64,000 nucleotides of DNA from Chitinophaga oryzae (GTDB taxonomy: Bacteria > Bacteroidota > Bacteroidia > Chitinophagales > Chitinophagaceae): the NCBI RefSeq assembly GCF_012516375.2, contig NZ_CP051204.2, forward strand, positions 5,518,001-5,582,000. The letters run 5' to 3'. The notes beneath the pieces are model-generated. The model was not told the origin of the DNA, made no database searches, and saw only the letters and a program-made list of their open reading frames with translations. Positions 1 to 64,000 of this stretch are shown piece after piece. The first letter of the stretch is position 1. Each line of letters begins with the position of its first letter. The translations under genes and the position numbers were made by a program.

Positions 1-477
1 ATTGCTTTCGTTTACCAGCGCGTTGTACACCAGGTTACCATTGCCCTGTTTCATGCTCACGGTGTTTCCCTGCAGGGTAACAACGCCCTTCCCGGAGCTG
101 TCCAGTTCTATACTGGCGCCGTCTGACAACGTAAGGAGCACCTTATTTTTTTTCAGGCCGGCAGCAGCGTGTTGCACCGGCTTTTCCTGGTAGCCATCGT
201 ACCACCACCCTCCCGCTAACATGATGGGAAGCAGGATGGCTGCCGCCGCCCTCCACCATTTGTGAAGAGCCGCACTGCGCTGCTCCTGCTGCTTCACCCG
301 TTCCGTGATACGCCGGTACATTGCCTCGCGGCCCGACGGGGAACTGAGGTTGTCAAAAACGCCGGATGACAGGTGCCCCTCTATCTCTGTATGCAGCATG
401 TCGTCATGAGCAGACGGCAAACTACCAGGCAGCCTGGCCTTTAGCCATCTCCTTGCTTTACGCTGAAATTGATGCAT
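1..477 (-). CDS. FecR-family anti-sigma factor (3' part beyond window)
   Basis: The reading frame is open from an ATG at 477 to the window edge, giving 159 codons with no stop. Residues 68-85 or so, just after KWWRAAAAI, form one hydrophobic segment, taken as the inner-membrane span. After it comes the start of a FecR domain with the usual Bacteroidota wording (LSDGASIELDSSGKG, TLQGNTVSM). The cytoplasmic N-terminus (about 65 residues, rich in Arg/Lys) would hold the sigma factor, and the missing periplasmic part would normally sense a SusC/TonB transducer. It lies 79 bases downstream of the ECF sigma gene at 557-1162 in the same direction, so the two form the usual sigma/anti-sigma pair; a SusC gene is expected beyond the left edge (inference). 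The start is not firm, because the frame remains open upstream of 477 with no better ATG. Confidence 0.8.
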   Translation of the reverse strand, partial: MHQFQRKARRWLKARLPGSLPSAHDDMLHTEIEGHLSSGVFDNLSSPSGREAMYRRITERVKQQEQRSAALHKWWRAAAAILLPIMLAGGWWYDGYQEKPVQHAAAGLKKNKVLLTLSDGASIELDSSGKGVVTLQGNTVSMKQGNGNLVYNALVNESN

Positions 478-556
478 ATGTTGTGGTGACCAGTACTGTT
501 GTAGCTGATTCAGTATATAAAGACACGCGACAAAAAAAAATGTACCAGTGGGGAGA

Positions 557-1162
557 TTACTGTAAGGCGAGAAATATTATCACAAAAAGCAAGGTTTGTT
601 CATCGGCATGGTCATGGAGGTATTCCCGAACGGATTGTACCGCCCTGGACAGGTGGTTTCTAACGGTATTCCTGGACAGTCCCAGTTGTATGGCCACTTC
701 ACCCAACCGCATGCCCTGTAGCTGGTTGAGCTGATATACTTCCCGCTGCCGGGGCGGCAGGCTATCGATGGCATGTAAAACAAGGCTGCGGGATTCTTTA
801 AGCACATATTCGCTTTCCGGCGAACGGAGATTCTCGGTTTCTGCTGAAAAAAGTTGCTGAAGATATTTTTTTTCCGTTTTGAGGCGCCGCAGCTCATTGA
901 TGATCCGGTTCCGGGAGATAATAAAGATATAGTCTGCGATGCTCTTCAACGCAGGCAGTGAAGCTCTTTTAAGCCATATCTTCACAAATACGTCCTGTAC
1001 TATTTCTTCAGACAGATGGGGAGATTTTGTGTAGGTGTAGGCAACACCGTAGATCCTGTCGGCAAAGGTATCAAACAGCTGGCGGAAGGCATGCTCGTTA
1101 CCACCAGCCACCTGTTCTAAAAGCAGCGTACTGCAAACGGGCATTGTGTTTGAGGACATCAT
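557..1162 (-). CDS. ECF RNA polymerase sigma-70 factor
   Basis: The product of about 201 residues has sigma region 2 (FRQLFDTFADRIYGVAY, then SEEIVQDVFVKIW) and a C-terminal region 4 helix-turn-helix (LPPRQREVYQLNQLQGM, then LGLSRNTVRNHLSRA). Regions 1 and 3 are absent, as in extracytoplasmic-function factors of the Bacteroidota expansion linked to SusC/FecR systems. I chose the double ATG at 1162/1159, because the longer frame to 1261 adds a hydrophobic, low-quality N-terminus that does not resemble the family. The C-terminus has a short hydrophobic tail (LLFVIIFLALQ), which is common in this group. It is followed by the FecR gene at 1-477 and probably directs transcription of a SusC-type locus outside the window (inference). 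Confidence 0.9.
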   Translation of the reverse strand: MMSSNTMPVCSTLLLEQVAGGNEHAFRQLFDTFADRIYGVAYTYTKSPHLSEEIVQDVFVKIWLKRASLPALKSIADYIFIISRNRIINELRRLKTEKKYLQQLFSAETENLRSPESEYVLKESRSLVLHAIDSLPPRQREVYQLNQLQGMRLGEVAIQLGLSRNTVRNHLSRAVQSVREYLHDHADEQTLLFVIIFLALQ

Positions 1163-1434
1163 ACTAAACGAGGAATTGTGTAAAAAAAGAGATCTGTCTA
1201 AAAGTAAAGAAACAATGCAGATGTGTACCCGGACGATCAAAAAAGCATCGTAATTAGACAATATCGCGGTACAATTACGCGTATAGAAAATATTAAAAGA
1301 CCAGTCCGCTCATATAATTCCCGTTAACCTGTTAAACAATGCACTGAACACCTGTTTTGCCACGTTGTTTGGCAACAGGAGCGCCTAGGCTGATGAATAT
1401 TGAACCCCTGGCGTATAGGATACAGGGGAACTAA
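1163..1434. other. Intergenic stretch upstream of the sigma gene
   Basis: This is non-coding sequence between the sigma gene start and the terminator of the M57 gene. It holds one extra hairpin, CCCCTG at 1405-1410 paired with CAGGGG at 1423-1428. The promoter of the sigma gene should lie here, but I could not find a convincing Bacteroidota -33/-7 pair. Confidence 0.4.
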
Positions 1435-1471
1435 AAAGGTTACACCACACGATAGCCGTGGTGTAACCTTT
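1435..1471 (-). terminator. Intrinsic terminator of the M57 protease gene
   Basis: A perfect 14-base inverted repeat, AAAGGTTACACCAC (1435-1448) and GTGGTGTAACCTTT (1458-1471), has a 9-base loop. On the minus strand it is followed by a short T run (CCTTTTTAG). It sits 33 bases past the protease stop codon. A T-rich run also flanks it on the plus strand, so it could stop transcription both ways. Confidence 0.75.
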
Positions 1472-1503
1472 CCTTTTTTCATGCATGGTAGTTGATCGAC
1501 GGA

Positions 1504-2328
1504 TTAATGATACAGGTAATTTAATGCAATGATATCATTGGCATTAAAGGTACGGTTACCACCGTTGGAGCAGGACAGCATCCAGGAGTTGGCATCCGGA
1601 TAGCTGGGAGTGCCCGGCAGGTATACAGCGCCTACCCCGCCATCGCCTTCGTCTATCGGGTCGCCGCCGCAGCTGTAGGAACGGTCCATATAGTCCGTAT
1701 GGCGCATGCCGATGCAGTGTCCTATTTCATGCTGGATCACAGAGCCTACGTACTGTACGTTCGGGTTGCTGCCGTAGGCATACGGGTGGGTGTTCATCTC
1801 TATAAGGTCAAAAGGATCGCCGGCATCGGTAGGGAAACCGGATGACCCCAAAGTAATATAACCACCAACAGGCCCTTCATAGAAACCCTGGATGGTGATA
1901 TCTGCGCTACCGCTGGTAACACGCTGAAACCGGAGGCTCAGGTTTAACGCGTTGTAACGCTGGATGGCCAGATCGGTGCCTTGTACAAAGGCGGTGCCTA
2001 AACCGGTGACCTTCACGGTGATCACGCGCGGCAGGCTGACTACCAGGTTATTGGTGGAATACTGTTCTGTTTTGGCAACTCTTACTTTATTGATGGGGGT
2101 TTTCTTACTGAGGTCTTTTGTGCTCAGGAAAATATCTCCTTCTACGAGGTAGCCGCCTTTTACAGCATGTACGTTCCTGGTACTAAAACCTTTCGCTTTG
2201 ATCTGTGCCAGCACCTCATTGGAGACATCGGGTTTTTCAGTACTGCTTTGTTTATTGTCTTTCTGGCATGAAGTGAAGATCGAACCCGCCAGCAGGCAGA
2301 TCAGTAAAAAGAATGCTTGATTTTTCAT
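1504..2328 (-). CDS. M57-type (HEIGH) zinc metalloprotease lipoprotein
   Basis: The 274-residue protein begins with a lipoprotein signal peptide (hydrophobic FFLLICLLAGSIFTS, lipobox Cys21), so it is probably anchored in the outer membrane. The zinc motif HEIGHCIGMRH lies at residues 200-210, giving His200, His204 and His210 as zinc ligands and Glu201 as the catalytic base. This extended HExxHxxGxxH motif with the 'HEIGH' wording is that of peptidase family M57, and the total length is usual for the family. The central part (SADITIQGFYEGPVGGYITLG) fits the beta-rich first half of the catalytic domain. It has its own terminator at 1435-1471 and no obvious operon partner. The substrate is unknown. 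Confidence 0.88.
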   Translation of the reverse strand: MKNQAFFLLICLLAGSIFTSCQKDNKQSSTEKPDVSNEVLAQIKAKGFSTRNVHAVKGGYLVEGDIFLSTKDLSKKTPINKVRVAKTEQYSTNNLVVSLPRVITVKVTGLGTAFVQGTDLAIQRYNALNLSLRFQRVTSGSADITIQGFYEGPVGGYITLGSSGFPTDAGDPFDLIEMNTHPYAYGSNPNVQYVGSVIQHEIGHCIGMRHTDYMDRSYSCGGDPIDEGDGGVGAVYLPGTPSYPDANSWMLSCSNGGNRTFNANDIIALNYLYH

Positions 2329-2800
2329 CGGTTAAGATTTTGGGTTTTGGATTTTAGATTTGCTATCGTGTTTGCATGAAAAAACAGGGTCCCTATAGCT
2401 GTATTTCACAGCTAACGTTTTAATGTACTCGTAATAAGAAGACCGGCGAGCTTTGGTTACTCACCTGTGAATAACACCATCACCATCGTGATTATTCTCA
2501 TATGCACGTTCAGCAGTTGTTTCCAATATGTCAGGTTGAAAATGCGGGTTATTCAGATTTGCTTAAAGATTATGGCTCTGCGATCGGGTTTTCTATCGTG
2601 TCTGTTTGTCAATATTACAGCTTTATTCCTATTGAAAAAAAATATTTTAAAAACAGGAAATGTTTTTCCAAGGTAATTAAATAGCAGCAGTCCGAACTAT
2701 TTTATAAATCCGTTTAAGCGGATTTTAATAGATTTTTAAGCACATTTTAATTCCGCTATAAATCCGTATACAGCAGGCGAATTTTGCGTATTCATAAAAC
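2329..2800. other. AT-rich gap between M57 protease and lipase genes
   Basis: About 470 bases of clearly AT-rich sequence lie upstream of the protease gene. Short open frames on the plus strand (around 2467-2684) have no family resemblance and a composition expected by chance. The protease promoter should lie near 2330-2420. No repeat or RNA gene was recognised. Confidence 0.4.
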
Positions 2801-2843
2801 GAGGTCATCTCCAGGTAATAAAATTACCCGAAGACAACCTCGC
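2801..2843 (-). terminator. Nested hairpin terminator after the lipase gene
   Basis: An outer stem CGAGGT (2801-2806) pairs with ACCTCG (2838-2843), and inside it GGTAAT (2815-2820) pairs with ATTACC (2824-2829). On the minus strand the outer stem is followed by TTTTAT. It starts 30 bases after the lipase stop codon. Confidence 0.65.
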
Positions 2844-2872
2844 TTTTATTTCGATACTTTTCCGGGACCTGT

Positions 2873-3919
2873 CTAAGCAAGTGCGGCTGCTACTTTTTGC
2901 TTAACCGGTGGCACCGGCAGCTTTACGCCCAGGAAAGCCGCATAGTAATCAAGGCCATGCTGAGGAAGTACCTGGCCAAGCCAGTCTGTGATACTGTTCT
3001 CGGTAAGATCAGGATTCAGGTCAGTCGGGAAGACAATGTAGTTGTTCTTTATTGGCTGTACGTAGCCATTCTTCGCGAATATACCCGCAATGGCCATATA
3101 GGCATCATGCAGTGTAAGATTCGGTCCGTTGAGGGTAATGGTTTTGGGATTAAAGGCAACCGTAATCTTATTTGCATCCGGTGTTTTAGGCGCAAACGTA
3201 TTGCTGGTATAAACAAGCCCGGTAAATACAGGAAACTTGGGAACCATGTCATTCTGATTCTCGTAGTGCCATGCTGTTGACAGCTTGTTATCCAGGTCGA
3301 GCGCGAAATCGGCATTTCCGGAAGCAGGCGCGGCAAAAGTAAACAGAGAAACATTGGAAGTGGAAAGGTTCCTGTCTAACAGCATTTGTACAAAATAGGA
3401 GGCAAATACGTTGGCTATATTTCCGCCAAGGCTATGTCCTGCAATGATCAGGCTATTGCCGGCTTCGATCGCATGGGTTAAGAGATACTCGCCAATGCAT
3501 TTGCCAGACCCCAGCGAATCTTCCATGAAAAGCAGGTTGGTGAAGGCAATATAAGCTCCTGCGGCAATCAGGGGCTTTTGGGTAGTGGGGGCATAAGGCC
3601 AGCTTAACATCACAATCGCATTCAGGTCTTCCAGTATCCAGTTTGCGAAGGTATCCCAGCTTTTAAACCCGTCGAAAACGGACCCGCGGATGACCAGGGC
3701 ATACTTTTTTTCGGAAGCATTAAACGCAATATATGCGTAGTTGTCGTCGATAGTCGGTTTTCCGTTCCAGACTACCTGCCAGCCGGGCATGAGGGTACTC
3801 ATGTCTTTAACAACATTCACATCAAGCGCCAGGGAGCAAAGTTGTACGGCTACTTTTGCATCTGCGGGTTGCCCACCGTTGTTGGATTGGGCGGTTGTTT
3901 GGGAAGTTTTGGATTCCAT
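2873..3919 (-). CDS. Class 3 lipase-family alpha/beta hydrolase
   Basis: The 348-residue protein has the lipase class 3 layout. The nucleophile elbow AGHSLGGN puts the catalytic Ser at 163. Asp224 in ENQNDMVPKFP matches the family's 'ND.VP..P' acid, and His271 in LTLHDAY completes the triad. The strand YALVIRGS near residues 73-80 matches the conserved 'VaFRGT' oxyanion region. No signal peptide is visible: the N-terminus is polar (MESKTSQTTAQSNNGG), so it is either cytoplasmic or exported by a route I cannot see. It would hydrolyse acylglycerols or other esters; the real substrate cannot be told. It stands alone, with its own terminator at 2801-2843 and a 217-base gap upstream. Confidence 0.85.
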   Translation of the reverse strand: MESKTSQTTAQSNNGGQPADAKVAVQLCSLALDVNVVKDMSTLMPGWQVVWNGKPTIDDNYAYIAFNASEKKYALVIRGSVFDGFKSWDTFANWILEDLNAIVMLSWPYAPTTQKPLIAAGAYIAFTNLLFMEDSLGSGKCIGEYLLTHAIEAGNSLIIAGHSLGGNIANVFASYFVQMLLDRNLSTSNVSLFTFAAPASGNADFALDLDNKLSTAWHYENQNDMVPKFPVFTGLVYTSNTFAPKTPDANKITVAFNPKTITLNGPNLTLHDAYMAIAGIFAKNGYVQPIKNNYIVFPTDLNPDLTENSITDWLGQVLPQHGLDYYAAFLGVKLPVPPVKQKVAAALA

Positions 3920-4078
3920 AGTGATGGTATTTGAGGGTGAAATAAAAAATGGTTAAGCGTCCGGATAGTTACTTTGAGTGTTGTAATTTAGTAAAATTAT
4001 TTGGTTTCCTAACATCTCCTTTATTAATATTTCCGGACTTACCCGGATGGCTCAACCTGGCTCAAGCCCCAAAGCACA

Positions 4079-4110
4079 GCATCCCTGTGCAACGTATTGC
4101 ACAGGGATGC
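4079..4110 (-). terminator. Strong hairpin after the GH31 gene
   Basis: A perfect 14-base inverted repeat, GCATCCCTGTGCAA (4079-4092) and TTGCACAGGGATGC (4097-4110), has a 4-base loop and starts 27 bases past the GH31 stop codon. The T run after it on the minus strand is weak (CTTTGGGG). It may therefore act as an mRNA-stabilising 3' hairpin as well as, or instead of, a terminator. Confidence 0.6.
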
Positions 4111-4136
4111 CTTTGACAGTTTCCAGACCGTAGGAA

Positions 4137-6302
4137 TTACCTTCCGGCGTTTTGGGGCTTCATAAACCGCCATTTAATATCCTTGTAAACTACTTTTAAT
4201 CCCTGCTTGTTGTCGATCACCACCTGTCCCTGCCACTGCTGACGTTTATCCTTTTTCGCGGAAAGCCGGTATTGTACATACTTTCCTTGCTGGTAACCGT
4301 AGGATTGCCCGTCATCGTCGTACAGCAGTGATGTGCTTTCGGCCTCGCCATAGTGGCGTACTTCCAGCGGAAGCTGCTCGTCAGGCGCCGGTGTATGGGT
4401 TACCGGCGGTATCATCGGAATAATGCCGCCGTCTCTCACGTACAGTGGTATTTTATCCAGTCCCGGCGTTGCTTCGATGATGTTGCCGTTGCCAGCATAT
4501 TCACCGGTGTAGAAGTCGTACCACTTACCTTGCGGCAGTATCACCTTACGGGTGGTTTGCCCGGTAAACATCGGCGCTACCAACAGATCATCGCCCAGCA
4601 TGAACTGGTCTTTCACATCTTCCCGGAGGGCCATCCTGTAAGGGTTATCGGTAGCATCCAGCGCTGTTTTTTCAGATTGATGCCGGAACGAGAAGCCCTC
4701 TACGAGGTTCATCGCCCTCACAGGCGGTTTACCTTCCAGGTAATACTGGGAGAAAACAGTATAGAGATACGGGAACAGCTGCATCCTCAACAATGCCACG
4801 TCCTTTACCTGTTGTTCCACTTCCGGGAAACTCCAGGGCCTGGTACCGTCTGCCCAGGCGTTGAGCATGGCCATGGGCGAAAAGCAGGCGGACTGCATAC
4901 GCCGCAGCCATTCCTCCGCGGTTTTGGAAGCCCTTACCTCCGGTGTCCAGAGGACGCCGATAAAACTGCTGTTACACAATGCCGTAATAAAATCCCGGTG
5001 GTTGTAATAATCGTTGTAGATCACATAGGGAAAAGAAGATGCCCCGGCGTTGGAGGCGCGCACCAGCCCATAGGTGCGCACGCCCTTCTCCCTGAACCAT
5101 TCGGTGGTGAGGCGTTGCATCATCACTCCGTATACCTGCCGCATTTGTTCTGCGGTCGTTCCCGACGGAAAGGTGGCTACATCCGGCCACAGCCAGCTGT
5201 CTACACCGTCCACTTCATCTATTTTGTATCCGGAAACGCCGATATCCACATGTTGCGTTTTGAAGAGATTTTTATACAACTGCTGCGCCTGCGGCAACGT
5301 AAAATCCGGTACCAGTCCGTTCCATACGGTATGTGAACCGGACAACGGCTTCGCTGTGTTATACAAAGAGGAAGCCGGCGACAAGTAAGGGTTCAGCCAT
5401 AAGTTGAGCCGGATGCCTTTGGCCTGCATTTCTTTTACAAAGCCTGCGGGATCGGGGAACCTTGACTGGTCCCATTCAAAAGTACAGGGATAGGCTTTTG
5501 TTTGCCAGCCGGGCTCCAGCCCGATGAAATCCAACGGAAAACCATGTTCGCTGAATGCCGCGGCTTCTGCTTTCACCTGTTCCGCTGTGGAAAGCGTAGG
5601 CATGCGATGCGTAAAACCCAGTCCCCACTTGGGAGGCAGCGTCCCCCCGCCGTTGAAGAGGTTATAACGTTGCACTGCTTCCATGGCATTTTTACCGGCA
5701 AATACATATATCTCCGTACCTGCTGCCGGCACCAGCATCTCTACGGCGTCGGAGTAAGGCTGCGCGCTCCAGTCCGGGTCGGTATTCCGGTCATACACCT
5801 TTGGAGGATGCTGGGTGTTTACCCGCACGGCGGTACCGGCGTACACGGTGATGTACCGGGCGCTGTTGACCAGCACGCCATAGCCGTTGGTTGAAACATA
5901 GAAAGGCACAGGCGCATGGGAACGGCCGTCGTCCCGGCCCTGGTAGTGGTCCATATGCAGGTCCAGTATTTGCCCTCTGCGGTTCACCGTTTTGAATTGC
6001 AGCCCCAGACCAAACAGCTGTTCTTCTTCCTGTAAGGGAAAACGCAGGTACACCTTCCCCTCTTTTATTTCGGCGCTGCAATCCGCCTGGGGAAGCGGGA
6101 ACGGCGCCTCTCCCAGTTTTTGCAACGCCTCTTTCCGGGGACTGCCGCCTGCTGTTGCCAGTAAATCCACCTTATCGGGCTGTCCTACAGTTGCTTTCCA
6201 GACGCCCGGCGCTACGGCTTCCCACTGTAAGGGCACGGACTGCGCCTGCGTAAAAAGGCCGGAGAGCATACAGACCAGAAAAAAATACCATCTCATTTTC
6301 AT
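4137..6302 (-). CDS. Glycoside hydrolase family 31 (alpha-glucosidase/alpha-xylosidase type)
   Basis: About 721 residues with a clear Sec signal peptide (MKMRWYFFLVCMLSG...AQS), so periplasmic or surface-located. An N-terminal beta-sandwich (about residues 25-215) precedes a (beta/alpha)8 barrel. GYKIDEVDG carries the probable nucleophile Asp362, and YNDYYNHRDF carries the probable acid/base Asp431; both have the wording of the Bacteroidota GH31 branch. C-terminal beta domains follow (DLLVAPMF, GKWYDFYTGE). The ATG at 6302 was chosen over 6365 because it starts the signal peptide exactly and removes an overlap with the SusD gene, leaving a 4-base gap. As the last gene of the sigma-FecR-SusC-SusD operon it should cleave alpha-linked glucose or xylose from the imported glycan. 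The linkage cannot be decided by eye. Confidence 0.9.
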   Translation of the reverse strand: MKMRWYFFLVCMLSGLFTQAQSVPLQWEAVAPGVWKATVGQPDKVDLLATAGGSPRKEALQKLGEAPFPLPQADCSAEIKEGKVYLRFPLQEEEQLFGLGLQFKTVNRRGQILDLHMDHYQGRDDGRSHAPVPFYVSTNGYGVLVNSARYITVYAGTAVRVNTQHPPKVYDRNTDPDWSAQPYSDAVEMLVPAAGTEIYVFAGKNAMEAVQRYNLFNGGGTLPPKWGLGFTHRMPTLSTAEQVKAEAAAFSEHGFPLDFIGLEPGWQTKAYPCTFEWDQSRFPDPAGFVKEMQAKGIRLNLWLNPYLSPASSLYNTAKPLSGSHTVWNGLVPDFTLPQAQQLYKNLFKTQHVDIGVSGYKIDEVDGVDSWLWPDVATFPSGTTAEQMRQVYGVMMQRLTTEWFREKGVRTYGLVRASNAGASSFPYVIYNDYYNHRDFITALCNSSFIGVLWTPEVRASKTAEEWLRRMQSACFSPMAMLNAWADGTRPWSFPEVEQQVKDVALLRMQLFPYLYTVFSQYYLEGKPPVRAMNLVEGFSFRHQSEKTALDATDNPYRMALREDVKDQFMLGDDLLVAPMFTGQTTRKVILPQGKWYDFYTGEYAGNGNIIEATPGLDKIPLYVRDGGIIPMIPPVTHTPAPDEQLPLEVRHYGEAESTSLLYDDDGQSYGYQQGKYVQYRLSAKKDKRQQWQGQVVIDNKQGLKVVYKDIKWRFMKPQNAGR

Positions 6303-6306
6303 AAAA

Positions 6307-7989
6307 TTATTGCAGGGGATCAAAAGCACCTCCATCCCACCCGTTTGTTTGTTTAAGATTGCCATTCAACTCCAGGTGTTTGGTGTTGATGGGATAAAAG
6401 TAGTAGTTGGGCTTAAAGTCAACTTTAAACACCTTGTCCACCGCTACCAGCGAGTCTTTGAAATACCGGCTGTAGTTCCCGTCGAGGTTAACCGTATCTC
6501 TTATTTTATCGAACTCGCTCTGTGGTATCAGCAGGCTGATCACAAGGCCGTGTCTTACTTTCCCGTTCAGTTCCTGTTCAAACAATTTCCACCTTCTCAG
6601 GTCCCAATAGCGTTTTCCTTCATAGGCGAACTCTATTTTCCTTTCCAGCCGGATGGCTTCCCGCATGGAAACCGTCGTCATGCCGTTCTTCAGCCCGTAC
6701 AGGTTATCGCCACCGGCGTCTATGCCGGCACGTTTCCGGATGAGTTTAAGTATTTCATACGCTTCGGTGGTTTTACCTGTTTCGTTGGCACATTCCGCGA
6801 GGTTCATCAGCACCTCGGCGAAACGTATTTCCACCCAGTCCGTACTGCTGTTATAGGTGAAGAACTTTGAATAACTGACATCCACTGCTTTCCTGCAATA
6901 AAACCCTGTTTCCGTGAGGAACTGCGTTTCAGCGCCCACATAGTTCCACTGCCGTCTTCCTGCCTTTCCGCTCAGCTCCCAGGGGCAACCGTTATAGGCG
7001 ATGGTGGCGGCAAAGCGGGGATCCCTGTTTCGCCAGTAATGTACCGCGTCATAGCCGGCAGCCGGATCGGTGACGGGCAGGCCGTTCTTCATGGGAAAAG
7101 CATTCACCATTTCCAGCGTAGGATGATTGGCTCCGGTGTTATTCTGTGCTTCGCTCAGCGGGCGGGTGGCGGCGTTCCAGTCATTCACCTTGTCGGGGTA
7201 GGAATACCTGTTTACAAAAACGACTTCTTTATTCATCTCATCCATCCATATGTTGGCGAACTTATCATACAGCCCCGCTCCTGCGGCTTCCAACATTTCT
7301 CTGGCCGTTTTGTTCGCCTCATAGGCCTTTTGCCATCTTGCCGCATCGCCGGCCGGGTTAAACTGCGGGCTGGCATAATACAGCAGTATCCTTCCTTTTA
7401 ATGCCAGCGCGGCCCCTTTGGTGATCCTGCCGATGTCGTTGCCGGTCCACGACGGCGGCAGCACTTTCGCGGCATTGTCCAGGTCGGCCACCATCTGGTC
7501 AATACAGGCCGATGTTTTCGTTCTCGCTACCATCAGGTTGTCTGTCACCTGCTGCGGTTCCAGGAGGAGCGGCACCCCTCCGTATAGTCTCACCATCTGG
7601 AAATAACGCCATGCCCTGAAAAAGAAAGCCTGTCCTTTTAACAGGTCCCTGGTGGCGGCAGGCAGGGTCCCGCCGTCGATATTTTTCAGGAGGATGTTGA
7701 TGTTCCTGATGTTGTTGTAAGGCCACACATCGAAAGAGTTGATCGTCAGCTGACCGTACATTACGGCATCTCCGCCCGGTGCTTCATCAGACGTTCCGGC
7801 ATCGGAAGTGTTCCAGCCGGGAAGGTTATCTTCATATAATTTATTGACATAAGCAGTGGCCAGCTTATTATCTTTCCATATATCCGATTCGTTGACAGCA
7901 CCCAGGTCTTTTTTGTCCAACACCTTACTGCAACCGGTAAAGCAGACCATTACAAGCAGCGCGCGTATAGTAGTATATCCGAATTTCAT
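6307..7989 (-). CDS. SusD/RagB-family glycan-binding lipoprotein
   Basis: The 560-residue protein has a lipoprotein signal (ALLVMVCFTGCSKVLDKKDLG), which places it on the outer-membrane surface. The N-terminal TPR-like part carries the family wording LLKGQAFFFRAWRYFQMVRLYGG split over residues 110-140, and the C-terminal SusD part has REAIRLERKIEFAYEGKRYWDLRRW and ends in a short hydrophilic tail. It acts as the lid and glycan-capture partner of the SusC channel encoded 18 bases upstream. The gene pair order (SusC then SusD) and its close spacing to GH31 are typical of a polysaccharide utilisation locus. The ligand is unknown but should match the alpha-glycan handled by the GH31 enzyme. Confidence 0.93.
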   Translation of the reverse strand: MKFGYTTIRALLVMVCFTGCSKVLDKKDLGAVNESDIWKDNKLATAYVNKLYEDNLPGWNTSDAGTSDEAPGGDAVMYGQLTINSFDVWPYNNIRNINILLKNIDGGTLPAATRDLLKGQAFFFRAWRYFQMVRLYGGVPLLLEPQQVTDNLMVARTKTSACIDQMVADLDNAAKVLPPSWTGNDIGRITKGAALALKGRILLYYASPQFNPAGDAARWQKAYEANKTAREMLEAAGAGLYDKFANIWMDEMNKEVVFVNRYSYPDKVNDWNAATRPLSEAQNNTGANHPTLEMVNAFPMKNGLPVTDPAAGYDAVHYWRNRDPRFAATIAYNGCPWELSGKAGRRQWNYVGAETQFLTETGFYCRKAVDVSYSKFFTYNSSTDWVEIRFAEVLMNLAECANETGKTTEAYEILKLIRKRAGIDAGGDNLYGLKNGMTTVSMREAIRLERKIEFAYEGKRYWDLRRWKLFEQELNGKVRHGLVISLLIPQSEFDKIRDTVNLDGNYSRYFKDSLVAVDKVFKVDFKPNYYFYPINTKHLELNGNLKQTNGWDGGAFDPLQ

Positions 7990-8007
7990 AACTGTTTTCT
8001 TTTCACG

Positions 8008-11000
8008 TTATAAGGTAATGTTCAGGCCGAAGGTGTAGTTCTTCATCAGCGGATAGGCACGCAGGCTTGCGGCCTCCGGGTCCCTGACCTTCACATGATC
8101 CTCCAGCAGCAACAGGTTGGTACCGGAGAAGAAAAGGCGCACGCCGGCAAGGCCGTATTTTTTCATCAGCGGCCGGGGCAGGTCGTAGGAGAGGTTCACA
8201 TTTTTCAGCCGTAAGAATGAGCCGTTACGCAGCCAGAAGGTGGAGGCATCGCCGGCAGCGTTCCTGGCCACCCGCGGGTAGGCGGCATTGGGATTTTCAG
8301 GTGTCCAGTGATCGTTCCAGTACGCAAAATTGGTCTCCTCTGTTCTGGCCTGCACACCGCGCACATCGATCATGGTTTTACTGCCCGCCAGCCCCTGGAA
8401 GAGCAGGTCCAGCCCTATTCCTTTCCAGGTGCCCCCGAAAGCGATGCCGTAGTTAACAGGAGGATTGCTGTAGCCGGCGATGTATTGCGCATCGTTGTCA
8501 TCAATTTTACCGTCTGGTTTATCGTCTACCGCTCCGCGGATATCACGGTAATTGAGCATGCCCGGCTCCGGTTTCTGTCCGAAGATGGTATAACCGGCGG
8601 GCAGGGCGTCGACGTCAGCCTGCGTGCGGAGAATGCTGGTGGCTTCATATCCCCAGATGCGGTTCATATTGTAGCCGATCACGGATTTATAGGCGCGCTG
8701 GTTGGCAGGCTGGTCCTGTACCTTCACCTCGTTGGTGGCGTATCCGAAATTGGCGGACACATAGTAGTTGAACTCCTTATTAATGGACGCGTTATACCGC
8801 GCCGACAGCTCAAAGCCTTTGGCGTTGATCACGCCGTAATTTTCTGCGGGAAGCGTGGCGCCGAAAGTGGAAGGCACGCTTTGTTGCCTGGCGCCGAGGA
8901 TGTCATAGGTATGCGTGCGGAACACGTCTGCCGAAAAATTCAGTTTGCCCTGCAGCAGGTAGGCATCCAGGCCGCCGTTCCAGGAAACGGACTTCTCCCA
9001 GGTGATGTCGGGGTTCACCAGGGAGCCGGGTGCAATACCGCTGGTGATACCGCTGAAAACAGCGCCGTTGGCCACATTGTAGCGTTGCATCCATTGCCAG
9101 CCGCCAACGGCGTCGTTACCGATTAAAGCGATGGTGCTTCTTAATTTGAGGTCGTTGACAAAGGTGACGTTGTCCTTAAAGAAAGGCTCCTCTGAAATAC
9201 GCCATACAGCCGAGAATGACGGGAAGAAGCCCCACCGTTTGGCCGGCGCGAACTTTACAGAGCCATCGTACCGGAAGGCGCCTTCGAGAATGTATTTGTC
9301 TGCGTAGTTGTAATTCACTCTGCCGATGTAGGACGCGCGGCCGTCTTCCCAGCCGTTGCCATTGGCGAACTGGCTGGCGGCGCTGCCGGCAAACAGCTGA
9401 TCGATAGCCGGTGATACGAAGTTGTTCCGCTGGCCGTTGAAGTTGTTGCCATTGCTTTCCGCCTGTTCGTATACAAACAGCGCGCTCAGTTTATGCGCAC
9501 CAAAGGCGCGGTTGTAGGAGATATAACCATCCAGCTGGTAAGCCTCCTGGTTGTCGTAGGATTCGTAGAGAAATTCGCCGTCATTACGCACTTTCACGCC
9601 TTCCGGTTCATCGGTCACAATGTGATTGTGTTCGCCGGTACGTTTAAAGACAGTCAGCTCGTAAGGCAGGCTGAACTGCTTGATGAAATTGGTGCGGGAG
9701 TATTTGTTGAACATCAGTTTCAGTTCCAGGCCGGGTACGGCCGGTATCCTGTAACGCAGGGTAGCGATGGTATTATAGTTGGTAAATTTCTTCTTGTTGT
9801 AACCTGTTTGTCCCTGGGTGATGGCCAGCGGCGACCATTCTACGTAAGTGCCATTCAGTTTGCCGTTGATATACGGAGGTACCGACTGGGAACGGAACAG
9901 GAAAGCCTTATAGAGGTCTTCCATATTATCCCCGTCGTTGTCGTACCGCCAGTAGGGCTTCTGATCATTCCTTACGTCCATGCTTACATTCAGGGAAGCG
10001 GTGAGGTTGCTGGTGATATCGGCTTCCACATTGGCACGTAATGTATTCTTGCGGAAGTCCAGTTTGTTAAATGACCCGGTAGCGTAGAAGTAAGTGCCGT
10101 TCATGAAATACCTTACTTTGGGAGAGCCGCCGCTCACCGACAGTGAATGCCGGGTAGTAACGGGATTTTTCCAGGCTTCATCTATCCAGTTCCAGTTATG
10201 TGTTTTAAAATATTCCAGCTCATCCGGTGAATAGTACCGCGCATCGCTGGTGGGGATATTGTCGATACGCAGGGCGTCGTTGATGGTAATGGCCTGTTGG
10301 TAGGCGTTCTGTACTTCCGGGATATGGATGGGCTTTTCCACGCCTACCGAACCGCTGTAGGAAATAGCTGTTCTTCCTTCCCTGCCCTGCCGGGTGGTGA
10401 CGAGCACGACGCCGTTGGACGCACGGGAGCCATATACCGCAGCAGAGGCGCCGTCTTTTAAGATGGAGATATTTTCTACCTCGCTCGGGTCCAGTGCGTC
10501 GAAGGCAAATTTATCACGCACCACGCCATCGATAACGTACAGGGGATCGGTGTTGTTCCAGGTGCTGGCAGCGCGGATGGTGATGGCGGAGGCCATGCCG
10601 GGCTTACCGCCGGACTGGGTGATGCGCACGCCGGACAGCCGCCCTGCCAGCGCGTTGGAGAGGTTGGCCACCGGCTGGTCGCGGATGTCTTTTCCTGCGA
10701 CGGTGGCGATAGCGCCTGTGAGGGTCGCTCTTTTTTCCGTTCCGTATCCGACCACTACTATTTCATTGAGGCCGCTGGCGGTGCTGCTGAGCGTCACGTC
10801 GAGGCGGTTGCTGCCGCCGGCAGTGGTTTCCCGGCGGTTAAACCCGATATAAGAAAAAACGAGGACCGCGTTTGGATTGGCAGGAATCGTGTAATGCCCG
10901 TTTTTGTCGGTGACGGTGCCGCCGGGAGCGTCTTTCACCTGTACCGTCACGCCTGTCAGCGGGGTGCCGAGCGAGTCTTTTACCGTTCCTGAAATAAGAA

Positions 11001-11418
11001 AGGTATCTGTGGCAATCTCTTTTTGCCGGGCCGGTCCCGGCGCCCGTGGCGCGTCGCCCGGCGTATGGGCTTTCGGCGGATTGCTTTTCACGGTGATAGT
11101 ATTGCCCAGCTTTTTGAACGACCAGTTCAGTTTCTCCGAGAGGCTGTCCAGAATGTTGCCGGCAGTTAAACTACGGGCATTGATGTGTACCACAATATCG
11201 GGATTAATGCTGCTGGCGTCGAATACAAAGGTGACCGCCGTTTTCTGGTTGATAATGGCAAATAATCTTCTTACAGAGATGTTTTGGAAGTTTTCCGTGA
11301 TAACGTGGTTCATTTGGGCGTTGGCATAGCTGCCGGAGGAAGGCGCCAGTCCGATGAGGAAGTAAATCATCAGACATCCTGCCATCCTCCCTGGTACCCT
11401 GGTTGATCTTTTTTTCAT
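8008..11418 (-). CDS. SusC/RagA TonB-dependent outer-membrane transporter with STN domain
   Basis: About 1136 residues from the ATG at 11418; this start gives a basic signal peptide (MKKRSTRVPGRM...), whereas the frame up to 11490 adds only a polar extension. After the signal comes an STN domain (ISVRRLFAIINQKTAVTF through LNWSFKKLGNTITV), which signals to FecR anti-sigma factors. A carboxypeptidase-like beta-sandwich follows (ISGTVKDSLGTPLTGVTV), then the plug with VVVGYGT, LYVIDGV and YGSRASNGVV, and then the 22-strand barrel ending in NYTFGLNITL. It imports an oligosaccharide with SusD using TonB energy. The STN domain together with the sigma and FecR genes just upstream indicates surface-signal autoregulation of this operon (established for such transducers). 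Confidence 0.94.
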   Translation of the reverse strand: MKKRSTRVPGRMAGCLMIYFLIGLAPSSGSYANAQMNHVITENFQNISVRRLFAIINQKTAVTFVFDASSINPDIVVHINARSLTAGNILDSLSEKLNWSFKKLGNTITVKSNPPKAHTPGDAPRAPGPARQKEIATDTFLISGTVKDSLGTPLTGVTVQVKDAPGGTVTDKNGHYTIPANPNAVLVFSYIGFNRRETTAGGSNRLDVTLSSTASGLNEIVVVGYGTEKRATLTGAIATVAGKDIRDQPVANLSNALAGRLSGVRITQSGGKPGMASAITIRAASTWNNTDPLYVIDGVVRDKFAFDALDPSEVENISILKDGASAAVYGSRASNGVVLVTTRQGREGRTAISYSGSVGVEKPIHIPEVQNAYQQAITINDALRIDNIPTSDARYYSPDELEYFKTHNWNWIDEAWKNPVTTRHSLSVSGGSPKVRYFMNGTYFYATGSFNKLDFRKNTLRANVEADITSNLTASLNVSMDVRNDQKPYWRYDNDGDNMEDLYKAFLFRSQSVPPYINGKLNGTYVEWSPLAITQGQTGYNKKKFTNYNTIATLRYRIPAVPGLELKLMFNKYSRTNFIKQFSLPYELTVFKRTGEHNHIVTDEPEGVKVRNDGEFLYESYDNQEAYQLDGYISYNRAFGAHKLSALFVYEQAESNGNNFNGQRNNFVSPAIDQLFAGSAASQFANGNGWEDGRASYIGRVNYNYADKYILEGAFRYDGSVKFAPAKRWGFFPSFSAVWRISEEPFFKDNVTFVNDLKLRSTIALIGNDAVGGWQWMQRYNVANGAVFSGITSGIAPGSLVNPDITWEKSVSWNGGLDAYLLQGKLNFSADVFRTHTYDILGARQQSVPSTFGATLPAENYGVINAKGFELSARYNASINKEFNYYVSANFGYATNEVKVQDQPANQRAYKSVIGYNMNRIWGYEATSILRTQADVDALPAGYTIFGQKPEPGMLNYRDIRGAVDDKPDGKIDDNDAQYIAGYSNPPVNYGIAFGGTWKGIGLDLLFQGLAGSKTMIDVRGVQARTEETNFAYWNDHWTPENPNAAYPRVARNAAGDASTFWLRNGSFLRLKNVNLSYDLPRPLMKKYGLAGVRLFFSGTNLLLLEDHVKVRDPEAASLRAYPLMKNYTFGLNITL

Positions 11419-11569
11419 ACTTTTAACGTGTTTTTGTTTAAGCAAACGTCGCCTGTGCGCGGAGGCTCCACTTTCCGCACGATGACGCATTTTTACATTA
11501 ACAGGCCGGTAGTCCTTGCCCGATTACCGGCATTTTTTTTAAATGCGGTGACTACATATGTAACTGGAT

Positions 11570-12520
11570 TTAATGTTCGGATAGCGTGATTTTGCCGGCT
11601 TCTATCCTGTATTTAAAGTCATAGTTAAAAGACAGGCTCTCCAGCACTTCCTGTAGCGCCGGGTTGCTGTACTCCCCTGTAAGCCGCCATTGGCGTGACT
11701 TTAATTGGTTGATATCAAATTGTACTCCATAGAATCTTTCCAGTTTGGTGAGGACTTCGTCGATGTTGGCATTGTCGAAACAGATGATCATCTGCTTCCA
11801 GGCGAACCGTTTCCTGTAATCAAATTTCTCTTTTTTGAGCCGGTCTTCCTTCGTGGAATATACCACTTCCTCTCCCGGCGCCAGCACTATGCCGGGCGTG
11901 TTCCTTTTTGCTACCCGTACTTTGCCATTGGCCAGGGACACGATGGCCTGCGGATCTTCCGCAAAGGCCGATACGTTAAAAGCCGTTCCCAGCGCGGTGA
12001 CAGCCAGTTCTCCGGCATGCACGGTAAAAGCTTTTCCCGGTTGGCCATGGATATCGAAACACGCTTCACCCTGCAGTTGTACGTCGCGGTGTTTACGGCC
12101 GAAACCGCGTTTGACCTTTAAGACCGAACAGGCGTTGAGCGTGACCGTAGTGCCGTCGGCCAGGCGGAACGTCCTGACCTCGCCAAAGGATGTGGTGTAT
12201 GCTTTTTCATCACCGTGGAAATAATTAAAATACAACAGGCTCCCTCCCAGTAACACTATCAGCATGGCAGCAGCTATCCACCACCTCCCGCGGGAGGCGC
12301 CGGTGCTTCCCGGAGCAGGCAAAGCCCTGAGTCCTTCATCCAGCCTGGATAGTTTTTCCCATCCTTTCTTTTGTTTCCGGTCATGCTTCCTTTCGTTATG
12401 CACGTCGGGGTACTCGTCCAGATCGTTCTCATCCAGCCATCGGTATACCAGGCTTTCCTCTTCAGGCGTACATTCACCGTTAAAATATTTCTCCAGCAGA
12501 GCTCTGTCTATGGGCGCCAT
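11570..12520 (-). CDS. FecR-family anti-sigma factor
   Basis: The 316-residue inner-membrane protein has a cytoplasmic N-terminal anti-sigma part (residues 1-75, LLEKYFNGECTPEEESLVY), one membrane span at about 80-100 (WWIAAAMLIVLLGGSLLYF), a periplasmic FecR domain (about 105-200, FRLADGTTVTLNA), and a C-terminal DUF4974-type domain (about 235-316, FDNANIDEVLTKLERFYGV) that resembles an STN fold. It would hold the sigma factor of 12598-13146 inactive until the STN domain of the SusC transporter signals substrate loading. It lies 77 bases after the sigma gene and 151 bases before the SusC gene; the promoter recognised by the released sigma factor may be in that 151-base space (inference). Confidence 0.93.
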   Translation of the reverse strand: MAPIDRALLEKYFNGECTPEEESLVYRWLDENDLDEYPDVHNERKHDRKQKKGWEKLSRLDEGLRALPAPGSTGASRGRWWIAAAMLIVLLGGSLLYFNYFHGDEKAYTTSFGEVRTFRLADGTTVTLNACSVLKVKRGFGRKHRDVQLQGEACFDIHGQPGKAFTVHAGELAVTALGTAFNVSAFAEDPQAIVSLANGKVRVAKRNTPGIVLAPGEEVVYSTKEDRLKKEKFDYRKRFAWKQMIICFDNANIDEVLTKLERFYGVQFDINQLKSRQWRLTGEYSNPALQEVLESLSFNYDFKYRIEAGKITLSEH

Positions 12521-12597
12521 AGTATTGATCTTGAAAAGGCCGTCAGCATATAAGTGTATAAAACACCCTGTATACCCTAAACCGGATTAAAAAAAAT

Positions 12598-13146
12598 TTA
12601 AAATTTCCCCGAAGCTATCTTTCTAAGGGCGAGCGAAACGTGATATTCCACCGTTTTTACAGAGATGTCCATCCTGTTGGCTATCTCCGGGTAGCTTAGC
12701 CCGTTATACCGGCTCAGGTAGAATATCTCTCTTGTTTTGTGTGACAGGGATTGGAGCAGGCTGTGAAGATATGCCTGCATATCTTTGTAGCGGATATGCT
12801 CTTCGGGGCCGTCCAGCGGCCGGGGGATGGCAGCGTTTTCCGTCGCGTGTTTTTTCTTCTGCCTCATTTTGAGATAAAAAAAGGCAGTATATTTTGCACA
12901 GCGGGTGATATAGTTTTCAAGTGACCCTTTTAGTTCAATCTTTTCCCGTCGCAGCCAGAGGGAGGTAAACACGTCCTGTACGATGTCTTCGGCATCTTCT
13001 TCGGAGCCGGTATAAAAAAAGGCGATGTTATATATCTTCCGTTCATAGGATTGATATATCAGGCGAAAGACCATAGCGTCACCCTGTGCCAGCCCTGTTA
13101 ACAGGTAGATATCATCATGGGAAAGGGGCGATAATGCAGGCGCCAT
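12598..13146 (-). CDS. ECF RNA polymerase sigma-70 factor of the SusCD operon
   Basis: A 182-residue sigma factor with region 2 (MVFRLIYQSYERKIYNIAF, EEDAEDIVQDVFTSLWLRR) and region 4 (LSHKTREIFYLSRYNGLSY, then MDISVKTVEYHVSLALRKI). The length and wording are usual for the Bacteroidota family-1 ECF factors that regulate SusCD loci. It is the first gene of the sigma, FecR, SusC, SusD, GH31 set. It faces the yegP-like gene across a 197-base divergent space. It would be released from the FecR protein after glycan sensing and then transcribe the downstream transporter genes. Confidence 0.93.
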   Translation of the reverse strand: MAPALSPLSHDDIYLLTGLAQGDAMVFRLIYQSYERKIYNIAFFYTGSEEDAEDIVQDVFTSLWLRREKIELKGSLENYITRCAKYTAFFYLKMRQKKKHATENAAIPRPLDGPEEHIRYKDMQAYLHSLLQSLSHKTREIFYLSRYNGLSYPEIANRMDISVKTVEYHVSLALRKIASGKF

Positions 13147-13343
13147 TCACTATTGAATTTGCACGGAAGATAGGGAGAATATCAGGCAGATTATAGTGGT
13201 ATTTAAGCGATTTATGTATGGATTTTAGCAGACAACAAAATGCAATCGATGGTGGTGCGTGCAGGCGCAAGGGTTTGACCGCTGCGTCATGTATCATATA
13301 TAAAATGATTTACTTATCTTCATCCGTATAAAAACTGTACCTA

Positions 13344-13676
13344 ATGGGAAAATTTGTCATTACGAAGAGTGCCAACGGAGAATTCCGTTTTAAACTGAAT
13401 GCCGGCAACGGCGAAACCATCCTCACCAGCGAAGGCTACAACGCCAAGGCCGGTTGCCTGAACGGTATCGAGTCAGTTAAAACCAACTCCCGGCACGACG
13501 AACGGTTCGAGAAAAAAACTTCTTCCAACGAGAAACATTATTTTAACCTGAAAGCGACAAACGGCCAGGTGATCGGTACCAGCCAGATGTACGCCAGCGC
13601 CGCGGGCAGGGATAATGGAATTGAGTCTGTGAAGAAAAATGCGGCAGAAGCCACAACAGAAGATCAGACGGCGTAA
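13344..13676 (+). CDS. YegP-like DUF1508 tandem-repeat protein
   Basis: The 110-residue soluble protein is made of two copies of the DUF1508/YegP unit. Copy 1 is about residues 3-50 (FVITKSANGEFRFKLNAGNG ... NGIESVKTNS) and copy 2 about 54-100 (KHYFNLKATNGQVIGTSQMY ... NGIESVKKNA). Each unit has the paired 'F.L.A.NG..I..S..Y....G...GIESV' pattern, and the tail is acidic and polar. It has no signal peptide or membrane span. The biochemical role of the family is not established. It is the only plus-strand gene in the window and points toward the 3' end of the reductase NRPS, with which it shares a terminator region. Confidence 0.85.
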   Translation: MGKFVITKSANGEFRFKLNAGNGETILTSEGYNAKAGCLNGIESVKTNSRHDERFEKKTSSNEKHYFNLKATNGQVIGTSQMYASAAGRDNGIESVKKNAAEATTEDQTA

Positions 13677-13689
13677 GATCTTTTAAGGA

Positions 13690-13711
13690 TGGCCGGGATT
13701 TGAGCCGGCCA
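13690..13711 (+). other. GC-rich hairpin after the YegP-like gene
   Basis: TGGCCGG (13690-13696) pairs with CCGGCCA (13705-13711) over an 8-base loop, 13 bases past the stop codon. No T run follows, so by itself it is not a classical intrinsic terminator. Confidence 0.45.
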
Positions 13712-13732
13712 CTATCTTACCAATGCTGCTAA

Positions 13733-13766
13733 AAAAGCCTTCAAATCATAAGACTTGAAGGCTTTT
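13733..13766. terminator. Bidirectional terminator between yegP-like gene and NRPS
   Basis: A perfect 12-base inverted repeat, AAAAGCCTTCAA (13733-13744) and TTGAAGGCTTTT (13755-13766), has a 10-base loop. It reads into TTTTTT on the minus strand and TTTTCTC on the plus strand. It starts 28 bases past the NRPS stop and serves the converging gene as well. Confidence 0.85.
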
Positions 13767-13794
13767 CTCATTATGCAGGTTTCCGTTAAAAAAG

Positions 13795-15115
13795 TCAGTC
13801 ACGCTCAAGCGATACCGTTCTTTTACGCACAGGCTCAAAGAAGCCTACTTCCACGGCATACTTCATCATCAGGTGTATTTTTTCTTCGTCGGGATGCGCC
13901 CATCTGAATTTCATTTTTCTCAGGACAGCATTGGTAGCTTCATAACATACCTGGTACGGGTGACCTATGTCCTGCCTGTCGTCGCCAAACAGGTCTGCCT
14001 GGAGAAACAACCGGTCTATCAGGTCTTTCTTCGTATCATATGATTGCAACATCCTCTCCAGGTAAGTATACATGCTGGTCAACTCCATATCGTAGCCATA
14101 ACTGTTCAGATAAGCCACGAAATCGGCCGCAGGCAGCAGATGTGGACTACGGACATGGTAATTCCTGTTCAGCAATGCCGGCTTGTCGAAAAGTTGCAGT
14201 ATCGCCGCAGACACCTGGTCGATATTAGACAACTCCAGCTCGCTGAATTCTTCCGGCATCGTCCGGAAGGCAATAAACCCTTTGATCTGGTTGTAGAAAG
14301 CATTATTGTCAATATTCTCCTGGAACTTACCGGTAGCAGAATGGAATGACAGATGTCCTACCCGGTAGATATTGACCATCACCCCTTCCCTTCTCGCTTC
14401 ATCCAGCAGGCGTTCCGCCTCCAGCTTGCTCTTCGCATAGAAGTTGGGCACCTCCTGCCCTTTGAACAAATCCGCTTCCGTGTACAGGTAGCCGGTGCTT
14501 CCCTTTTGGGCCATACCGGCCACGCTGGTGGTGGAGATATGATGGATGACCTTCGTTCTTCCTGTTTTGCAGTAGTCCAGTAACGTCTGTACCGGTCGGG
14601 TGTTTACGGCTTCAAACTCGCTGTAACTACCATAGTGTTTGACATTGGCGGCCGTATTCAGGATACAGTCGGTCTCATACATCAGCGTCTCAAACGCGGC
14701 GGCATCCATGCCCAGCTGCGGCAACGCAATATCTCCTTTATATACCCGCAGCTTTGCCTGGTCCTCAGGCAATGGCTGATCAAAGTAAAAAGCATACTTT
14801 TCCGACAACCGGCTGAAAGCCGCTTCATCACTTTCTGCGCGTACCAGCACACATACCGGTGTATCGTTTCGCTGCAGCAGGTCATGCAACAGGTGAATAC
14901 CCAGGTAACCGGTAGCCCCCAGCAGTAAGATCTGCTGATAGGTGGTAGTCCGGCTGACATCCAGCTGCTGCCACGCTTTCACTTCCTCCAGGTATGGCTG
15001 CCGCTGTTCTTCCAGCAGCTGCTGCATGTGCGCTGCCTGCGCCTGCATCGCTTCCTGGTCTGCCTGTGCCGGATCAAACCGCGACATCAATGCCTCCAGT
15101 TTATTTTTAAAGTGA
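13795..15115 (-). other. Linker and terminal thioester reductase domain
   Basis: A helical, Gln/Glu-rich linker (about 15115-14960) leads to an SDR-type reductase. The nucleotide-binding motif ILLLGATGYLGIHLL lies near 14925-14890, and the STTSVAG / NFYAKSKLEAERLL stretch supplies the Ser and the YxxxK Tyr-Lys pair. Such domains release carrier-bound peptides by NAD(P)H reduction to aldehydes, sometimes on to alcohols. Confidence 0.88.
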
Positions 15116-18100
15116 TTCTTTTCGTAGATCACGTATTTAGAGATACCGGCAATGGTAGGATGCTGGAAGAGGTTATTAATAGAAACCTGGAAATCGACCT
15201 TCATTTTGGCGATCAACCGGATGGCAGTGATAGAGTTCCCGCCTGCTGCAAAGAAATTGTCGTGTATGCCTAACTGAGGCAGGTTCAATACCTCCTTCCA
15301 GATTTCCAGCAGCCGCTCTTCAATCTCGTTCGCAGGACCTGCATCCTGCTGCTGTTCATGGGCCATCAGGGAGGCCGGCGACGGCAGACCTTTCCGGTCA
15401 ATTTTACCATTAGGCGTAAGTGGGAATGATTCCATCGGAACGATCACCGGCGGCACCATAAACTCCGGCAGCTTGCTTTTCAGGTAAGCCACGATAGCTT
15501 CTTTATCGAACTCCTGCCGCGGTACTATATAAGCCACGAGCAGTTTGTTATCATGTTCTCCTCCTTTTACGACCACCACCGCTTGTTTAACATGCTCACA
15601 TTCTGCTGCCACATTTTCTATTTCCCCCAGTTCAATCCGGTATCCGCGTACTTTCACCTGGTCATCGATGCGTCCCAGGTATTCAATATTTCCGTCTGCC
15701 AGCCAGCGGCCCAGGTCACCGGTACGGTACATCCTCGTTTCGCCGTCCCCGGTAAAAGAATTCATGACAAACTTCTCCCGGGTAAGTTCCGGTCGGTTAA
15801 GATAACCACGGGCCAGCCCGGCGCCACTCACACAGATTTCACCTGCCACCCCTACCGGGCACAAGCCACCGTGGGCGTCCAGGATGTACACCTGCATATT
15901 GGCCACCGGCTTCCCGATGACTACCACGCCGTCTTCCCGGATAGGTTCAAGGGAGACGGTGGTACAGATACTGTTTTCCGTAGGGCCGTAAGCGTTAATA
16001 AAGCGTACGCCCCTGGCCTGCAGGAACCTTCCATCCTCCCTGTTTAACGGCTCCCCGCACGACACAACGGTTTTCACCCTGGTTAACATCTCCCTCATGC
16101 TGTGCAGATAAGACGGCGGTAAAAATAAGATCTCCACTTTCCGTTTATTGATCAGCGTCGCAAATCCGGCAGAAGACATCAGGTCCTCCTTCAGCGGCAG
16201 CACCAATAACGCGCCATGAGACAGGGCAATGAATATCTCCATACAGGAGGCGTCGAAGCCGATAGAGGCAAACTGCAACAGGCGGCTGCCGGTGGTGATC
16301 TGCAATGCTTCCTGCTGATCATGCACCAGGTTTACCACGCCGCCATGTTCTATCAGCACCCCTTTGGGCTTACCGGTGGAACCGGAAGTAAAGATCACAT
16401 AAGCCAGGTCATTGGGAGCAGGACTATCAGGCAACGGCGTCACCGGGTAACCGGCAAACAAATCGCTGTCTGTCGCCATCACCCGTTCTATACCCCCTAT
16501 GGCAAACGCCAGTCTGTCGCAGATGCCCGGGCTGCTGACGATAATGCCTGCGGCGATATCCGTGAGGATATATTGTATCCTGTCTGCCGGATATTCGGGA
16601 TCTATGGGAACATAAGCGCCTCCTGCTTTCATGATGCCGTATATACTGATAATCATCTCCGGCGAACGTTCCATGCACAGGGGCACCAGCGTGGCCCGGC
16701 CCACGCCTCTGTCGCGCAGATAGTGTGCGAACTGATTGGAGCGCTCGTCCAGCTCCTTATAGGTCAGTGTAATATCCTTAAACATTAGCGCCACGGCATC
16801 GGGTATGGCTGCCGCCTTCGCGGAGAACAGGCCCGGCAATGACATATCCTGCGGCACGGCTAACGCCTTACCGTTAAAGCCTTCCAGCAACTGCAGTTCT
16901 TCCGCTTCATCCAATAACGATAACGCACAGATGTGGGTAGCAGGCTGACGGGTGATGGACCGCAGCAACTGCTCAAAATGTTTACCCATTCTTTCTACCG
17001 TATCCCGATAGAACAGATCCGTACTATACTGAATGATCAGGGAGAGGCCCTCTTCCGTTTCCTTCAGACAGAAGTTAAGGTCAAATACAGCAGAGATATG
17101 GTCCAGCGGCTCTTCCGACAACTGTACCGTTCCCAGTGTCAGCTCCGGGATATCCGGCGTGTTCTGCAACACCAGCATCACCTGGAACAACGGACTGCGG
17201 CTCATATCGCGCTCCGTTACCACCGCATCCACGATCTTTTCGAAAGGTACCTCCTGGTATTCATAAGCGCTGAGCGTAGTCTGTTTTACCTGCTGCAGCA
17301 GCGAGAGGAAAGCGGGGTTACCAGCGAGGTTGCTGCGCAGTGCCAGGGTATTGATGAAGAAGCCGGCAAGTCCTTCCACCTCCTGGCGCGTACGGCCGGA
17401 GATAGGGCTGCCGACGCAGATGTCATCCTGCCCGCTGTAACGGTACAATAACACCTTGAGGGCCGCCAGCAGCGTCATGAAAAGCGTTACGCCTTCCTGT
17501 TGCGACAAGGCCAGCAACTGGTCCGTCAGTTCCTTGTCGAGATGCAGGTATTCCACGGCGCCGTTTTTACCTTTTACTGCCGGCCTGCTTTTATCTGTCG
17601 GCAGTTGCAGCGTCTGTACGTCCTTCAGGTTTTCCTTCCAGTACAACAGTTGTTGCGCCAGCACTTCATCCGACATGAACCTGCGTTGCCAGATGGCATA
17701 GTCTGCATATTGTATTTCGAGTGCCGGCAATTTCACCTTTTCTCCGGCAGTATAACCATTGTAAAGGGTAATCAGTTCCCGGAACAGCACGCTGACAGAC
17801 CATCCGTCGGAAGCAATATGGTGCATGTTCATCACCAGGATATGCGTAGCGGGATCCAGGGCTATCAGGTGCACCCGTAACATATGATCTTTGGTAAGAT
17901 CAAAAGGCTTTCTTATCAGCGTATGCACGAGGGTACGGTAATCCGCTGCCGCCTGTGGACGATCGCCCAGATCGATGTATTGCAACTGCCATTTCCCTGC
18001 CGGCAATACCTGCTGGCCGGAATGTCCGTCTATCTGTACAATGACAGACCGCAGCACCTCATGGCGGGCCACCAGGTCCCCGAACGCCTGTGCCAGCGCA

Positions 18101-21100
18101 TCTTTATCAGGAGCGCCCTCCATGCGCAATACCACCGGCATATGATATTGTACGCTGCCTTCCATCTGATCAATGAACCATAAACGTTCCTGGCTATACG
18201 ACAGCGGGATCAATTCGGGCCGTTGCTGCGGTGTTACCGCCGGCAGCAGCCATCCTTCGCCGTTCTGCCGGATAAATGCCGCTAACCGTGCGATGGTTGG
18301 ATGCGCAAAGATGGACTTCACCGCTACCTCCGCTTCCATCTGTTTACGCAGGGCAGACTGCAGGCGCATGGCCAGTAACGAATGGCCGCCCAGTTCAAAG
18401 AAATTGTCGTGTATACCGATTTTTTCCACCTGTAATAAACCGCGCCAGATATCTGTCAGTTGTTGTTCCGTCAGATTTCGTGCAGCCACGTACGTAGCGC
18501 CGCCGAGCGCGCTCAGGTCCGCTTCCGGCAACGCGCGTTTATTGATCTTACCGTTATTGGTCAATGGCAGCTCAGGCAACGTGATGAAAAGCGAGGGGAC
18601 CATATAGTCCGGCAGCCTGGACTGCATCCAGGTACGCAGCTCATCTTTCCCGAAGCGCCGTTGCGGCACCACATAGGCCACCAGCCGTTTATTGCCGTAT
18701 TGGTCCTCTTTTACCAGCACCACACATTGCGCCACCAGCTCACATTGTCCGAGTACGCTCTCTACCTCCCCTATTTCCACACGGTTTCCGCGGATCTTCA
18801 CCTGGTCGTCTTTCCGCCCCAGGTAATTGATGTTGCCGTCGGGTAACCAGCAACAGATATCGCCGGTTTTATACAAACGTCCTTTCCCGGTCATATCAAA
18901 CGGATCGGCCATAAAACGTTCTGCTGTTAACTCCGGCAGATGCAGGTATCCTTTTGCTACCTGTACCCCGCCGATAAACAGTTCTCCCGGTACTCCCACC
19001 GGGCAGGGATGACCGTTCGCATCCAGGATGTACAACCGGGTGTTGGCAATGGGTTTGCCAATAGGCGGCAATACCCGTTGTATATAATCTTCAGGCTGTA
19101 CAGTGTAAGCGCTCACCACATGCGCCTCCGTAGGGCCGTACTGGTTATGCAGCCGTGTGTTGCCTTTTTCCAGGAAAAGCCGGAGATCATCGCTCAGTTT
19201 GAGCTGTTCGCCGGCGGTGATCACCTCCTGCAGACACTGCGGATAGATACCACTTTCCTGTGCATATTCCACCAGGTTTTTCAACACCACATAAGGCAGG
19301 AAGAGGCAATTGATTTTTTCTGTGTTGATCTGTTCCATCAGGACAGCCATGTCTTTCCTGCGTTGTTCGTCCACCAGGTGGAGGCTGCCGCCAAAACTGA
19401 GCGTGAAGAATATCTCCTGGAAGCTCACGTCGAAATTGATGCTGGCAAACTGAAGTATCCGTTTAGGCGTCCGGGTATCGATCTGCTGCTGTTGCCAGCA
19501 GAGCAGGTTAAACAGTGCCCTGTCAGGCATTTCCACGCCTTTCGGTTGCCCGGTGGAGCCGGAAGTATAAATGAGGTAAGTGAGTTTTTCCGGAGAAGTA
19601 TACCTGGCGGGGTTTGTCGCCGGGTGCACCGACAGCACGTCTTCTCCCCCATCGGCCGGCAACACCAGGATGCGCTCCGCCGCAATATCCGCCGGCAGGA
19701 GCTTCTGGCTGTGTGCATCTGTAATCATCAGGGAGAAGTGGGTATCGGTGAGGATATAACGGATACGCACCTCCGGATAAGCGGGATCTACCGGCACATA
19801 AGTGGCGCCGGCTTTCAGGATGCCCACAATTGCGGTGATCATCCCCAGCGAGCGCGCCATGCATACGGGTATCAGCGTATTTTCCACCACTCCTTTTTCC
19901 CGGAGATAATGCGCCAGCCGGTTAGCCCGTTCATTGAGCTGACGGTAGGTATAGTGTGCTGTTCCGAAAACAACGGCAACAGCATCCGGTGTTTGCTGCA
20001 CCTGGGCCTCGAACAGGTCTATCACCGCCCTGCCGGCAGGATACATACTCGCCGTATTGTTAAACGTATGCAACAGCTGTTGTTCTTCCGCGGCCGTAAG
20101 CATGGGCAATGCCCCTATCCGCCGGGAGGGCGCTTCCACAATGCCTTGCAGGAGTACCAGGTAGTGCTCCATCATCCTCGCGATGGTAGCCTCCTCATAC
20201 AGGTCACTGCAATATTCCACACGGAAACGCAGCCCGCTGCCAGTTGTAGTAACATCTACTGTCAGGTCGAACTTGGAAGTGCTGTTAGCTACCGGCTGCA
20301 TCGTTACCTGTACGTCATCCAGCTGTAAATCCGGCACTTCCGGCAGGTTCTGCAAGATAAACATCACCTGGAACAGCGGGGTACGGCTCATATCACGGTC
20401 GCTCACCACCGCTTCCACTATTTTTTCGAACGGCGCGTCCTGGTACTGATAGGCCTCCAGCAAAGTAGCCTTTACCTGTTGCAGCAGGGAAAGGAAGTCC
20501 GGATTGCCGGCCAGGTTGCTGCGCAGTGCGATGGTATTGACGAAGAACCCAATCAGCGGTTCGATGGTTTGCTGGGTACGGTTGGCGATAGGACTGCCCA
20601 CGCAGATATCTTCCTGCCCGCTATAGCGATATAACAATACTTTAAAAGCAGCCAGCATCGTCATAAACAGGGTCGTTCCCTGTTGCCTGCACAATTGATG
20701 TATAGCAGCTGTCAGCGTACTGTCCACCTCATAATACAAGGTATTGCCGCGGGTGCTTTGTGTGGCAGGGCGCGGGAAATCGGTGGGCAGCTGTAATGTG
20801 GCCGTATCGTCCAGCTTTTCTTTCCAGTAAGCCAGTTGCTGGTCCAGCACATCCCCCTGCAGATGCTGCCGGTGCCACAACGCATAATCGGCATATTGCA
20901 CAGGCAATGGCTCCAGCCGGTGCGCCTGATGCCGGTGCGCCGCTTCGTACAGCCATATCAGTTCTTTGAGCAATATGGACACCGACCATCCATCAGATGC
21001 TATATGATGCTGTAAGATTACGAGGAAATGTTCCCGGGGCGCCAGCTGTACCAGGCATACCCGCAACATGTAATCCGCTGCCAGGTTAAATGACCGGTTA

Positions 21101-24100
21101 CACCAATGCGTCATTTCTTCCAATATCTTCTCCCGGTCAGCTTCCGTGGTCCTGTCCACCACTTGCAGCTGCCATCCCCCCGCGGGCAGGATATACTGAC
21201 TCACCGCTCCGTCTTCCTCCCGGAAAACAGTACGCAGCGCTTCATGCCTGTCTACAATGGTTGCCAGAGCATTCTCCAGTGCCGGCACATCCAGCTCGCC
21301 ATCCAGTTTCATCACCATCGGCATGTGGTACGCTACGCTGCCCTCCATCCAGTCGATGAACCAAAGCCTCTCCTGCGCAGAAGAGAGCGGCAGCTTTCCT
21401 TCCCGCGGTGATGCGGTAACAGCCGGCAGCACCGTTCCTGGTTGCTGCCGCCGGATATGGTCCGCCAGCGCGGCTACCACCGGATAAGTGAATAAGTCTC
21501 GTATCGGAATCTCTACTTCCAGCTCACGGCGTATGGCAGATACCACACGGGTTACCAGCAGTGAATGTCCGCCCAGTTCAAAGAAGTTATCGTATATGCC
21601 TACCCGCGGAACTTTCAGCAATTGCTGCCAGATGCCTGTCAACGCCAGCTCGGTGGCATTACGCGGAGGCATATACGCAGCTGCGGGCATCATCGCCGGG
21701 TCCGGTTCCGGCAGCGCACGTTTGTTCACTTTACCATTGCCCGTCAGCGGAAGTTTGTCCAATGGCATCAGAACAGCAGGCACCATATAGTCAGGCAACA
21801 GCTGCCGGAGCCAGGATTGAATTTTCTCTTTTTCGAAGGCGCCTGCCGGCACAATATAACCGGCCAGATATTTGGTGCCCTGTTCGTTCGTGCGCGCTAT
21901 CACCACCGCCTGTTCTACCCATTCACATTGCTGCAGCACTCTCTCTGTTTCGCCGGGTTCAATACGATATCCCCTGATCTTCACCTGGTCGTCTGTACGG
22001 CCCAGGCAAAGTACGTTCCCATCGGCCTGCCAGCAGCCCAGGTCGCCGGTCTTATAGAGTTTCTCTATCCTGTTTTTGCTAAACTGGTGAGAGATGAAAC
22101 GCTCCGCTGTCAACTCCGGTAAATTGAGATAACCTGCAGCGAGGCCGTCGCCACCTACGTATATTTCGCCGGTAACGCCGACCGGCACCAGCTGGCGGCG
22201 GCTGTCCAGGATATACACCTTCCGGTTGCCCAGCGGGCGGCCTACGGGCACAGGTATCTTCACCGCGCCTGCTTCTACGGTATAGGTAAGGGAGAAAGTG
22301 GTATTCTCCGTAGGGCCGTAGCCGTTGATAACGGTCAGGGCAGGATAGTGTTGTTTTAACTTACTGATATGTTCTTCCGATAATTTCTCCCCGCCGGACA
22401 GCACCACCGATAGTGTTTCAAAGATACTGATGTCATTATCGATAAGCTGATTGAACCAGCTGGCGGTAAACCACATCATATTTACCCGATGCGCGCGGAT
22501 CTCCCGTTTCAATATCTCGTTGTCCAGCAGCTGTTGCTCCGGGCAAAGAACAAGACGGCCGCCATTGAGCAGCATGCCCCAGTATTCGAAGGTGGCCGCA
22601 TCGAAAGAGGGTGCGCCGGTAGACAACAACCGGTCAGACGCGCTGAAAGAGACATAGTCTACCCCTTTTACAAGGCTCACCACGTTGCGGTGACTTACCA
22701 TCACGCCTTTGGGCCTGCCTGTAGAACCGGAAGTGTAAATAACATAAGCCAGGTCCTGCGGGCAGGGTACCGGCAATGGTATTGCCATCGTCGCTGTTTG
22801 CAGCGTTTCCGCCACCTCGTCCAGGCAGATAAATTCCATAGCAGTCCCTATCCGCTCCAGCGAAGCCTGCTGCATGGTAGTGGTGAGCAGCAGCGTACTG
22901 TTACTTTCGGCCAACATATAGCTGATGCGTTCTGCCGGGTAGTTTGGGTCCACCGGCACGTAAGCGCCGCCCGCCTTTAATACCGCCAGGATAGCGACGA
23001 TCAGCATATCTGAACGTTCCATGCAAACCGGTATACGCATTCCCGGGGTTGCGCCCGCGCCAACGAGGTGTTGCGCCAGCTGTGTGGATGTTGTATCCAA
23101 CGCCCGGTAACTCATTTCCTTGCCGTCAAATACCAGGGCTGTGGCATCCGGCGTCAGGGACGCCTGTGCTGCGAACAGGTCAGTGATGCTTTTATCAGCA
23201 GGATAGGAAGCCTCCGTCTGGTTAAAGCCGTCCAGCAGCAGCGCTTCTTCTTCCGGCATCAACATCGGCAAAAAGCCTGCTTCCATGGCCGGGTTGGCAA
23301 CGATGGCCGCCAACAGCTGTTTAAAGTGCGTGATCATCCGCAGGATGGTATCTTCCTTAAACAGGTCTGTGCAGTATTCCACGCTGCCGGACAATCCTGT
23401 CGCCGTTTCTTCCACTGTGAAATTAAGATCTACCTGCGCGGTGGTATAAGCGATCTTTTCGGGCTGCAGGCTTGCAGCGCCTAAGGTAAGGTCCTCCGTT
23501 TTGGGCAGGTTCTGCAACGTAAAGATGACCTGGAACAGGGGGCTGTAGCTGAGATCACGCTCTTTCACCACCGCCTCCACTACCTTTTCAAACGGCACGT
23601 CCTGGTGCTCATAGGCGTCCAGCGTGGTATTTTTCACCTGTTGCAGCAGGGCGGCAAAGGTGGGGTTATCATGCAGCTGTGTGCGTAAAGCCAGCGTGTT
23701 CACAAAACATCCGATCAGGCTTTCCGTTTCCTGCCGGGTACGGCCGGAAACAGGGCTGCCTACCGTGATGTCTTCCTGGCCGCTGTAGCGGTACAGCAAT
23801 ACTTTGAAGGCTGCCAGCAATGTCATGAACAAGGTAGCGCCCTCCTGCTGCGATAACGCCTGCAGCTGTTGCTGCAGCGTACCGTCGATGTGGAACGGCA
23901 TGATAGCGCCGCGGTTGGAGAATACAGCTGGTCGGGTGTAGTCGAGCGGCAGCTGCAGCGTTGTCACATCTGCCAACTGGCGCTCCCAATAGGCTTGTTG
24001 CTGTTCCAGTACGGCTGCTGACATGTACCTTCGCTGCCAGCGGGCGTAATCGGCATACTGGATATCCAATGACGGCAACACCGGTAATTGCAGGCGTTCA

Positions 24101-27100
24101 AAGGCAGCATACATCTCCATCAACTCTTTCATAAAGATGCTGACAGACCACCCATCGCCGGCGATGTGATGCAGCGTCAGGGCAAGGATATGCTCCTGTT
24201 CCGCCAGCTCAATCAGCTGGCCGCGTAACACATGGTCGGCAGACAAATTGAACGGCGCATCGACCAGGTCTTTTACATAAGCATGCAACGCCGTAACATT
24301 CCCGCGGAGATCGTGCCGGCTGACTGTTTCCAGCTGCCACCCGTCCTTATCCATCACCTGCTGATGCGGCACCTCGTCGATAACGGCAATGATGGTACGC
24401 AATATCGCGTGGCGGTTGACCATCCCGCGGACGGCCGCCTCCAGCGCCTGTTTGTTGACCGTCCCTGTCAGGCGGTAAACCACCGGTATATGATACTGTA
24501 TGCTGCCGGTCAGCCGGTCAATGAACCAAAGCCTTTCCTGGGCGAAGGATAACGGCTGCGGACCGGTATATGTTTCCGCCGTGATCTCCTGCTGCACAGG
24601 ACCTACCAGTTGAAGTATATAGGCAGCCTGGCCTGCAATAGTGGGATGATGGAAGATCGCCTTTACCGGCACCTCTGCCCGCAGCTGCTTCCTGATAGCG
24701 GATTGCAGCCGCATGGCCAGCAGGGAATGCCCTCCCGTTTCGAAGAAATGATCGTGTATACCAATATGATCGCGGCCCAGCAACTGTTGCCAGATATCTG
24801 CCAGCAAGCGCTCCTGCTCATTACGGGGAGCCATATACGCAGCGTCTGACAGCGTGGCGGCATCCGGCGCCGGCAACGCTTTTTTATCTACCTTCCCATT
24901 GGCGGTAAGCGGCAGCGCTTCGAGGGCTACCAGGAAAGACGGCGTCATATAGTCGGGCAGCCTTTCCTTGAGATAAGCCATGACAGCTTCTCTATCGAAG
25001 TTGTTTTCCGGCACCACATACCCGGTCAGGTAGCGGTTATTAAGCTTATCTGTCCAAACGGTCACCACGGCCTGCTTCACAACCGGGCAACCTTCCAGCA
25101 CGCGTTCTGTTTCCCCTGGTTCGATACGGAATCCGCGGATCTTCACCTGTTCATCCACGCGGCCCATGTAAACGATGTTACCATCCGGCATCCAGCGGGC
25201 CAGGTCACCGGTACGGTAGATCCTTGCTTCCGGATCATCCGTGAAAGGGTCCGGGATGAACCGCGCGGCGGTCATTTCCGCATCCAGGTATCCTTTTGCC
25301 ACACCATCGCCTCCTACATACAGCTCTCCGGTTACCCCTACCGGTACCGGTTGTCCGGCATTGTCCAGGATATATGCAGTCCTGTTTTTCAACGGACGGC
25401 CTATCGGCACATTGCCGCTCACCGTTGCCTCATGAATACGGTAATACAGCGAGAAAGTTGTATTCTCCGTAGGGCCGTATATGTTAGTCAGCGCCATGTG
25501 CGGGTAAGCACACCTGAATTTATCAGCATGTTTTTCCGAGATCTTCTCTCCGCCTGTCAACACCTCCTGCAATCCGGCAAATACGGTAATATCCATATCC
25601 ACCAGCTGGTTGAACCAGCTGGTAGTAAAGAACATTTTGGTAACGCGGCGCTGTTCAAGCTCCTGCTTCAGCCATTCGATGTCCAGCAGACTGCGTTCTG
25701 TGCTTAATACCACACAGCCGCCGTTCAACAGGGCGCCCCAGTATTCAAAAGTGGTAGCATCAAAGGAAAGAGAGCCGGCGGAAAGAATAACATCTTCATT
25801 AGTCAGCGTCATATATTCCTGCGACTTCACCAGGCTCACTACGTTCTTATGCGTAACGGCCACGCCTTTAGGCTTGCCGGTAGAACCGGAAGTATACATC
25901 ACGTATGCCACGGCTGCAGGTGCAGGCTGTTCTTCCGGCTTATCAGCCGGATAATCCGGCAGGTCCGGATTATTATCAATATAAAGTATCTCTTTATCAG
26001 CAACAATTTTCAGGGTATCCTTCCATTCCGTGTCAGTGATCACCAGCGGGCTATCGCAGTCGTTTAGCAATTGTAATATCCTTTCGGCCGGGTACTCAGG
26101 ATTGACCGGCACATAGGCGCCCCCGGCTTTCAGTATTCCCAATACCGCCACCATCAGGCCGGCGGAGCGCTTCATGCATAGCGGCACGTAAGCCCCTGCT
26201 TTTAAACCCTTGCTGCGCAATTGATGAGCAAGGCGATTAGCCGCTGCATCCAGCGCCTGGTAGGTAAACGAGGTATTATCGTATACCACAGCGACAGCAT
26301 CCGGCGTTTGTGCCGCCTGTTCTTCAAAAAGTGCTGTGATGCTCTTATCGGCGGGATAAGGAGCCGCCGTCTGGTTGAAATCATACAACAGCTGCGTTCT
26401 CTCCGCTGCGGTGAGCAACGTAATGTCCGCGATCGTATTGACAGACGGCGCAGCCATTTGTAACAATACCTGCTCAAAATGGGCCGCTATCATCCTGACG
26501 TAAGCAGCATCGAGCAACGTTTCATTGTATACAAGGCCTATCTCCAGCCCGTCGGCCATCATCACCCGTATCGTCAGCGGATAATTGGCCTGCTCCTGCA
26601 CCTGGACATGTTGCAGCTGCAATTTCCAGTCAGGAGACTGCAAAGCGGGATTCACCGGGTAGTTTTCAAACACCAGGAGGCTGTCAAACAATTCCTCCCG
26701 GATGCCCGTCCATTGCTGAATGTCATTCAACGCGGCATACTGGTGTTCGCGGCTTTGCAGTTGCGCAGCCTGTAAGTCCTGCAACCAGCCGGCAATGGTT
26801 TGTTCATTGGCCAGCATCGTATACAGCGGCAGGGTATTGATATACAATCCCACTTTTTTATCTGCCCCGGGCAGTTCATCGGGCCTGCCGGCGACGGTGA
26901 CGCCGAACATAGCGGAAGCTTTCGCGGTATAGCGGGACAACAGGTACGCCCACACGCCCTGCACCAGGGTATTGAGCGTAATGCGTTGCTGCTGGGTAAA
27001 CCTTTCCAATTGCTGGCGGACCGCCGCATCCAGGCGCAACGCCGTTTCTTTGAACCGGCCCTCTCCTTTCGTGCGGGAAGCTGTCGTCGTTACAAAGGGC

Positions 27101-30100
27101 AACAAACATCCTTCCGTTACGTCTTTCAGGTAACCGCGCCAGTAATTTTCTTCAGCCGGCAGGTCCCTGTCTGCCAGGAAGCGGACATATGCTCCGAAAT
27201 CATCCATCTTCAGTGATGGCAGGGCATGTTGGGTCACGATGGCCTGGTAGGTTTCTACCAGTTCACCCAATAATACCGGCAATGACCATCCATCCATCAG
27301 GAGGTGATGGTACGTCCATTGCATACGGTAGGTATCGTCCTGCAGGCGGAACAGCGTGATGCGCATCAGGGGCGCCTTTTCAAAGTCCAGCCCCTGCGCG
27401 CGGTCGGCGATCATCCAGGCGTCCAGCGCTTCCTGTTGAGCTGTTGCCGTCATGTGCCGGTAGTCCAGTACCGTAAAAGGCAACTCCACATGATGATATA
27501 CGCATTGCACCGGCACGCTGCAAATTTTTGCATAAAAAGCGCTGCGGAAAATAGTGTGGTGCTGTACCAGATATTCCCAGCTTTTCTGAAAGGCGTCTAC
27601 CTGTAATTGAGGAAGTTCGCAACCAAACTGTTCAACGTAAGACCCTCCTTTTTCCTCATACAGTCCGTGGAACAACATGCCCTCCTGTAGTCCGGTGAGC
27701 CGGTACATTCCGGCCACCCGGCCCCCTGCGGCGCCCAGGAACAGGTCCAGTTCATCATTGGTCATTACGCCGCCCAGTCCATAGTCTGAAGGGGAAGGCA
27801 CCGGCGCCTGCCGGCTGCGGTCTGCGCAGTGCGCGATCAATGTCTCCAGGTGATGACGGTACGCTTCCGCGATGCCTGCTATGGAAGCTGCATGGAAATG
27901 CAGCCGGCTGTAGCTCCATTCTATAACGAGCTCGCCGTCGCGGACCATACTGTTGACTGCCAGCTTTTCGGGAACGGTCCGTTGTGGTGATCCGCCGGCT
28001 TCCAGTGACGACAGCGAAGTTGTAACGGCTCCCTGTGCTGCCGACAGGTTGTCGCCCTGACCGAGGTAGTTGAAGCTTACTTCCCAGGGCACAGCGCCCT
28101 GCAACGCAGCCTGTCTGCCGATGTATTTGCTGACGCCATAGCCGATGCCTTTGTCGGGCACCTGGCGCAACTGTTCTTTGATATCCCGGACCAGGCGGCC
28201 GGCAGATAAGCCCTCGGTCGCTTCCAGCCATACCGGGTACTGGCTGGTGAACCAGCCGATGGTGCGGTTAACGGTAATGCCGGGTGCTATCTCTTCCCTG
28301 CCGTGGCCTTCCAGGCCCACCAACACGCCGGCGCCTTTGTTCCATGCTGTCAGGGTCATGGCCAAAGCAGTGAGCAGCATATCATTAACTTCCGTACGGT
28401 AAGCAGCCGGTACTTCCTGCAGCAGGCGGCGGGTAGCAGTCGCATCGAGACGTACCGTCTCTTTGCATATGTCCGATACCGTTATTTTGCCGGTATACAG
28501 GAGGTCTGTATATAAAGGCGTACGTTTTGCCACTACTGTTTCCCAATACCTTTGCTGCCGCTGATTTTTCTGCGCATAAGCAGCCAGCGCCCCGTGCCAC
28601 TGACGGCAGGAGCTGCCTTTAGCCCCCAATACGGCATCTGCTGTTGCTGCGGGTTGCGCCAGCAGGCGGTTCAAATCTTCCAGCAGGATGCGCCAAGACA
28701 CACCGTCTATAGCCAGGTGATGCACTACAAGCAACAGGCGGTTATGGGCTTCAGCAGCCGGGGTTTGTATAAGGGTAGCCTGCAACAGCACACCCTGGCG
28801 AATATCCAGGCGCGCCTGGCTTTCTGTTATACAAGCGGAAATATGCTGCTGCCATGTTTTCTGTTTCCTGCGCATATCGCTGATATGCAGGACGGGTACG
28901 GCTGTTCCATAGGATTGTTGCCATCCGTTGGCATCCTGCTGGTATACAAAACGGAGCGCGTCATGGTACTGCACCAGCTGACGGAGTGCCGTTTCCAGCG
29001 TTGCCGGCAACAGCTTTTTATCTGTTTCCAGCAGCAACTGCTGGGTAAACAATGCCGGTCCATCGATGCCTTCCTCTTCGAAGTACCAATGCTGAATGGG
29101 CAGCAAACCGCTCTCTCCTGTCAACAGTCCCTGTTCGCCGGCAGCGCTCACCACTTTTACCGCAGACAGCAGCTGTGCCAGTGCCGCTACTGTCTGGTGC
29201 CTGAACAGGTCCTTTGCTTTCAGTTCATATCCCAGTCGCCTTGCGCGGCTTACTACCTGCATGGATACGATGGAGTCGCCTCCCAGTTCTATAAAGTTAT
29301 CGTATATCCCTACCTGTTGCAATCCCAGCAGTTCCTGCCAGATGGCGGCCAGCTGCCGTTCTGTTTCATTACGCGGCGCAACATATTCCTGTAGTTGAAG
29401 ATCGGCTGTTTCCGGGGCCGGCAGCGCTTTTTTGTCCACCTTACCATTGACAGACAACGGCAGCTGCGCCAGTTCCACGAGTATTGACGGCACCATATAT
29501 TCCGGCAGCGTTTCTTTCAGCCGTTGGAGCACCGCAGTTTTATTGTAGCCCGCGCCTGTGGTAACATATCCTACCAGGCGTTTGTTATTGCGTTCGTCCG
29601 CCCATGCCGTCACCACTGCATGTTTCACGCCTTCGCATTCCTGCAGGGCGTGACCTATTTCACCCAATTCTATACGATAGCCGCGGATCTTTACCTGGTC
29701 ATCGATACGGCCCAGGTATTCTATGTTGCCATCCGGCAGCCATCGACCGGTATCACCGGTTTTATACAGCCGGTTGCCCGCCGCGTCAGTAATAAACTTC
29801 TCTGCCGTCATGGCGGGCAGGTGCAGGTAACCATTGGCCAGCTGCGGGCCGCTGACATACAACTCCCCGGTTGCGCCTACCGGCAGCACCCGTTGCTCCG
29901 CGTCCATGATATGGATCTGCATGTTCGCCACCGGCTTTCCGATGGTGATTTGTGTGTCTCCCGGTTGGATCTGCGCCACGGATGACCATACCGTACATTC
30001 CGTAGGCCCGTATTCATTATACAACGCCGCTTTTTTCACTTCTCTGAAGTGACGGCGCGCCAGTGTTACTTCCAGCGCTTCACCCGCCAGGATCACCGTA

Positions 30101-32244
30101 GATAGCGATGCGTTCTGCAACAGCCCCTCTTCGAGGAGAAACCGGTAGTAAGAAGGCACGCACAGCACCATATCCGTACGGGTGAGCAGTTTTTTGACGG
30201 TCTCCGCATCTTTCAGTGTTTCTTCACGGCATACGATCAGGCTGCCGCCGGAACAGAGCGTTCCGAATATCACCGCTACAGAGGAATCGAAGGAGAAAGA
30301 CGGTACCAGCAATGCCGTACCGGTATTGCCGTAACAAGCTATCCTCGCCTGTGTGGACGCTACCAAATTCTCATGAGTGATGCTGACGCCTTTCGGGTTG
30401 CCCGTAGAACCGGACGTATAGATCGCATAGGCAGGATGTTGCGGTTGTAAGGCTGTTTCCACCGGCGTTACAGGGTATTGCCCAATCACCTCCGCCAGCT
30501 GCCGGATATCAATAATTTCCGCGGTGGTGTATTGACCCGGCTGCAGTTTGTCAGCCACATTGCTGAGTACTACCGCCGCCCGTGTATCCTGCAACATGAA
30601 GGCGATACGGTGCTGCGGATAGGCAGGATCTACCGGGACATAGGCGCCGCCCGCTTTCAGCACGGCCAGTATGCCCAGGACCATTTCCGCGGAACGTTCC
30701 ATGCACACGGGGACGAACGTACCTTCCCGCACACCTTTGCTGCGCAGGTAATGCGCCAGCTGGTTGGCCTTCTCATCCAGCTGCCGGTAAGTGAGCATTT
30801 GATCCTCAAACAGCACCGCTTCCGCTGCCGGCTGCATCCGCACCTGCTCCTCTATGAGTGCGTGGATATACGGATAAGGCACAACGCTTATATTGTTATT
30901 ATTAAAGGAAGCCAGTAACGCCTGCTCCTCTTCCGGCAGGATGCTGATTTCCGCCAGTGTGCGTTGCAGTCCGGTTTTAAATTGCTGCATGATATGCAAC
31001 AAGCGCTGCACGAATAATCGTATGTCCGTTTCCGTAAAATACGACGGGTAGTAATCCGCTTTCAGTTGCAGCGGCTGCCCCTGCCCATAGTCGCGCCAGA
31101 GCAGTTCCAGCGGATACCGGGTGATCTCGCTGGTCAGTTCTGTGGTAACAGCCTGTATATTTTCTCCGAAATCGAGGTTTAAGTTGAGGTTGGCGTGGTT
31201 CACCAGTACATCCGTCAGCTGTTCCGTGGTACCGTTAAGTTTCAGGGAACGGCTCAGATCTGCTACCTGGTATTGCTGGTGCTGGTTGTCATTTTTCCTG
31301 GTGGCCGCAATATTTTCCAGCAGTGCAGCGATCGTATCGTTTTGCTGATATAGCGCCTGAAATGGCGTGATACCGGAAAACATACCGGCGATCTGCTGTA
31401 ATGACTTATCTCTTCTGCGATGTACCGGCGTACCGAATACAAAGGCAGGATGTTCGGTAGTACGGGCGAAGTAAATGGTGAGTGCCGCCAGCGTCAGGCG
31501 TAGCAGGTTTGCCTGGGTAGCTTGTTGCAGGTCTTCCAGCGCAGCTTTTTCCGCAGCCGTCAACTCCAGTACGAACGTCCGGCATTGCCGCGGATTCGCG
31601 TCTGTATGCTGGTATCTGCGTTCCAGTAACTGCGCGGGCTTTTTATCGATCATCTTCTTCCAGTAGGCCGCATCTTCTTCGTATGCCGGCGACTGCTGAT
31701 AAGCGAGCGCATCACCGGCAGCGGCCACATAGGAAACCGGCGACCACTCCAACGTTGTCCCCTGTAGTAACGACTGGTATTTACGGGCCACATACTGATA
31801 GGTAGCGGCCAGCCCGTATCCATCATTCACCAGGTGATGATATTTACAGAAATAATAGTGTTCCTCCGGCGATATGGATAGCAGGTATTGCTCGCAGAGC
31901 GCATTTTCCTTCTGCAGGAGAAAAGGTATTTCCAGGCGTTCACGTATCCATTTCTCTACGGCCGCCGGCTGCACACCGGCAAAATCCATACACATGACTT
32001 CCTGCCTGCAAAAGGTATCATCCAGCCAGGCCTGTGGCGCCTGTTCGCTAAGATCGAACCTCATCCGGAATACATCAAATACTGCGGGCAACGTTTCGGC
32101 AGCAGCAATGAATTTCTCTTTGTCAAGGGGCCCCGTGATCCGGGTAACGCCTCCGACATTATAGGTCGAGTTTTCTGCATTGATCAACAAGTCCATCAGG
32201 ATATCCCGCTGAGCAGGATGAAGCGGTGTTACATGGAGTGGCAT
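13795..32244 (-). CDS. Five-module NRPS with reductase release, predicted falcitidin-type peptide aldehyde synthetase
   Basis: A 6149-residue single-chain synthetase: C1 (1-430), A1 (450-940), T1 (950-1025), E1 (1045-1490), C2-A2-T2 (1509-2545), C3-A3-T3 (2550-3600), C4-A4-T4 (3605-4660), C5-A5-T5 (4665-5705) and a terminal thioester reductase (5765-6149). All five C domains keep HHxxxDG, and E1 keeps HHLAIDG and EGHGRE. The pre-epimerase carrier has GGDSI; the others have GGHSL, and the last has GGNSI. Starting with a C domain without an upstream partner suggests N-acylation of residue 1. Pocket reading gives D-His, Ile, Val, Pro, aromatic. The reductase has GATGYLG and YAKSK, so release as an aldehyde (or alcohol) is expected instead of hydrolysis. 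It forms its own transcription unit, with a 744-base gap upstream and a terminator downstream. The product assignment is inference; the gene call is certain. Confidence 0.95.
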   Translation of the reverse strand: MPLHVTPLHPAQRDILMDLLINAENSTYNVGGVTRITGPLDKEKFIAAAETLPAVFDVFRMRFDLSEQAPQAWLDDTFCRQEVMCMDFAGVQPAAVEKWIRERLEIPFLLQKENALCEQYLLSISPEEHYYFCKYHHLVNDGYGLAATYQYVARKYQSLLQGTTLEWSPVSYVAAAGDALAYQQSPAYEEDAAYWKKMIDKKPAQLLERRYQHTDANPRQCRTFVLELTAAEKAALEDLQQATQANLLRLTLAALTIYFARTTEHPAFVFGTPVHRRRDKSLQQIAGMFSGITPFQALYQQNDTIAALLENIAATRKNDNQHQQYQVADLSRSLKLNGTTEQLTDVLVNHANLNLNLDFGENIQAVTTELTSEITRYPLELLWRDYGQGQPLQLKADYYPSYFTETDIRLFVQRLLHIMQQFKTGLQRTLAEISILPEEEQALLASFNNNNISVVPYPYIHALIEEQVRMQPAAEAVLFEDQMLTYRQLDEKANQLAHYLRSKGVREGTFVPVCMERSAEMVLGILAVLKAGGAYVPVDPAYPQHRIAFMLQDTRAAVVLSNVADKLQPGQYTTAEIIDIRQLAEVIGQYPVTPVETALQPQHPAYAIYTSGSTGNPKGVSITHENLVASTQARIACYGNTGTALLVPSFSFDSSVAVIFGTLCSGGSLIVCREETLKDAETVKKLLTRTDMVLCVPSYYRFLLEEGLLQNASLSTVILAGEALEVTLARRHFREVKKAALYNEYGPTECTVWSSVAQIQPGDTQITIGKPVANMQIHIMDAEQRVLPVGATGELYVSGPQLANGYLHLPAMTAEKFITDAAGNRLYKTGDTGRWLPDGNIEYLGRIDDQVKIRGYRIELGEIGHALQECEGVKHAVVTAWADERNNKRLVGYVTTGAGYNKTAVLQRLKETLPEYMVPSILVELAQLPLSVNGKVDKKALPAPETADLQLQEYVAPRNETERQLAAIWQELLGLQQVGIYDNFIELGGDSIVSMQVVSRARRLGYELKAKDLFRHQTVAALAQLLSAVKVVSAAGEQGLLTGESGLLPIQHWYFEEEGIDGPALFTQQLLLETDKKLLPATLETALRQLVQYHDALRFVYQQDANGWQQSYGTAVPVLHISDMRRKQKTWQQHISACITESQARLDIRQGVLLQATLIQTPAAEAHNRLLLVVHHLAIDGVSWRILLEDLNRLLAQPAATADAVLGAKGSSCRQWHGALAAYAQKNQRQQRYWETVVAKRTPLYTDLLYTGKITVSDICKETVRLDATATRRLLQEVPAAYRTEVNDMLLTALAMTLTAWNKGAGVLVGLEGHGREEIAPGITVNRTIGWFTSQYPVWLEATEGLSAGRLVRDIKEQLRQVPDKGIGYGVSKYIGRQAALQGAVPWEVSFNYLGQGDNLSAAQGAVTTSLSSLEAGGSPQRTVPEKLAVNSMVRDGELVIEWSYSRLHFHAASIAGIAEAYRHHLETLIAHCADRSRQAPVPSPSDYGLGGVMTNDELDLFLGAAGGRVAGMYRLTGLQEGMLFHGLYEEKGGSYVEQFGCELPQLQVDAFQKSWEYLVQHHTIFRSAFYAKICSVPVQCVYHHVELPFTVLDYRHMTATAQQEALDAWMIADRAQGLDFEKAPLMRITLFRLQDDTYRMQWTYHHLLMDGWSLPVLLGELVETYQAIVTQHALPSLKMDDFGAYVRFLADRDLPAEENYWRGYLKDVTEGCLLPFVTTTASRTKGEGRFKETALRLDAAVRQQLERFTQQQRITLNTLVQGVWAYLLSRYTAKASAMFGVTVAGRPDELPGADKKVGLYINTLPLYTMLANEQTIAGWLQDLQAAQLQSREHQYAALNDIQQWTGIREELFDSLLVFENYPVNPALQSPDWKLQLQHVQVQEQANYPLTIRVMMADGLEIGLVYNETLLDAAYVRMIAAHFEQVLLQMAAPSVNTIADITLLTAAERTQLLYDFNQTAAPYPADKSITALFEEQAAQTPDAVAVVYDNTSFTYQALDAAANRLAHQLRSKGLKAGAYVPLCMKRSAGLMVAVLGILKAGGAYVPVNPEYPAERILQLLNDCDSPLVITDTEWKDTLKIVADKEILYIDNNPDLPDYPADKPEEQPAPAAVAYVMYTSGSTGKPKGVAVTHKNVVSLVKSQEYMTLTNEDVILSAGSLSFDATTFEYWGALLNGGCVVLSTERSLLDIEWLKQELEQRRVTKMFFTTSWFNQLVDMDITVFAGLQEVLTGGEKISEKHADKFRCAYPHMALTNIYGPTENTTFSLYYRIHEATVSGNVPIGRPLKNRTAYILDNAGQPVPVGVTGELYVGGDGVAKGYLDAEMTAARFIPDPFTDDPEARIYRTGDLARWMPDGNIVYMGRVDEQVKIRGFRIEPGETERVLEGCPVVKQAVVTVWTDKLNNRYLTGYVVPENNFDREAVMAYLKERLPDYMTPSFLVALEALPLTANGKVDKKALPAPDAATLSDAAYMAPRNEQERLLADIWQQLLGRDHIGIHDHFFETGGHSLLAMRLQSAIRKQLRAEVPVKAIFHHPTIAGQAAYILQLVGPVQQEITAETYTGPQPLSFAQERLWFIDRLTGSIQYHIPVVYRLTGTVNKQALEAAVRGMVNRHAILRTIIAVIDEVPHQQVMDKDGWQLETVSRHDLRGNVTALHAYVKDLVDAPFNLSADHVLRGQLIELAEQEHILALTLHHIAGDGWSVSIFMKELMEMYAAFERLQLPVLPSLDIQYADYARWQRRYMSAAVLEQQQAYWERQLADVTTLQLPLDYTRPAVFSNRGAIMPFHIDGTLQQQLQALSQQEGATLFMTLLAAFKVLLYRYSGQEDITVGSPVSGRTRQETESLIGCFVNTLALRTQLHDNPTFAALLQQVKNTTLDAYEHQDVPFEKVVEAVVKERDLSYSPLFQVIFTLQNLPKTEDLTLGAASLQPEKIAYTTAQVDLNFTVEETATGLSGSVEYCTDLFKEDTILRMITHFKQLLAAIVANPAMEAGFLPMLMPEEEALLLDGFNQTEASYPADKSITDLFAAQASLTPDATALVFDGKEMSYRALDTTSTQLAQHLVGAGATPGMRIPVCMERSDMLIVAILAVLKAGGAYVPVDPNYPAERISYMLAESNSTLLLTTTMQQASLERIGTAMEFICLDEVAETLQTATMAIPLPVPCPQDLAYVIYTSGSTGRPKGVMVSHRNVVSLVKGVDYVSFSASDRLLSTGAPSFDAATFEYWGMLLNGGRLVLCPEQQLLDNEILKREIRAHRVNMMWFTASWFNQLIDNDISIFETLSVVLSGGEKLSEEHISKLKQHYPALTVINGYGPTENTTFSLTYTVEAGAVKIPVPVGRPLGNRKVYILDSRRQLVPVGVTGEIYVGGDGLAAGYLNLPELTAERFISHQFSKNRIEKLYKTGDLGCWQADGNVLCLGRTDDQVKIRGYRIEPGETERVLQQCEWVEQAVVIARTNEQGTKYLAGYIVPAGAFEKEKIQSWLRQLLPDYMVPAVLMPLDKLPLTGNGKVNKRALPEPDPAMMPAAAYMPPRNATELALTGIWQQLLKVPRVGIYDNFFELGGHSLLVTRVVSAIRRELEVEIPIRDLFTYPVVAALADHIRRQQPGTVLPAVTASPREGKLPLSSAQERLWFIDWMEGSVAYHMPMVMKLDGELDVPALENALATIVDRHEALRTVFREEDGAVSQYILPAGGWQLQVVDRTTEADREKILEEMTHWCNRSFNLAADYMLRVCLVQLAPREHFLVILQHHIASDGWSVSILLKELIWLYEAAHRHQAHRLEPLPVQYADYALWHRQHLQGDVLDQQLAYWKEKLDDTATLQLPTDFPRPATQSTRGNTLYYEVDSTLTAAIHQLCRQQGTTLFMTMLAAFKVLLYRYSGQEDICVGSPIANRTQQTIEPLIGFFVNTIALRSNLAGNPDFLSLLQQVKATLLEAYQYQDAPFEKIVEAVVSDRDMSRTPLFQVMFILQNLPEVPDLQLDDVQVTMQPVANSTSKFDLTVDVTTTGSGLRFRVEYCSDLYEEATIARMMEHYLVLLQGIVEAPSRRIGALPMLTAAEEQQLLHTFNNTASMYPAGRAVIDLFEAQVQQTPDAVAVVFGTAHYTYRQLNERANRLAHYLREKGVVENTLIPVCMARSLGMITAIVGILKAGATYVPVDPAYPEVRIRYILTDTHFSLMITDAHSQKLLPADIAAERILVLPADGGEDVLSVHPATNPARYTSPEKLTYLIYTSGSTGQPKGVEMPDRALFNLLCWQQQQIDTRTPKRILQFASINFDVSFQEIFFTLSFGGSLHLVDEQRRKDMAVLMEQINTEKINCLFLPYVVLKNLVEYAQESGIYPQCLQEVITAGEQLKLSDDLRLFLEKGNTRLHNQYGPTEAHVVSAYTVQPEDYIQRVLPPIGKPIANTRLYILDANGHPCPVGVPGELFIGGVQVAKGYLHLPELTAERFMADPFDMTGKGRLYKTGDICCWLPDGNINYLGRKDDQVKIRGNRVEIGEVESVLGQCELVAQCVVLVKEDQYGNKRLVAYVVPQRRFGKDELRTWMQSRLPDYMVPSLFITLPELPLTNNGKINKRALPEADLSALGGATYVAARNLTEQQLTDIWRGLLQVEKIGIHDNFFELGGHSLLAMRLQSALRKQMEAEVAVKSIFAHPTIARLAAFIRQNGEGWLLPAVTPQQRPELIPLSYSQERLWFIDQMEGSVQYHMPVVLRMEGAPDKDALAQAFGDLVARHEVLRSVIVQIDGHSGQQVLPAGKWQLQYIDLGDRPQAAADYRTLVHTLIRKPFDLTKDHMLRVHLIALDPATHILVMNMHHIASDGWSVSVLFRELITLYNGYTAGEKVKLPALEIQYADYAIWQRRFMSDEVLAQQLLYWKENLKDVQTLQLPTDKSRPAVKGKNGAVEYLHLDKELTDQLLALSQQEGVTLFMTLLAALKVLLYRYSGQDDICVGSPISGRTRQEVEGLAGFFINTLALRSNLAGNPAFLSLLQQVKQTTLSAYEYQEVPFEKIVDAVVTERDMSRSPLFQVMLVLQNTPDIPELTLGTVQLSEEPLDHISAVFDLNFCLKETEEGLSLIIQYSTDLFYRDTVERMGKHFEQLLRSITRQPATHICALSLLDEAEELQLLEGFNGKALAVPQDMSLPGLFSAKAAAIPDAVALMFKDITLTYKELDERSNQFAHYLRDRGVGRATLVPLCMERSPEMIISIYGIMKAGGAYVPIDPEYPADRIQYILTDIAAGIIVSSPGICDRLAFAIGGIERVMATDSDLFAGYPVTPLPDSPAPNDLAYVIFTSGSTGKPKGVLIEHGGVVNLVHDQQEALQITTGSRLLQFASIGFDASCMEIFIALSHGALLVLPLKEDLMSSAGFATLINKRKVEILFLPPSYLHSMREMLTRVKTVVSCGEPLNREDGRFLQARGVRFINAYGPTENSICTTVSLEPIREDGVVVIGKPVANMQVYILDAHGGLCPVGVAGEICVSGAGLARGYLNRPELTREKFVMNSFTGDGETRMYRTGDLGRWLADGNIEYLGRIDDQVKVRGYRIELGEIENVAAECEHVKQAVVVVKGGEHDNKLLVAYIVPRQEFDKEAIVAYLKSKLPEFMVPPVIVPMESFPLTPNGKIDRKGLPSPASLMAHEQQQDAGPANEIEERLLEIWKEVLNLPQLGIHDNFFAAGGNSITAIRLIAKMKVDFQVSINNLFQHPTIAGISKYVIYEKNHFKNKLEALMSRFDPAQADQEAMQAQAAHMQQLLEEQRQPYLEEVKAWQQLDVSRTTTYQQILLLGATGYLGIHLLHDLLQRNDTPVCVLVRAESDEAAFSRLSEKYAFYFDQPLPEDQAKLRVYKGDIALPQLGMDAAAFETLMYETDCILNTAANVKHYGSYSEFEAVNTRPVQTLLDYCKTGRTKVIHHISTTSVAGMAQKGSTGYLYTEADLFKGQEVPNFYAKSKLEAERLLDEARREGVMVNIYRVGHLSFHSATGKFQENIDNNAFYNQIKGFIAFRTMPEEFSELELSNIDQVSAAILQLFDKPALLNRNYHVRSPHLLPAADFVAYLNSYGYDMELTSMYTYLERMLQSYDTKKDLIDRLFLQADLFGDDRQDIGHPYQVCYEATNAVLRKMKFRWAHPDEEKIHLMMKYAVEVGFFEPVRKRTVSLERD
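15116..18260 (-). other. Reductase NRPS module 5: LCL C, A (aromatic?), T
   Basis: The C domain has HHIASDGWS. The A5 pocket reads D-A-M-F-V-C-A-I-C-K (FDASCME near 16245, ILFLPPSY, VVSCGEPL, NAYGPTENSIC). The A-I-C-K end matches Phe-type pockets such as DAWTIAAICK, so Phe or another large hydrophobic residue is likely; Leu is possible. The carrier motif is GGNSI. Confidence 0.55.
18261..21435 (-). other. Reductase NRPS module 4: LCL C, A (Pro), T
   Basis: The C domain has HHIASDGWS. The A4 pocket reads D-V-Q-F-I-A-Q-V-V-K (FDVSFQE near 19425, CLFLP, VITAGEQL, NQYGPTEAHVV). This fits the Pro group (DVQ.IAHVVK), with Gln in place of His at the seventh position. Confidence 0.75.
21436..24600 (-). 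other. Reductase NRPS module 3: LCL C, A (Val), T
   Basis: The C domain has PLSFAQERLWFID and HHIAGDGWS (L-donor type). The A3 pocket reads D-A-F-W-L-G-G-T-F-K, one residue off the textbook Val code DAFWIGGTFK. Confidence 0.75.
24601..27720 (-). other. Reductase NRPS module 2: DCL C, A (Ile), T
   Basis: The C domain opens with MYRLTGLQEGMLFHGLY and has HHLLMDGWS, the type that takes a D-residue donor, in agreement with the epimerase before it. The A2 pocket reads D-A-F-F-L-G-I-T-F-K, one residue off the textbook Ile code DAFFYGITFK. Val cannot be excluded. Confidence 0.7.
27721..32244 (-). other. Reductase NRPS module 1: starter C, A (His-like), T, E
   Basis: The first C domain has HHLVNDGYG at about residue 136 and differs in wording from the internal C domains, as expected for an acyl-accepting starter domain. 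The A1 pocket reads D-S-A-C-I-A-E-V-W-K (FDSSVAV near 30290, VLCVP, VILAGEAL, NEYGPTECTVW), closest in my memory to histidine signatures. The carrier GGDSIVSMQV and an intact epimerase (HHLAIDGVSW near 28710) make the residue D. Confidence 0.7.
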
Positions 32245-32868
32245 GGTCTAACGGTCATTATTTAATGAGGAAATAAATCAGCATGGTATTACCTGTTACA
32301 ACAGGCAATAGAAATTCCTGCCCGGCAGGCTATAGCCGCTGGCAACAGGTTAAAGGCAATAAAATGTCTGCGCGGATAACCGTATTACATTGTCAATGAA
32401 TATTGTTATTGAGATAGTAATCGTTGTGCCGCTGGTAAGTCAGACGAACGGGCAGGATAAACAGGTCCCGGATCGCAATTTTGAGTTCATGTCTTTAGGG
32501 TATTTTATAATAGGAAAAATTTTCACTGTTAGCTATTGATAAGCATGGAAAAGTATGCCATCACACGTGGTGTCTGGTATCAGGTGTATGATATCATAAA
32601 ATCACTGCATAACGATCTTACAATTGCATTTGCAATATAAAATCACGACTAGCCTGCTGTTCTTTCACTAACGCACATGACTTTTTAATCCAACTAAAAG
32701 GTCATCGTTAAAAAATCAAGTTAAAATGATAGCGTTTCTCATAAGCCAAAGGCTTTTAAAAAAACAAGGTTCCGTAGTTTTTTAATACTAATTTAATCGG
32801 GTTTCGGAATTGGCATAACAAGCATTTAGCCTAAGACTAAAATTGCGGCATGAAGGTAAATAAAATTC
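32245..32868. promoter_or_regulatory. AT-rich leader region upstream of the reductase NRPS
   Basis: About 620 non-coding bases lie before the NRPS start at 32244. Near the gene are two small inverted repeats, CCTGTT/AACAGG (32292-32305) and CCTGC/GCAGG (32317-32329), which would lie in the 5' leader. No Shine-Dalgarno sequence precedes the ATG. A 47-codon plus-strand frame around 32396-32539 shows no family resemblance. The promoter must lie here, but no clear -33/-7 boxes were found. Confidence 0.4.
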
Positions 32869-32896
32869 ATATCCGAACAAAAAAATTCGGATATGC
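32869..32896 (-). terminator. Terminator of the NRPS-acylase operon
   Basis: A perfect 10-base inverted repeat, CATATCCGAA (32869-32878) and TTCGGATATG (32887-32896), has an 8-base A/T loop. On the minus strand it runs into AATTTTATTT. It lies 92 bases past the acylase stop codon. Confidence 0.6.
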
Positions 32897-32907
32897 GGAA
32901 AGAGATA

Positions 32908-32966
32908 CAGGGTTGAAGCGGCGGAATCAAAAGTCCACCGCGTAGTTTTATATCCACGGCCCTGTT
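32908..32966 (-). other. Compound hairpin at the acylase 3' end
   Basis: ACAGGG (32908-32913) pairs with CCCTGT (32961-32966). Inside it, GCGGCGGA (32919-32926) pairs with TCCACCGC (32935-32942) with one mismatch. The structure would form in the 3' untranslated part of the acylase mRNA, just before the terminator at 32869-32896. Confidence 0.45.
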
Positions 32967-32988
32967 ATAATACTAATCCAGGCTTTGA

Positions 32989-35058
32989 TCAGTGCCCGAG
33001 ACGTTCTGTTTTTTCCAGGTGTTTCAAAATATCGCGGCGTTCTATCCAGGGCGTACGCAGTTGCTTTTTCGACAACAACTGTAACTGGTCCCCGATATGC
33101 CGGCTACCAGGCTGAGAAGCGTTGCCGTAGCTGAGCAATACGCGGGCTTTTATTTTCCTGCCGAATTCCACCGCCGCCACATAAGTGTCTCCTGCCAGCG
33201 CACGCATTCTTCCGTCAGCATCCTGCATGAATTCGATCGTACGGTAGATACCGTAATTACCGGGGCCTCCGTTTGCGGGAAAATCGTATGCTCCTCCGCG
33301 AAAGCGGAATATTTCTCCCCAGGGCACCTGCAACGACCCAAACATTTGATGTATCTCCATGGCCGCAATGGATAACAGCTTTACCGCGGTTACGGAGTCT
33401 TTCAGGCCTGCAGGTGTTTCTGTAGGATGTGCAGGATCCCAGGACAACTTAAACATGGTATCATCAAGCTTGGAATACCAGTTAATAAAAAGCATCCCGC
33501 CGATGCTTGCTCCGTCTGTGGTGCGGTCCCAGTTGCGCAATACACCGGCTGCCGCCTGCGCGATAGGATCAGGATATTTTTCTGCCGCCGCAAGCAGCTC
33601 ATCAAGGAACCGGTCTGCCACTTCCACACCGGTATTAAGTTTGTACTTCACAAGGTCGTCAAAAGTAACGGAGAAGTTATTCCTGATCATATTCACCGCG
33701 CGCTGCGGGCGGAATCCCATGCCAACGGGCGACATGTACGACGGATAAGCTGAAGGGGACAATACCGACGGATAGGTACAGTACCACGGAGGATCATTGG
33801 CATTTTGTATAAAGCCGGTACGGGGATTGAATAACTTCGGCATATCGTTATAACGATGCGTCTGGCTCCAGGAATTCTTCGACTGGCTGCCATCAATGGT
33901 GCCGTGCCAGAAGTTCCAGTCACCGGAAGTACGCACCGGAACGTTACCGCCGAAAAAATACCCGATATTGCCGGCCTTATCTGCATAGATGACATTGAAC
34001 AAAGGCAACTGCATACGTTGCAACGCTGCTTCAAACTCCCGGCGGTCAACAGCTTTGGCCATCAGGTGCCATTCATAAAAAAATCCTGCACTGTCAAGCC
34101 CGGCTATTTTGATCGTATACGCTTTGTTGTCTTTTACGCCCAGTACCGGTTCATCACCCGCATACTGCAGGATGGTGGTATCATTTTTCACCGTACAATC
34201 AGGCTGTCTTATCTGAACAACGGTAGTATCGTACTTAAAAGGCACAATGGTACTGTCTACCAGGAAACCGTTGTCTTTAAGCGTATAGGCGTACCGGTCT
34301 GCCGCATCAATAGTGTTTACGGTATGTGTCCAGCCAAGATGCTCATTAAAGGCGATTGTCAGTACAGGCATACCTACCAGCGAAGCGCCGTAGGCCTGGA
34401 ACCCCGGCGCCTGCAGATGCGCTTCAAAAAAAGTATAGAAATCAAACCAGGGCAGATGCGGGTTAGCCAGCAACATGGCGTTGCCGGAGGCGGACCTGGA
34501 CCGGCCAACAGCATACGCATTGGAACCGGGGTTTAAGATCGGATTGAGGGCTGCATTGTCTTCTGCCGCCAGGAACTCCAGGAAAAAAACGCGGACGGCA
34601 TGTGCCATGACATCCTCACCGGTGACAGGTAATATCTCTTTAAACGGAGCTTTAATCGTTTCAGGATGGGCAGCCACATAATCGTTAATACCAGCTGCGA
34701 ATGCATCAATGTATTTTTTCATCTCATGCCCCTGCCTGGCATAAGCCTCCCTGCCAAGCTCCGGCACTTTAAAGAGCCTTATCTTTTTATCAGCGGCCGC
34801 AAATTCAGCTCCCCAATATTCTGCCGAACGGCCACGGGCAATACCGTATAAACGAAGCAGCAGGTTACCATGGTTATGCATCTGCGCCCATCCGAACGCA
34901 TAATACATTGCACTGGTATTCTTCGCATAGATGTGCGGCACCCCATAGGTATCCCATAAGATATCCGCTTTTTTTGAGTGATGCGCCGGCACTCCCGCTC
35001 CGGCAATATTAACGTAGAAACACAGGGACAGCCAAAGGGATAATCGGACAAACTTCAT
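32989..35058 (-). CDS. Penicillin-acylase-type Ntn hydrolase (secreted)
   Basis: The 689-residue precursor has a Sec signal peptide (RLSLWLSLCFYVNIAGAG, residues 5-22), so it acts in the periplasm. The alpha-subunit motifs WDTYGVPHIYA and GWAQMHNHGNLLLRL are followed by the self-cleavage site NPGSNAYAVG, in which Ser179 becomes the N-terminal nucleophile of the beta subunit (S45 family: penicillin, AHL and PvdQ-type acylases). It starts 5 bases after the stop of the thioesterase NRPS, so it is almost certainly in that operon. In NRPS loci such enzymes can remove or trim an N-acyl group after export (established for PvdQ in pyoverdine maturation). That is the likely role here; resistance by inactivation or AHL degradation are alternatives. 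The segment after residue 110 is shorter than in PvdQ, so I do not call an orthologue. Confidence 0.9.
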   Translation of the reverse strand: MKFVRLSLWLSLCFYVNIAGAGVPAHHSKKADILWDTYGVPHIYAKNTSAMYYAFGWAQMHNHGNLLLRLYGIARGRSAEYWGAEFAAADKKIRLFKVPELGREAYARQGHEMKKYIDAFAAGINDYVAAHPETIKAPFKEILPVTGEDVMAHAVRVFFLEFLAAEDNAALNPILNPGSNAYAVGRSRSASGNAMLLANPHLPWFDFYTFFEAHLQAPGFQAYGASLVGMPVLTIAFNEHLGWTHTVNTIDAADRYAYTLKDNGFLVDSTIVPFKYDTTVVQIRQPDCTVKNDTTILQYAGDEPVLGVKDNKAYTIKIAGLDSAGFFYEWHLMAKAVDRREFEAALQRMQLPLFNVIYADKAGNIGYFFGGNVPVRTSGDWNFWHGTIDGSQSKNSWSQTHRYNDMPKLFNPRTGFIQNANDPPWYCTYPSVLSPSAYPSYMSPVGMGFRPQRAVNMIRNNFSVTFDDLVKYKLNTGVEVADRFLDELLAAAEKYPDPIAQAAAGVLRNWDRTTDGASIGGMLFINWYSKLDDTMFKLSWDPAHPTETPAGLKDSVTAVKLLSIAAMEIHQMFGSLQVPWGEIFRFRGGAYDFPANGGPGNYGIYRTIEFMQDADGRMRALAGDTYVAAVEFGRKIKARVLLSYGNASQPGSRHIGDQLQLLSKKQLRTPWIERRDILKHLEKTERLGH

Positions 35059-35063
35059 ACAGG

Positions 35064-35925
35064 CTATTTTATTTTATAATGGTGATGACAATATGTAAGT
35101 ATATTTTCTGCCAGGATAGCTACATGCGGCGATTTAACCAGCGTATGATGATCTCCCGGCGTTTGCATCAATGTCAGTTCCGGCGCATACTGTTTCCATC
35201 CAAGCATATCGTCAGCAGTATATGCTCCGTTTTCTGCCCTCACGGCCAGTAAAGGCGCCGTCATCTTATTTTCCGGAATGTAAGGTATCCGGATGCTGTT
35301 CAGTTCCAGGTCCAATACCCGGAAAGCCAGTGACAGCATACCGTTATTATCACGTACATTCTCCCTGACCGCCGTCTTCATCTTTGTCACAGTCTCCACC
35401 AGTGAACAGTCAGCAGTGGCCGCCTTCAAGTCATTGATCCAATCGGGACAAGGCACTGTAATCAGTTGATGCTGCAGCAGGAACTCTTGCAGCCCGGACA
35501 ACAGCTGTTCATTCAAATGCTGATGCTCCTGTATATCTTTCCTTGCATCCGGTGGAGTGTCCAGGAAAGCAGCAAAAGCTACCTCCTCCCCCTTTATTTC
35601 CAGCTGATGGACCATTTCAAAGGCAACGAAACAGCCGAATGAATGCCCTATAAAACGATAGGGACCAACAGGCTGCACTTCCTTTATCCAGGCGATGTGC
35701 TGCTCAGCAATCTGCTCCATGCGCTGTAACAGTTGCTCATCTTCATAAATCCCCGTCATCTGCAAACCGTATACAGTAAAGGCTTTGTCCAGTGCAGCCG
35801 CCAGTTCACCATAACCCTCGCTGGTACCGCCGGAACCCGGAAGTATAAACAGGGGTGCGCCTTCCCTGTTATGATTAAGCGGCAACAAATGCCTGGTATG
35901 CATCGCCGGAGCATATACATCCTGT
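35064..35925 (-). other. Terminal thioesterase domain
   Basis: A type-I thioesterase alpha/beta hydrolase with PLFILPGSGGTSEGY, catalytic Ser in IGHSFGCFVAFE near 35640, and a C-terminal TPGDHHTLVKSPHV stretch that supplies the catalytic His. It releases the finished chain, often as a macrolactone or lactam. Confidence 0.88.
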
Positions 35926-38900
35926 TTTTCCAGTAAATCAGAAAGACCGGCAATAGTGGGATGATCAAAAACATCGGTAATGGTGACGGTCTTTTTCAGC
36001 GTTTTACGGATGGATGCTATCAGCTTGATGGTAAGCAATGAATGCCCTCCCCTGTTAAAAAAGTTATCGTATATCCCTATCCGTTCCACCTCCAGCAAAT
36101 CTTCCCATATAGCCGCGAGCGATGACTGCAATGGCGTCTGAGGCGGAGCATACGTATCCTCTTCCTGGTTATCGCCTGGTTTGGGCAAAGCATTCCTGTC
36201 TATCTTTCCATTGTTGGTGAGCGGAATGACTTCCAGCGGGACCAGATGTTCCGGTAACATATACCCTGGCAAAAACTGTTTCAACCAGGCCATGATACCG
36301 TCGTTATCAAAATCGCCTTGTGGTACTACATAAGCCGTAATTTGTTGTTCCTGTGTCACTACAACGGCCTGTCTGACCAGAGGAGAAGCCTGTAGCACAT
36401 GCGCTATTTCGGCAGGCTCTATACGGTAACCGCGGATCTTTACCTGGTCATCCATACGCCCCAGGTATTCCATATTGCCATCGGGCAGCCAACGGCCCAG
36501 GTCACCAGTGCGGTACATTTTGCCACCGTGAAAGGGATTATCCGTAAATCTTTCCGCTGTGAGCTCCGGCCGGCGCAGGTATCCCCGGGCCACTCCTGCC
36601 CCTCCTATATATATTTCTCCGGTTACGCCTTGCGGCACCAGCTGACGACGGTCATCCAGCAGATATAATTGAATATTATCCACGGGCTTACCAATATGAA
36701 TGACCTGTCCTTCCTGCGGCCGGAATGCATAGGTGTTACAGCCTACTGTAGCTTCTGTTGGCCCATATTCATTTACAACGGTTACATTCATTCCGGTCAG
36801 GAAAGCCACATGTCCGGGCAACAGCGCTTCTCCTCCTATCACAAGCGTTGACGCCGGGCAAGCCGCCTGGCGGCGTTGCATGGCTTCTTCCAGCAACGGC
36901 AGGTGTGCGGGGGTTAATTTGATAAAGTCATAGGGCGCATGCTTCCACAACAACTCGTCTTCAAACACCATCGTTTGTGGCGCCGCACTTATCACCACCG
37001 GTTTACCGGATATGAGCGGCATAAAGAGGGCGGTTATCGCTGCATCGAATGTATAGGACAGGTGTATAAAACTACCTGTCGCAGCACTTTCCCCGGCGAC
37101 ATAAGCGGTCTTATTATTACAGAGATAATGTAAAAGGCTGGCGTGTGAGATCATTACGCCTTTGGGCACGCCGGTACTGCCGGAAGTGTAAATAATATAG
37201 GCGAGGTCCTCACTTGCGGGATAATCTGTCAGCGGCATCTCTGCAGCTGTATCAATCTGCGATGTAATGATCATTTTCGCATGGACATCCGCTAAAGCCC
37301 GGGCTCCTTCTTCACTGCACACCACCACCTCAGCAAGCGTATCTTCCAGTACATGACGGATGCGCGCCGCCGGGAATGCAGGATCCACGGGAACATACGC
37401 AGCCCCTGCTTTCAGGATGCCCCATATGGCAGTTATCATATCAATCCCGCGCTCAAAGCACAAGGGCACCATCATCCCGGGTCCTATGTTGTGTTTATGG
37501 CGTAAAAATGCAGCCAGCCTGTTGGCACGGTCATTCAATTCCCTGTAGCTGACTGTCCCGGCAGCAGCGACCACCGCAATACCATCAGGATTACGCAATG
37601 CCTGCGCCTCCAACAGATGCACCACAGTGGCTGAAGGCGGTATGGGGGCTGAAGTATTATTGAAAATATGCAGCAACCGGTATTCCTCCTCCTGCGTAAG
37701 CAGCGGCAACGCATCGACAGTTGACAACGGCTCGTTTGCGATAGCATTCAGCAACAGCCCGTAGGACGCCACCATACGCCGGATCGTATCCGGCAGGAAC
37801 AAATCGCTGCGGTATTCTATACTTATATGCAACTCATCCCCGGCCTCCATCACAGACCAGTTAATATCAAACTGCGTGGTATTGCGCACTACCGGGGCGG
37901 CGGACAAGCTCAACCCGCTGAGATGAAGCCCGGATGCTACCGGCATATTAGGCATGCCAAACAATACCTGGAAGATCGGATTACGGGTCGTATCCCTTTC
38001 CTTCACTACCGCTTCCACCACTTTTTCAAAAGGCACCTCCTGGTGCTCGAAGGCTTCCAGCGTCATTTGTTTTACCTGTTGCAGGAACGTTGCAAAGGCC
38101 GGTCTTCCTGACAGATCGCTGCGAAGCGCCAGTGTATTAATGAAGAACCCGATCAGTCCTTCCAATTCCTGTTGCTGCCGGCCGGCTGCGGAGCAGCCTA
38201 CACAAATATCCGTTTGTCCGGTATACCGGTACAATAACACCTTAAATGCTGCCAGCAATGTCATAAACAGTGAAACACCGTGACCAACTGACAGCTGCTT
38301 CAGCTTCGACGCTAATGCCTTATCCAGCACATATTGGAAAGTGGCGCCATCATTACGTTGGACTGCAGGCCGCCGGAAATCGGCTGGCAACTGCAGCAGC
38401 GAGACATCCTGCAACTGCCGTTTCCAATACGCCAGCTTTTCGCCCAGGATGTCATCCGTTAACATCTTACGTTGCCAGACCGCATAATCTGCATATTGTA
38501 TCGGCAATGGCGGCAGATCTGCTTTTCCGCCGGAAACAATGGCATTGTACAAGGATGATAATTCACTAATTAATATTCCGGCAGACCATCCATCACCAGC
38601 AATATGATGCAGGGTGAGCGCCAGTGTATATTCTCCCCCCTGGGCGCAAATCAGCAGCCCGCGCAGCATATCATCCCGGGAAAGATCAAAGGGCTTATTG
38701 GCCAGGCTGTTTACCTCTTCATCATTCACCTCCCCGTTTATGACCGTCAACTGCCAGCTGCCGGGAGCTTTCACATGCTGATATGGGCGTCCGTCTGTAA
38801 CCTTTACGGTAGTACGTAATATTTCATGCCTGTTCACTATTTCACGCAACGCCCTTTCCAGGGCAGGAATATTCAGTTGACCTTTTAACTTCAGGACGGC

Positions 38901-41900
38901 GGGCATGTGAAACTGTACACTTCCGCTGAGCTGGTCAATGAACCACAGGCGCTCCTGGTTAAAGGACAGCGGTATGCGGTCAGGACGCTCACCCGCTGTT
39001 ATAGCGGGCAGCCGGCCCTCCTGTGTCAGCCCGCCGATAAAGGCGGCCAGCTCCGCGATTGTCGGATACCGGAACAATGCTCTGACGGGAAGCTCCACCT
39101 GCAGGCGGTTGCGTAACACCGCTGCCTCACGCATCGCCAGCAGGGAATGACCTCCCAGCTCAAAGAAATTATCGTGAACGCCTATATTCCCCACACCCAG
39201 CAATTCTTCCCAGACCTCTACCAACAGAGTTTCCAGCGGACCGGAGGCCGCAACATATACCCGTTGACCTCCTGTACCCAGATCAGGCGACGGCAACAAA
39301 CGCCTGTCTATTTTCCCATTGGCATTCAGTGGGAATGCATCCAGCTCAACGAAAAAAGAGGGGACCATATAGTCCGGAAGCCGCTGCCTGAGGGCAGAGC
39401 GGATATATTCCCGATCATAGTCTTCTGCAGGCACGATATAAGCGACTAACTGCTTCCCGCTTCCGGCGTGGGTATGTACGGTTACCAACACCTGTTTTAC
39501 ACCGGCAAATTCCTGCAACACATTCTCTATTTCTCCCGGTTCTATGCGGTAGCCGCGGACCTTCACCTGGTCATCGGTGCGGCCCATAAAAGTGATCTGA
39601 CCATCTGCTTCCCGGCGGGCAAGGTCCCCCGTCCGGTAAATACGCTCTCCCGCCACAAATGGAGATGACAGGAAACGGCCCGAGGTCAGCTCCGGGTGGT
39701 TCAGGTAACCACGCGCCACTCCGGCGCCACCCACATACAACTCGCCGGTCACGCCTAACGGTACCGGCTGCAGCAAGCCGTCCAGGATATACGCTGTCCT
39801 GTTCGACAGCGGTATACCTATGGGCGTAACCGCCCGCTGCCTCTTCCCATCGATATGGTAACTCAGGGAAAAGGTGGTGTTCTCGGTAGGACCATAGATA
39901 TTACTCACCGCAATCGAAGGATAAGCCGCCTGCAGTTTCTCCACATGTTTTTCTGACAGCTTCTCTCCTCCCGTCAGGACTACTTCCAATCCCGCAAAAA
40001 CAGTGATATCGGTATCCACCAGCTGATTGAACCAGCTGGTTGTAAAGAACATCTTATTTACCCTTTTGCCTTGCAACTCTCCTTTCAATACGGCAACATC
40101 CAGCAAGTCATGCTCCCGGCTCAGTACCAGGCGGCCGCCATTGAGCAGCATACCCCAGTATTCAAAGGTCGTGGCATCAAACGACACCGACCCGGCTGAC
40201 AGGACCGCATCTGCCGGCGTAAATGAAATATAACCGGGGTCACTTACCAGGCTGATTACATTACGATGCTCTACCAGCACTCCTTTCGGACGACCGGTAG
40301 AACCGGAGGTATACATCACATATGCCAGGTTATCTGCACGCAGCTCCACCGGTGAATGATCCCCTGTTACCGCGATAGCTGCCAGTGTATCGGTGCATAC
40401 TATCTCCTGGCCCGTTTGCAGTGAGGCCAGCCGGGCGCTGTGATCACTGACGGTAATCAGCAATGGCCCCGCCAGGTCTGACAGGATATAACGGACACGG
40501 TCATCCGGATAATCCGGATCAATGGGCGCATAAGCCCCGCCGGCCTTCAGAATCGCCAGCAGTATCACGATCATGTCCGGAGCGCGGTGCATACATACAG
40601 GCACCAGTGTTTCAGTAGTAACGCCCTTGTACCGGAGATAGCCCGCCAGCGCGTCAGAACGTTCATCCAGCGCAGCGTAGGTCAGTGTAATATCCCCAAA
40701 CGCTACTGCTGTCGCCTCCGGACGAAGAACGGCCTGCTGCCTGAAGAGATCCGGTATGGTGGCGGCAGAGGGATATTCAGCAGCGGTGGCGTTGAAGTCA
40801 AACAACAGCCGCTGTTTCTCAGCTTCCTCCAGCATCGGCAACGCTGCCACCGTAGCAGAGGGCGTGGCTGCCACCGCATGCAACAGCTGCCGGAAATGAC
40901 GCACCATCCGTTCAATGGTCGCCGCTTCGAAAAGATCTGTGCTGTATTCTATGCAAGCATGGAGTTCCCCTCCCTGTTCCTGCAACAAAAACGTCAGGTC
41001 AAATTTGGCCGTGTCTGACTCCAGCGGTTCCGGGGAAATATGGAGGCCACTCAGGCGTATATCAGGTACAGGAGGCGTATTCTGTAAGATAAACAACACC
41101 TGGAACAGCGGGTTTACACTTACATCCCGTTCTCTCACTACCGCTTCCACTATTTTTTCAAGTGGCACCTCCTGGTGGTCGTAAGCCGCCAGCGTGGTAT
41201 CTTTTACATTTTTCAGCAATGCGGTAAAAGACATGCCCGGTAATACTTCGGTACGCAAAGCCAGGGTATTCACAAAAAAACCGATCAGTCCTTCCAGTTG
41301 CCGGAGAGGCCTTCCGGCAATGGGGCTGCCCACACAAATATCTTCCTGCAAAGTATAGCGGTAAAGCAATACTTTAAAAACAGCCAGCAATGTCATAAAC
41401 AGTGTGGTTCCTTCCTGTTGTGAAAGCGCCTTCAACGTATCCGTGACCTCTTTATCAATGTTGAAATGATATTCACGTCCACGGAACCCCGGCAGCAGCG
41501 GACGGGGATGATCTGTGGGCAGCTGTAGTGTGGCTACATCCGCCAGCTTCTTTTTCCAGTAGTCCAGTTTCCGTTCCAGCACCTTTTCTTTCAGGAAATT
41601 GCGTTGCCATATGGCATAATCCGCATATTGTATCCCCAGGTCGGGCAGTTGTGGCCTGCAGCCCTGAACGGCCGCATTGTACAGCTCTACCAGCTCTTCC
41701 ACCACGATACCTGCAGACCATCCGTCTGCGGCTATATGATGGAGCGTTAGTACAAGCAGGTGTTCTTCTTCTGCCAGTACGATCAAACGCGCCCTTAGCA
41801 TATGGTCCCTGGAAAGATCGAATGGCTTTTCTGTACTGCTCATCACGTATTCTCTCAGCTTGTCCGCATCGTCTGCAATACCGGGAATGTCTGCTATCTC

Positions 41901-42365
41901 CAGGGTCCATTTATCCCGGTCCAGCAATTGCTGATGAGGCACCCCGGCAGTGGATGTGATCACGGTGCGCAATACCTCATGCCGGTTCACGATCTCCTGT
42001 AAAGCATCTGTCAGCATCTCTTTTTTGAGATTGCCCCGCAAACGCAGCAACACATTGATATGATAGGGCACGCTCCCTTCCATCTGGTCAATAAACCACA
42101 AACGTTCCTGGTTGAACGACAGCGGCACCGGCCCTGACGGCCGGTGCGCAGTAAGCGGTATATCTGTACTGCCCTTTGTATGCTGCTGAAAATATTCAAT
42201 CAGGTGTGGTTTATTATGCTTCAGCTCTTTCAATAGCGAAGGGTCTATTTCATTATTTCTATGCATTTGCACCACCAGCTCACCCTCATCGTAGATGATC
42301 TTTATACCGTTATCATTGGCACGTTTCAATAAACTGATGGTATCGGTTAACCTGCTATTAGTCAT
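35064..42365 (-). CDS. Two-module NRPS with docking domain and thioesterase
   Basis: The 2433-residue protein is docking domain (1-65), C-A-T (about 76-1115), C-A-T (about 1118-2145) and thioesterase (about 2165-2433). The N-terminus (LLKRANDNGIKIIYDEGELV ... LLKELKHNKPHLIEYF) has the length and wording of TubC-type docking domains, which receive the C-terminal tail of an upstream NRPS. C domains keep HHIAADGWS and HHIAGDGWS. A pockets read DAFFLGITFK (Ile) and DATKVGEVGK (Asn-like). Carriers have GGHSL. The thioesterase has FILPGSGGTSEGY and the GHSFG nucleophile elbow. It lies 17 bases after the giant NRPS gene and completes that chain by hydrolysis or, more likely, macrocyclisation (inference). 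Confidence 0.95.
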   Translation of the reverse strand: MTNSRLTDTISLLKRANDNGIKIIYDEGELVVQMHRNNEIDPSLLKELKHNKPHLIEYFQQHTKGSTDIPLTAHRPSGPVPLSFNQERLWFIDQMEGSVPYHINVLLRLRGNLKKEMLTDALQEIVNRHEVLRTVITSTAGVPHQQLLDRDKWTLEIADIPGIADDADKLREYVMSSTEKPFDLSRDHMLRARLIVLAEEEHLLVLTLHHIAADGWSAGIVVEELVELYNAAVQGCRPQLPDLGIQYADYAIWQRNFLKEKVLERKLDYWKKKLADVATLQLPTDHPRPLLPGFRGREYHFNIDKEVTDTLKALSQQEGTTLFMTLLAVFKVLLYRYTLQEDICVGSPIAGRPLRQLEGLIGFFVNTLALRTEVLPGMSFTALLKNVKDTTLAAYDHQEVPLEKIVEAVVRERDVSVNPLFQVLFILQNTPPVPDIRLSGLHISPEPLESDTAKFDLTFLLQEQGGELHACIEYSTDLFEAATIERMVRHFRQLLHAVAATPSATVAALPMLEEAEKQRLLFDFNATAAEYPSAATIPDLFRQQAVLRPEATAVAFGDITLTYAALDERSDALAGYLRYKGVTTETLVPVCMHRAPDMIVILLAILKAGGAYAPIDPDYPDDRVRYILSDLAGPLLITVSDHSARLASLQTGQEIVCTDTLAAIAVTGDHSPVELRADNLAYVMYTSGSTGRPKGVLVEHRNVISLVSDPGYISFTPADAVLSAGSVSFDATTFEYWGMLLNGGRLVLSREHDLLDVAVLKGELQGKRVNKMFFTTSWFNQLVDTDITVFAGLEVVLTGGEKLSEKHVEKLQAAYPSIAVSNIYGPTENTTFSLSYHIDGKRQRAVTPIGIPLSNRTAYILDGLLQPVPLGVTGELYVGGAGVARGYLNHPELTSGRFLSSPFVAGERIYRTGDLARREADGQITFMGRTDDQVKVRGYRIEPGEIENVLQEFAGVKQVLVTVHTHAGSGKQLVAYIVPAEDYDREYIRSALRQRLPDYMVPSFFVELDAFPLNANGKIDRRLLPSPDLGTGGQRVYVAASGPLETLLVEVWEELLGVGNIGVHDNFFELGGHSLLAMREAAVLRNRLQVELPVRALFRYPTIAELAAFIGGLTQEGRLPAITAGERPDRIPLSFNQERLWFIDQLSGSVQFHMPAVLKLKGQLNIPALERALREIVNRHEILRTTVKVTDGRPYQHVKAPGSWQLTVINGEVNDEEVNSLANKPFDLSRDDMLRGLLICAQGGEYTLALTLHHIAGDGWSAGILISELSSLYNAIVSGGKADLPPLPIQYADYAVWQRKMLTDDILGEKLAYWKRQLQDVSLLQLPADFRRPAVQRNDGATFQYVLDKALASKLKQLSVGHGVSLFMTLLAAFKVLLYRYTGQTDICVGCSAAGRQQQELEGLIGFFINTLALRSDLSGRPAFATFLQQVKQMTLEAFEHQEVPFEKVVEAVVKERDTTRNPIFQVLFGMPNMPVASGLHLSGLSLSAAPVVRNTTQFDINWSVMEAGDELHISIEYRSDLFLPDTIRRMVASYGLLLNAIANEPLSTVDALPLLTQEEEYRLLHIFNNTSAPIPPSATVVHLLEAQALRNPDGIAVVAAAGTVSYRELNDRANRLAAFLRHKHNIGPGMMVPLCFERGIDMITAIWGILKAGAAYVPVDPAFPAARIRHVLEDTLAEVVVCSEEGARALADVHAKMIITSQIDTAAEMPLTDYPASEDLAYIIYTSGSTGVPKGVMISHASLLHYLCNNKTAYVAGESAATGSFIHLSYTFDAAITALFMPLISGKPVVISAAPQTMVFEDELLWKHAPYDFIKLTPAHLPLLEEAMQRRQAACPASTLVIGGEALLPGHVAFLTGMNVTVVNEYGPTEATVGCNTYAFRPQEGQVIHIGKPVDNIQLYLLDDRRQLVPQGVTGEIYIGGAGVARGYLRRPELTAERFTDNPFHGGKMYRTGDLGRWLPDGNMEYLGRMDDQVKIRGYRIEPAEIAHVLQASPLVRQAVVVTQEQQITAYVVPQGDFDNDGIMAWLKQFLPGYMLPEHLVPLEVIPLTNNGKIDRNALPKPGDNQEEDTYAPPQTPLQSSLAAIWEDLLEVERIGIYDNFFNRGGHSLLTIKLIASIRKTLKKTVTITDVFDHPTIAGLSDLLEKQDVYAPAMHTRHLLPLNHNREGAPLFILPGSGGTSEGYGELAAALDKAFTVYGLQMTGIYEDEQLLQRMEQIAEQHIAWIKEVQPVGPYRFIGHSFGCFVAFEMVHQLEIKGEEVAFAAFLDTPPDARKDIQEHQHLNEQLLSGLQEFLLQHQLITVPCPDWINDLKAATADCSLVETVTKMKTAVRENVRDNNGMLSLAFRVLDLELNSIRIPYIPENKMTAPLLAVRAENGAYTADDMLGWKQYAPELTLMQTPGDHHTLVKSPHVAILAENILTYCHHHYKIK
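35926..39015 (-). other. Thioesterase NRPS module 2: LCL C, A (Asn-like), T
   Basis: The C domain has HHIAGDGWS. The A pocket reads D-A-T-K-V-G-E-V-G-K (FDAAITA near 37045, FIKLTP, LVIGGEAL, NEYGPTEATVG). Textbook Asn is DLTKLGEVGK and Asp DLTKVGHIGK; Glu at the seventh position favours Asn. Ala at the second position is unusual. Confidence 0.65.
38925..40938 (-). repeat. Long intercistronic repeat, copy in thioesterase NRPS
   Basis: This is the partner of the repeat at 57640-59655, in the same orientation and about 18.7 kb away. A third, less complete copy of the A-domain part lies near 50500-51850 in the giant NRPS. It indicates duplication or gene conversion between modules. Confidence 0.7.
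39016..42140 (-). other. Thioesterase NRPS module 1: LCL C, A (Ile), T
   Basis: The C domain has HHIAADGWS near 41730. The A pocket reads D-A-F-F-L-G-I-T-F-K, identical to module 2 of the reductase NRPS and module 4 of the giant NRPS (Ile, Val possible). Confidence 0.7.
42171..42365 (-). other. TubC-like N-terminal docking domain
   Basis: Residues 1-65 of the thioesterase NRPS precede the first C domain and show the alpha-beta-beta-alpha pattern of TubC_N domains (NGIKIIYDEGELVVQ strand pair, then a Lys/Leu-rich helix). The partner should be the polar C-terminal tail of the upstream NRPS (about 42383-42445, ending EADTRSFNL). Confidence 0.7.
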
Positions 42366-42382
42366 GTGTAATAATTTATTCT

Positions 42383-45300
42383 TTACAAATTGAAAGATCT
42401 GGTATCTGCTTCCTTCAGCTGCACGTCCTGCCGGTTTACCTGGACATGCACCGCCAGCGCGCTGATAGTAGGCAGCTGGAAGAATGTACTTACCGGAATG
42501 TTCACTTCCCAGGTTTCGTGTACGGCCGCCAGGACACGCATCGCTAACAGAGAATGGCCGCCTGTCTCGAAGAAATTATCGTGTACACCAATACGTTGTA
42601 CGTTGAGCAATTGTTCCCATATCAAGGCAAGCTTTTGCTCTATTTCACCGGCAGGCGCTACGTAGTCCGTAGTGCGCGCAATACCCAGGTCCAACCGTAA
42701 AAGGGCTTTCTTGTCTATTTTCCCGCTGGGTGTCAGCGGCAGTTCGTCAAGGAACGTGAGCATGGCAGGGACCATGTATTGCGGCAGCCTGTTCTTCAGC
42801 CATGACAACAGGCCATCCTGATCTATACTGCCTTGACGAACGATATAGCCAGTCAACACCTTATCATGCTGGTTGGCAGGATGGACCAGCACCACCGCCT
42901 GGCTTACTTCACTGTGTTCTTCTATCACTTTTTCAATTTCTTCCAGCTCAATACGATAGCCACGGACCTTCACCTGTTCATCCACCCTTCCGAGGTATTC
43001 TATGTTACCATCATGCAACCATCTGCCGACATCGCCGGTTTTATAAATCCTGTAACCGGACGGCGTCGTGACAAAACTGGCTGCTGTGAGGTCCGGACGA
43101 TGCAGGTAGCCACGCGCCAGCCCCGGACCGGCTACACATATCTCTCCTTTCACGCCTACCGGGCACAATCCGCCCCAGGTATTCAGAATGTATACCTGCA
43201 CATTTGCAACAGGCCGTCCTATCACGACTGTATTATCCGGCCTTACCGGGTCGCCGGTGAGCGTAGAACACACGGTATTCTCTGTAGGCCCGTAGGCATT
43301 GACCACGCGGATACCTTTTTTCATCATATGACGGGCGTCTTCCACACGCAGGGCTTCACCAGCGGAAACCACTGTTTTCACCGGTCCGAGCACATCTTTC
43401 ACAACGCGCTGATAAGAAGGCGGCAATGTTACCAGTTCCACCTGCCGGCGTTCCAGCAATGAGGCAAAACGGGCGACCGACAACAGGTCATCTTCCTCCG
43501 GCAATACCAGCGTACCGCCACTCATCAGCGTGTTGAATATTTCATAACAGGCCGCATCAAAGCTGAAAGAAGCAAACTGCAATGACCTCATACCAGGCCG
43601 TAAATGCAATGCGTCCCGTTGGCTCTGCACCAGGTTGTATAACCCTTTGTGTTCTACCATCACCCCTTTGGGACGACCTGTGGAGCCGGACGTATAGATC
43701 ACGTAAGCCAGTTGACCAGGGGAAGGACGTGCACCTGGCCCGGTGACAGGATAAGCGTCAATAACAGGCTGCTCATCATCCAGCAGGATAATATCCGGCA
43801 GCTGCTCCACCTGCAAACGCTGTATGGTGGCCCTGTTACTGATCAGTAATGCAGCACGTGTATCAGACAACATATACTGTATGCGCTCCGCAGGATATTC
43901 CGGATCAACAGGCACAAAAGCTCCGCCGGCTTTCAGGATCCCCATAACGGCAATGATCATTTCCGGTGTACGGTTAATGAATACCGGCACCAATGTCTCT
44001 GCTTCCACGCCTTTATCGCGCAGGTAATATGCAAGCTGTGAAGACCGTTCATCAAGCGTTTTATAGGTCAGCACGCTGTCTCCATGCAACACGGCCGGCG
44101 CATCCGGACTGCCGGCCACCCATGCGGCAAACAGGTCCAGTGCCGTTTGGCCCGGCTGTAATACATAACTGGCAGCAATATTATTAAAGGCAACGGTCAC
44201 TTCGTGCGTTTCAGCCGGCGACAACACCGACAATAAAGCCACCGGTGTTTCAGGCGCCCGGAGTATATCCGCCAGCAATTGCTCAAAGTGAGCGGCCATG
44301 CGGCTGATCGTATTCCCGCTAAAGAGATCGGTACTGTATTCTATATTACCTTCCAGCCCCTGTGATGTAACCGACAAGATGAATGTAAGGTCAAACCTGG
44401 AGGTAGTTTGTTCAGCGGCCACCGGCAACAGGCGGAGGTGCTCCAGCTCCAGCGCGGACGCTTCCGGCATATTCTGCAATACCATCATCACCTGGAAGAG
44501 AGGGCTGCGGCTCCGGTCATGCTCTTTTACCGCCACTTCCACCACTTTCTCAAAAGGTGCGTCCTGATGCTCATAAGCATCCAGGGTGGTTTGTTTCACC
44601 TGTTGGAGCAGCGCTGTGAAGGCCGGGTTGTCCGCCAGGCTGCTTCTGAGCGCCAGTGTATTTACAAAAAAGCCGATCAGGTTTTCTGTTTCCGCCTGTG
44701 TTCTGTCTGCCACGGGACTGCCTACACATATATCCTCCTGGCCGCTGTAATGATATAACAGCACTTTGAAGGCAGCCAGCAACGTCATAAAGAGCGTAAC
44801 GCCCTGTTGCTGTGAAAAACCCTGCAGCGCGTCCGTCATCTCCTTACTGAGATGAAAATGGCTGGAGGCCCCCCGGCCCGTTTGTACCGCGGGATAGGGA
44901 TAATCTGTCGACAACTGCAGCGGAGTAGTGCCGGTTAATTTATCTTTCCAGTAATCCAGCTTCCTTTCAAGTACTTTACCGGAGAGATAGTGGCGCTGCC
45001 AGATAGCATAATCCGCATACTGGACCTCCAATGCCGGCAGCGATGATTTTCCCGCCGTGCTATAGGCCTTGTACAAAGCTGTCAATTCATTTACGATAAC
45101 CCTTATTGACCAACCATCTGCGGCAATATGATGCAGGGTCAGCACCAATAGGTGTGTTTCCTCTCCTTCCTGTAGCAGGTGAGCGCGTAACATATAATCT
45201 GCCGACAGGTTGAAAGGCATGCGTACCAGTGCATCCACGTCATAGTCCCCGGTGATGACCGTCCAGTCCCAGTTATCTTTTTCAAGGATATGCTGATAAG

Positions 45301-45540
45301 GCTGTCCGCCGTAGGTACGGATAACAGTGCGCAGCACTTCATGGCGGTTGACAATCTCCTGCAAGGCACTCCACAACGCGCTCCTGTCTAACCTGCCTTC
45401 CATGCGCAGGACGGCAGGTATATGATACTGCACGCTTCCTTCCAGCTGGTCGATGAACCATAAACGTTCCTGGCTATACGACAGCGGGAGGTGCTGCGGA
45501 TATTCCGGCGTCCTGGTCACCGGCGGCAACGTTGCTTTTG
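42383..45540 (-). other. Giant NRPS sixth module in view: LCL C, A (Phe), T, docking tail
   Basis: The C domain has HHIAADGWSIRV. The A pocket reads D-A-Y-T-V-A-A-V-C-K, one residue off the textbook Phe code DAWTVAAVCK. After the GGHSL carrier only a short polar tail follows, ending NRQDVQLKEADTRSFNL, the probable docking ligand for the next protein. Confidence 0.7.
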
Positions 45541-48500
45541 CCAGACCGGCCATATACGCTGCCAGCCCGGCAATAGTGGGATGTTCGAATATCTGCCTTA
45601 CGGGGATCTCCAGTTGTTCATGTTTCCTCAGGGCAGCTGTCAGGCGCATGGCCAGCAGGGAATGCCCGCCAATCTCAAAGAAATTGTCGTGGATGCCTAC
45701 CGCCTCTATATTCAGTAATTCTCCCCAGATGTCCGCCAGCAACTGTTCCCGCTCATTGCGGGGCGCCATGTAGTTGTCCGCACGCCAGGAGTCGCCGGGA
45801 GCAGGCAGTGCCTGTTTGTCTATTTTACCATTAGGAGTAAGCGGGAAACTATCCAGCGTTATCCATATTGCAGGCACCATATAGGCAGGCAGCTGTGCTT
45901 TAAGATAAGCGGCAACGCTGTCCCTGTCAAATGTACCGTGGCAGACGATGTAGCCTGCCAGCTGTTTACCGGTGGCCGTGTCTTTCACCAGCACCACCGC
46001 CTGTTTAATACCGGGATACTGCTGTAATACATTTTCTATTTCGCCCAGTTCGATGCGGTATCCTCTAACTTTCACCTGGTCATCTGCGCGGCCTCTGTAT
46101 TCAATGGTACCGTCAGGCAGCCAGCGGCCAACATCTCCGGTGCGGTACATCCTCACCTCCGGACGGAAGGGGTCCGTAACAAAAGATTTAGCCGTCAGCG
46201 AAGCCCGGTTGAGATAACCGCGCGCCACGCAAATGCCGGACACGCATATTTCTCCCGGCACCCCTACGGGGCATAAGCCGTTCTGACTATCCAGAATGTA
46301 TATACGCATATTCTGCAAAGGCTTACCGAGTGGCACATTCAGGCTCTCCGGCGTGTGATGCATCATATGATGGCAGATATCATCGGAAGCCTCTGTAGGA
46401 CCATAAGCATTTACAACAGGAATATGTCCATACAGCGGATGTTCGAACCACTGCGCCAGTATGTGCCGTGGCAGCACTTCGCCGGTCACCAGCAGGTATC
46501 GCAGCTGTTGTAATGCGACCCCGGCCTGCTCCTGCAGCAACGCGCCGAGGTAAGACGGCACTACTTCCCAGATAGTTACCCCATCGCGGTCAATTGCCTG
46601 CAGCAGCGACGCAGGCTGTAACACTGCCTCCTCGCTGTAAACAGCCGTAGTACCGCCTGTCAGCAATGCCGACATCATCTGCCAGACAGAAATATCGAAT
46701 GTCGGCGAAGCGGTATAGGCGACCACGGAAGTATCGGTCATATGCAGGTCGTTTATTTTGGCATAGAGGTGGTTGAGCATGCCTCCATGTTCCACCATAA
46801 CACCTTTAGGACGACCGGTAGATCCCGAAGTATAGATGACATATGCCAGGTCATGCGAAGCTATCGTATGGGACACCGGTCCCGCAGGATACCCGTCGAG
46901 CGTATCTCCCTCGGCATCTATTGAAATAACAGTTATTCCCCCGGAAATATCATGCTTTCTGTTCCTACCCGTTACGACGATCCCCGCAACGGTATCATCC
47001 AGGATATACTGTATCCTGTCGGCAGGGTAATCAATATCCATTGGCACATAAGCCCCTCCCGCTTTCATAATGCCCAGTATGGCGATGAGCATTTCCGGTG
47101 AACGCTCGAGGCATATCGGAACCAGCGTGTCCGTGGTAACGCCCAGCTCCCGCAGGCAATGCGCCAACCGGTTAGAATGCGCGTCCAGCTGAGCATATGA
47201 CAGGCGTCGCCCGTCCATGATGACGGCTGTGGCATCCGGCCTCCGGGAAGCCTGTTTACCTATCAGCTCAACCAGGTTGCTGTCTGCCGGGTATTCCCTT
47301 ATCGTATCATTGAACGTATCAGTCAGCTGTATTCTTTCTGATGGCGTAATGCAGTTTAAGGCGCCGAGGTGGCTGGCCTGCTGTGTTACTATTTGTGTAA
47401 ACACCTGTTCAAAATGGCCGGCAATTGCGCCTACATAGCCATCCTCCAGCAGGGAGGCATTATAGCTGAAGCGTACCGTTATTTTTTCACCGGTGGAGAT
47501 GGCGATACTGAGCGGGTAGTTGGTCTGCTCATCCATCTCTACATTGCCGGCTTTCAGCTTCCACGGCTGTACGGCCAGCAGATGGTTCACCGGGTAGTTT
47601 TCAAATACGAGCAAGGTATCAAAGAGATCGCCGGGGATGCCTGCCCACCGTTGTATGTCTATCAGGGAAGTATACTGGTAGCTACGCACCTGTGTTTGTT
47701 TAGCCTGCAGCTCCTGCAGCCAGGGAACAATTTCCCGGGATTCGTCTACGGCGGCATGCAGAGGAAGTGTATTGATGTAAAGTCCCACCCGCTGTTCTAC
47801 ACCTTCCAGGTCAGCCGGCCGGCCTGATACCGTCACGCCGTAGGCCACCTGCCGGTTACCGGTATAACGGTACAGCAGGAAGGCCCACAGCCCCTGCATC
47901 AGTGTATTCTGCGTAATATGGTGGTGATGCGCAAAACGCTCTGCGGCAGCCGCTTCCATGTAGATGATATGCTCCCTGTATTCGCCGGTACCCTTATTCC
48001 TTGCTGCGGTAGTGCCAATGAACGGCAACAGGCAGCCTTCGTGCATGCCCGATAAATACTCTTTCCACCACAGCTCTTCGGTCTGCCTGTTCCGGCGATG
48101 CAGATAACGTATATAATCCTCATAGCGGTCCTCCGCCACAGGCGCCGGCTGGCTGCCGGTGGCCAGCGCTTCGTAGGTTTGCAGCAATGCTTCCATCAAT
48201 ACGGGGATAGACCAGCCGTCCAGCAGAATATGGTGGAAAGTCCATTGCAGCCTGTATTTCTCATGACTAAGCCGCAGCAAGGTGATGCGCATTAGCGGCG
48301 GCGCGGTGAAGTCGAAGCCCCTGGCCCTGTCTGCCGCGCTGAAGGCTGCTACCGCCTCCTGCTGCCCGCCGGGGGACATATGCCGGTAATCAATAACGGT
48401 TACCGGTATACGTATATCCTTGTATACACATTGTACGGGAATACTGAAGGCGTCACTGTAAAAGGCAGTACGCAGAATGCTGTGACGGAGCAGCACTTCA

Positions 48501-51500
48501 TTCCAGCTTCGTTCGAGCAGGTCCGGCTGCACGTCTGTCAGCTCGCAGGCGAACTGGTCGATATAAGCTCCCACGCCTTCATCAAACAGGTTATGGAACA
48601 ACATACCCTCCTGCAGGCTGCTCAATCTGCTCATACCACTCATGTAAAAGCGCCTGGTGGCATCCTGGTAAGGTGCGTCCATGAAACTGTCCAGCTCTTT
48701 ATTGCTGATCACGTCTCCCAGGTCGTAGTCGGCAGGGGTAAATACAGGGGTTTCTACTGATAAACACTGATCTATCAATGCTTCCAGGCACAGGCAATAT
48801 TTTTCCGCCAGGAGATGAACACTATCTGCTTCAAAATGATGCCGGCTGTATCCCCACTGCAATACCAGCTCCCCGCCTTGCACCACCGCATTCACGGCCA
48901 ACAGATGCTGTACCGGTAAGTCCCCGCCCGCAACAGTATCCAGCGGCTCGCCGGCAATACGCAGGAAGCTTTCTCTTTCAACAATATTATCCGACTGGCC
49001 CAGGTAGTTGAACACCACCTGCCAGGGATCCTTTTCCTGTAAGGGTTCCAGCCTGTTGATATATTTCAGTACGCCGTAACCCAGCCCTTTGTCCGCTATT
49101 TTACGCAGCTGTTCTTTCACATCTTTCAACAGTTGCTCGTACGAACCGTTGAGGTCCACTTCCAGCAATACCGGGAACAGACTGGTAAACCAACCCACCG
49201 TGCGGCTGGTATCTACCGCCTCGCTGATATGCTCACGGCCATGCCCCTCCAGGCCTATCATTACCTGCCCGTTATTATTCCATCCGGACAATGTATGTGC
49301 CAGCGCTGCCAGCAGCAGGTCGTTGATCACCGTATGATATGCCTGCGGAACATCCTGCAGCAGCTGCCTGGTGCGATGGGCATCCAGGCGAACCGTATGG
49401 CCCTTCATATCGGCCATGGTAACGGGCGCATCGGTGACTTTATCGGTACGTAACGGTACATTCCTCTTCACTGTTTGTGTCCAGTAGGACTGCTGGCCCA
49501 GCAACCGCCTGCTGCCGCTGTAATGGGTAAGCGCCTGGTACCATTCCCTGCAGGAGCTGCATTTTGCGCCGATGTCGCCGCCCTGCAGCAACAGGGCCAG
49601 GTCTTCCAGCAGGATACGCCAGGATACACCATCTATGACGAGGTGGTGAATAGTCAGCAGCAGCCTGTTCCCGCTTGTTTCAGCCGGCGTTTGTATAAAT
49701 ACCGCGTTACACAGTATGCCCCGGGCAATATCAAGACTATACTGGCTGCTATCGTGTATATCCCTGATAGCTGCCGGTAGCTGCGCTGAGGTAATATGCC
49801 GTAAATCTGCTATCACCAACTGTCCTTCATAGGTACCGTACACCTGCTCCCATTCAGATCCGTTTCTGTTAAAAGTAAACCGCAGCGCATCATGGTACCG
49901 GTGCAGTTGTTTGATCGCTGTGTCGACCGCCGTGGCGGTAATGGATTTATCTATATCCAGCAGAACACTTTGGTTAAAAGGTATCCGCGTATCTGAAATA
50001 TTCCCGAAGTACCATTGCTGTATGGGCAATAACCCGCTGCTGCTGGTCAGTTTGCCCTGCTCAGCATTACTGGTCGCTCCCTCCTGTGAATAGTATTGTG
50101 CGGAAATCTTTTCAATCGTCTGATTTTCAAAAATATCGCCCACCTTCAGTTCAAAGCCCGCACGCCGTATACGGCTGACCATCTGGATCACAATAATGGA
50201 ATCGCCGCCCAGTTCAAAGAAGTTATCGTGTATCCCTACCTGTGGTACACCGAGCAATTCCTGCCAGATGCCGGTCATTGTTTCTTCCAGCGCATTACGC
50301 GGCGCCACGAAAGAAGAAGCAACGGGTATCTCTTTTTCCGGTGCAGGCAGGGCTTTCTTGTCAATCTTCCCATTGGCATTCAGCGGCAGGGACTCCATCT
50401 CTATAAGGAAAGAGGGCACCATATAATCCGGAAGGCGCTCTTTGAGGTAGTCCAGGATGATTGTCCTGTCGAATGTATGCTGAGGCACGACGTAAGCTGC
50501 CAGGTGCTTATGCTGATGCACGGCGTCAGAAACAGCCATTACAAAGGCCTGTTTCACCTGCGGGCACTGCAGCAGCACACTTTCAACCTCTCCCGGTTCT
50601 ATGCGGTAGCCACGGATCTTCACCTGGTCATCTGCACGGCCCATGAAGGTGATGTTGCCATCCGCTTCACGGCGGGCCAGATCTCCCGTCCGGTAAATAC
50701 GTCCTCCTTCGACGAACGGATCCGCCAGGAACCTGGCGGCAGTCTGTTCTTCATTGTTCAGATAACCACGCGCCACGCCGGCTCCTCCGACATACAGTTC
50801 TCCTGTTACGCCTACCGGCGCCGGCTGCATCAAACTGTCAAGAACATAGGCCGTTCTGTTGCTTAATGGCACTCCTATCGGCGTAACTGTGCGGAGGCCG
50901 TACAGGTCTATGCGGTAGCTCAGCGAGAAGGTGGTATTCTCTGTCGGTCCGTAGATATTGCTCATGGCAATAGCAGGATAAGCCGCCCGTAGTTTTTCCA
51001 CATGTTTTTCGGACATCTTCTCTCCCCCTGTCAATATCGCATCCATGCCCGCAAACACGGTAATATCGGTATCTACCAGCTGATTGAACCAGCTGGTGGT
51101 GAAGAACATTTTATTGACACCTTTGCTTTGCAGTTCTTCTTTCAATACAGCGACGTCCAGCAGATCATGTTCGCGGCTCAGCACCAGCCGGCCGCCGTTC
51201 AACAGCATGCCCCAGTATTCAAAAGTGGTAGCGTCAAAGGACACCGATCCTGCCGACAGGATAGCGTCCGATGGCTCAAAGGTGATATAACCAGGATCAC
51301 AAATCAGGCTGGTGACGTTCCGATGCTCCACCAGCACCCCTTTGGGGCGGCCGGTAGACCCGGACGTGTACATCACATACGCCAGGTTGTCTGCACGTAC
51401 GTCAACAGCAGGGCCGCCTGACAATGACGGAACATCTGTGAGTGTGTCTATGCATATTATTTCCTGTTGCGGCTGCAGTGCGTTAAGCCGCGCGTTGTTC

Positions 51501-54500
51501 CTGCTGTTGGTGATCAGCAACGGGCCTCCCAGGTCAGACAGGATATAGCTGATCCGGTCGTCCGGATAGTCCGGATCTATCGGCGCATAAGCGCCGCCGG
51601 CCTTCAGGATGGCCAGCAGGACCACTATCATGTCCGGCGAGCGGTGCATACATACCGGCACGAGGGTTTCAACGGTCACGCCCTTGCTGTGAAGATAACG
51701 GGCAAGCCTATCCGAACGCTCATCCAGCACAGCGTAGGTAAGCGAGGTGTCTTCAAATACCACCGCAGTAGCTTCCGGCCTTTGTGCCGCCTGTATCATG
51801 AAAAGGTCCGGTATAGTGGCCGTTGCGGGATAATCCACGACAGTAGCATTGAAGCCATACAGCAGCTGGCTTTTTTCTTCGGCGGTCAATATGCTGATGG
51901 CATCAAGGCGTATTGCCGCTTTATGAATGATTTGCAGCAATGCCTGTTTAAAATGGGCAGCGATGCGGGATGCATCATCATCACTGAGCAGATCACTGTT
52001 ATAGTTGAACGCCAGGCGGGTCTTGTCACCCATTGTTACGATGATGGTCAGCGGATAATTGGATATCGGGTCTGCCGCTACTTCGCTGATCCGTAAGGAC
52101 CAGTTCTGCGACGCCAGTACATCGCTCACGGGGTAGTTCTGGAATGCCAGGGCGCTGTCAAACATATCGCCGGTAATACCGGTGAGCCGCTGCACATCAT
52201 TTAACGATGCATACTGGTATTCCCTGCTATTCAGCTGGTCTGCCTGCAGTTCCTGCAGCCAGGCGCTGATTTCCCGCTCTCCGCTGACGGTCACCTGCAA
52301 CGGTACCGTATTGATATACATGCCTACCCGCTGCTCTATGCCCGGCAAGGATTCCGGCCTGCCGGACACCGTGATGCCATACACCACCTGCCGGCTGCCG
52401 AGGTATTTATATAACAGGAACGCCCACACTCCCTGCATCAGCGTATTGACCGTGATACGGTGTTGTTGTGCATACTGCGACAACACCGCCGTAACCGCCG
52501 CATCCAGGTCCACTTCGGTTTCCCGGAACAGGCCGATCCCTTTAGTACTCTGCGCTCCATCGATGAAAGGCAACAACGTGCCTTCCGTCTGATGCCGCAG
52601 GTAATGGCGCCAGTATTGTTCTTCAGCAGCCTTGTCCTGCCGGTAAATAAAACGGATATAATCTTCATACCTGTCTTCAGGTACTACTACCGGTTGTTCT
52701 CCCTTGAGTAAAGATCCGTACACTTCCAGCAGCTCCTGCACCAGCACGGGGAATGACCAGCCATCCAGCAACAGGTGATGCGAAGTCCATAATAAACGAT
52801 AACGGCCGTCACCAAGGCGGACAAGCGTAATCCGCATCAGCGGCGCGGTACCGAGATCGAATCCCTGCCGCAGATCGGCTTCCTCAATGGCCTGTAGCTG
52901 CGATGCCGTTCCGGCGTCATGTATCGCTACCGGCAGCGTCACCTGGTGATACACGCACTGTACCGGCACATTAAAGGCGTCATAGTAAAAAGCGCTGCGC
53001 AGGATGGTGTGATGCTGCAACAGGTAATCCCAGCATTGCAGGAATACTTCTTCGTTTACATTCTCCAACGTACATTTAAACTGCTCTATATACGTTCCCG
53101 CCCCCTCATCATACAAGCTATGGAAAAGCATTCCCTCCTGCAGGCCGCTCAGGCGGTATAAAGCAGCCACCTGGCTTCTTCTGGGCATACCGTTGTAACC
53201 GGCATCCAGGAAACTGTCCAGTTCCCGGTAATCCACCCAGCGCTCGAGGCCATAATCAGATGGTGTATAGGCTGGCGCCTGCGCAATACAATGGTGGACA
53301 ACAGCTTTAAGGATGGCGAGATAGGCGTCTGCCAGCGCGGCGATCGTTGCCCTATCATAATGCAGACTGCTGTACCCCCAGTGCAGTATGAGTTCTCCGT
53401 TCTGCACGGCGCCATTGATAAATATTTTATCGTGAAGAATAAACCCTTCTCCTACCGGATTACCGGCAGCTTCTTTCGCCATCCTGAGATAGCCGGATTC
53501 CTGCACCAGGTTGTCTGATTGCCCCAGGTAATTAAATCCGATCTCCCATGGGTCTTTCCCCTGCAGGCTGTCTGCCCGGTTGATATATTTCAGCACCATA
53601 TATCCGACGCCGTTATCTTCCGCTTTACGCAGCTGCTCTTTCACTGATTTTACCAGGGAAGCAATATCTGTGGTACTGTCAGGCCGTAACAACACGGGGT
53701 ACATACTGGTGAACCAACCCACGGTACGACTGGTATCGATACCAGGAAGAATATCTTCACGTCCATGGCCTTCCAGCCCGATGACGACGCTGCGGCTCTT
53801 GTTCCAGTCACATACCGCAGCCGCGAGGGCGGCCAGCAGGACATCATTGATATCCGTGTGATAGGCGCGGGACACTTCCTGCAGCAGATATCTCGTTTGC
53901 ACGGCATCCAGACGGACCTCGCAGGTCCCGGTGTCTTTCATGGTCACCGGCGCTTTCACCTCCCGGTCTACCCTGAGCGGCGTATGGAATTGCCTGATTT
54001 CCTCCCAATGCTGGCGCTGCCGCAGCAACTGCGGCGACTGTCCATAATCTGCCAGGGCATCATACCACTGCCGGTAGGAACTTGTTTTGGGGCCCAGTGT
54101 GATTTCGGGAGAAACGTGAACATCGCTATTCAGCAATAACGAAAGATCTTCGAGCAGAATACGCCAGGAAACGCCATCCACCGCCAGGTGATGGACCACT
54201 AACAACAATCTGTTGTTTTCTGTTCCGGGTGCTGTCTGTAACAGCAATGCACGGAACAGCACCCCTGCCCCGGGATCAAGACTACGCTGGTACTTATCGC
54301 CCAGGGTATTAATCCTGGTGGCCAGCTCACTGTCCGGGGAATCTGAGACATCTACCGTTTCCAGCCCGGCGATATAATTTCCGTAAATCTGCTGTATGCC
54401 GCCGGCATGATCTGTATACATAAACCGGAGGGCATCGTGGTAGACGGCCAGTTGTTGTATGGCTTTATCCAGTTTTTTAACGGAGATGTCTTTTGATACT

Positions 54501-57500
54501 TCCAGCAGTAAATGCTGGTTAAAATGCGCGCCGCTTTGTCCGTTGGTATCAAAGTACCATTGCTGTACCGGCAACAGTCCGGCAGCGCCGGTCAGTTGTC
54601 CCTGTTCGGCAGTAATCTGTTGTTGGGCATTCTCCTGTAACAGCTCACTCAACGCGGCTATCGTCTGGCTGCGGAAAAGGTCCCGTGGCTGTAATATATA
54701 GCCGGCGCGCTTAGCCCTGCTGACTACCTGGATGGTGATAATTGAATCACCGCCAAGTTCAAAGAAATTATCGTGTATACCTACCTGTGATATGCCCAGC
54801 AGGTCCTGCCAGATGCCTGCCAGCACAGCTTCCATTTCATTGCGGGGCGCGGTATAGGTATTATGGGAAAGCTCATTGGCGTCCGGGTCCGGGAGCATTT
54901 TACGGTCTACCTTCCCGTTGACGGTGACCGGCAGTTTCTCCAGTTGCTGCAGGATGCCCGGCACCATATATTCCGGCAGCCTTGCCTTCAGGTGCGTAAG
55001 GATAGCTTCACGGTCAAAGGCGGCACGGGGCACCACGTAAGCGACCAGGCGTTTGTTATTGAATTCATCCGTTTTCACCGCTACAGCTGCCTGCTCCACC
55101 CATTCGCATTCCTGCAAAACGGTTTCTATTTCTCCCAGCTCAATCCTGAATCCGCGTACCTTTACCTGGTCATCCTTCCTGCCGGCGTATTCGATGTTTC
55201 CATCCGCCAGCCATCTCCCAAGATCACCGGTTTTATACATCCGGCCACTGAATCTTGTATTATAGTGGTTTTTAATAAATTTTTCCTTTGTCAGGTCCGG
55301 CCGGTTCAGATAACCTCTGGCCAATGCGGCGCCACTGACACAGATCTCACCGGGTATACCAATAGGACACAACCTTCCGTTCCCGTCCAGGATATGCACC
55401 TGCACATTGTGAATCGGCTTGCCAATGACTACCCGGCCATCTATTACCGGCTGCCGTGCTATGGTCACGGTAACCGTATTCTCCGTAGGGCCGTAACCGT
55501 TCAGCACCCGGATACCTTTAGCACTGATATACAGACCGTCTTCCTTATTGAATGCCTCTCCTACCGAGATAATTGTCTTCAGGGGGCCAAGCATATCCCT
55601 GATAATATGCAGGTAGGAAGGTGGTAAAGCGGCCACCGCTACATGATGCCTGTGTATCAGGGCGGTAAAGCTTTCGGCGGATAAAAGGTCGTCTTTCTTC
55701 GGCAGTACCAGTATGCCGCCATTCAATAACGTATTGAATATCTCGTAGCAGCTGCCATCGAAGCCGAAGGATGCAAACTGCAGCACGGGCGTACCTGTCC
55801 TGATGTTCAGCACATCCCGCTGTGAATACGCCAGGTTTACAATTCCCCGGTGTTCCACCAGCACGCCTTTGGGCCTGCCGGTTGAACCAGAAGTGTAGAT
55901 CACGTAAGCCAGTTGCCCCGAACCAAACAGCGGCAAGGTAATAGCTGCTGTCGCCGCCGTTTGCCGGATATCTCCATCCAGGCATATTACCTCCATGGCC
56001 TCCGGGAAACGATGCCTGCAGGCGCTGCTGCTAACGGCGATACCGGCAGCGGTATCTTTCAGTATATAACGGATGCGTTCATCCGGGTATTCCGGATCAA
56101 CAGGCACATATGCTGCGCCCGCCTTGAGTATCCCTAATATACCGATGATCATTTCCGGAGAACGCTCTGTACAGATGGGCACTAACGTCTCAGGCTGCAC
56201 GCCCTCGCTGCACAAATAACGCGCAAGCGCCGACGAACGTTCATCCAGTTCCCGGTAGGTCAGCAGCTGCGATTCATACACCAGCGCCACCGCTTCCGGC
56301 GTGCGTAACACCTGTTGCTCAAACGTATCAATGATATTCTGGTGCAGCGGATAGCCGGCTTCCGTATCATTGAACTGCCAGCGCAGCATTTTTTCTTCTT
56401 CAGGAGGCAATATATTCAGCGCGCTGATATTCGCATGCGGGTCCTGCACGATCGCTTCGAGCAAAACCTCCAGGTGTGCTGCCATCCGGCGGATAGTATC
56501 AGGACGGAACAGATCCGTGCAATATTCCAGGCTGACAGACAACCCTGTTGCCTCTTCATTGACGGATAAAGTCAGATCATATTGGGAAGTAGCCCTTTCC
56601 ACAGGCTGCTCTTTTAATTTCAGCGCACCTAACTGTATTTCAGGCACCTCAGGCGTATTCTGTAATACAAACATTACCTGAAATACCGGACTATGGCTCA
56701 TATCGCGGGCAACCGCCACCGCATCCACCACTTTCTCAAATGGTATTTCCTGGTGCTCCCAGGCATTGAGGGTGGTCCTTTTCACCTGCTGCAGCAGGGA
56801 TACAAATGACGGATCTCCTGACAGGTTACTCCTGAGGGCAAGGGTATTAATGAAGAAGCCTATCAGATGCTCTGTTTCCTGGTGCGTTCTGCCGGCGACA
56901 GGCGTACCTACGCAGATATCCGTTTCGCCGCTGTAGCGATGGAGCAATACCTTAAAGGCTGTCAGCAATGTCATGAATAAAGTACTGCCCTCCTTGAGGG
57001 AAACAGACTTCAAACTTTCCAGCAAAGGCTTTTTCAGGCGGAACTGATAAATCGTTCCGCGGGTGCTCTGTTCTGCCGGGCGCGGATAATCAGTGGGCAA
57101 TTCCAGTACCGCCACCCCGGCCAGCTGCTGTTTCCAGTAGGCTGCTTTTTCTTCCAGTATTTTTCCGGTGAGATATTTTCTTTGCCACAATGCGTAATCG
57201 GCGTATTGTACGGGTATCTCCGGCAGTTGTACAGGCGTACCGGTGGTATAGCGCTTATACCAGGCGACCAGTTCTTTCACAATAACGCTTACCGACCAGC
57301 CGTCGGCGGCAATGTGATGCAGGGTTAGCACCAGTATGTGCGTATCTTCCGGCATACGGACAAGATGTCCCCGTAGCATATAATCTGCCGAGAGATCAAA
57401 AGGATGATGGATGATATCGTGGATGGCGGTGCTGCTCAATGGTCCGTCAATGCGGTCCAGCAGCCAATTGCCGCCAGGCAGGACCTGCTGGAAAGCGGTC

Positions 57501-60500
57501 CCGTTTTCCTCTGTCATTATGGTGCGTAATACTTCGTGCCGGTCTACGATAGCACGGAGCGCCTGTTCCAGGGCAGCTATATCAAGATCGCCTTTCAATT
57601 CCAGTATGGCCTGCATATGAAACTGTGTGCTTCCGCTAAGCCTGTCAATGAACCACAAGCGTTCCTGGCTATACGAAAGCGGTATGCGGTCAGGACGCCC
57701 GCCTGCTGTAATAGCAGGTAAGCGGTCCTCCTGTGTAAGCCCTGATATAAACGATGCCAGCTCCGCTATTGTCGGATATTGGAATAACGATCGGATGGGA
57801 AGTTCCACCTGTAAACGGTTACGCAATACCGCTGCTTCACGCATCGCCAGCAAGGAATGACCACCCAGCTCAAAGAAATTATCGTGAACGCCTATATGAC
57901 CCACACCCAGCAATTCTTCCCAGATGTCCACCAGCAGGGTTTCCAGCGGACCAGACGGCGCTGTGTATACCCGTTGGCCTCCTGTGCCCGGATCAGGCGA
58001 TGGGAATGCACCTCTATCCAATTTTCCGTTGGCAGTCAGCGGGAATGCGTCCAGCTCAACGATAAACGAGGGGACCATATAATCAGGAAGCCGCTGTTTG
58101 AGAGAAGAGCGGATATATTCCTGGCTGTAATCTTCAGCGGGCACGATGTAAGCCACTAACTGCTTCCCGCTTCCGGCATGGGTACGTACGGTTACCAAAG
58201 CCTGTTTTACACCGGAGAGCTCCTGCAACACATGCTCTATTTCCCCGGGTTCTATGCGATAGCCGCGGACCTTCACCTGGTCGTCGATGCGGCCCATGTA
58301 GGTGACGAGACCATCTGCTTCCCGGCGGGCAAGGTCCCCGGTCCGGTAGATACGTTCCCCTTTCACAAATGGTGATGACAGGAAACGGTCCGAAGTCAAC
58401 TGCGGATCGTTGAGGTAACCACGCGCCACCCCGGCGCCACCCACATACAATTCGCCGATTACGCCTAACGGCACCGGCTGCATTGAACTGTCCAGGATAT
58501 ACGCCGTTCTGTTTGACAGCGGTACACCTATCGGTATAATCGCCCGCAGATCATTGGCGTCGACACGGTAGCTCAGGGAGAAGGTGGTGTTCTCCGTCGG
58601 GCCATAGCCATTACCCACCCCTATCGATGGGTATGCGGCCAGTAATTTCTCCACATGTTTTTCCGACAGCTTCTCGCCTCCTACCAGGACGACTTCCAGG
58701 CCCGAAAAAACGGTAATATCGGTATCCACCAGCTGATTGAACCAGCTGGTCGTAAAGAACATTTGTGTTACCCCTTTGCTTTGCAGCTCTTCCTTCAACA
58801 TAGCCACATCCAGCAGCTCATGCTCCCGGCTTAGTACCAGGCGGCCGCCATTGAGCAGCATGCCCCAGTATTCAAAGGTCGTTGCATCAAAAGACACAGA
58901 CCCGGCCGACAGGATAGCGTCTGCCGGCGTATGTGAAATATAACCGGGATTACATACCAGGCTGGTTACATTATGATGCTCTACCAGCACTCCCTTCGGG
59001 CGGCCGGTAGAACCAGAAGTATACATCACGTATGCCAGGTTATCTGCATGTAGCTCCACGGATGCGAGGTCCACGGATGCCGGAACATCCGCCAGGGCGT
59101 CAATGCACACTATCTCCTGATCAGGCTGCAGCGATGCCAGCCTGCCGCTTTGATCACTGACGGCGATCAGCACCGGTCCTCCCAGGTCAGACAGGATATA
59201 GCGGATACGATCATCCGGATAGTTAGGGTCTATGGGCGCATAAGCGCCGCCAGCCTTCAGGATCGCCAGCAGTGCCACGATCATGTCCGGAGAACGGTGC
59301 ATACATACAGGCACCAGTGTTTCGGTGACAATGCCCTTGTCCCGGAGATAACCCGCCAGCCTATCGGAACGTTCATCCAGCGCTGCGTACGTAAGTGTGG
59401 TATCTCCAAACACGACTGCCGTCGCCTCCGGGCGAAGAGCAGCCTGCTGCCGGAAGAGGTCCGGTATAGTAGCGGCAGAAGGGTAATCGGCAGCGGTGGC
59501 ATTAAAGCCCAACAACAACTGTTGCTTCTCTTCCTCCTCCAGCATCGGCAAAGCTCCTACCGTGGCGGACGGCGTAGCCACCACGGCATGCAACAGCTGC
59601 CGGAAATGACCGGCCATCCGTTCAATGGTCGCCGCTTCGAAAAGATCGGTGCAATATTCCACTGCCAGCTTCAATCCCTGCTGCACTTCACGGACAGAGA
59701 AAGTAAGATCGAATTTGGCGGTATGGGTTTCTACTTCAGCGCCCGTAACCTGCAAACCGTCCAGCCGGAGCGCATTCAGCTCCGGCGTGTTCTCCAGCGT
59801 GAACAGCACCTGGAATAATGGATGACGGGCCAGGTCTCTTTCCAGCCCCAGTGCTTCCACTACTTTTTCAAAGGAAACATCCTGGTTGTCATAGGCGTTC
59901 AGCGTAACCTGCTTCACCTGTTGCAGATAAACAGCAAAAGGAAGGTCCGGACGAAGACTGGTACGCAGAGCGAGCGTGTTGGTAAAGAAACCGATAAGCG
60001 GCTCTGTCTCTGCAGTTGTTCTTCCGGCCACCGGCGTGCCCACGCAGATATCTTCCTGGCGGGCGTAGCGGTGCAACAACACCTTGAAAGCAGCCAGCAG
60101 CAGCATGTACAGCGTTACGCCCTCCTGGCGGGCCAGCGTTTGCAAATCGGTATGCAGCGTTTTGTCCAGCAGGAAAACACGGGTAGCGCCACGCGTACTT
60201 TGTACCGCAGGCCTTACATGATCTATGGGTAAGTCCAGCGACGCAGTACCGGTCAACTGATCTTTCCAATAGCCCAATTGTCTCTGAATAGCATCCCCTG
60301 ACAGGTACTCCTGCTGCCAAAGCGTATAATCCGCATATTGTAATTCAATGGGAGGAAGTTGTATGCTGGTACCAGTGGCATAGGCATTATACAATTCCTG
60401 CAGCTCCTTTATGAGAATGCCCGTTGACCAGCCATCGCCGGCGATATGATGAATAGTGAGCACCAATGTATGACGGGTATCGTGGTGGCGGACCAGGTGC

Positions 60501-63500
60501 ACCCTCAGCATATGGTCTTTCTTCAGATCAAACGGCTGATCCGTCAGCGCTTTCATCTCTGCTGCCGACAATGCATGATCTGTCTCTTGCCACTGCCAGG
60601 CATCTTTTTCCAGCACGCGCTGGTAGTCATTTCCTTCTGCTTCCTCCACCACCGTACGCAACACCTCGTGCCTGTTGACGATATCCTGTAATGCAGCCTG
60701 CAATGCAGCCTTGTTCAGTGTACCCTCGAGTATTAATACGCCGGATATATGGTAATGTACGCTGCCCTCCAGCTGATGAATGAACCACAAACGCTGCTGG
60801 TTATACGAAAGCGGAATACGTTCAGGGCGCGGTAATGTGCGGACAGCCGTAATGTCGCCGGGCTGCGCCTGTTCCCGGATACAGGCAGCCAGCTGTATAA
60901 CCGTGGGATACCTGAAGATGGTATTTACAGACAACGTCACCTGCAATTCCTTACGCAATGCTGCCACCAGCCTCATAGAGAGCAGCGAATGTCCGCCGGC
61001 GGCAAAGAAATCGTCGTATATGCCTATCCGTGGTACATTCAGCAGCCGTTCCCATATAGCGGCCAGTTTGGCTTCGGTGGCATTCCGCGGGGCAACGTAC
61101 GCTTGCTCGGGCAGCAGCGCGGCCGGCCCGGACAATGCTTTACGGTCCACCTTTCCATTCACCGTCAGCGGAATTTCCGATAATTCGATCAGTAACCTGG
61201 GCACCATGTATTCCGGCAGTCTTGCTTTCAGCCAGTCCAGGATACCCTCTTTATCGAAGGCACCCTGTGGCTCCACATAGCCCACCAGTCGCTTCATATC
61301 AGCTCCGTCTGATATCGCCAGCACCACGGCCTGGTTCACCAGTTCGCATTGCTGCAGTACGTTTTCAATCTCTCCCAGCTCAATGCGGAAACCACGGATC
61401 TTCACCTGGTCGTCTATGCGGCCGAGATATTCCAGCGTACCGTCAGGCAGCCAGCGGCCGAGGTCCCCCGTACGGTACAACCGCTCGCCCGGCCGGAACG
61501 GACTGGCAATGAATTTAGCAGCAGTAAGCGCTGGTCGGTTGAGATAACCGCGCGCCAGCCCTGCGCCTCCCACGTACATTTCACCCGCTACGCCCAATGG
61601 CAATAAATATCCGTCGGCATCCAGTATATAAAGGCTCAGCGTTGGAATGGGCTTACCTATCACACTGCTGCTGCTCAGCTGGTCCGGGAAAAGTTCTTTA
61701 TAGGTGACATGCACCGTCGTTTCTGTGATGCCGTACATGTTAATCAACCTGCATGAGTGATATTGCTGCATCCACGGTTTTACCTTTGCCGGGTTGAGCG
61801 CTTCGCCGCCAAAGATCACATAACGGACCGGTATGACGTCCGTGTTTGGCACCAGGTAATCCTGCAACACATAGAAAGCAGATGGCGTCTGGTTCAGGAT
61901 AGTCACGCCCCGGGCCTTTATCAGTTCACCGAAAGCGGCGGTGTCCTGCGCAATATTCTTCGGCACTATCACCACCTTTCCGCCGTAGAACAATGCACCA
62001 TACATTTCCCATACGGAAAAGTCAAAACAGAAAGAATGGAACATCGTCCATACATCGTTTTCATTAAAATCATACAGCGGGGTATCTGTCTCAAACAGCC
62101 TCACCACATTTCTATGCTCTATCATCACGCCTTTGGGCTTGCCGGTAGAGCCGGAGGTATATATCACATAGGCCAGGTGATGTCCCTGGAGGCCTGATTC
62201 CACAGCGGTTGACGGGAAACTGTTCAGCAGCTCCCCCGATACATCCAGCAACAAGATCTCCGGTGAGAGGTCCACACCGGTAAACAAGCTTTCATGCTTA
62301 CGGTGTGTTACCAGGAACCGGGCGCCTGTATCTTCTATCGTAAACCGGATACGCTCTGCCGGGTAATCGGGGTCCACCGGTACATAGGCGCCGCCGGCCT
62401 TCAGGATGCCCACTATGGCGATGATCATATCCAGTGAGCGTTCCAGGCAGACAGGCACCAACACGTCCGGTCCTACGCCTTTCGTCCGCAGGTAATGCGC
62501 GAGCTGGTTGGTACGGCTATCCAGCTCACCGTATGTCAGCACTTCTTCTTCAAACAGCACCGCCGGTGCATCCGGCCTGCGCAAAGCCTGCGCGGACAGG
62601 AGGTCTACCATCGTCACGTCCGGATAGGAGGCAGCCGTTGCATTAAAATCTTCCAGTAATGTTATCCGCTCATCAGCAGTGATCAGGTCAATGTCCTGCA
62701 GTGTGGCAGTATTGGCAAGAACAATCTGCCGCAGTACCTGTTCAGTATGTTTTGCGATCGCCTGCACATAGGCGCCATCCAACAAAGTTTCATTATAACT
62801 GAACTGTACCTGCAGGGTATCAGTTGCCATCACCACAATGGTCAACGGGTAGTTGGATTGTTCCTTCATCTCCAGGTTATCCATCTGCAATAGCCAGTGG
62901 TGCGAATCCAGGACCCTGTTCACCGGGTAATTTTCAAACACCAGCAGGGTGTCAAACAACTCGCTGCCGATACCTGTCCATCGCTGTACATCACTTAGCT
63001 CAACGTGCTGGTAACGCCGGCTCTGCAACTGGCTTTCCTGCAAGTCAAGCAACCATTCACCGACAGGTATATTGTTATTAACAGTGGTATATAATGGTAT
63101 CGTGTTGATGAACAACCCGGCGCGCTTTTCTATATCCGCTAATCCTTCCGGCCTGCCAGAGACGGTAACGCCGTAAACAACCTGTTCGCTGCCCGTATAA
63201 CGGAATAACAGGTACGCCCACACGCCCTGTATCAGGGAATTCAGCGTAACACGGTGCTGTTGTGCGTAACGCGTGATCTGCGCCATGAATGTGGCATCCG
63301 CTTCGAAGGTGAGCTGCCGGAATTGCCCGGTACTGCGGGTACGGTTAGCCGTCCCGGAAATAAAAGGCAGTAATCCGGGGGAAGACACCCCCTGCAGATA
63401 TGCTTTCCAGTATTTCTCTTCCGCACCGGTATCACGATGCCGGAGATAATGGATGTATTCAGCATAGCGGTCTTCTTTTTGTAAATCGATGGTTTTGCCC

Positions 63501-64000
63501 GCTGACAGCAACTCATAAGTTTGCAGTAATTCTTCCAGCAACACCGGAACGGACCAGCCATCCAGCAGGATATGATGGAATGTCCATATCAGGCGGTAAG
63601 CGTTATCGTCCACCTGTATCAGCGAGATACGCATCAGGGGCGCTTCGCTAAAGTCGAATCCCTGCCGGCGGTCGTTTTCGATGTATTGTTGTATCGCCTG
63701 CTCCTGATCGGCTGTTTTACGATAATCGAGCAGGATGAACGGCAGTACTGATGACCGATACACCGCCTGCACCGGCACACTGCAGACATCGTGACAGAAT
63801 GCAGTCCGGAATATCGTATGGTGGCGGAGGAGCGCGTCCCAACTTTGACGGAACAATGAGATATCCACCCGGGAAACGGTGGCTATGAACTGATCGATAT
63901 AAGCACCGCCCTGCTCATGGTAGAGACTATGAAACAGCATCCCTTCCTGCAGGCTGCTCAGCCGGTACAGGTCTGCCAACTGTGACCGCCTTACGGCGCC
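42383..64000 (-). CDS. Giant NRPS, six modules in view (5' end beyond window)
   Basis: The frame is open to the right edge (last codons read GAVRRSQ before the first C domain), so the N-terminal part is missing; at least 7200 residues are present. In chain order: C-A-T, C-A-T, C-A-T-E, C-A-T-E, C-A-T, C-A-T, then a polar tail. All six C domains keep HHxxxDG, and both epimerases keep HHLxxDG and EGHGRE. Carriers before epimerases read GGDSI, the rest GGHSL. C domains of modules 1, 4 and 5 carry the LQEGMLFH opening seen after epimerases, so an unseen module upstream probably ends in E. Pocket reading: Thr, Val/Ile, unknown aromatic-like (D), Ile (D), basic residue, Phe. No terminal release domain is present; the chain passes to the next gene, 17 bases downstream. 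Confidence 0.95.
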   Translation of the reverse strand, partial: GAVRRSQLADLYRLSSLQEGMLFHSLYHEQGGAYIDQFIATVSRVDISLFRQSWDALLRHHTIFRTAFCHDVCSVPVQAVYRSSVLPFILLDYRKTADQEQAIQQYIENDRRQGFDFSEAPLMRISLIQVDDNAYRLIWTFHHILLDGWSVPVLLEELLQTYELLSAGKTIDLQKEDRYAEYIHYLRHRDTGAEEKYWKAYLQGVSSPGLLPFISGTANRTRSTGQFRQLTFEADATFMAQITRYAQQHRVTLNSLIQGVWAYLLFRYTGSEQVVYGVTVSGRPEGLADIEKRAGLFINTIPLYTTVNNNIPVGEWLLDLQESQLQSRRYQHVELSDVQRWTGIGSELFDTLLVFENYPVNRVLDSHHWLLQMDNLEMKEQSNYPLTIVVMATDTLQVQFSYNETLLDGAYVQAIAKHTEQVLRQIVLANTATLQDIDLITADERITLLEDFNATAASYPDVTMVDLLSAQALRRPDAPAVLFEEEVLTYGELDSRTNQLAHYLRTKGVGPDVLVPVCLERSLDMIIAIVGILKAGGAYVPVDPDYPAERIRFTIEDTGARFLVTHRKHESLFTGVDLSPEILLLDVSGELLNSFPSTAVESGLQGHHLAYVIYTSGSTGKPKGVMIEHRNVVRLFETDTPLYDFNENDVWTMFHSFCFDFSVWEMYGALFYGGKVVIVPKNIAQDTAAFGELIKARGVTILNQTPSAFYVLQDYLVPNTDVIPVRYVIFGGEALNPAKVKPWMQQYHSCRLINMYGITETTVHVTYKELFPDQLSSSSVIGKPIPTLSLYILDADGYLLPLGVAGEMYVGGAGLARGYLNRPALTAAKFIASPFRPGERLYRTGDLGRWLPDGTLEYLGRIDDQVKIRGFRIELGEIENVLQQCELVNQAVVLAISDGADMKRLVGYVEPQGAFDKEGILDWLKARLPEYMVPRLLIELSEIPLTVNGKVDRKALSGPAALLPEQAYVAPRNATEAKLAAIWERLLNVPRIGIYDDFFAAGGHSLLSMRLVAALRKELQVTLSVNTIFRYPTVIQLAACIREQAQPGDITAVRTLPRPERIPLSYNQQRLWFIHQLEGSVHYHISGVLILEGTLNKAALQAALQDIVNRHEVLRTVVEEAEGNDYQRVLEKDAWQWQETDHALSAAEMKALTDQPFDLKKDHMLRVHLVRHHDTRHTLVLTIHHIAGDGWSTGILIKELQELYNAYATGTSIQLPPIELQYADYTLWQQEYLSGDAIQRQLGYWKDQLTGTASLDLPIDHVRPAVQSTRGATRVFLLDKTLHTDLQTLARQEGVTLYMLLLAAFKVLLHRYARQEDICVGTPVAGRTTAETEPLIGFFTNTLALRTSLRPDLPFAVYLQQVKQVTLNAYDNQDVSFEKVVEALGLERDLARHPLFQVLFTLENTPELNALRLDGLQVTGAEVETHTAKFDLTFSVREVQQGLKLAVEYCTDLFEAATIERMAGHFRQLLHAVVATPSATVGALPMLEEEEKQQLLLGFNATAADYPSAATIPDLFRQQAALRPEATAVVFGDTTLTYAALDERSDRLAGYLRDKGIVTETLVPVCMHRSPDMIVALLAILKAGGAYAPIDPNYPDDRIRYILSDLGGPVLIAVSDQSGRLASLQPDQEIVCIDALADVPASVDLASVELHADNLAYVMYTSGSTGRPKGVLVEHHNVTSLVCNPGYISHTPADAILSAGSVSFDATTFEYWGMLLNGGRLVLSREHELLDVAMLKEELQSKGVTQMFFTTSWFNQLVDTDITVFSGLEVVLVGGEKLSEKHVEKLLAAYPSIGVGNGYGPTENTTFSLSYRVDANDLRAIIPIGVPLSNRTAYILDSSMQPVPLGVIGELYVGGAGVARGYLNDPQLTSDRFLSSPFVKGERIYRTGDLARREADGLVTYMGRIDDQVKVRGYRIEPGEIEHVLQELSGVKQALVTVRTHAGSGKQLVAYIVPAEDYSQEYIRSSLKQRLPDYMVPSFIVELDAFPLTANGKLDRGAFPSPDPGTGGQRVYTAPSGPLETLLVDIWEELLGVGHIGVHDNFFELGGHSLLAMREAAVLRNRLQVELPIRSLFQYPTIAELASFISGLTQEDRLPAITAGGRPDRIPLSYSQERLWFIDRLSGSTQFHMQAILELKGDLDIAALEQALRAIVDRHEVLRTIMTEENGTAFQQVLPGGNWLLDRIDGPLSSTAIHDIIHHPFDLSADYMLRGHLVRMPEDTHILVLTLHHIAADGWSVSVIVKELVAWYKRYTTGTPVQLPEIPVQYADYALWQRKYLTGKILEEKAAYWKQQLAGVAVLELPTDYPRPAEQSTRGTIYQFRLKKPLLESLKSVSLKEGSTLFMTLLTAFKVLLHRYSGETDICVGTPVAGRTHQETEHLIGFFINTLALRSNLSGDPSFVSLLQQVKRTTLNAWEHQEIPFEKVVDAVAVARDMSHSPVFQVMFVLQNTPEVPEIQLGALKLKEQPVERATSQYDLTLSVNEEATGLSVSLEYCTDLFRPDTIRRMAAHLEVLLEAIVQDPHANISALNILPPEEEKMLRWQFNDTEAGYPLHQNIIDTFEQQVLRTPEAVALVYESQLLTYRELDERSSALARYLCSEGVQPETLVPICTERSPEMIIGILGILKAGAAYVPVDPEYPDERIRYILKDTAAGIAVSSSACRHRFPEAMEVICLDGDIRQTAATAAITLPLFGSGQLAYVIYTSGSTGRPKGVLVEHRGIVNLAYSQRDVLNIRTGTPVLQFASFGFDGSCYEIFNTLLNGGILVLPKKDDLLSAESFTALIHRHHVAVAALPPSYLHIIRDMLGPLKTIISVGEAFNKEDGLYISAKGIRVLNGYGPTENTVTVTIARQPVIDGRVVIGKPIHNVQVHILDGNGRLCPIGIPGEICVSGAALARGYLNRPDLTKEKFIKNHYNTRFSGRMYKTGDLGRWLADGNIEYAGRKDDQVKVRGFRIELGEIETVLQECEWVEQAAVAVKTDEFNNKRLVAYVVPRAAFDREAILTHLKARLPEYMVPGILQQLEKLPVTVNGKVDRKMLPDPDANELSHNTYTAPRNEMEAVLAGIWQDLLGISQVGIHDNFFELGGDSIITIQVVSRAKRAGYILQPRDLFRSQTIAALSELLQENAQQQITAEQGQLTGAAGLLPVQQWYFDTNGQSGAHFNQHLLLEVSKDISVKKLDKAIQQLAVYHDALRFMYTDHAGGIQQIYGNYIAGLETVDVSDSPDSELATRINTLGDKYQRSLDPGAGVLFRALLLQTAPGTENNRLLLVVHHLAVDGVSWRILLEDLSLLLNSDVHVSPEITLGPKTSSYRQWYDALADYGQSPQLLRQRQHWEEIRQFHTPLRVDREVKAPVTMKDTGTCEVRLDAVQTRYLLQEVSRAYHTDINDVLLAALAAAVCDWNKSRSVVIGLEGHGREDILPGIDTSRTVGWFTSMYPVLLRPDSTTDIASLVKSVKEQLRKAEDNGVGYMVLKYINRADSLQGKDPWEIGFNYLGQSDNLVQESGYLRMAKEAAGNPVGEGFILHDKIFINGAVQNGELILHWGYSSLHYDRATIAALADAYLAILKAVVHHCIAQAPAYTPSDYGLERWVDYRELDSFLDAGYNGMPRRSQVAALYRLSGLQEGMLFHSLYDEGAGTYIEQFKCTLENVNEEVFLQCWDYLLQHHTILRSAFYYDAFNVPVQCVYHQVTLPVAIHDAGTASQLQAIEEADLRQGFDLGTAPLMRITLVRLGDGRYRLLWTSHHLLLDGWSFPVLVQELLEVYGSLLKGEQPVVVPEDRYEDYIRFIYRQDKAAEEQYWRHYLRHQTEGTLLPFIDGAQSTKGIGLFRETEVDLDAAVTAVLSQYAQQHRITVNTLMQGVWAFLLYKYLGSRQVVYGITVSGRPESLPGIEQRVGMYINTVPLQVTVSGEREISAWLQELQADQLNSREYQYASLNDVQRLTGITGDMFDSALAFQNYPVSDVLASQNWSLRISEVAADPISNYPLTIIVTMGDKTRLAFNYNSDLLSDDDASRIAAHFKQALLQIIHKAAIRLDAISILTAEEKSQLLYGFNATVVDYPATATIPDLFMIQAAQRPEATAVVFEDTSLTYAVLDERSDRLARYLHSKGVTVETLVPVCMHRSPDMIVVLLAILKAGGAYAPIDPDYPDDRISYILSDLGGPLLITNSRNNARLNALQPQQEIICIDTLTDVPSLSGGPAVDVRADNLAYVMYTSGSTGRPKGVLVEHRNVTSLICDPGYITFEPSDAILSAGSVSFDATTFEYWGMLLNGGRLVLSREHDLLDVAVLKEELQSKGVNKMFFTTSWFNQLVDTDITVFAGMDAILTGGEKMSEKHVEKLRAAYPAIAMSNIYGPTENTTFSLSYRIDLYGLRTVTPIGVPLSNRTAYVLDSLMQPAPVGVTGELYVGGAGVARGYLNNEEQTAARFLADPFVEGGRIYRTGDLARREADGNITFMGRADDQVKIRGYRIEPGEVESVLLQCPQVKQAFVMAVSDAVHQHKHLAAYVVPQHTFDRTIILDYLKERLPDYMVPSFLIEMESLPLNANGKIDKKALPAPEKEIPVASSFVAPRNALEETMTGIWQELLGVPQVGIHDNFFELGGDSIIVIQMVSRIRRAGFELKVGDIFENQTIEKISAQYYSQEGATSNAEQGKLTSSSGLLPIQQWYFGNISDTRIPFNQSVLLDIDKSITATAVDTAIKQLHRYHDALRFTFNRNGSEWEQVYGTYEGQLVIADLRHITSAQLPAAIRDIHDSSQYSLDIARGILCNAVFIQTPAETSGNRLLLTIHHLVIDGVSWRILLEDLALLLQGGDIGAKCSSCREWYQALTHYSGSRRLLGQQSYWTQTVKRNVPLRTDKVTDAPVTMADMKGHTVRLDAHRTRQLLQDVPQAYHTVINDLLLAALAHTLSGWNNNGQVMIGLEGHGREHISEAVDTSRTVGWFTSLFPVLLEVDLNGSYEQLLKDVKEQLRKIADKGLGYGVLKYINRLEPLQEKDPWQVVFNYLGQSDNIVERESFLRIAGEPLDTVAGGDLPVQHLLAVNAVVQGGELVLQWGYSRHHFEADSVHLLAEKYCLCLEALIDQCLSVETPVFTPADYDLGDVISNKELDSFMDAPYQDATRRFYMSGMSRLSSLQEGMLFHNLFDEGVGAYIDQFACELTDVQPDLLERSWNEVLLRHSILRTAFYSDAFSIPVQCVYKDIRIPVTVIDYRHMSPGGQQEAVAAFSAADRARGFDFTAPPLMRITLLRLSHEKYRLQWTFHHILLDGWSIPVLMEALLQTYEALATGSQPAPVAEDRYEDYIRYLHRRNRQTEELWWKEYLSGMHEGCLLPFIGTTAARNKGTGEYREHIIYMEAAAAERFAHHHHITQNTLMQGLWAFLLYRYTGNRQVAYGVTVSGRPADLEGVEQRVGLYINTLPLHAAVDESREIVPWLQELQAKQTQVRSYQYTSLIDIQRWAGIPGDLFDTLLVFENYPVNHLLAVQPWKLKAGNVEMDEQTNYPLSIAISTGEKITVRFSYNASLLEDGYVGAIAGHFEQVFTQIVTQQASHLGALNCITPSERIQLTDTFNDTIREYPADSNLVELIGKQASRRPDATAVIMDGRRLSYAQLDAHSNRLAHCLRELGVTTDTLVPICLERSPEMLIAILGIMKAGGAYVPMDIDYPADRIQYILDDTVAGIVVTGRNRKHDISGGITVISIDAEGDTLDGYPAGPVSHTIASHDLAYVIYTSGSTGRPKGVMVEHGGMLNHLYAKINDLHMTDTSVVAYTASPTFDISVWQMMSALLTGGTTAVYSEEAVLQPASLLQAIDRDGVTIWEVVPSYLGALLQEQAGVALQQLRYLLVTGEVLPRHILAQWFEHPLYGHIPVVNAYGPTEASDDICHHMMHHTPESLNVPLGKPLQNMRIYILDSQNGLCPVGVPGEICVSGICVARGYLNRASLTAKSFVTDPFRPEVRMYRTGDVGRWLPDGTIEYRGRADDQVKVRGYRIELGEIENVLQQYPGIKQAVVLVKDTATGKQLAGYIVCHGTFDRDSVAAYLKAQLPAYMVPAIWITLDSFPLTPNGKIDKQALPAPGDSWRADNYMAPRNEREQLLADIWGELLNIEAVGIHDNFFEIGGHSLLAMRLTAALRKHEQLEIPVRQIFEHPTIAGLAAYMAGLAKATLPPVTRTPEYPQHLPLSYSQERLWFIDQLEGSVQYHIPAVLRMEGRLDRSALWSALQEIVNRHEVLRTVIRTYGGQPYQHILEKDNWDWTVITGDYDVDALVRMPFNLSADYMLRAHLLQEGEETHLLVLTLHHIAADGWSIRVIVNELTALYKAYSTAGKSSLPALEVQYADYAIWQRHYLSGKVLERKLDYWKDKLTGTTPLQLSTDYPYPAVQTGRGASSHFHLSKEMTDALQGFSQQQGVTLFMTLLAAFKVLLYHYSGQEDICVGSPVADRTQAETENLIGFFVNTLALRSSLADNPAFTALLQQVKQTTLDAYEHQDAPFEKVVEVAVKEHDRSRSPLFQVMMVLQNMPEASALELEHLRLLPVAAEQTTSRFDLTFILSVTSQGLEGNIEYSTDLFSGNTISRMAAHFEQLLADILRAPETPVALLSVLSPAETHEVTVAFNNIAASYVLQPGQTALDLFAAWVAGSPDAPAVLHGDSVLTYKTLDERSSQLAYYLRDKGVEAETLVPVFINRTPEMIIAVMGILKAGGAFVPVDPEYPAERIQYMLSDTRAALLISNRATIQRLQVEQLPDIILLDDEQPVIDAYPVTGPGARPSPGQLAYVIYTSGSTGRPKGVMVEHKGLYNLVQSQRDALHLRPGMRSLQFASFSFDAACYEIFNTLMSGGTLVLPEEDDLLSVARFASLLERRQVELVTLPPSYQRVVKDVLGPVKTVVSAGEALRVEDARHMMKKGIRVVNAYGPTENTVCSTLTGDPVRPDNTVVIGRPVANVQVYILNTWGGLCPVGVKGEICVAGPGLARGYLHRPDLTAASFVTTPSGYRIYKTGDVGRWLHDGNIEYLGRVDEQVKVRGYRIELEEIEKVIEEHSEVSQAVVLVHPANQHDKVLTGYIVRQGSIDQDGLLSWLKNRLPQYMVPAMLTFLDELPLTPSGKIDKKALLRLDLGIARTTDYVAPAGEIEQKLALIWEQLLNVQRIGVHDNFFETGGHSLLAMRVLAAVHETWEVNIPVSTFFQLPTISALAVHVQVNRQDVQLKEADTRSFNL
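45541..48660 (-). other. Giant NRPS fifth module in view: DCL C, A (basic residue?), T
   Basis: The C domain has HHILLDGWS. The A pocket reads D-I-W-E-L-T-A-D-D-K (FDISVWQ near 46690, TIWEVVP, LLVTGEVL, NAYGPTEASDD). Glu at position four and two Asp at the end make a strongly acidic pocket, suited to a diamino acid such as Orn, Lys or Dab. The exact residue is not decided. Confidence 0.55.
48661..53185 (-). other. Giant NRPS fourth module in view: DCL C, A (Ile), T, E
   Basis: The C domain has HHLLLDGWS after the preceding epimerase. The A pocket reads D-A-F-F-L-G-I-T-F-K (Ile). The carrier GGDSIIVIQM and epimerase HHLVIDGVSW (near 49635) are intact, so D-Ile or D-allo-Ile (or Val) is expected. 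Confidence 0.68.
53186..57735 (-). other. Giant NRPS third module in view: LCL C, A (unassigned), T, E
   Basis: The A pocket reads D-G-Y-A-I-V-G-V-T-K (FDGSCYE near 55757, AVAALPPSY, IISVGEAF, NGYGPTENTVT). I do not recognise this code. The surrounding sequence is close to the Phe-type domain of the last module, and three small pocket residues (G, A, G) suggest a bulkier aromatic side chain. GGDSI carrier and intact epimerase (HHLAVDGVSW near 54180) give a D residue. Confidence 0.6.
57640..59655 (-). repeat. Long intercistronic repeat, copy in giant NRPS
   Basis: About 2.0 kb covering the end of a C domain, the whole A domain, the T domain and the start of the next C domain is highly similar at DNA level to 38925-40938. 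For example, the stretches near 57840-57880 and 39120-39160 differ at only a few bases. The lengths agree to a few bases. Borders were judged by eye. Confidence 0.7.
57736..60860 (-). other. Giant NRPS second module in view: LCL C, A (Val/Ile), T
   Basis: The A pocket reads D-A-F-F-L-G-G-T-F-K, between the Val (DAFWIGGTFK) and Ile (DAFFYGITFK) codes. Outside the pocket the domain is a close copy of module 1 of the thioesterase NRPS. Confidence 0.65.
60861..64000 (-). other. Giant NRPS module (first in view): DCL C, A (Thr), T
   Basis: The C domain has LQEGMLFHSLY at the right edge and HHILLDGWS, the D-donor type. The A pocket reads D-F-W-N-I-G-M-V-H-K (FDFSVWE near 62022, TILNQTP, VIFGGEAL, NMYGITETTVH), exactly the textbook Thr code. 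Note GITE in place of the usual GPTE. The Thr side chain could supply the hydroxyl for a depsipeptide ring. Confidence 0.82.

Follow-up and report, generated by a model that had tools for sequence, protein, structure and literature searches.

The window analysed here is a 64,000-base stretch of Chitinophaga oryzae DNA, taken from positions 5518001-5582000 of a genome that consists of a single contig of 8,363,885 bases. It contains a synthetase gene, here called N1, which occupies 13795..32244 on the minus strand as a single open frame with an ATG start and encodes 6149 aa. Pfam, NCBIfam and motif scans give the layout Cs-A-T-E-(C-A-T)x4-R, with all domains on the strand of the gene. The motif and Pfam scans place five adenylation (A) domains and six domains of the condensation (C) or epimerisation (E) type, the latter with HHxxxDG motifs at residues 136, 1175, 1646, 2692, 3746 and 4808. 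A motif scan locates five carrier (T) sites, GGDSI at residue 988, GGHSL at 2504, 3558 and 4619, and GGNSI at 5668, and Pfam assigns the C-terminus to NAD_binding_4. An earlier note on this DNA, made by reading the letters, had claimed the order C-A-T-E, four times C-A-T and a reductase for this gene, and the open frame, the Pfam and NCBIfam matches and the motifs bear that order out.

The first C domain (C1, 30913..32232; PF00668) looks like a starter domain that would supply an N-acyl cap to the first residue. Its nearest solved relatives are 7c1k and 7c1h, the latter the RzmA starter C domain (E 1.9e-23 and 2.6e-23), followed by EntF, Txo1 and CDA synthetase I. The RzmA domain (7C1H) is the subject of PMC7804268, in the available part of which RzmA-Cs is compared with CdaPS1 and EntF. 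Two further C domains of N1 served as controls: C2 (26386..27714) finds McyB, bacitracin synthase 3, tyrocidine synthase 2 and surfactin synthetase as its nearest solved relatives, and C4 (20071..21402) finds Txo2 and Txo1 when used as a query without about its first 50 residues. In both control lists 7c1k and 7c1h rank far below other C domains. We take the nearest relatives of C2 to be C domains that follow an E domain, and those of C4 to be ordinary C domains. Judged by these relatives, C1 resembles a starter domain, C2 the type that follows epimerisation and C4 the ordinary type; by place and relatives, C2 would take a D-configured donor and C4 would be of the L-L type. The residue that matches Arg148 of RzmA is Leu in six of eight orthologs, Ile in C. 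niastensis and Met in genome G030. RzmA has the starter C domain nearest to that of N1, and its module number, codes and product class differ.

The second C-type domain (27793..29106) follows the first carrier, T1 (29167..29355; PF00550, LGGDSI), and scores 111.9 bits against the NCBIfam model TIGR01720 (cut-off 74.2), which we take to be a mark of epimerisation domains; it is predicted to make D-His. Neither C1 nor C2 matched TIGR01720 when compared with NCBIfam, and C3 to C5 were judged to be of the C type from their position before an A domain. An E domain is present in module 1 only, which agrees with the claim of a single D centre. Module 2 continues with T2 (24616..24807; PF00550), module 3 with C3 (23236..24558; PF00668 and place) and T3 (21454..21642, approximate ends; LGGHSL motif), module 4 with T4 (18265..18462, approximate ends; LGGHSL motif), and module 5 with C5 (16885..18210; PF00668 and place) and T5 (15130..15318; PF00550, GGNSI).

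The gene ends in a terminal thioester reductase (13798..15000), by which the product would be released reductively. The thioester reductase model TIGR01746 matches the last 401 residues with 230.6 bits, over a cut-off of 213.35, and this part carries the motifs GATGYLG and YAKSK; the best solved relative is MxaA, and 6vtj and AusA are others. With the NAD_binding_4 match, these results agree with the reductive release that had been put forward from the letters. Reductase domains of this kind differ in whether their product is an aldehyde or an alcohol. Reductases are also found in the MxcG, AusA and MxaA lines, those of MxaA and AusA being relatives of the TIGR01746 reductase of N1, and these lines differ from N1 in module number, codes and product class.

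Pocket codes were taken from an alignment to GrsA-PheA, which gave DAFFLGITFK for A2 (24892..26328; Pfam), DAFWLGGTFK for A3 (21730..23172, approximate ends), DVQFIAQVVK for A4 (18547..20007, approximate ends) and DAMFVCAICK for A5 (15403..16827, approximate start). We consider the A2 code to be of the Ile type, and the A5 code presumably resembles the Phe code of GrsA. In a tree of 49 A domains, A5 groups with two domains of a neighbouring synthetase, one of which has the code DAYTVAAVCK (10-row fork, 100/97). For A1 (29440..30852; PF00501/PF13193) the fourth place was fixed in the stretch VLCVPSYY by aligning the P of VPS as in other A domains, with MHFVPS in domains of code DVWHLSLIDK and the LgrA alignment as anchor models; this gives L, and the code DSALIAEVWK, identical in all nine full-length orthologs when anchored on VPS. 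Without that anchor the place reads V in the window and V, L or C across the orthologs. Of the codes read by eye in the earlier note, those of A2 to A5 were correct, but that of A1, given as DSACIAEVWK, was one residue off, its C being the next residue.

The earlier note had made its reading depend on His at the first position, and the corrected code answers this point: the available part of a 2025 survey (PMC12283262) names DSALIAEVWK where it describes four signatures drawn from 14 His-activating domains. The reading of N1 as a falcitidin-type synthetase is therefore strengthened. Val at position 3 and Pro at position 4 are likewise supported by codes in the available part of PMC9113097, where a table assigns DAFWLGGTFK to Val and DVQFVAQVVK to Pro. 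The A3 code is an exact match to the former; the A4 code differs from the latter in one of ten places, and the A4 codes of C. varians and genome G077 are identical to it. As exact strings, the A1 and A3 codes were each matched in one paper of the literature searched, the two just cited, whereas the A2, A4 and A5 codes, and a further Pro code, gave no match there. In module order, the five codes thus read His, Ile, Val, Pro and hydrophobic or aromatic; with the A2 and A5 strings unmatched, the Ile and aromatic calls are made from general code types and the A-domain tree. We infer that A2 loads Ile and A5 an aromatic residue. Between species the A5 code varies, with DAMFVCAICK, DAMFICGICK, DAIFVCAICK, DALLVGAICK and DAAFMCGICK all represented.

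A search with the reductase finds matches at E <= 1e-30 in 14 of 79 genomes of the genus, and full-length N1 frames (6145-6184 codons) are present in nine of the 79, the window's own included. In a sample of the family, the window's own genome was the one of 294 with a match at E <= 1e-60. The other eight orthologs belong to C. fulva, C. qingshengii, C. eiseniae, C. dinghuensis, C. varians, C. niastensis, G030 and G077; among the seven other than G077, whole-protein identity to N1 is lowest for C. niastensis (63.4%) and highest for C. eiseniae (89.3%). The five-module order is kept in all nine full-length orthologs, and the code types are kept too, with the third A domain of C. niastensis as the sole exception. 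Because it is kept in all nine, the module order of N1 is not due to chance.

Two observations on other synthetase genes were made alongside. Genome G050 holds a 3139-aa relative (contig L040, bases 8155-17571) whose reductase is 49% identical; it starts with an A domain and has three modules before the reductase, with pocket letters that are Pro-like (last variable letter unaligned), DGYFMGVVFK and Pro-like, and its product is perhaps an uncapped Pro-Xaa-Pro aldehyde. The source genome of the window (G000) is rich in NRPS genes: it has 101 PF00668 matches, E domains and fragments included, mostly in large frames at about 4.43-4.81, 5.04-5.07, 5.53-5.59 and 6.31-6.37 Mb.

We compared frames of at least 120 aa in the flanks of seven of the eight other orthologs (without G077), over up to 10 kb a side, the G030 flanks compared being about 5.9 kb and 10.6 kb. 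The window's neighbours are found at high identity only in C. eiseniae among these seven, which shares a sigma factor, FecR, SusC, SusD and GH31 on one side of N1 and an acylase and a second synthetase, N2, on the other. The C. qingshengii flank has distant relatives of SusC and FecR (25-28%) and a SusD-like one at 26% to that of C. eiseniae, the G030 flank has two M57-peptidase relatives (43-48%), and the C. fulva and C. varians flanks have two frames in common that are absent beside N1 of the window. Within these flanks, no gene was found that adjoins N1 in all seven compared orthologs, and the pathway therefore looks like a single-gene one.

N1 is very probably a complete, single-protein synthetase of the falcitidin/pentacitidin type, making an acyl-D-His-Ile-Val-Pro-(aromatic) aldehyde. 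The acyl-D-His-Ile-Val-Pro-Xaa aldehyde that had been proposed from the letters is thus supported, as a prediction from sequence, by the domain order, the printed His, Val and Pro codes and the E and R domains. In the mechanism we propose, the starter C domain would join a short acyl-CoA to His on T1, and the E domain would invert the acyl-His to its D form. Modules 2 to 5 would then extend the chain by Ile, Val, Pro and an aromatic residue, and the terminal reductase would cut the thioester with NADPH to give the acyl-D-His-Ile-Val-Pro-Xaa aldehyde; the acyl group, and an aldehyde rather than an alcohol, are predicted features. With its aldehyde group, such a product would be expected to bind reversibly to an active-site Cys or Ser of a protease and so could act as an inhibitor. 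Falcitidin itself, a Pro-amide tetrapeptide, may be formed when the pentapeptide aldehyde is broken down: N1 offers no way to release a tetrapeptide amide, and the compared flanks show no conserved neighbour that could make one.

The known compounds come from the same genus. Falcitidin is isovaleryl-D-His-Ile-Val-Pro-NH2 and inhibits falcipain-2, a malaria protease, according to the available part of PMC10708299; it was also detected in a metabolome study of 25 Chitinophaga strains (PMC9248904), the available part of which names, among others, C. eiseniae DSM 22224, C. dinghuensis DSM 29821 and C. niastensis DSM 24859. The pentacitidins are, by the title of the paper on them, more potent falcitidin analogues (Brinkmann et al. 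2022, ACS Chem Biol 17:576). N1 is like the falcitidin/pentacitidin synthetase of Chitinophaga in its predicted residue order, the D centre at residue 1, the acyl cap and the reductive end, and both C. eiseniae DSM 22224 and C. dinghuensis DSM 29821 have an N1 ortholog. The pentacitidin paper is said to describe these compounds as pentapeptide aldehydes, together with a matching gene cluster. N1 is not new in kind: 'falcitidin plus one residue', as the earlier note had put it, is a published class, the pentacitidins.

We considered whether N1 might instead be one part of a larger line. Upstream of it, on the same strand, lie a frame of the penicillin/cephalosporin-acylase type (32989-35058; best solved relative 4e57, E 9.1e-150), then N2, an open frame with two A domains and the thioesterase motif GHSFG (35064-42365), and then N3, an 8706-aa open frame with seven A-domain codes that runs from 42383 to beyond the window end. 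The acylase frame starts 5 bases after that of N2, and the N3 codes are presumably of Ser-, Thr-, Ile/Val-, aromatic- and Dab-like types. The four frames stand in a row, and C. eiseniae keeps the order N2, acylase, N1, as would be expected if N1 continued the N3-N2 line and the acylase between them trimmed the product. This is nevertheless highly improbable. The upstream pair ends with a thioesterase motif of its own and N1 opens with a starter-type C domain; no acylase was found in the flanks of six of the seven other orthologs compared, and no further A-domain frame lies in the compared ortholog flanks. The acylase is present in two of seven genomes searched, C. eiseniae and C. oryziterrae; in the latter (contig L012) it comes directly after a 2427-aa N2-like frame, and no N1 ortholog from this species came up in the ortholog search. 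In other words, N1 does not travel with N3, N2 and the acylase across species, the flank being common in one of seven orthologs and the acylase present in two of seven genomes. On the starter C domain, the thioesterase motif of the other line and synteny, we rejected the idea that N1 closes the upstream line, and we rejected the acylase as a tailoring gene of N1, since it goes with the upstream type of synthetase. N3, N2 and the acylase are a separate, lipopeptide-type cluster, in which the acylase may strip the acyl chain from the finished peptide in the way that PvdQ removes an acyl chain in pyoverdine. Within this cluster, at 35064-42365 and 42383-63979, A1 of N2 and A3 and A5 of N3, closely related and all of the Ile/Val type, form a group of their own in the A-domain tree (100/100), as if copied within the cluster. 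In C. oryziterrae (contigs L012, L044 and L048), a line of the N3/N2 type that is related to this one stands directly before an acylase with 68% identity to that of the window.

If N1 is a complete falcitidin/pentacitidin-type synthetase, its product might still differ from a free pentapeptide aldehyde with the residues given above. The reductase could act twice to give a peptide alcohol, or the aldehyde could cyclise; MxaA, its best solved relative, performs a four-electron reduction, and the reductase of AusA, another relative, feeds a cyclising aldehyde. Such an end is quite unlikely here: the published falcitidin relatives are reportedly pentapeptide aldehydes, and the first residue of the N1 product would be N-acylated and have no free amine, so that ring closure of the AusA type would not be possible. 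It is also conceivable, though unlikely, that the same architecture uses other residues, for example Val or Leu at position 2, Leu or Trp at position 5 or beta-hydroxy-His at position 1, and makes another falcitidin relative. In keeping with this, the A2 and A5 codes are without a match in the literature searched and A5 is variable between species; moreover, according to the available part of PMC12283262, 89 codes accept at least two residues and DSALIAEVWK is also able to accept beta-hydroxylation. Against it, the codes at positions 1, 3 and 4 match printed ones exactly or to within one letter, and their order is that of falcitidin. The acyl-D-His-Ile-Val-Pro-(aromatic) aldehyde is the product that we favour for N1.

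The fresher part of this analysis lies outside the window, in C. niastensis. There the third A domain of the N1 ortholog has the code DSALIAEVWK instead of the Val code, and residues of about 3195-3587 (contig L010) are 89.5% identical over 1178 bases to the gene's own module 1; in the other seven orthologs tested, the best stretch shared by modules 1 and 3 has 64-86% identity over 64-512 bases. In the tree of 49 A domains, the third A domain of C. niastensis pairs with its own A1 (95/68, not starred), and the pair falls within the starred group that unites every A1 domain (100/100), apart from the other seven A3 domains. The C domain before the replaced stretch and the carrier part after it match module 3 of the window and of G030. 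The upstream edge of the swap is just before motif A3 (YTSGSTG), and the downstream edge is in or just after IGIYDNFFELGGHSL of the carrier domain, which retains LGGHSL where T1 has LGGDSI. An assembly artefact is an unlikely explanation: across 1178 bases the copies show a difference of 10.5%, and the gene reads through as a single open frame of 6184 codons, or 6173 aa when counted from the first ATG.

Natural exchanges of a related kind have been described. In microcystin synthetase, an A domain was replaced between mcyB1 and mcyC without the C domain (PMC2174460, available part), and in C. niastensis, likewise, an A domain was overwritten from another module of the same pathway and the C domain was spared. 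According to the available part of a survey of natural swaps (PMC8097286), such exchanges very obviously tend to leave the native Asub-T interface intact, although its data include an exception in which Asub and part of the T domain moved together; the swap in C. niastensis belongs to the type of this exception and lies within one gene. We suggest that the falcitidin family probably diversifies by self-copying of this rare Asub plus part-T type. In C. niastensis, a copy from module 1 (His), reaching from motif A3 of the A core through all of the A subdomain into the beginning of the carrier, would have overwritten the corresponding part of module 3 (Val), with the module-3 C domain and the remaining carrier kept and the edge in or just after FFELGGHS, and the enzyme would make acyl-D-His-Ile-His-Pro-Xaa aldehydes. 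A literature search on C. niastensis peptides gave nothing to the point among the best 8 of 1,146 matches.

These results have implications for the gene in the window and for the family. N1 is an intact, single-gene candidate source of falcitidin-type peptide aldehydes, and would link the known peptides of this type to a single gene that nine genomes of the genus retain. The C. niastensis ortholog, from a species with a strain already cultured for metabolomics (PMC9248904, available part), would be a natural experiment for NRPS engineering, one that predicts the product of a swap with its edge in the carrier domain.
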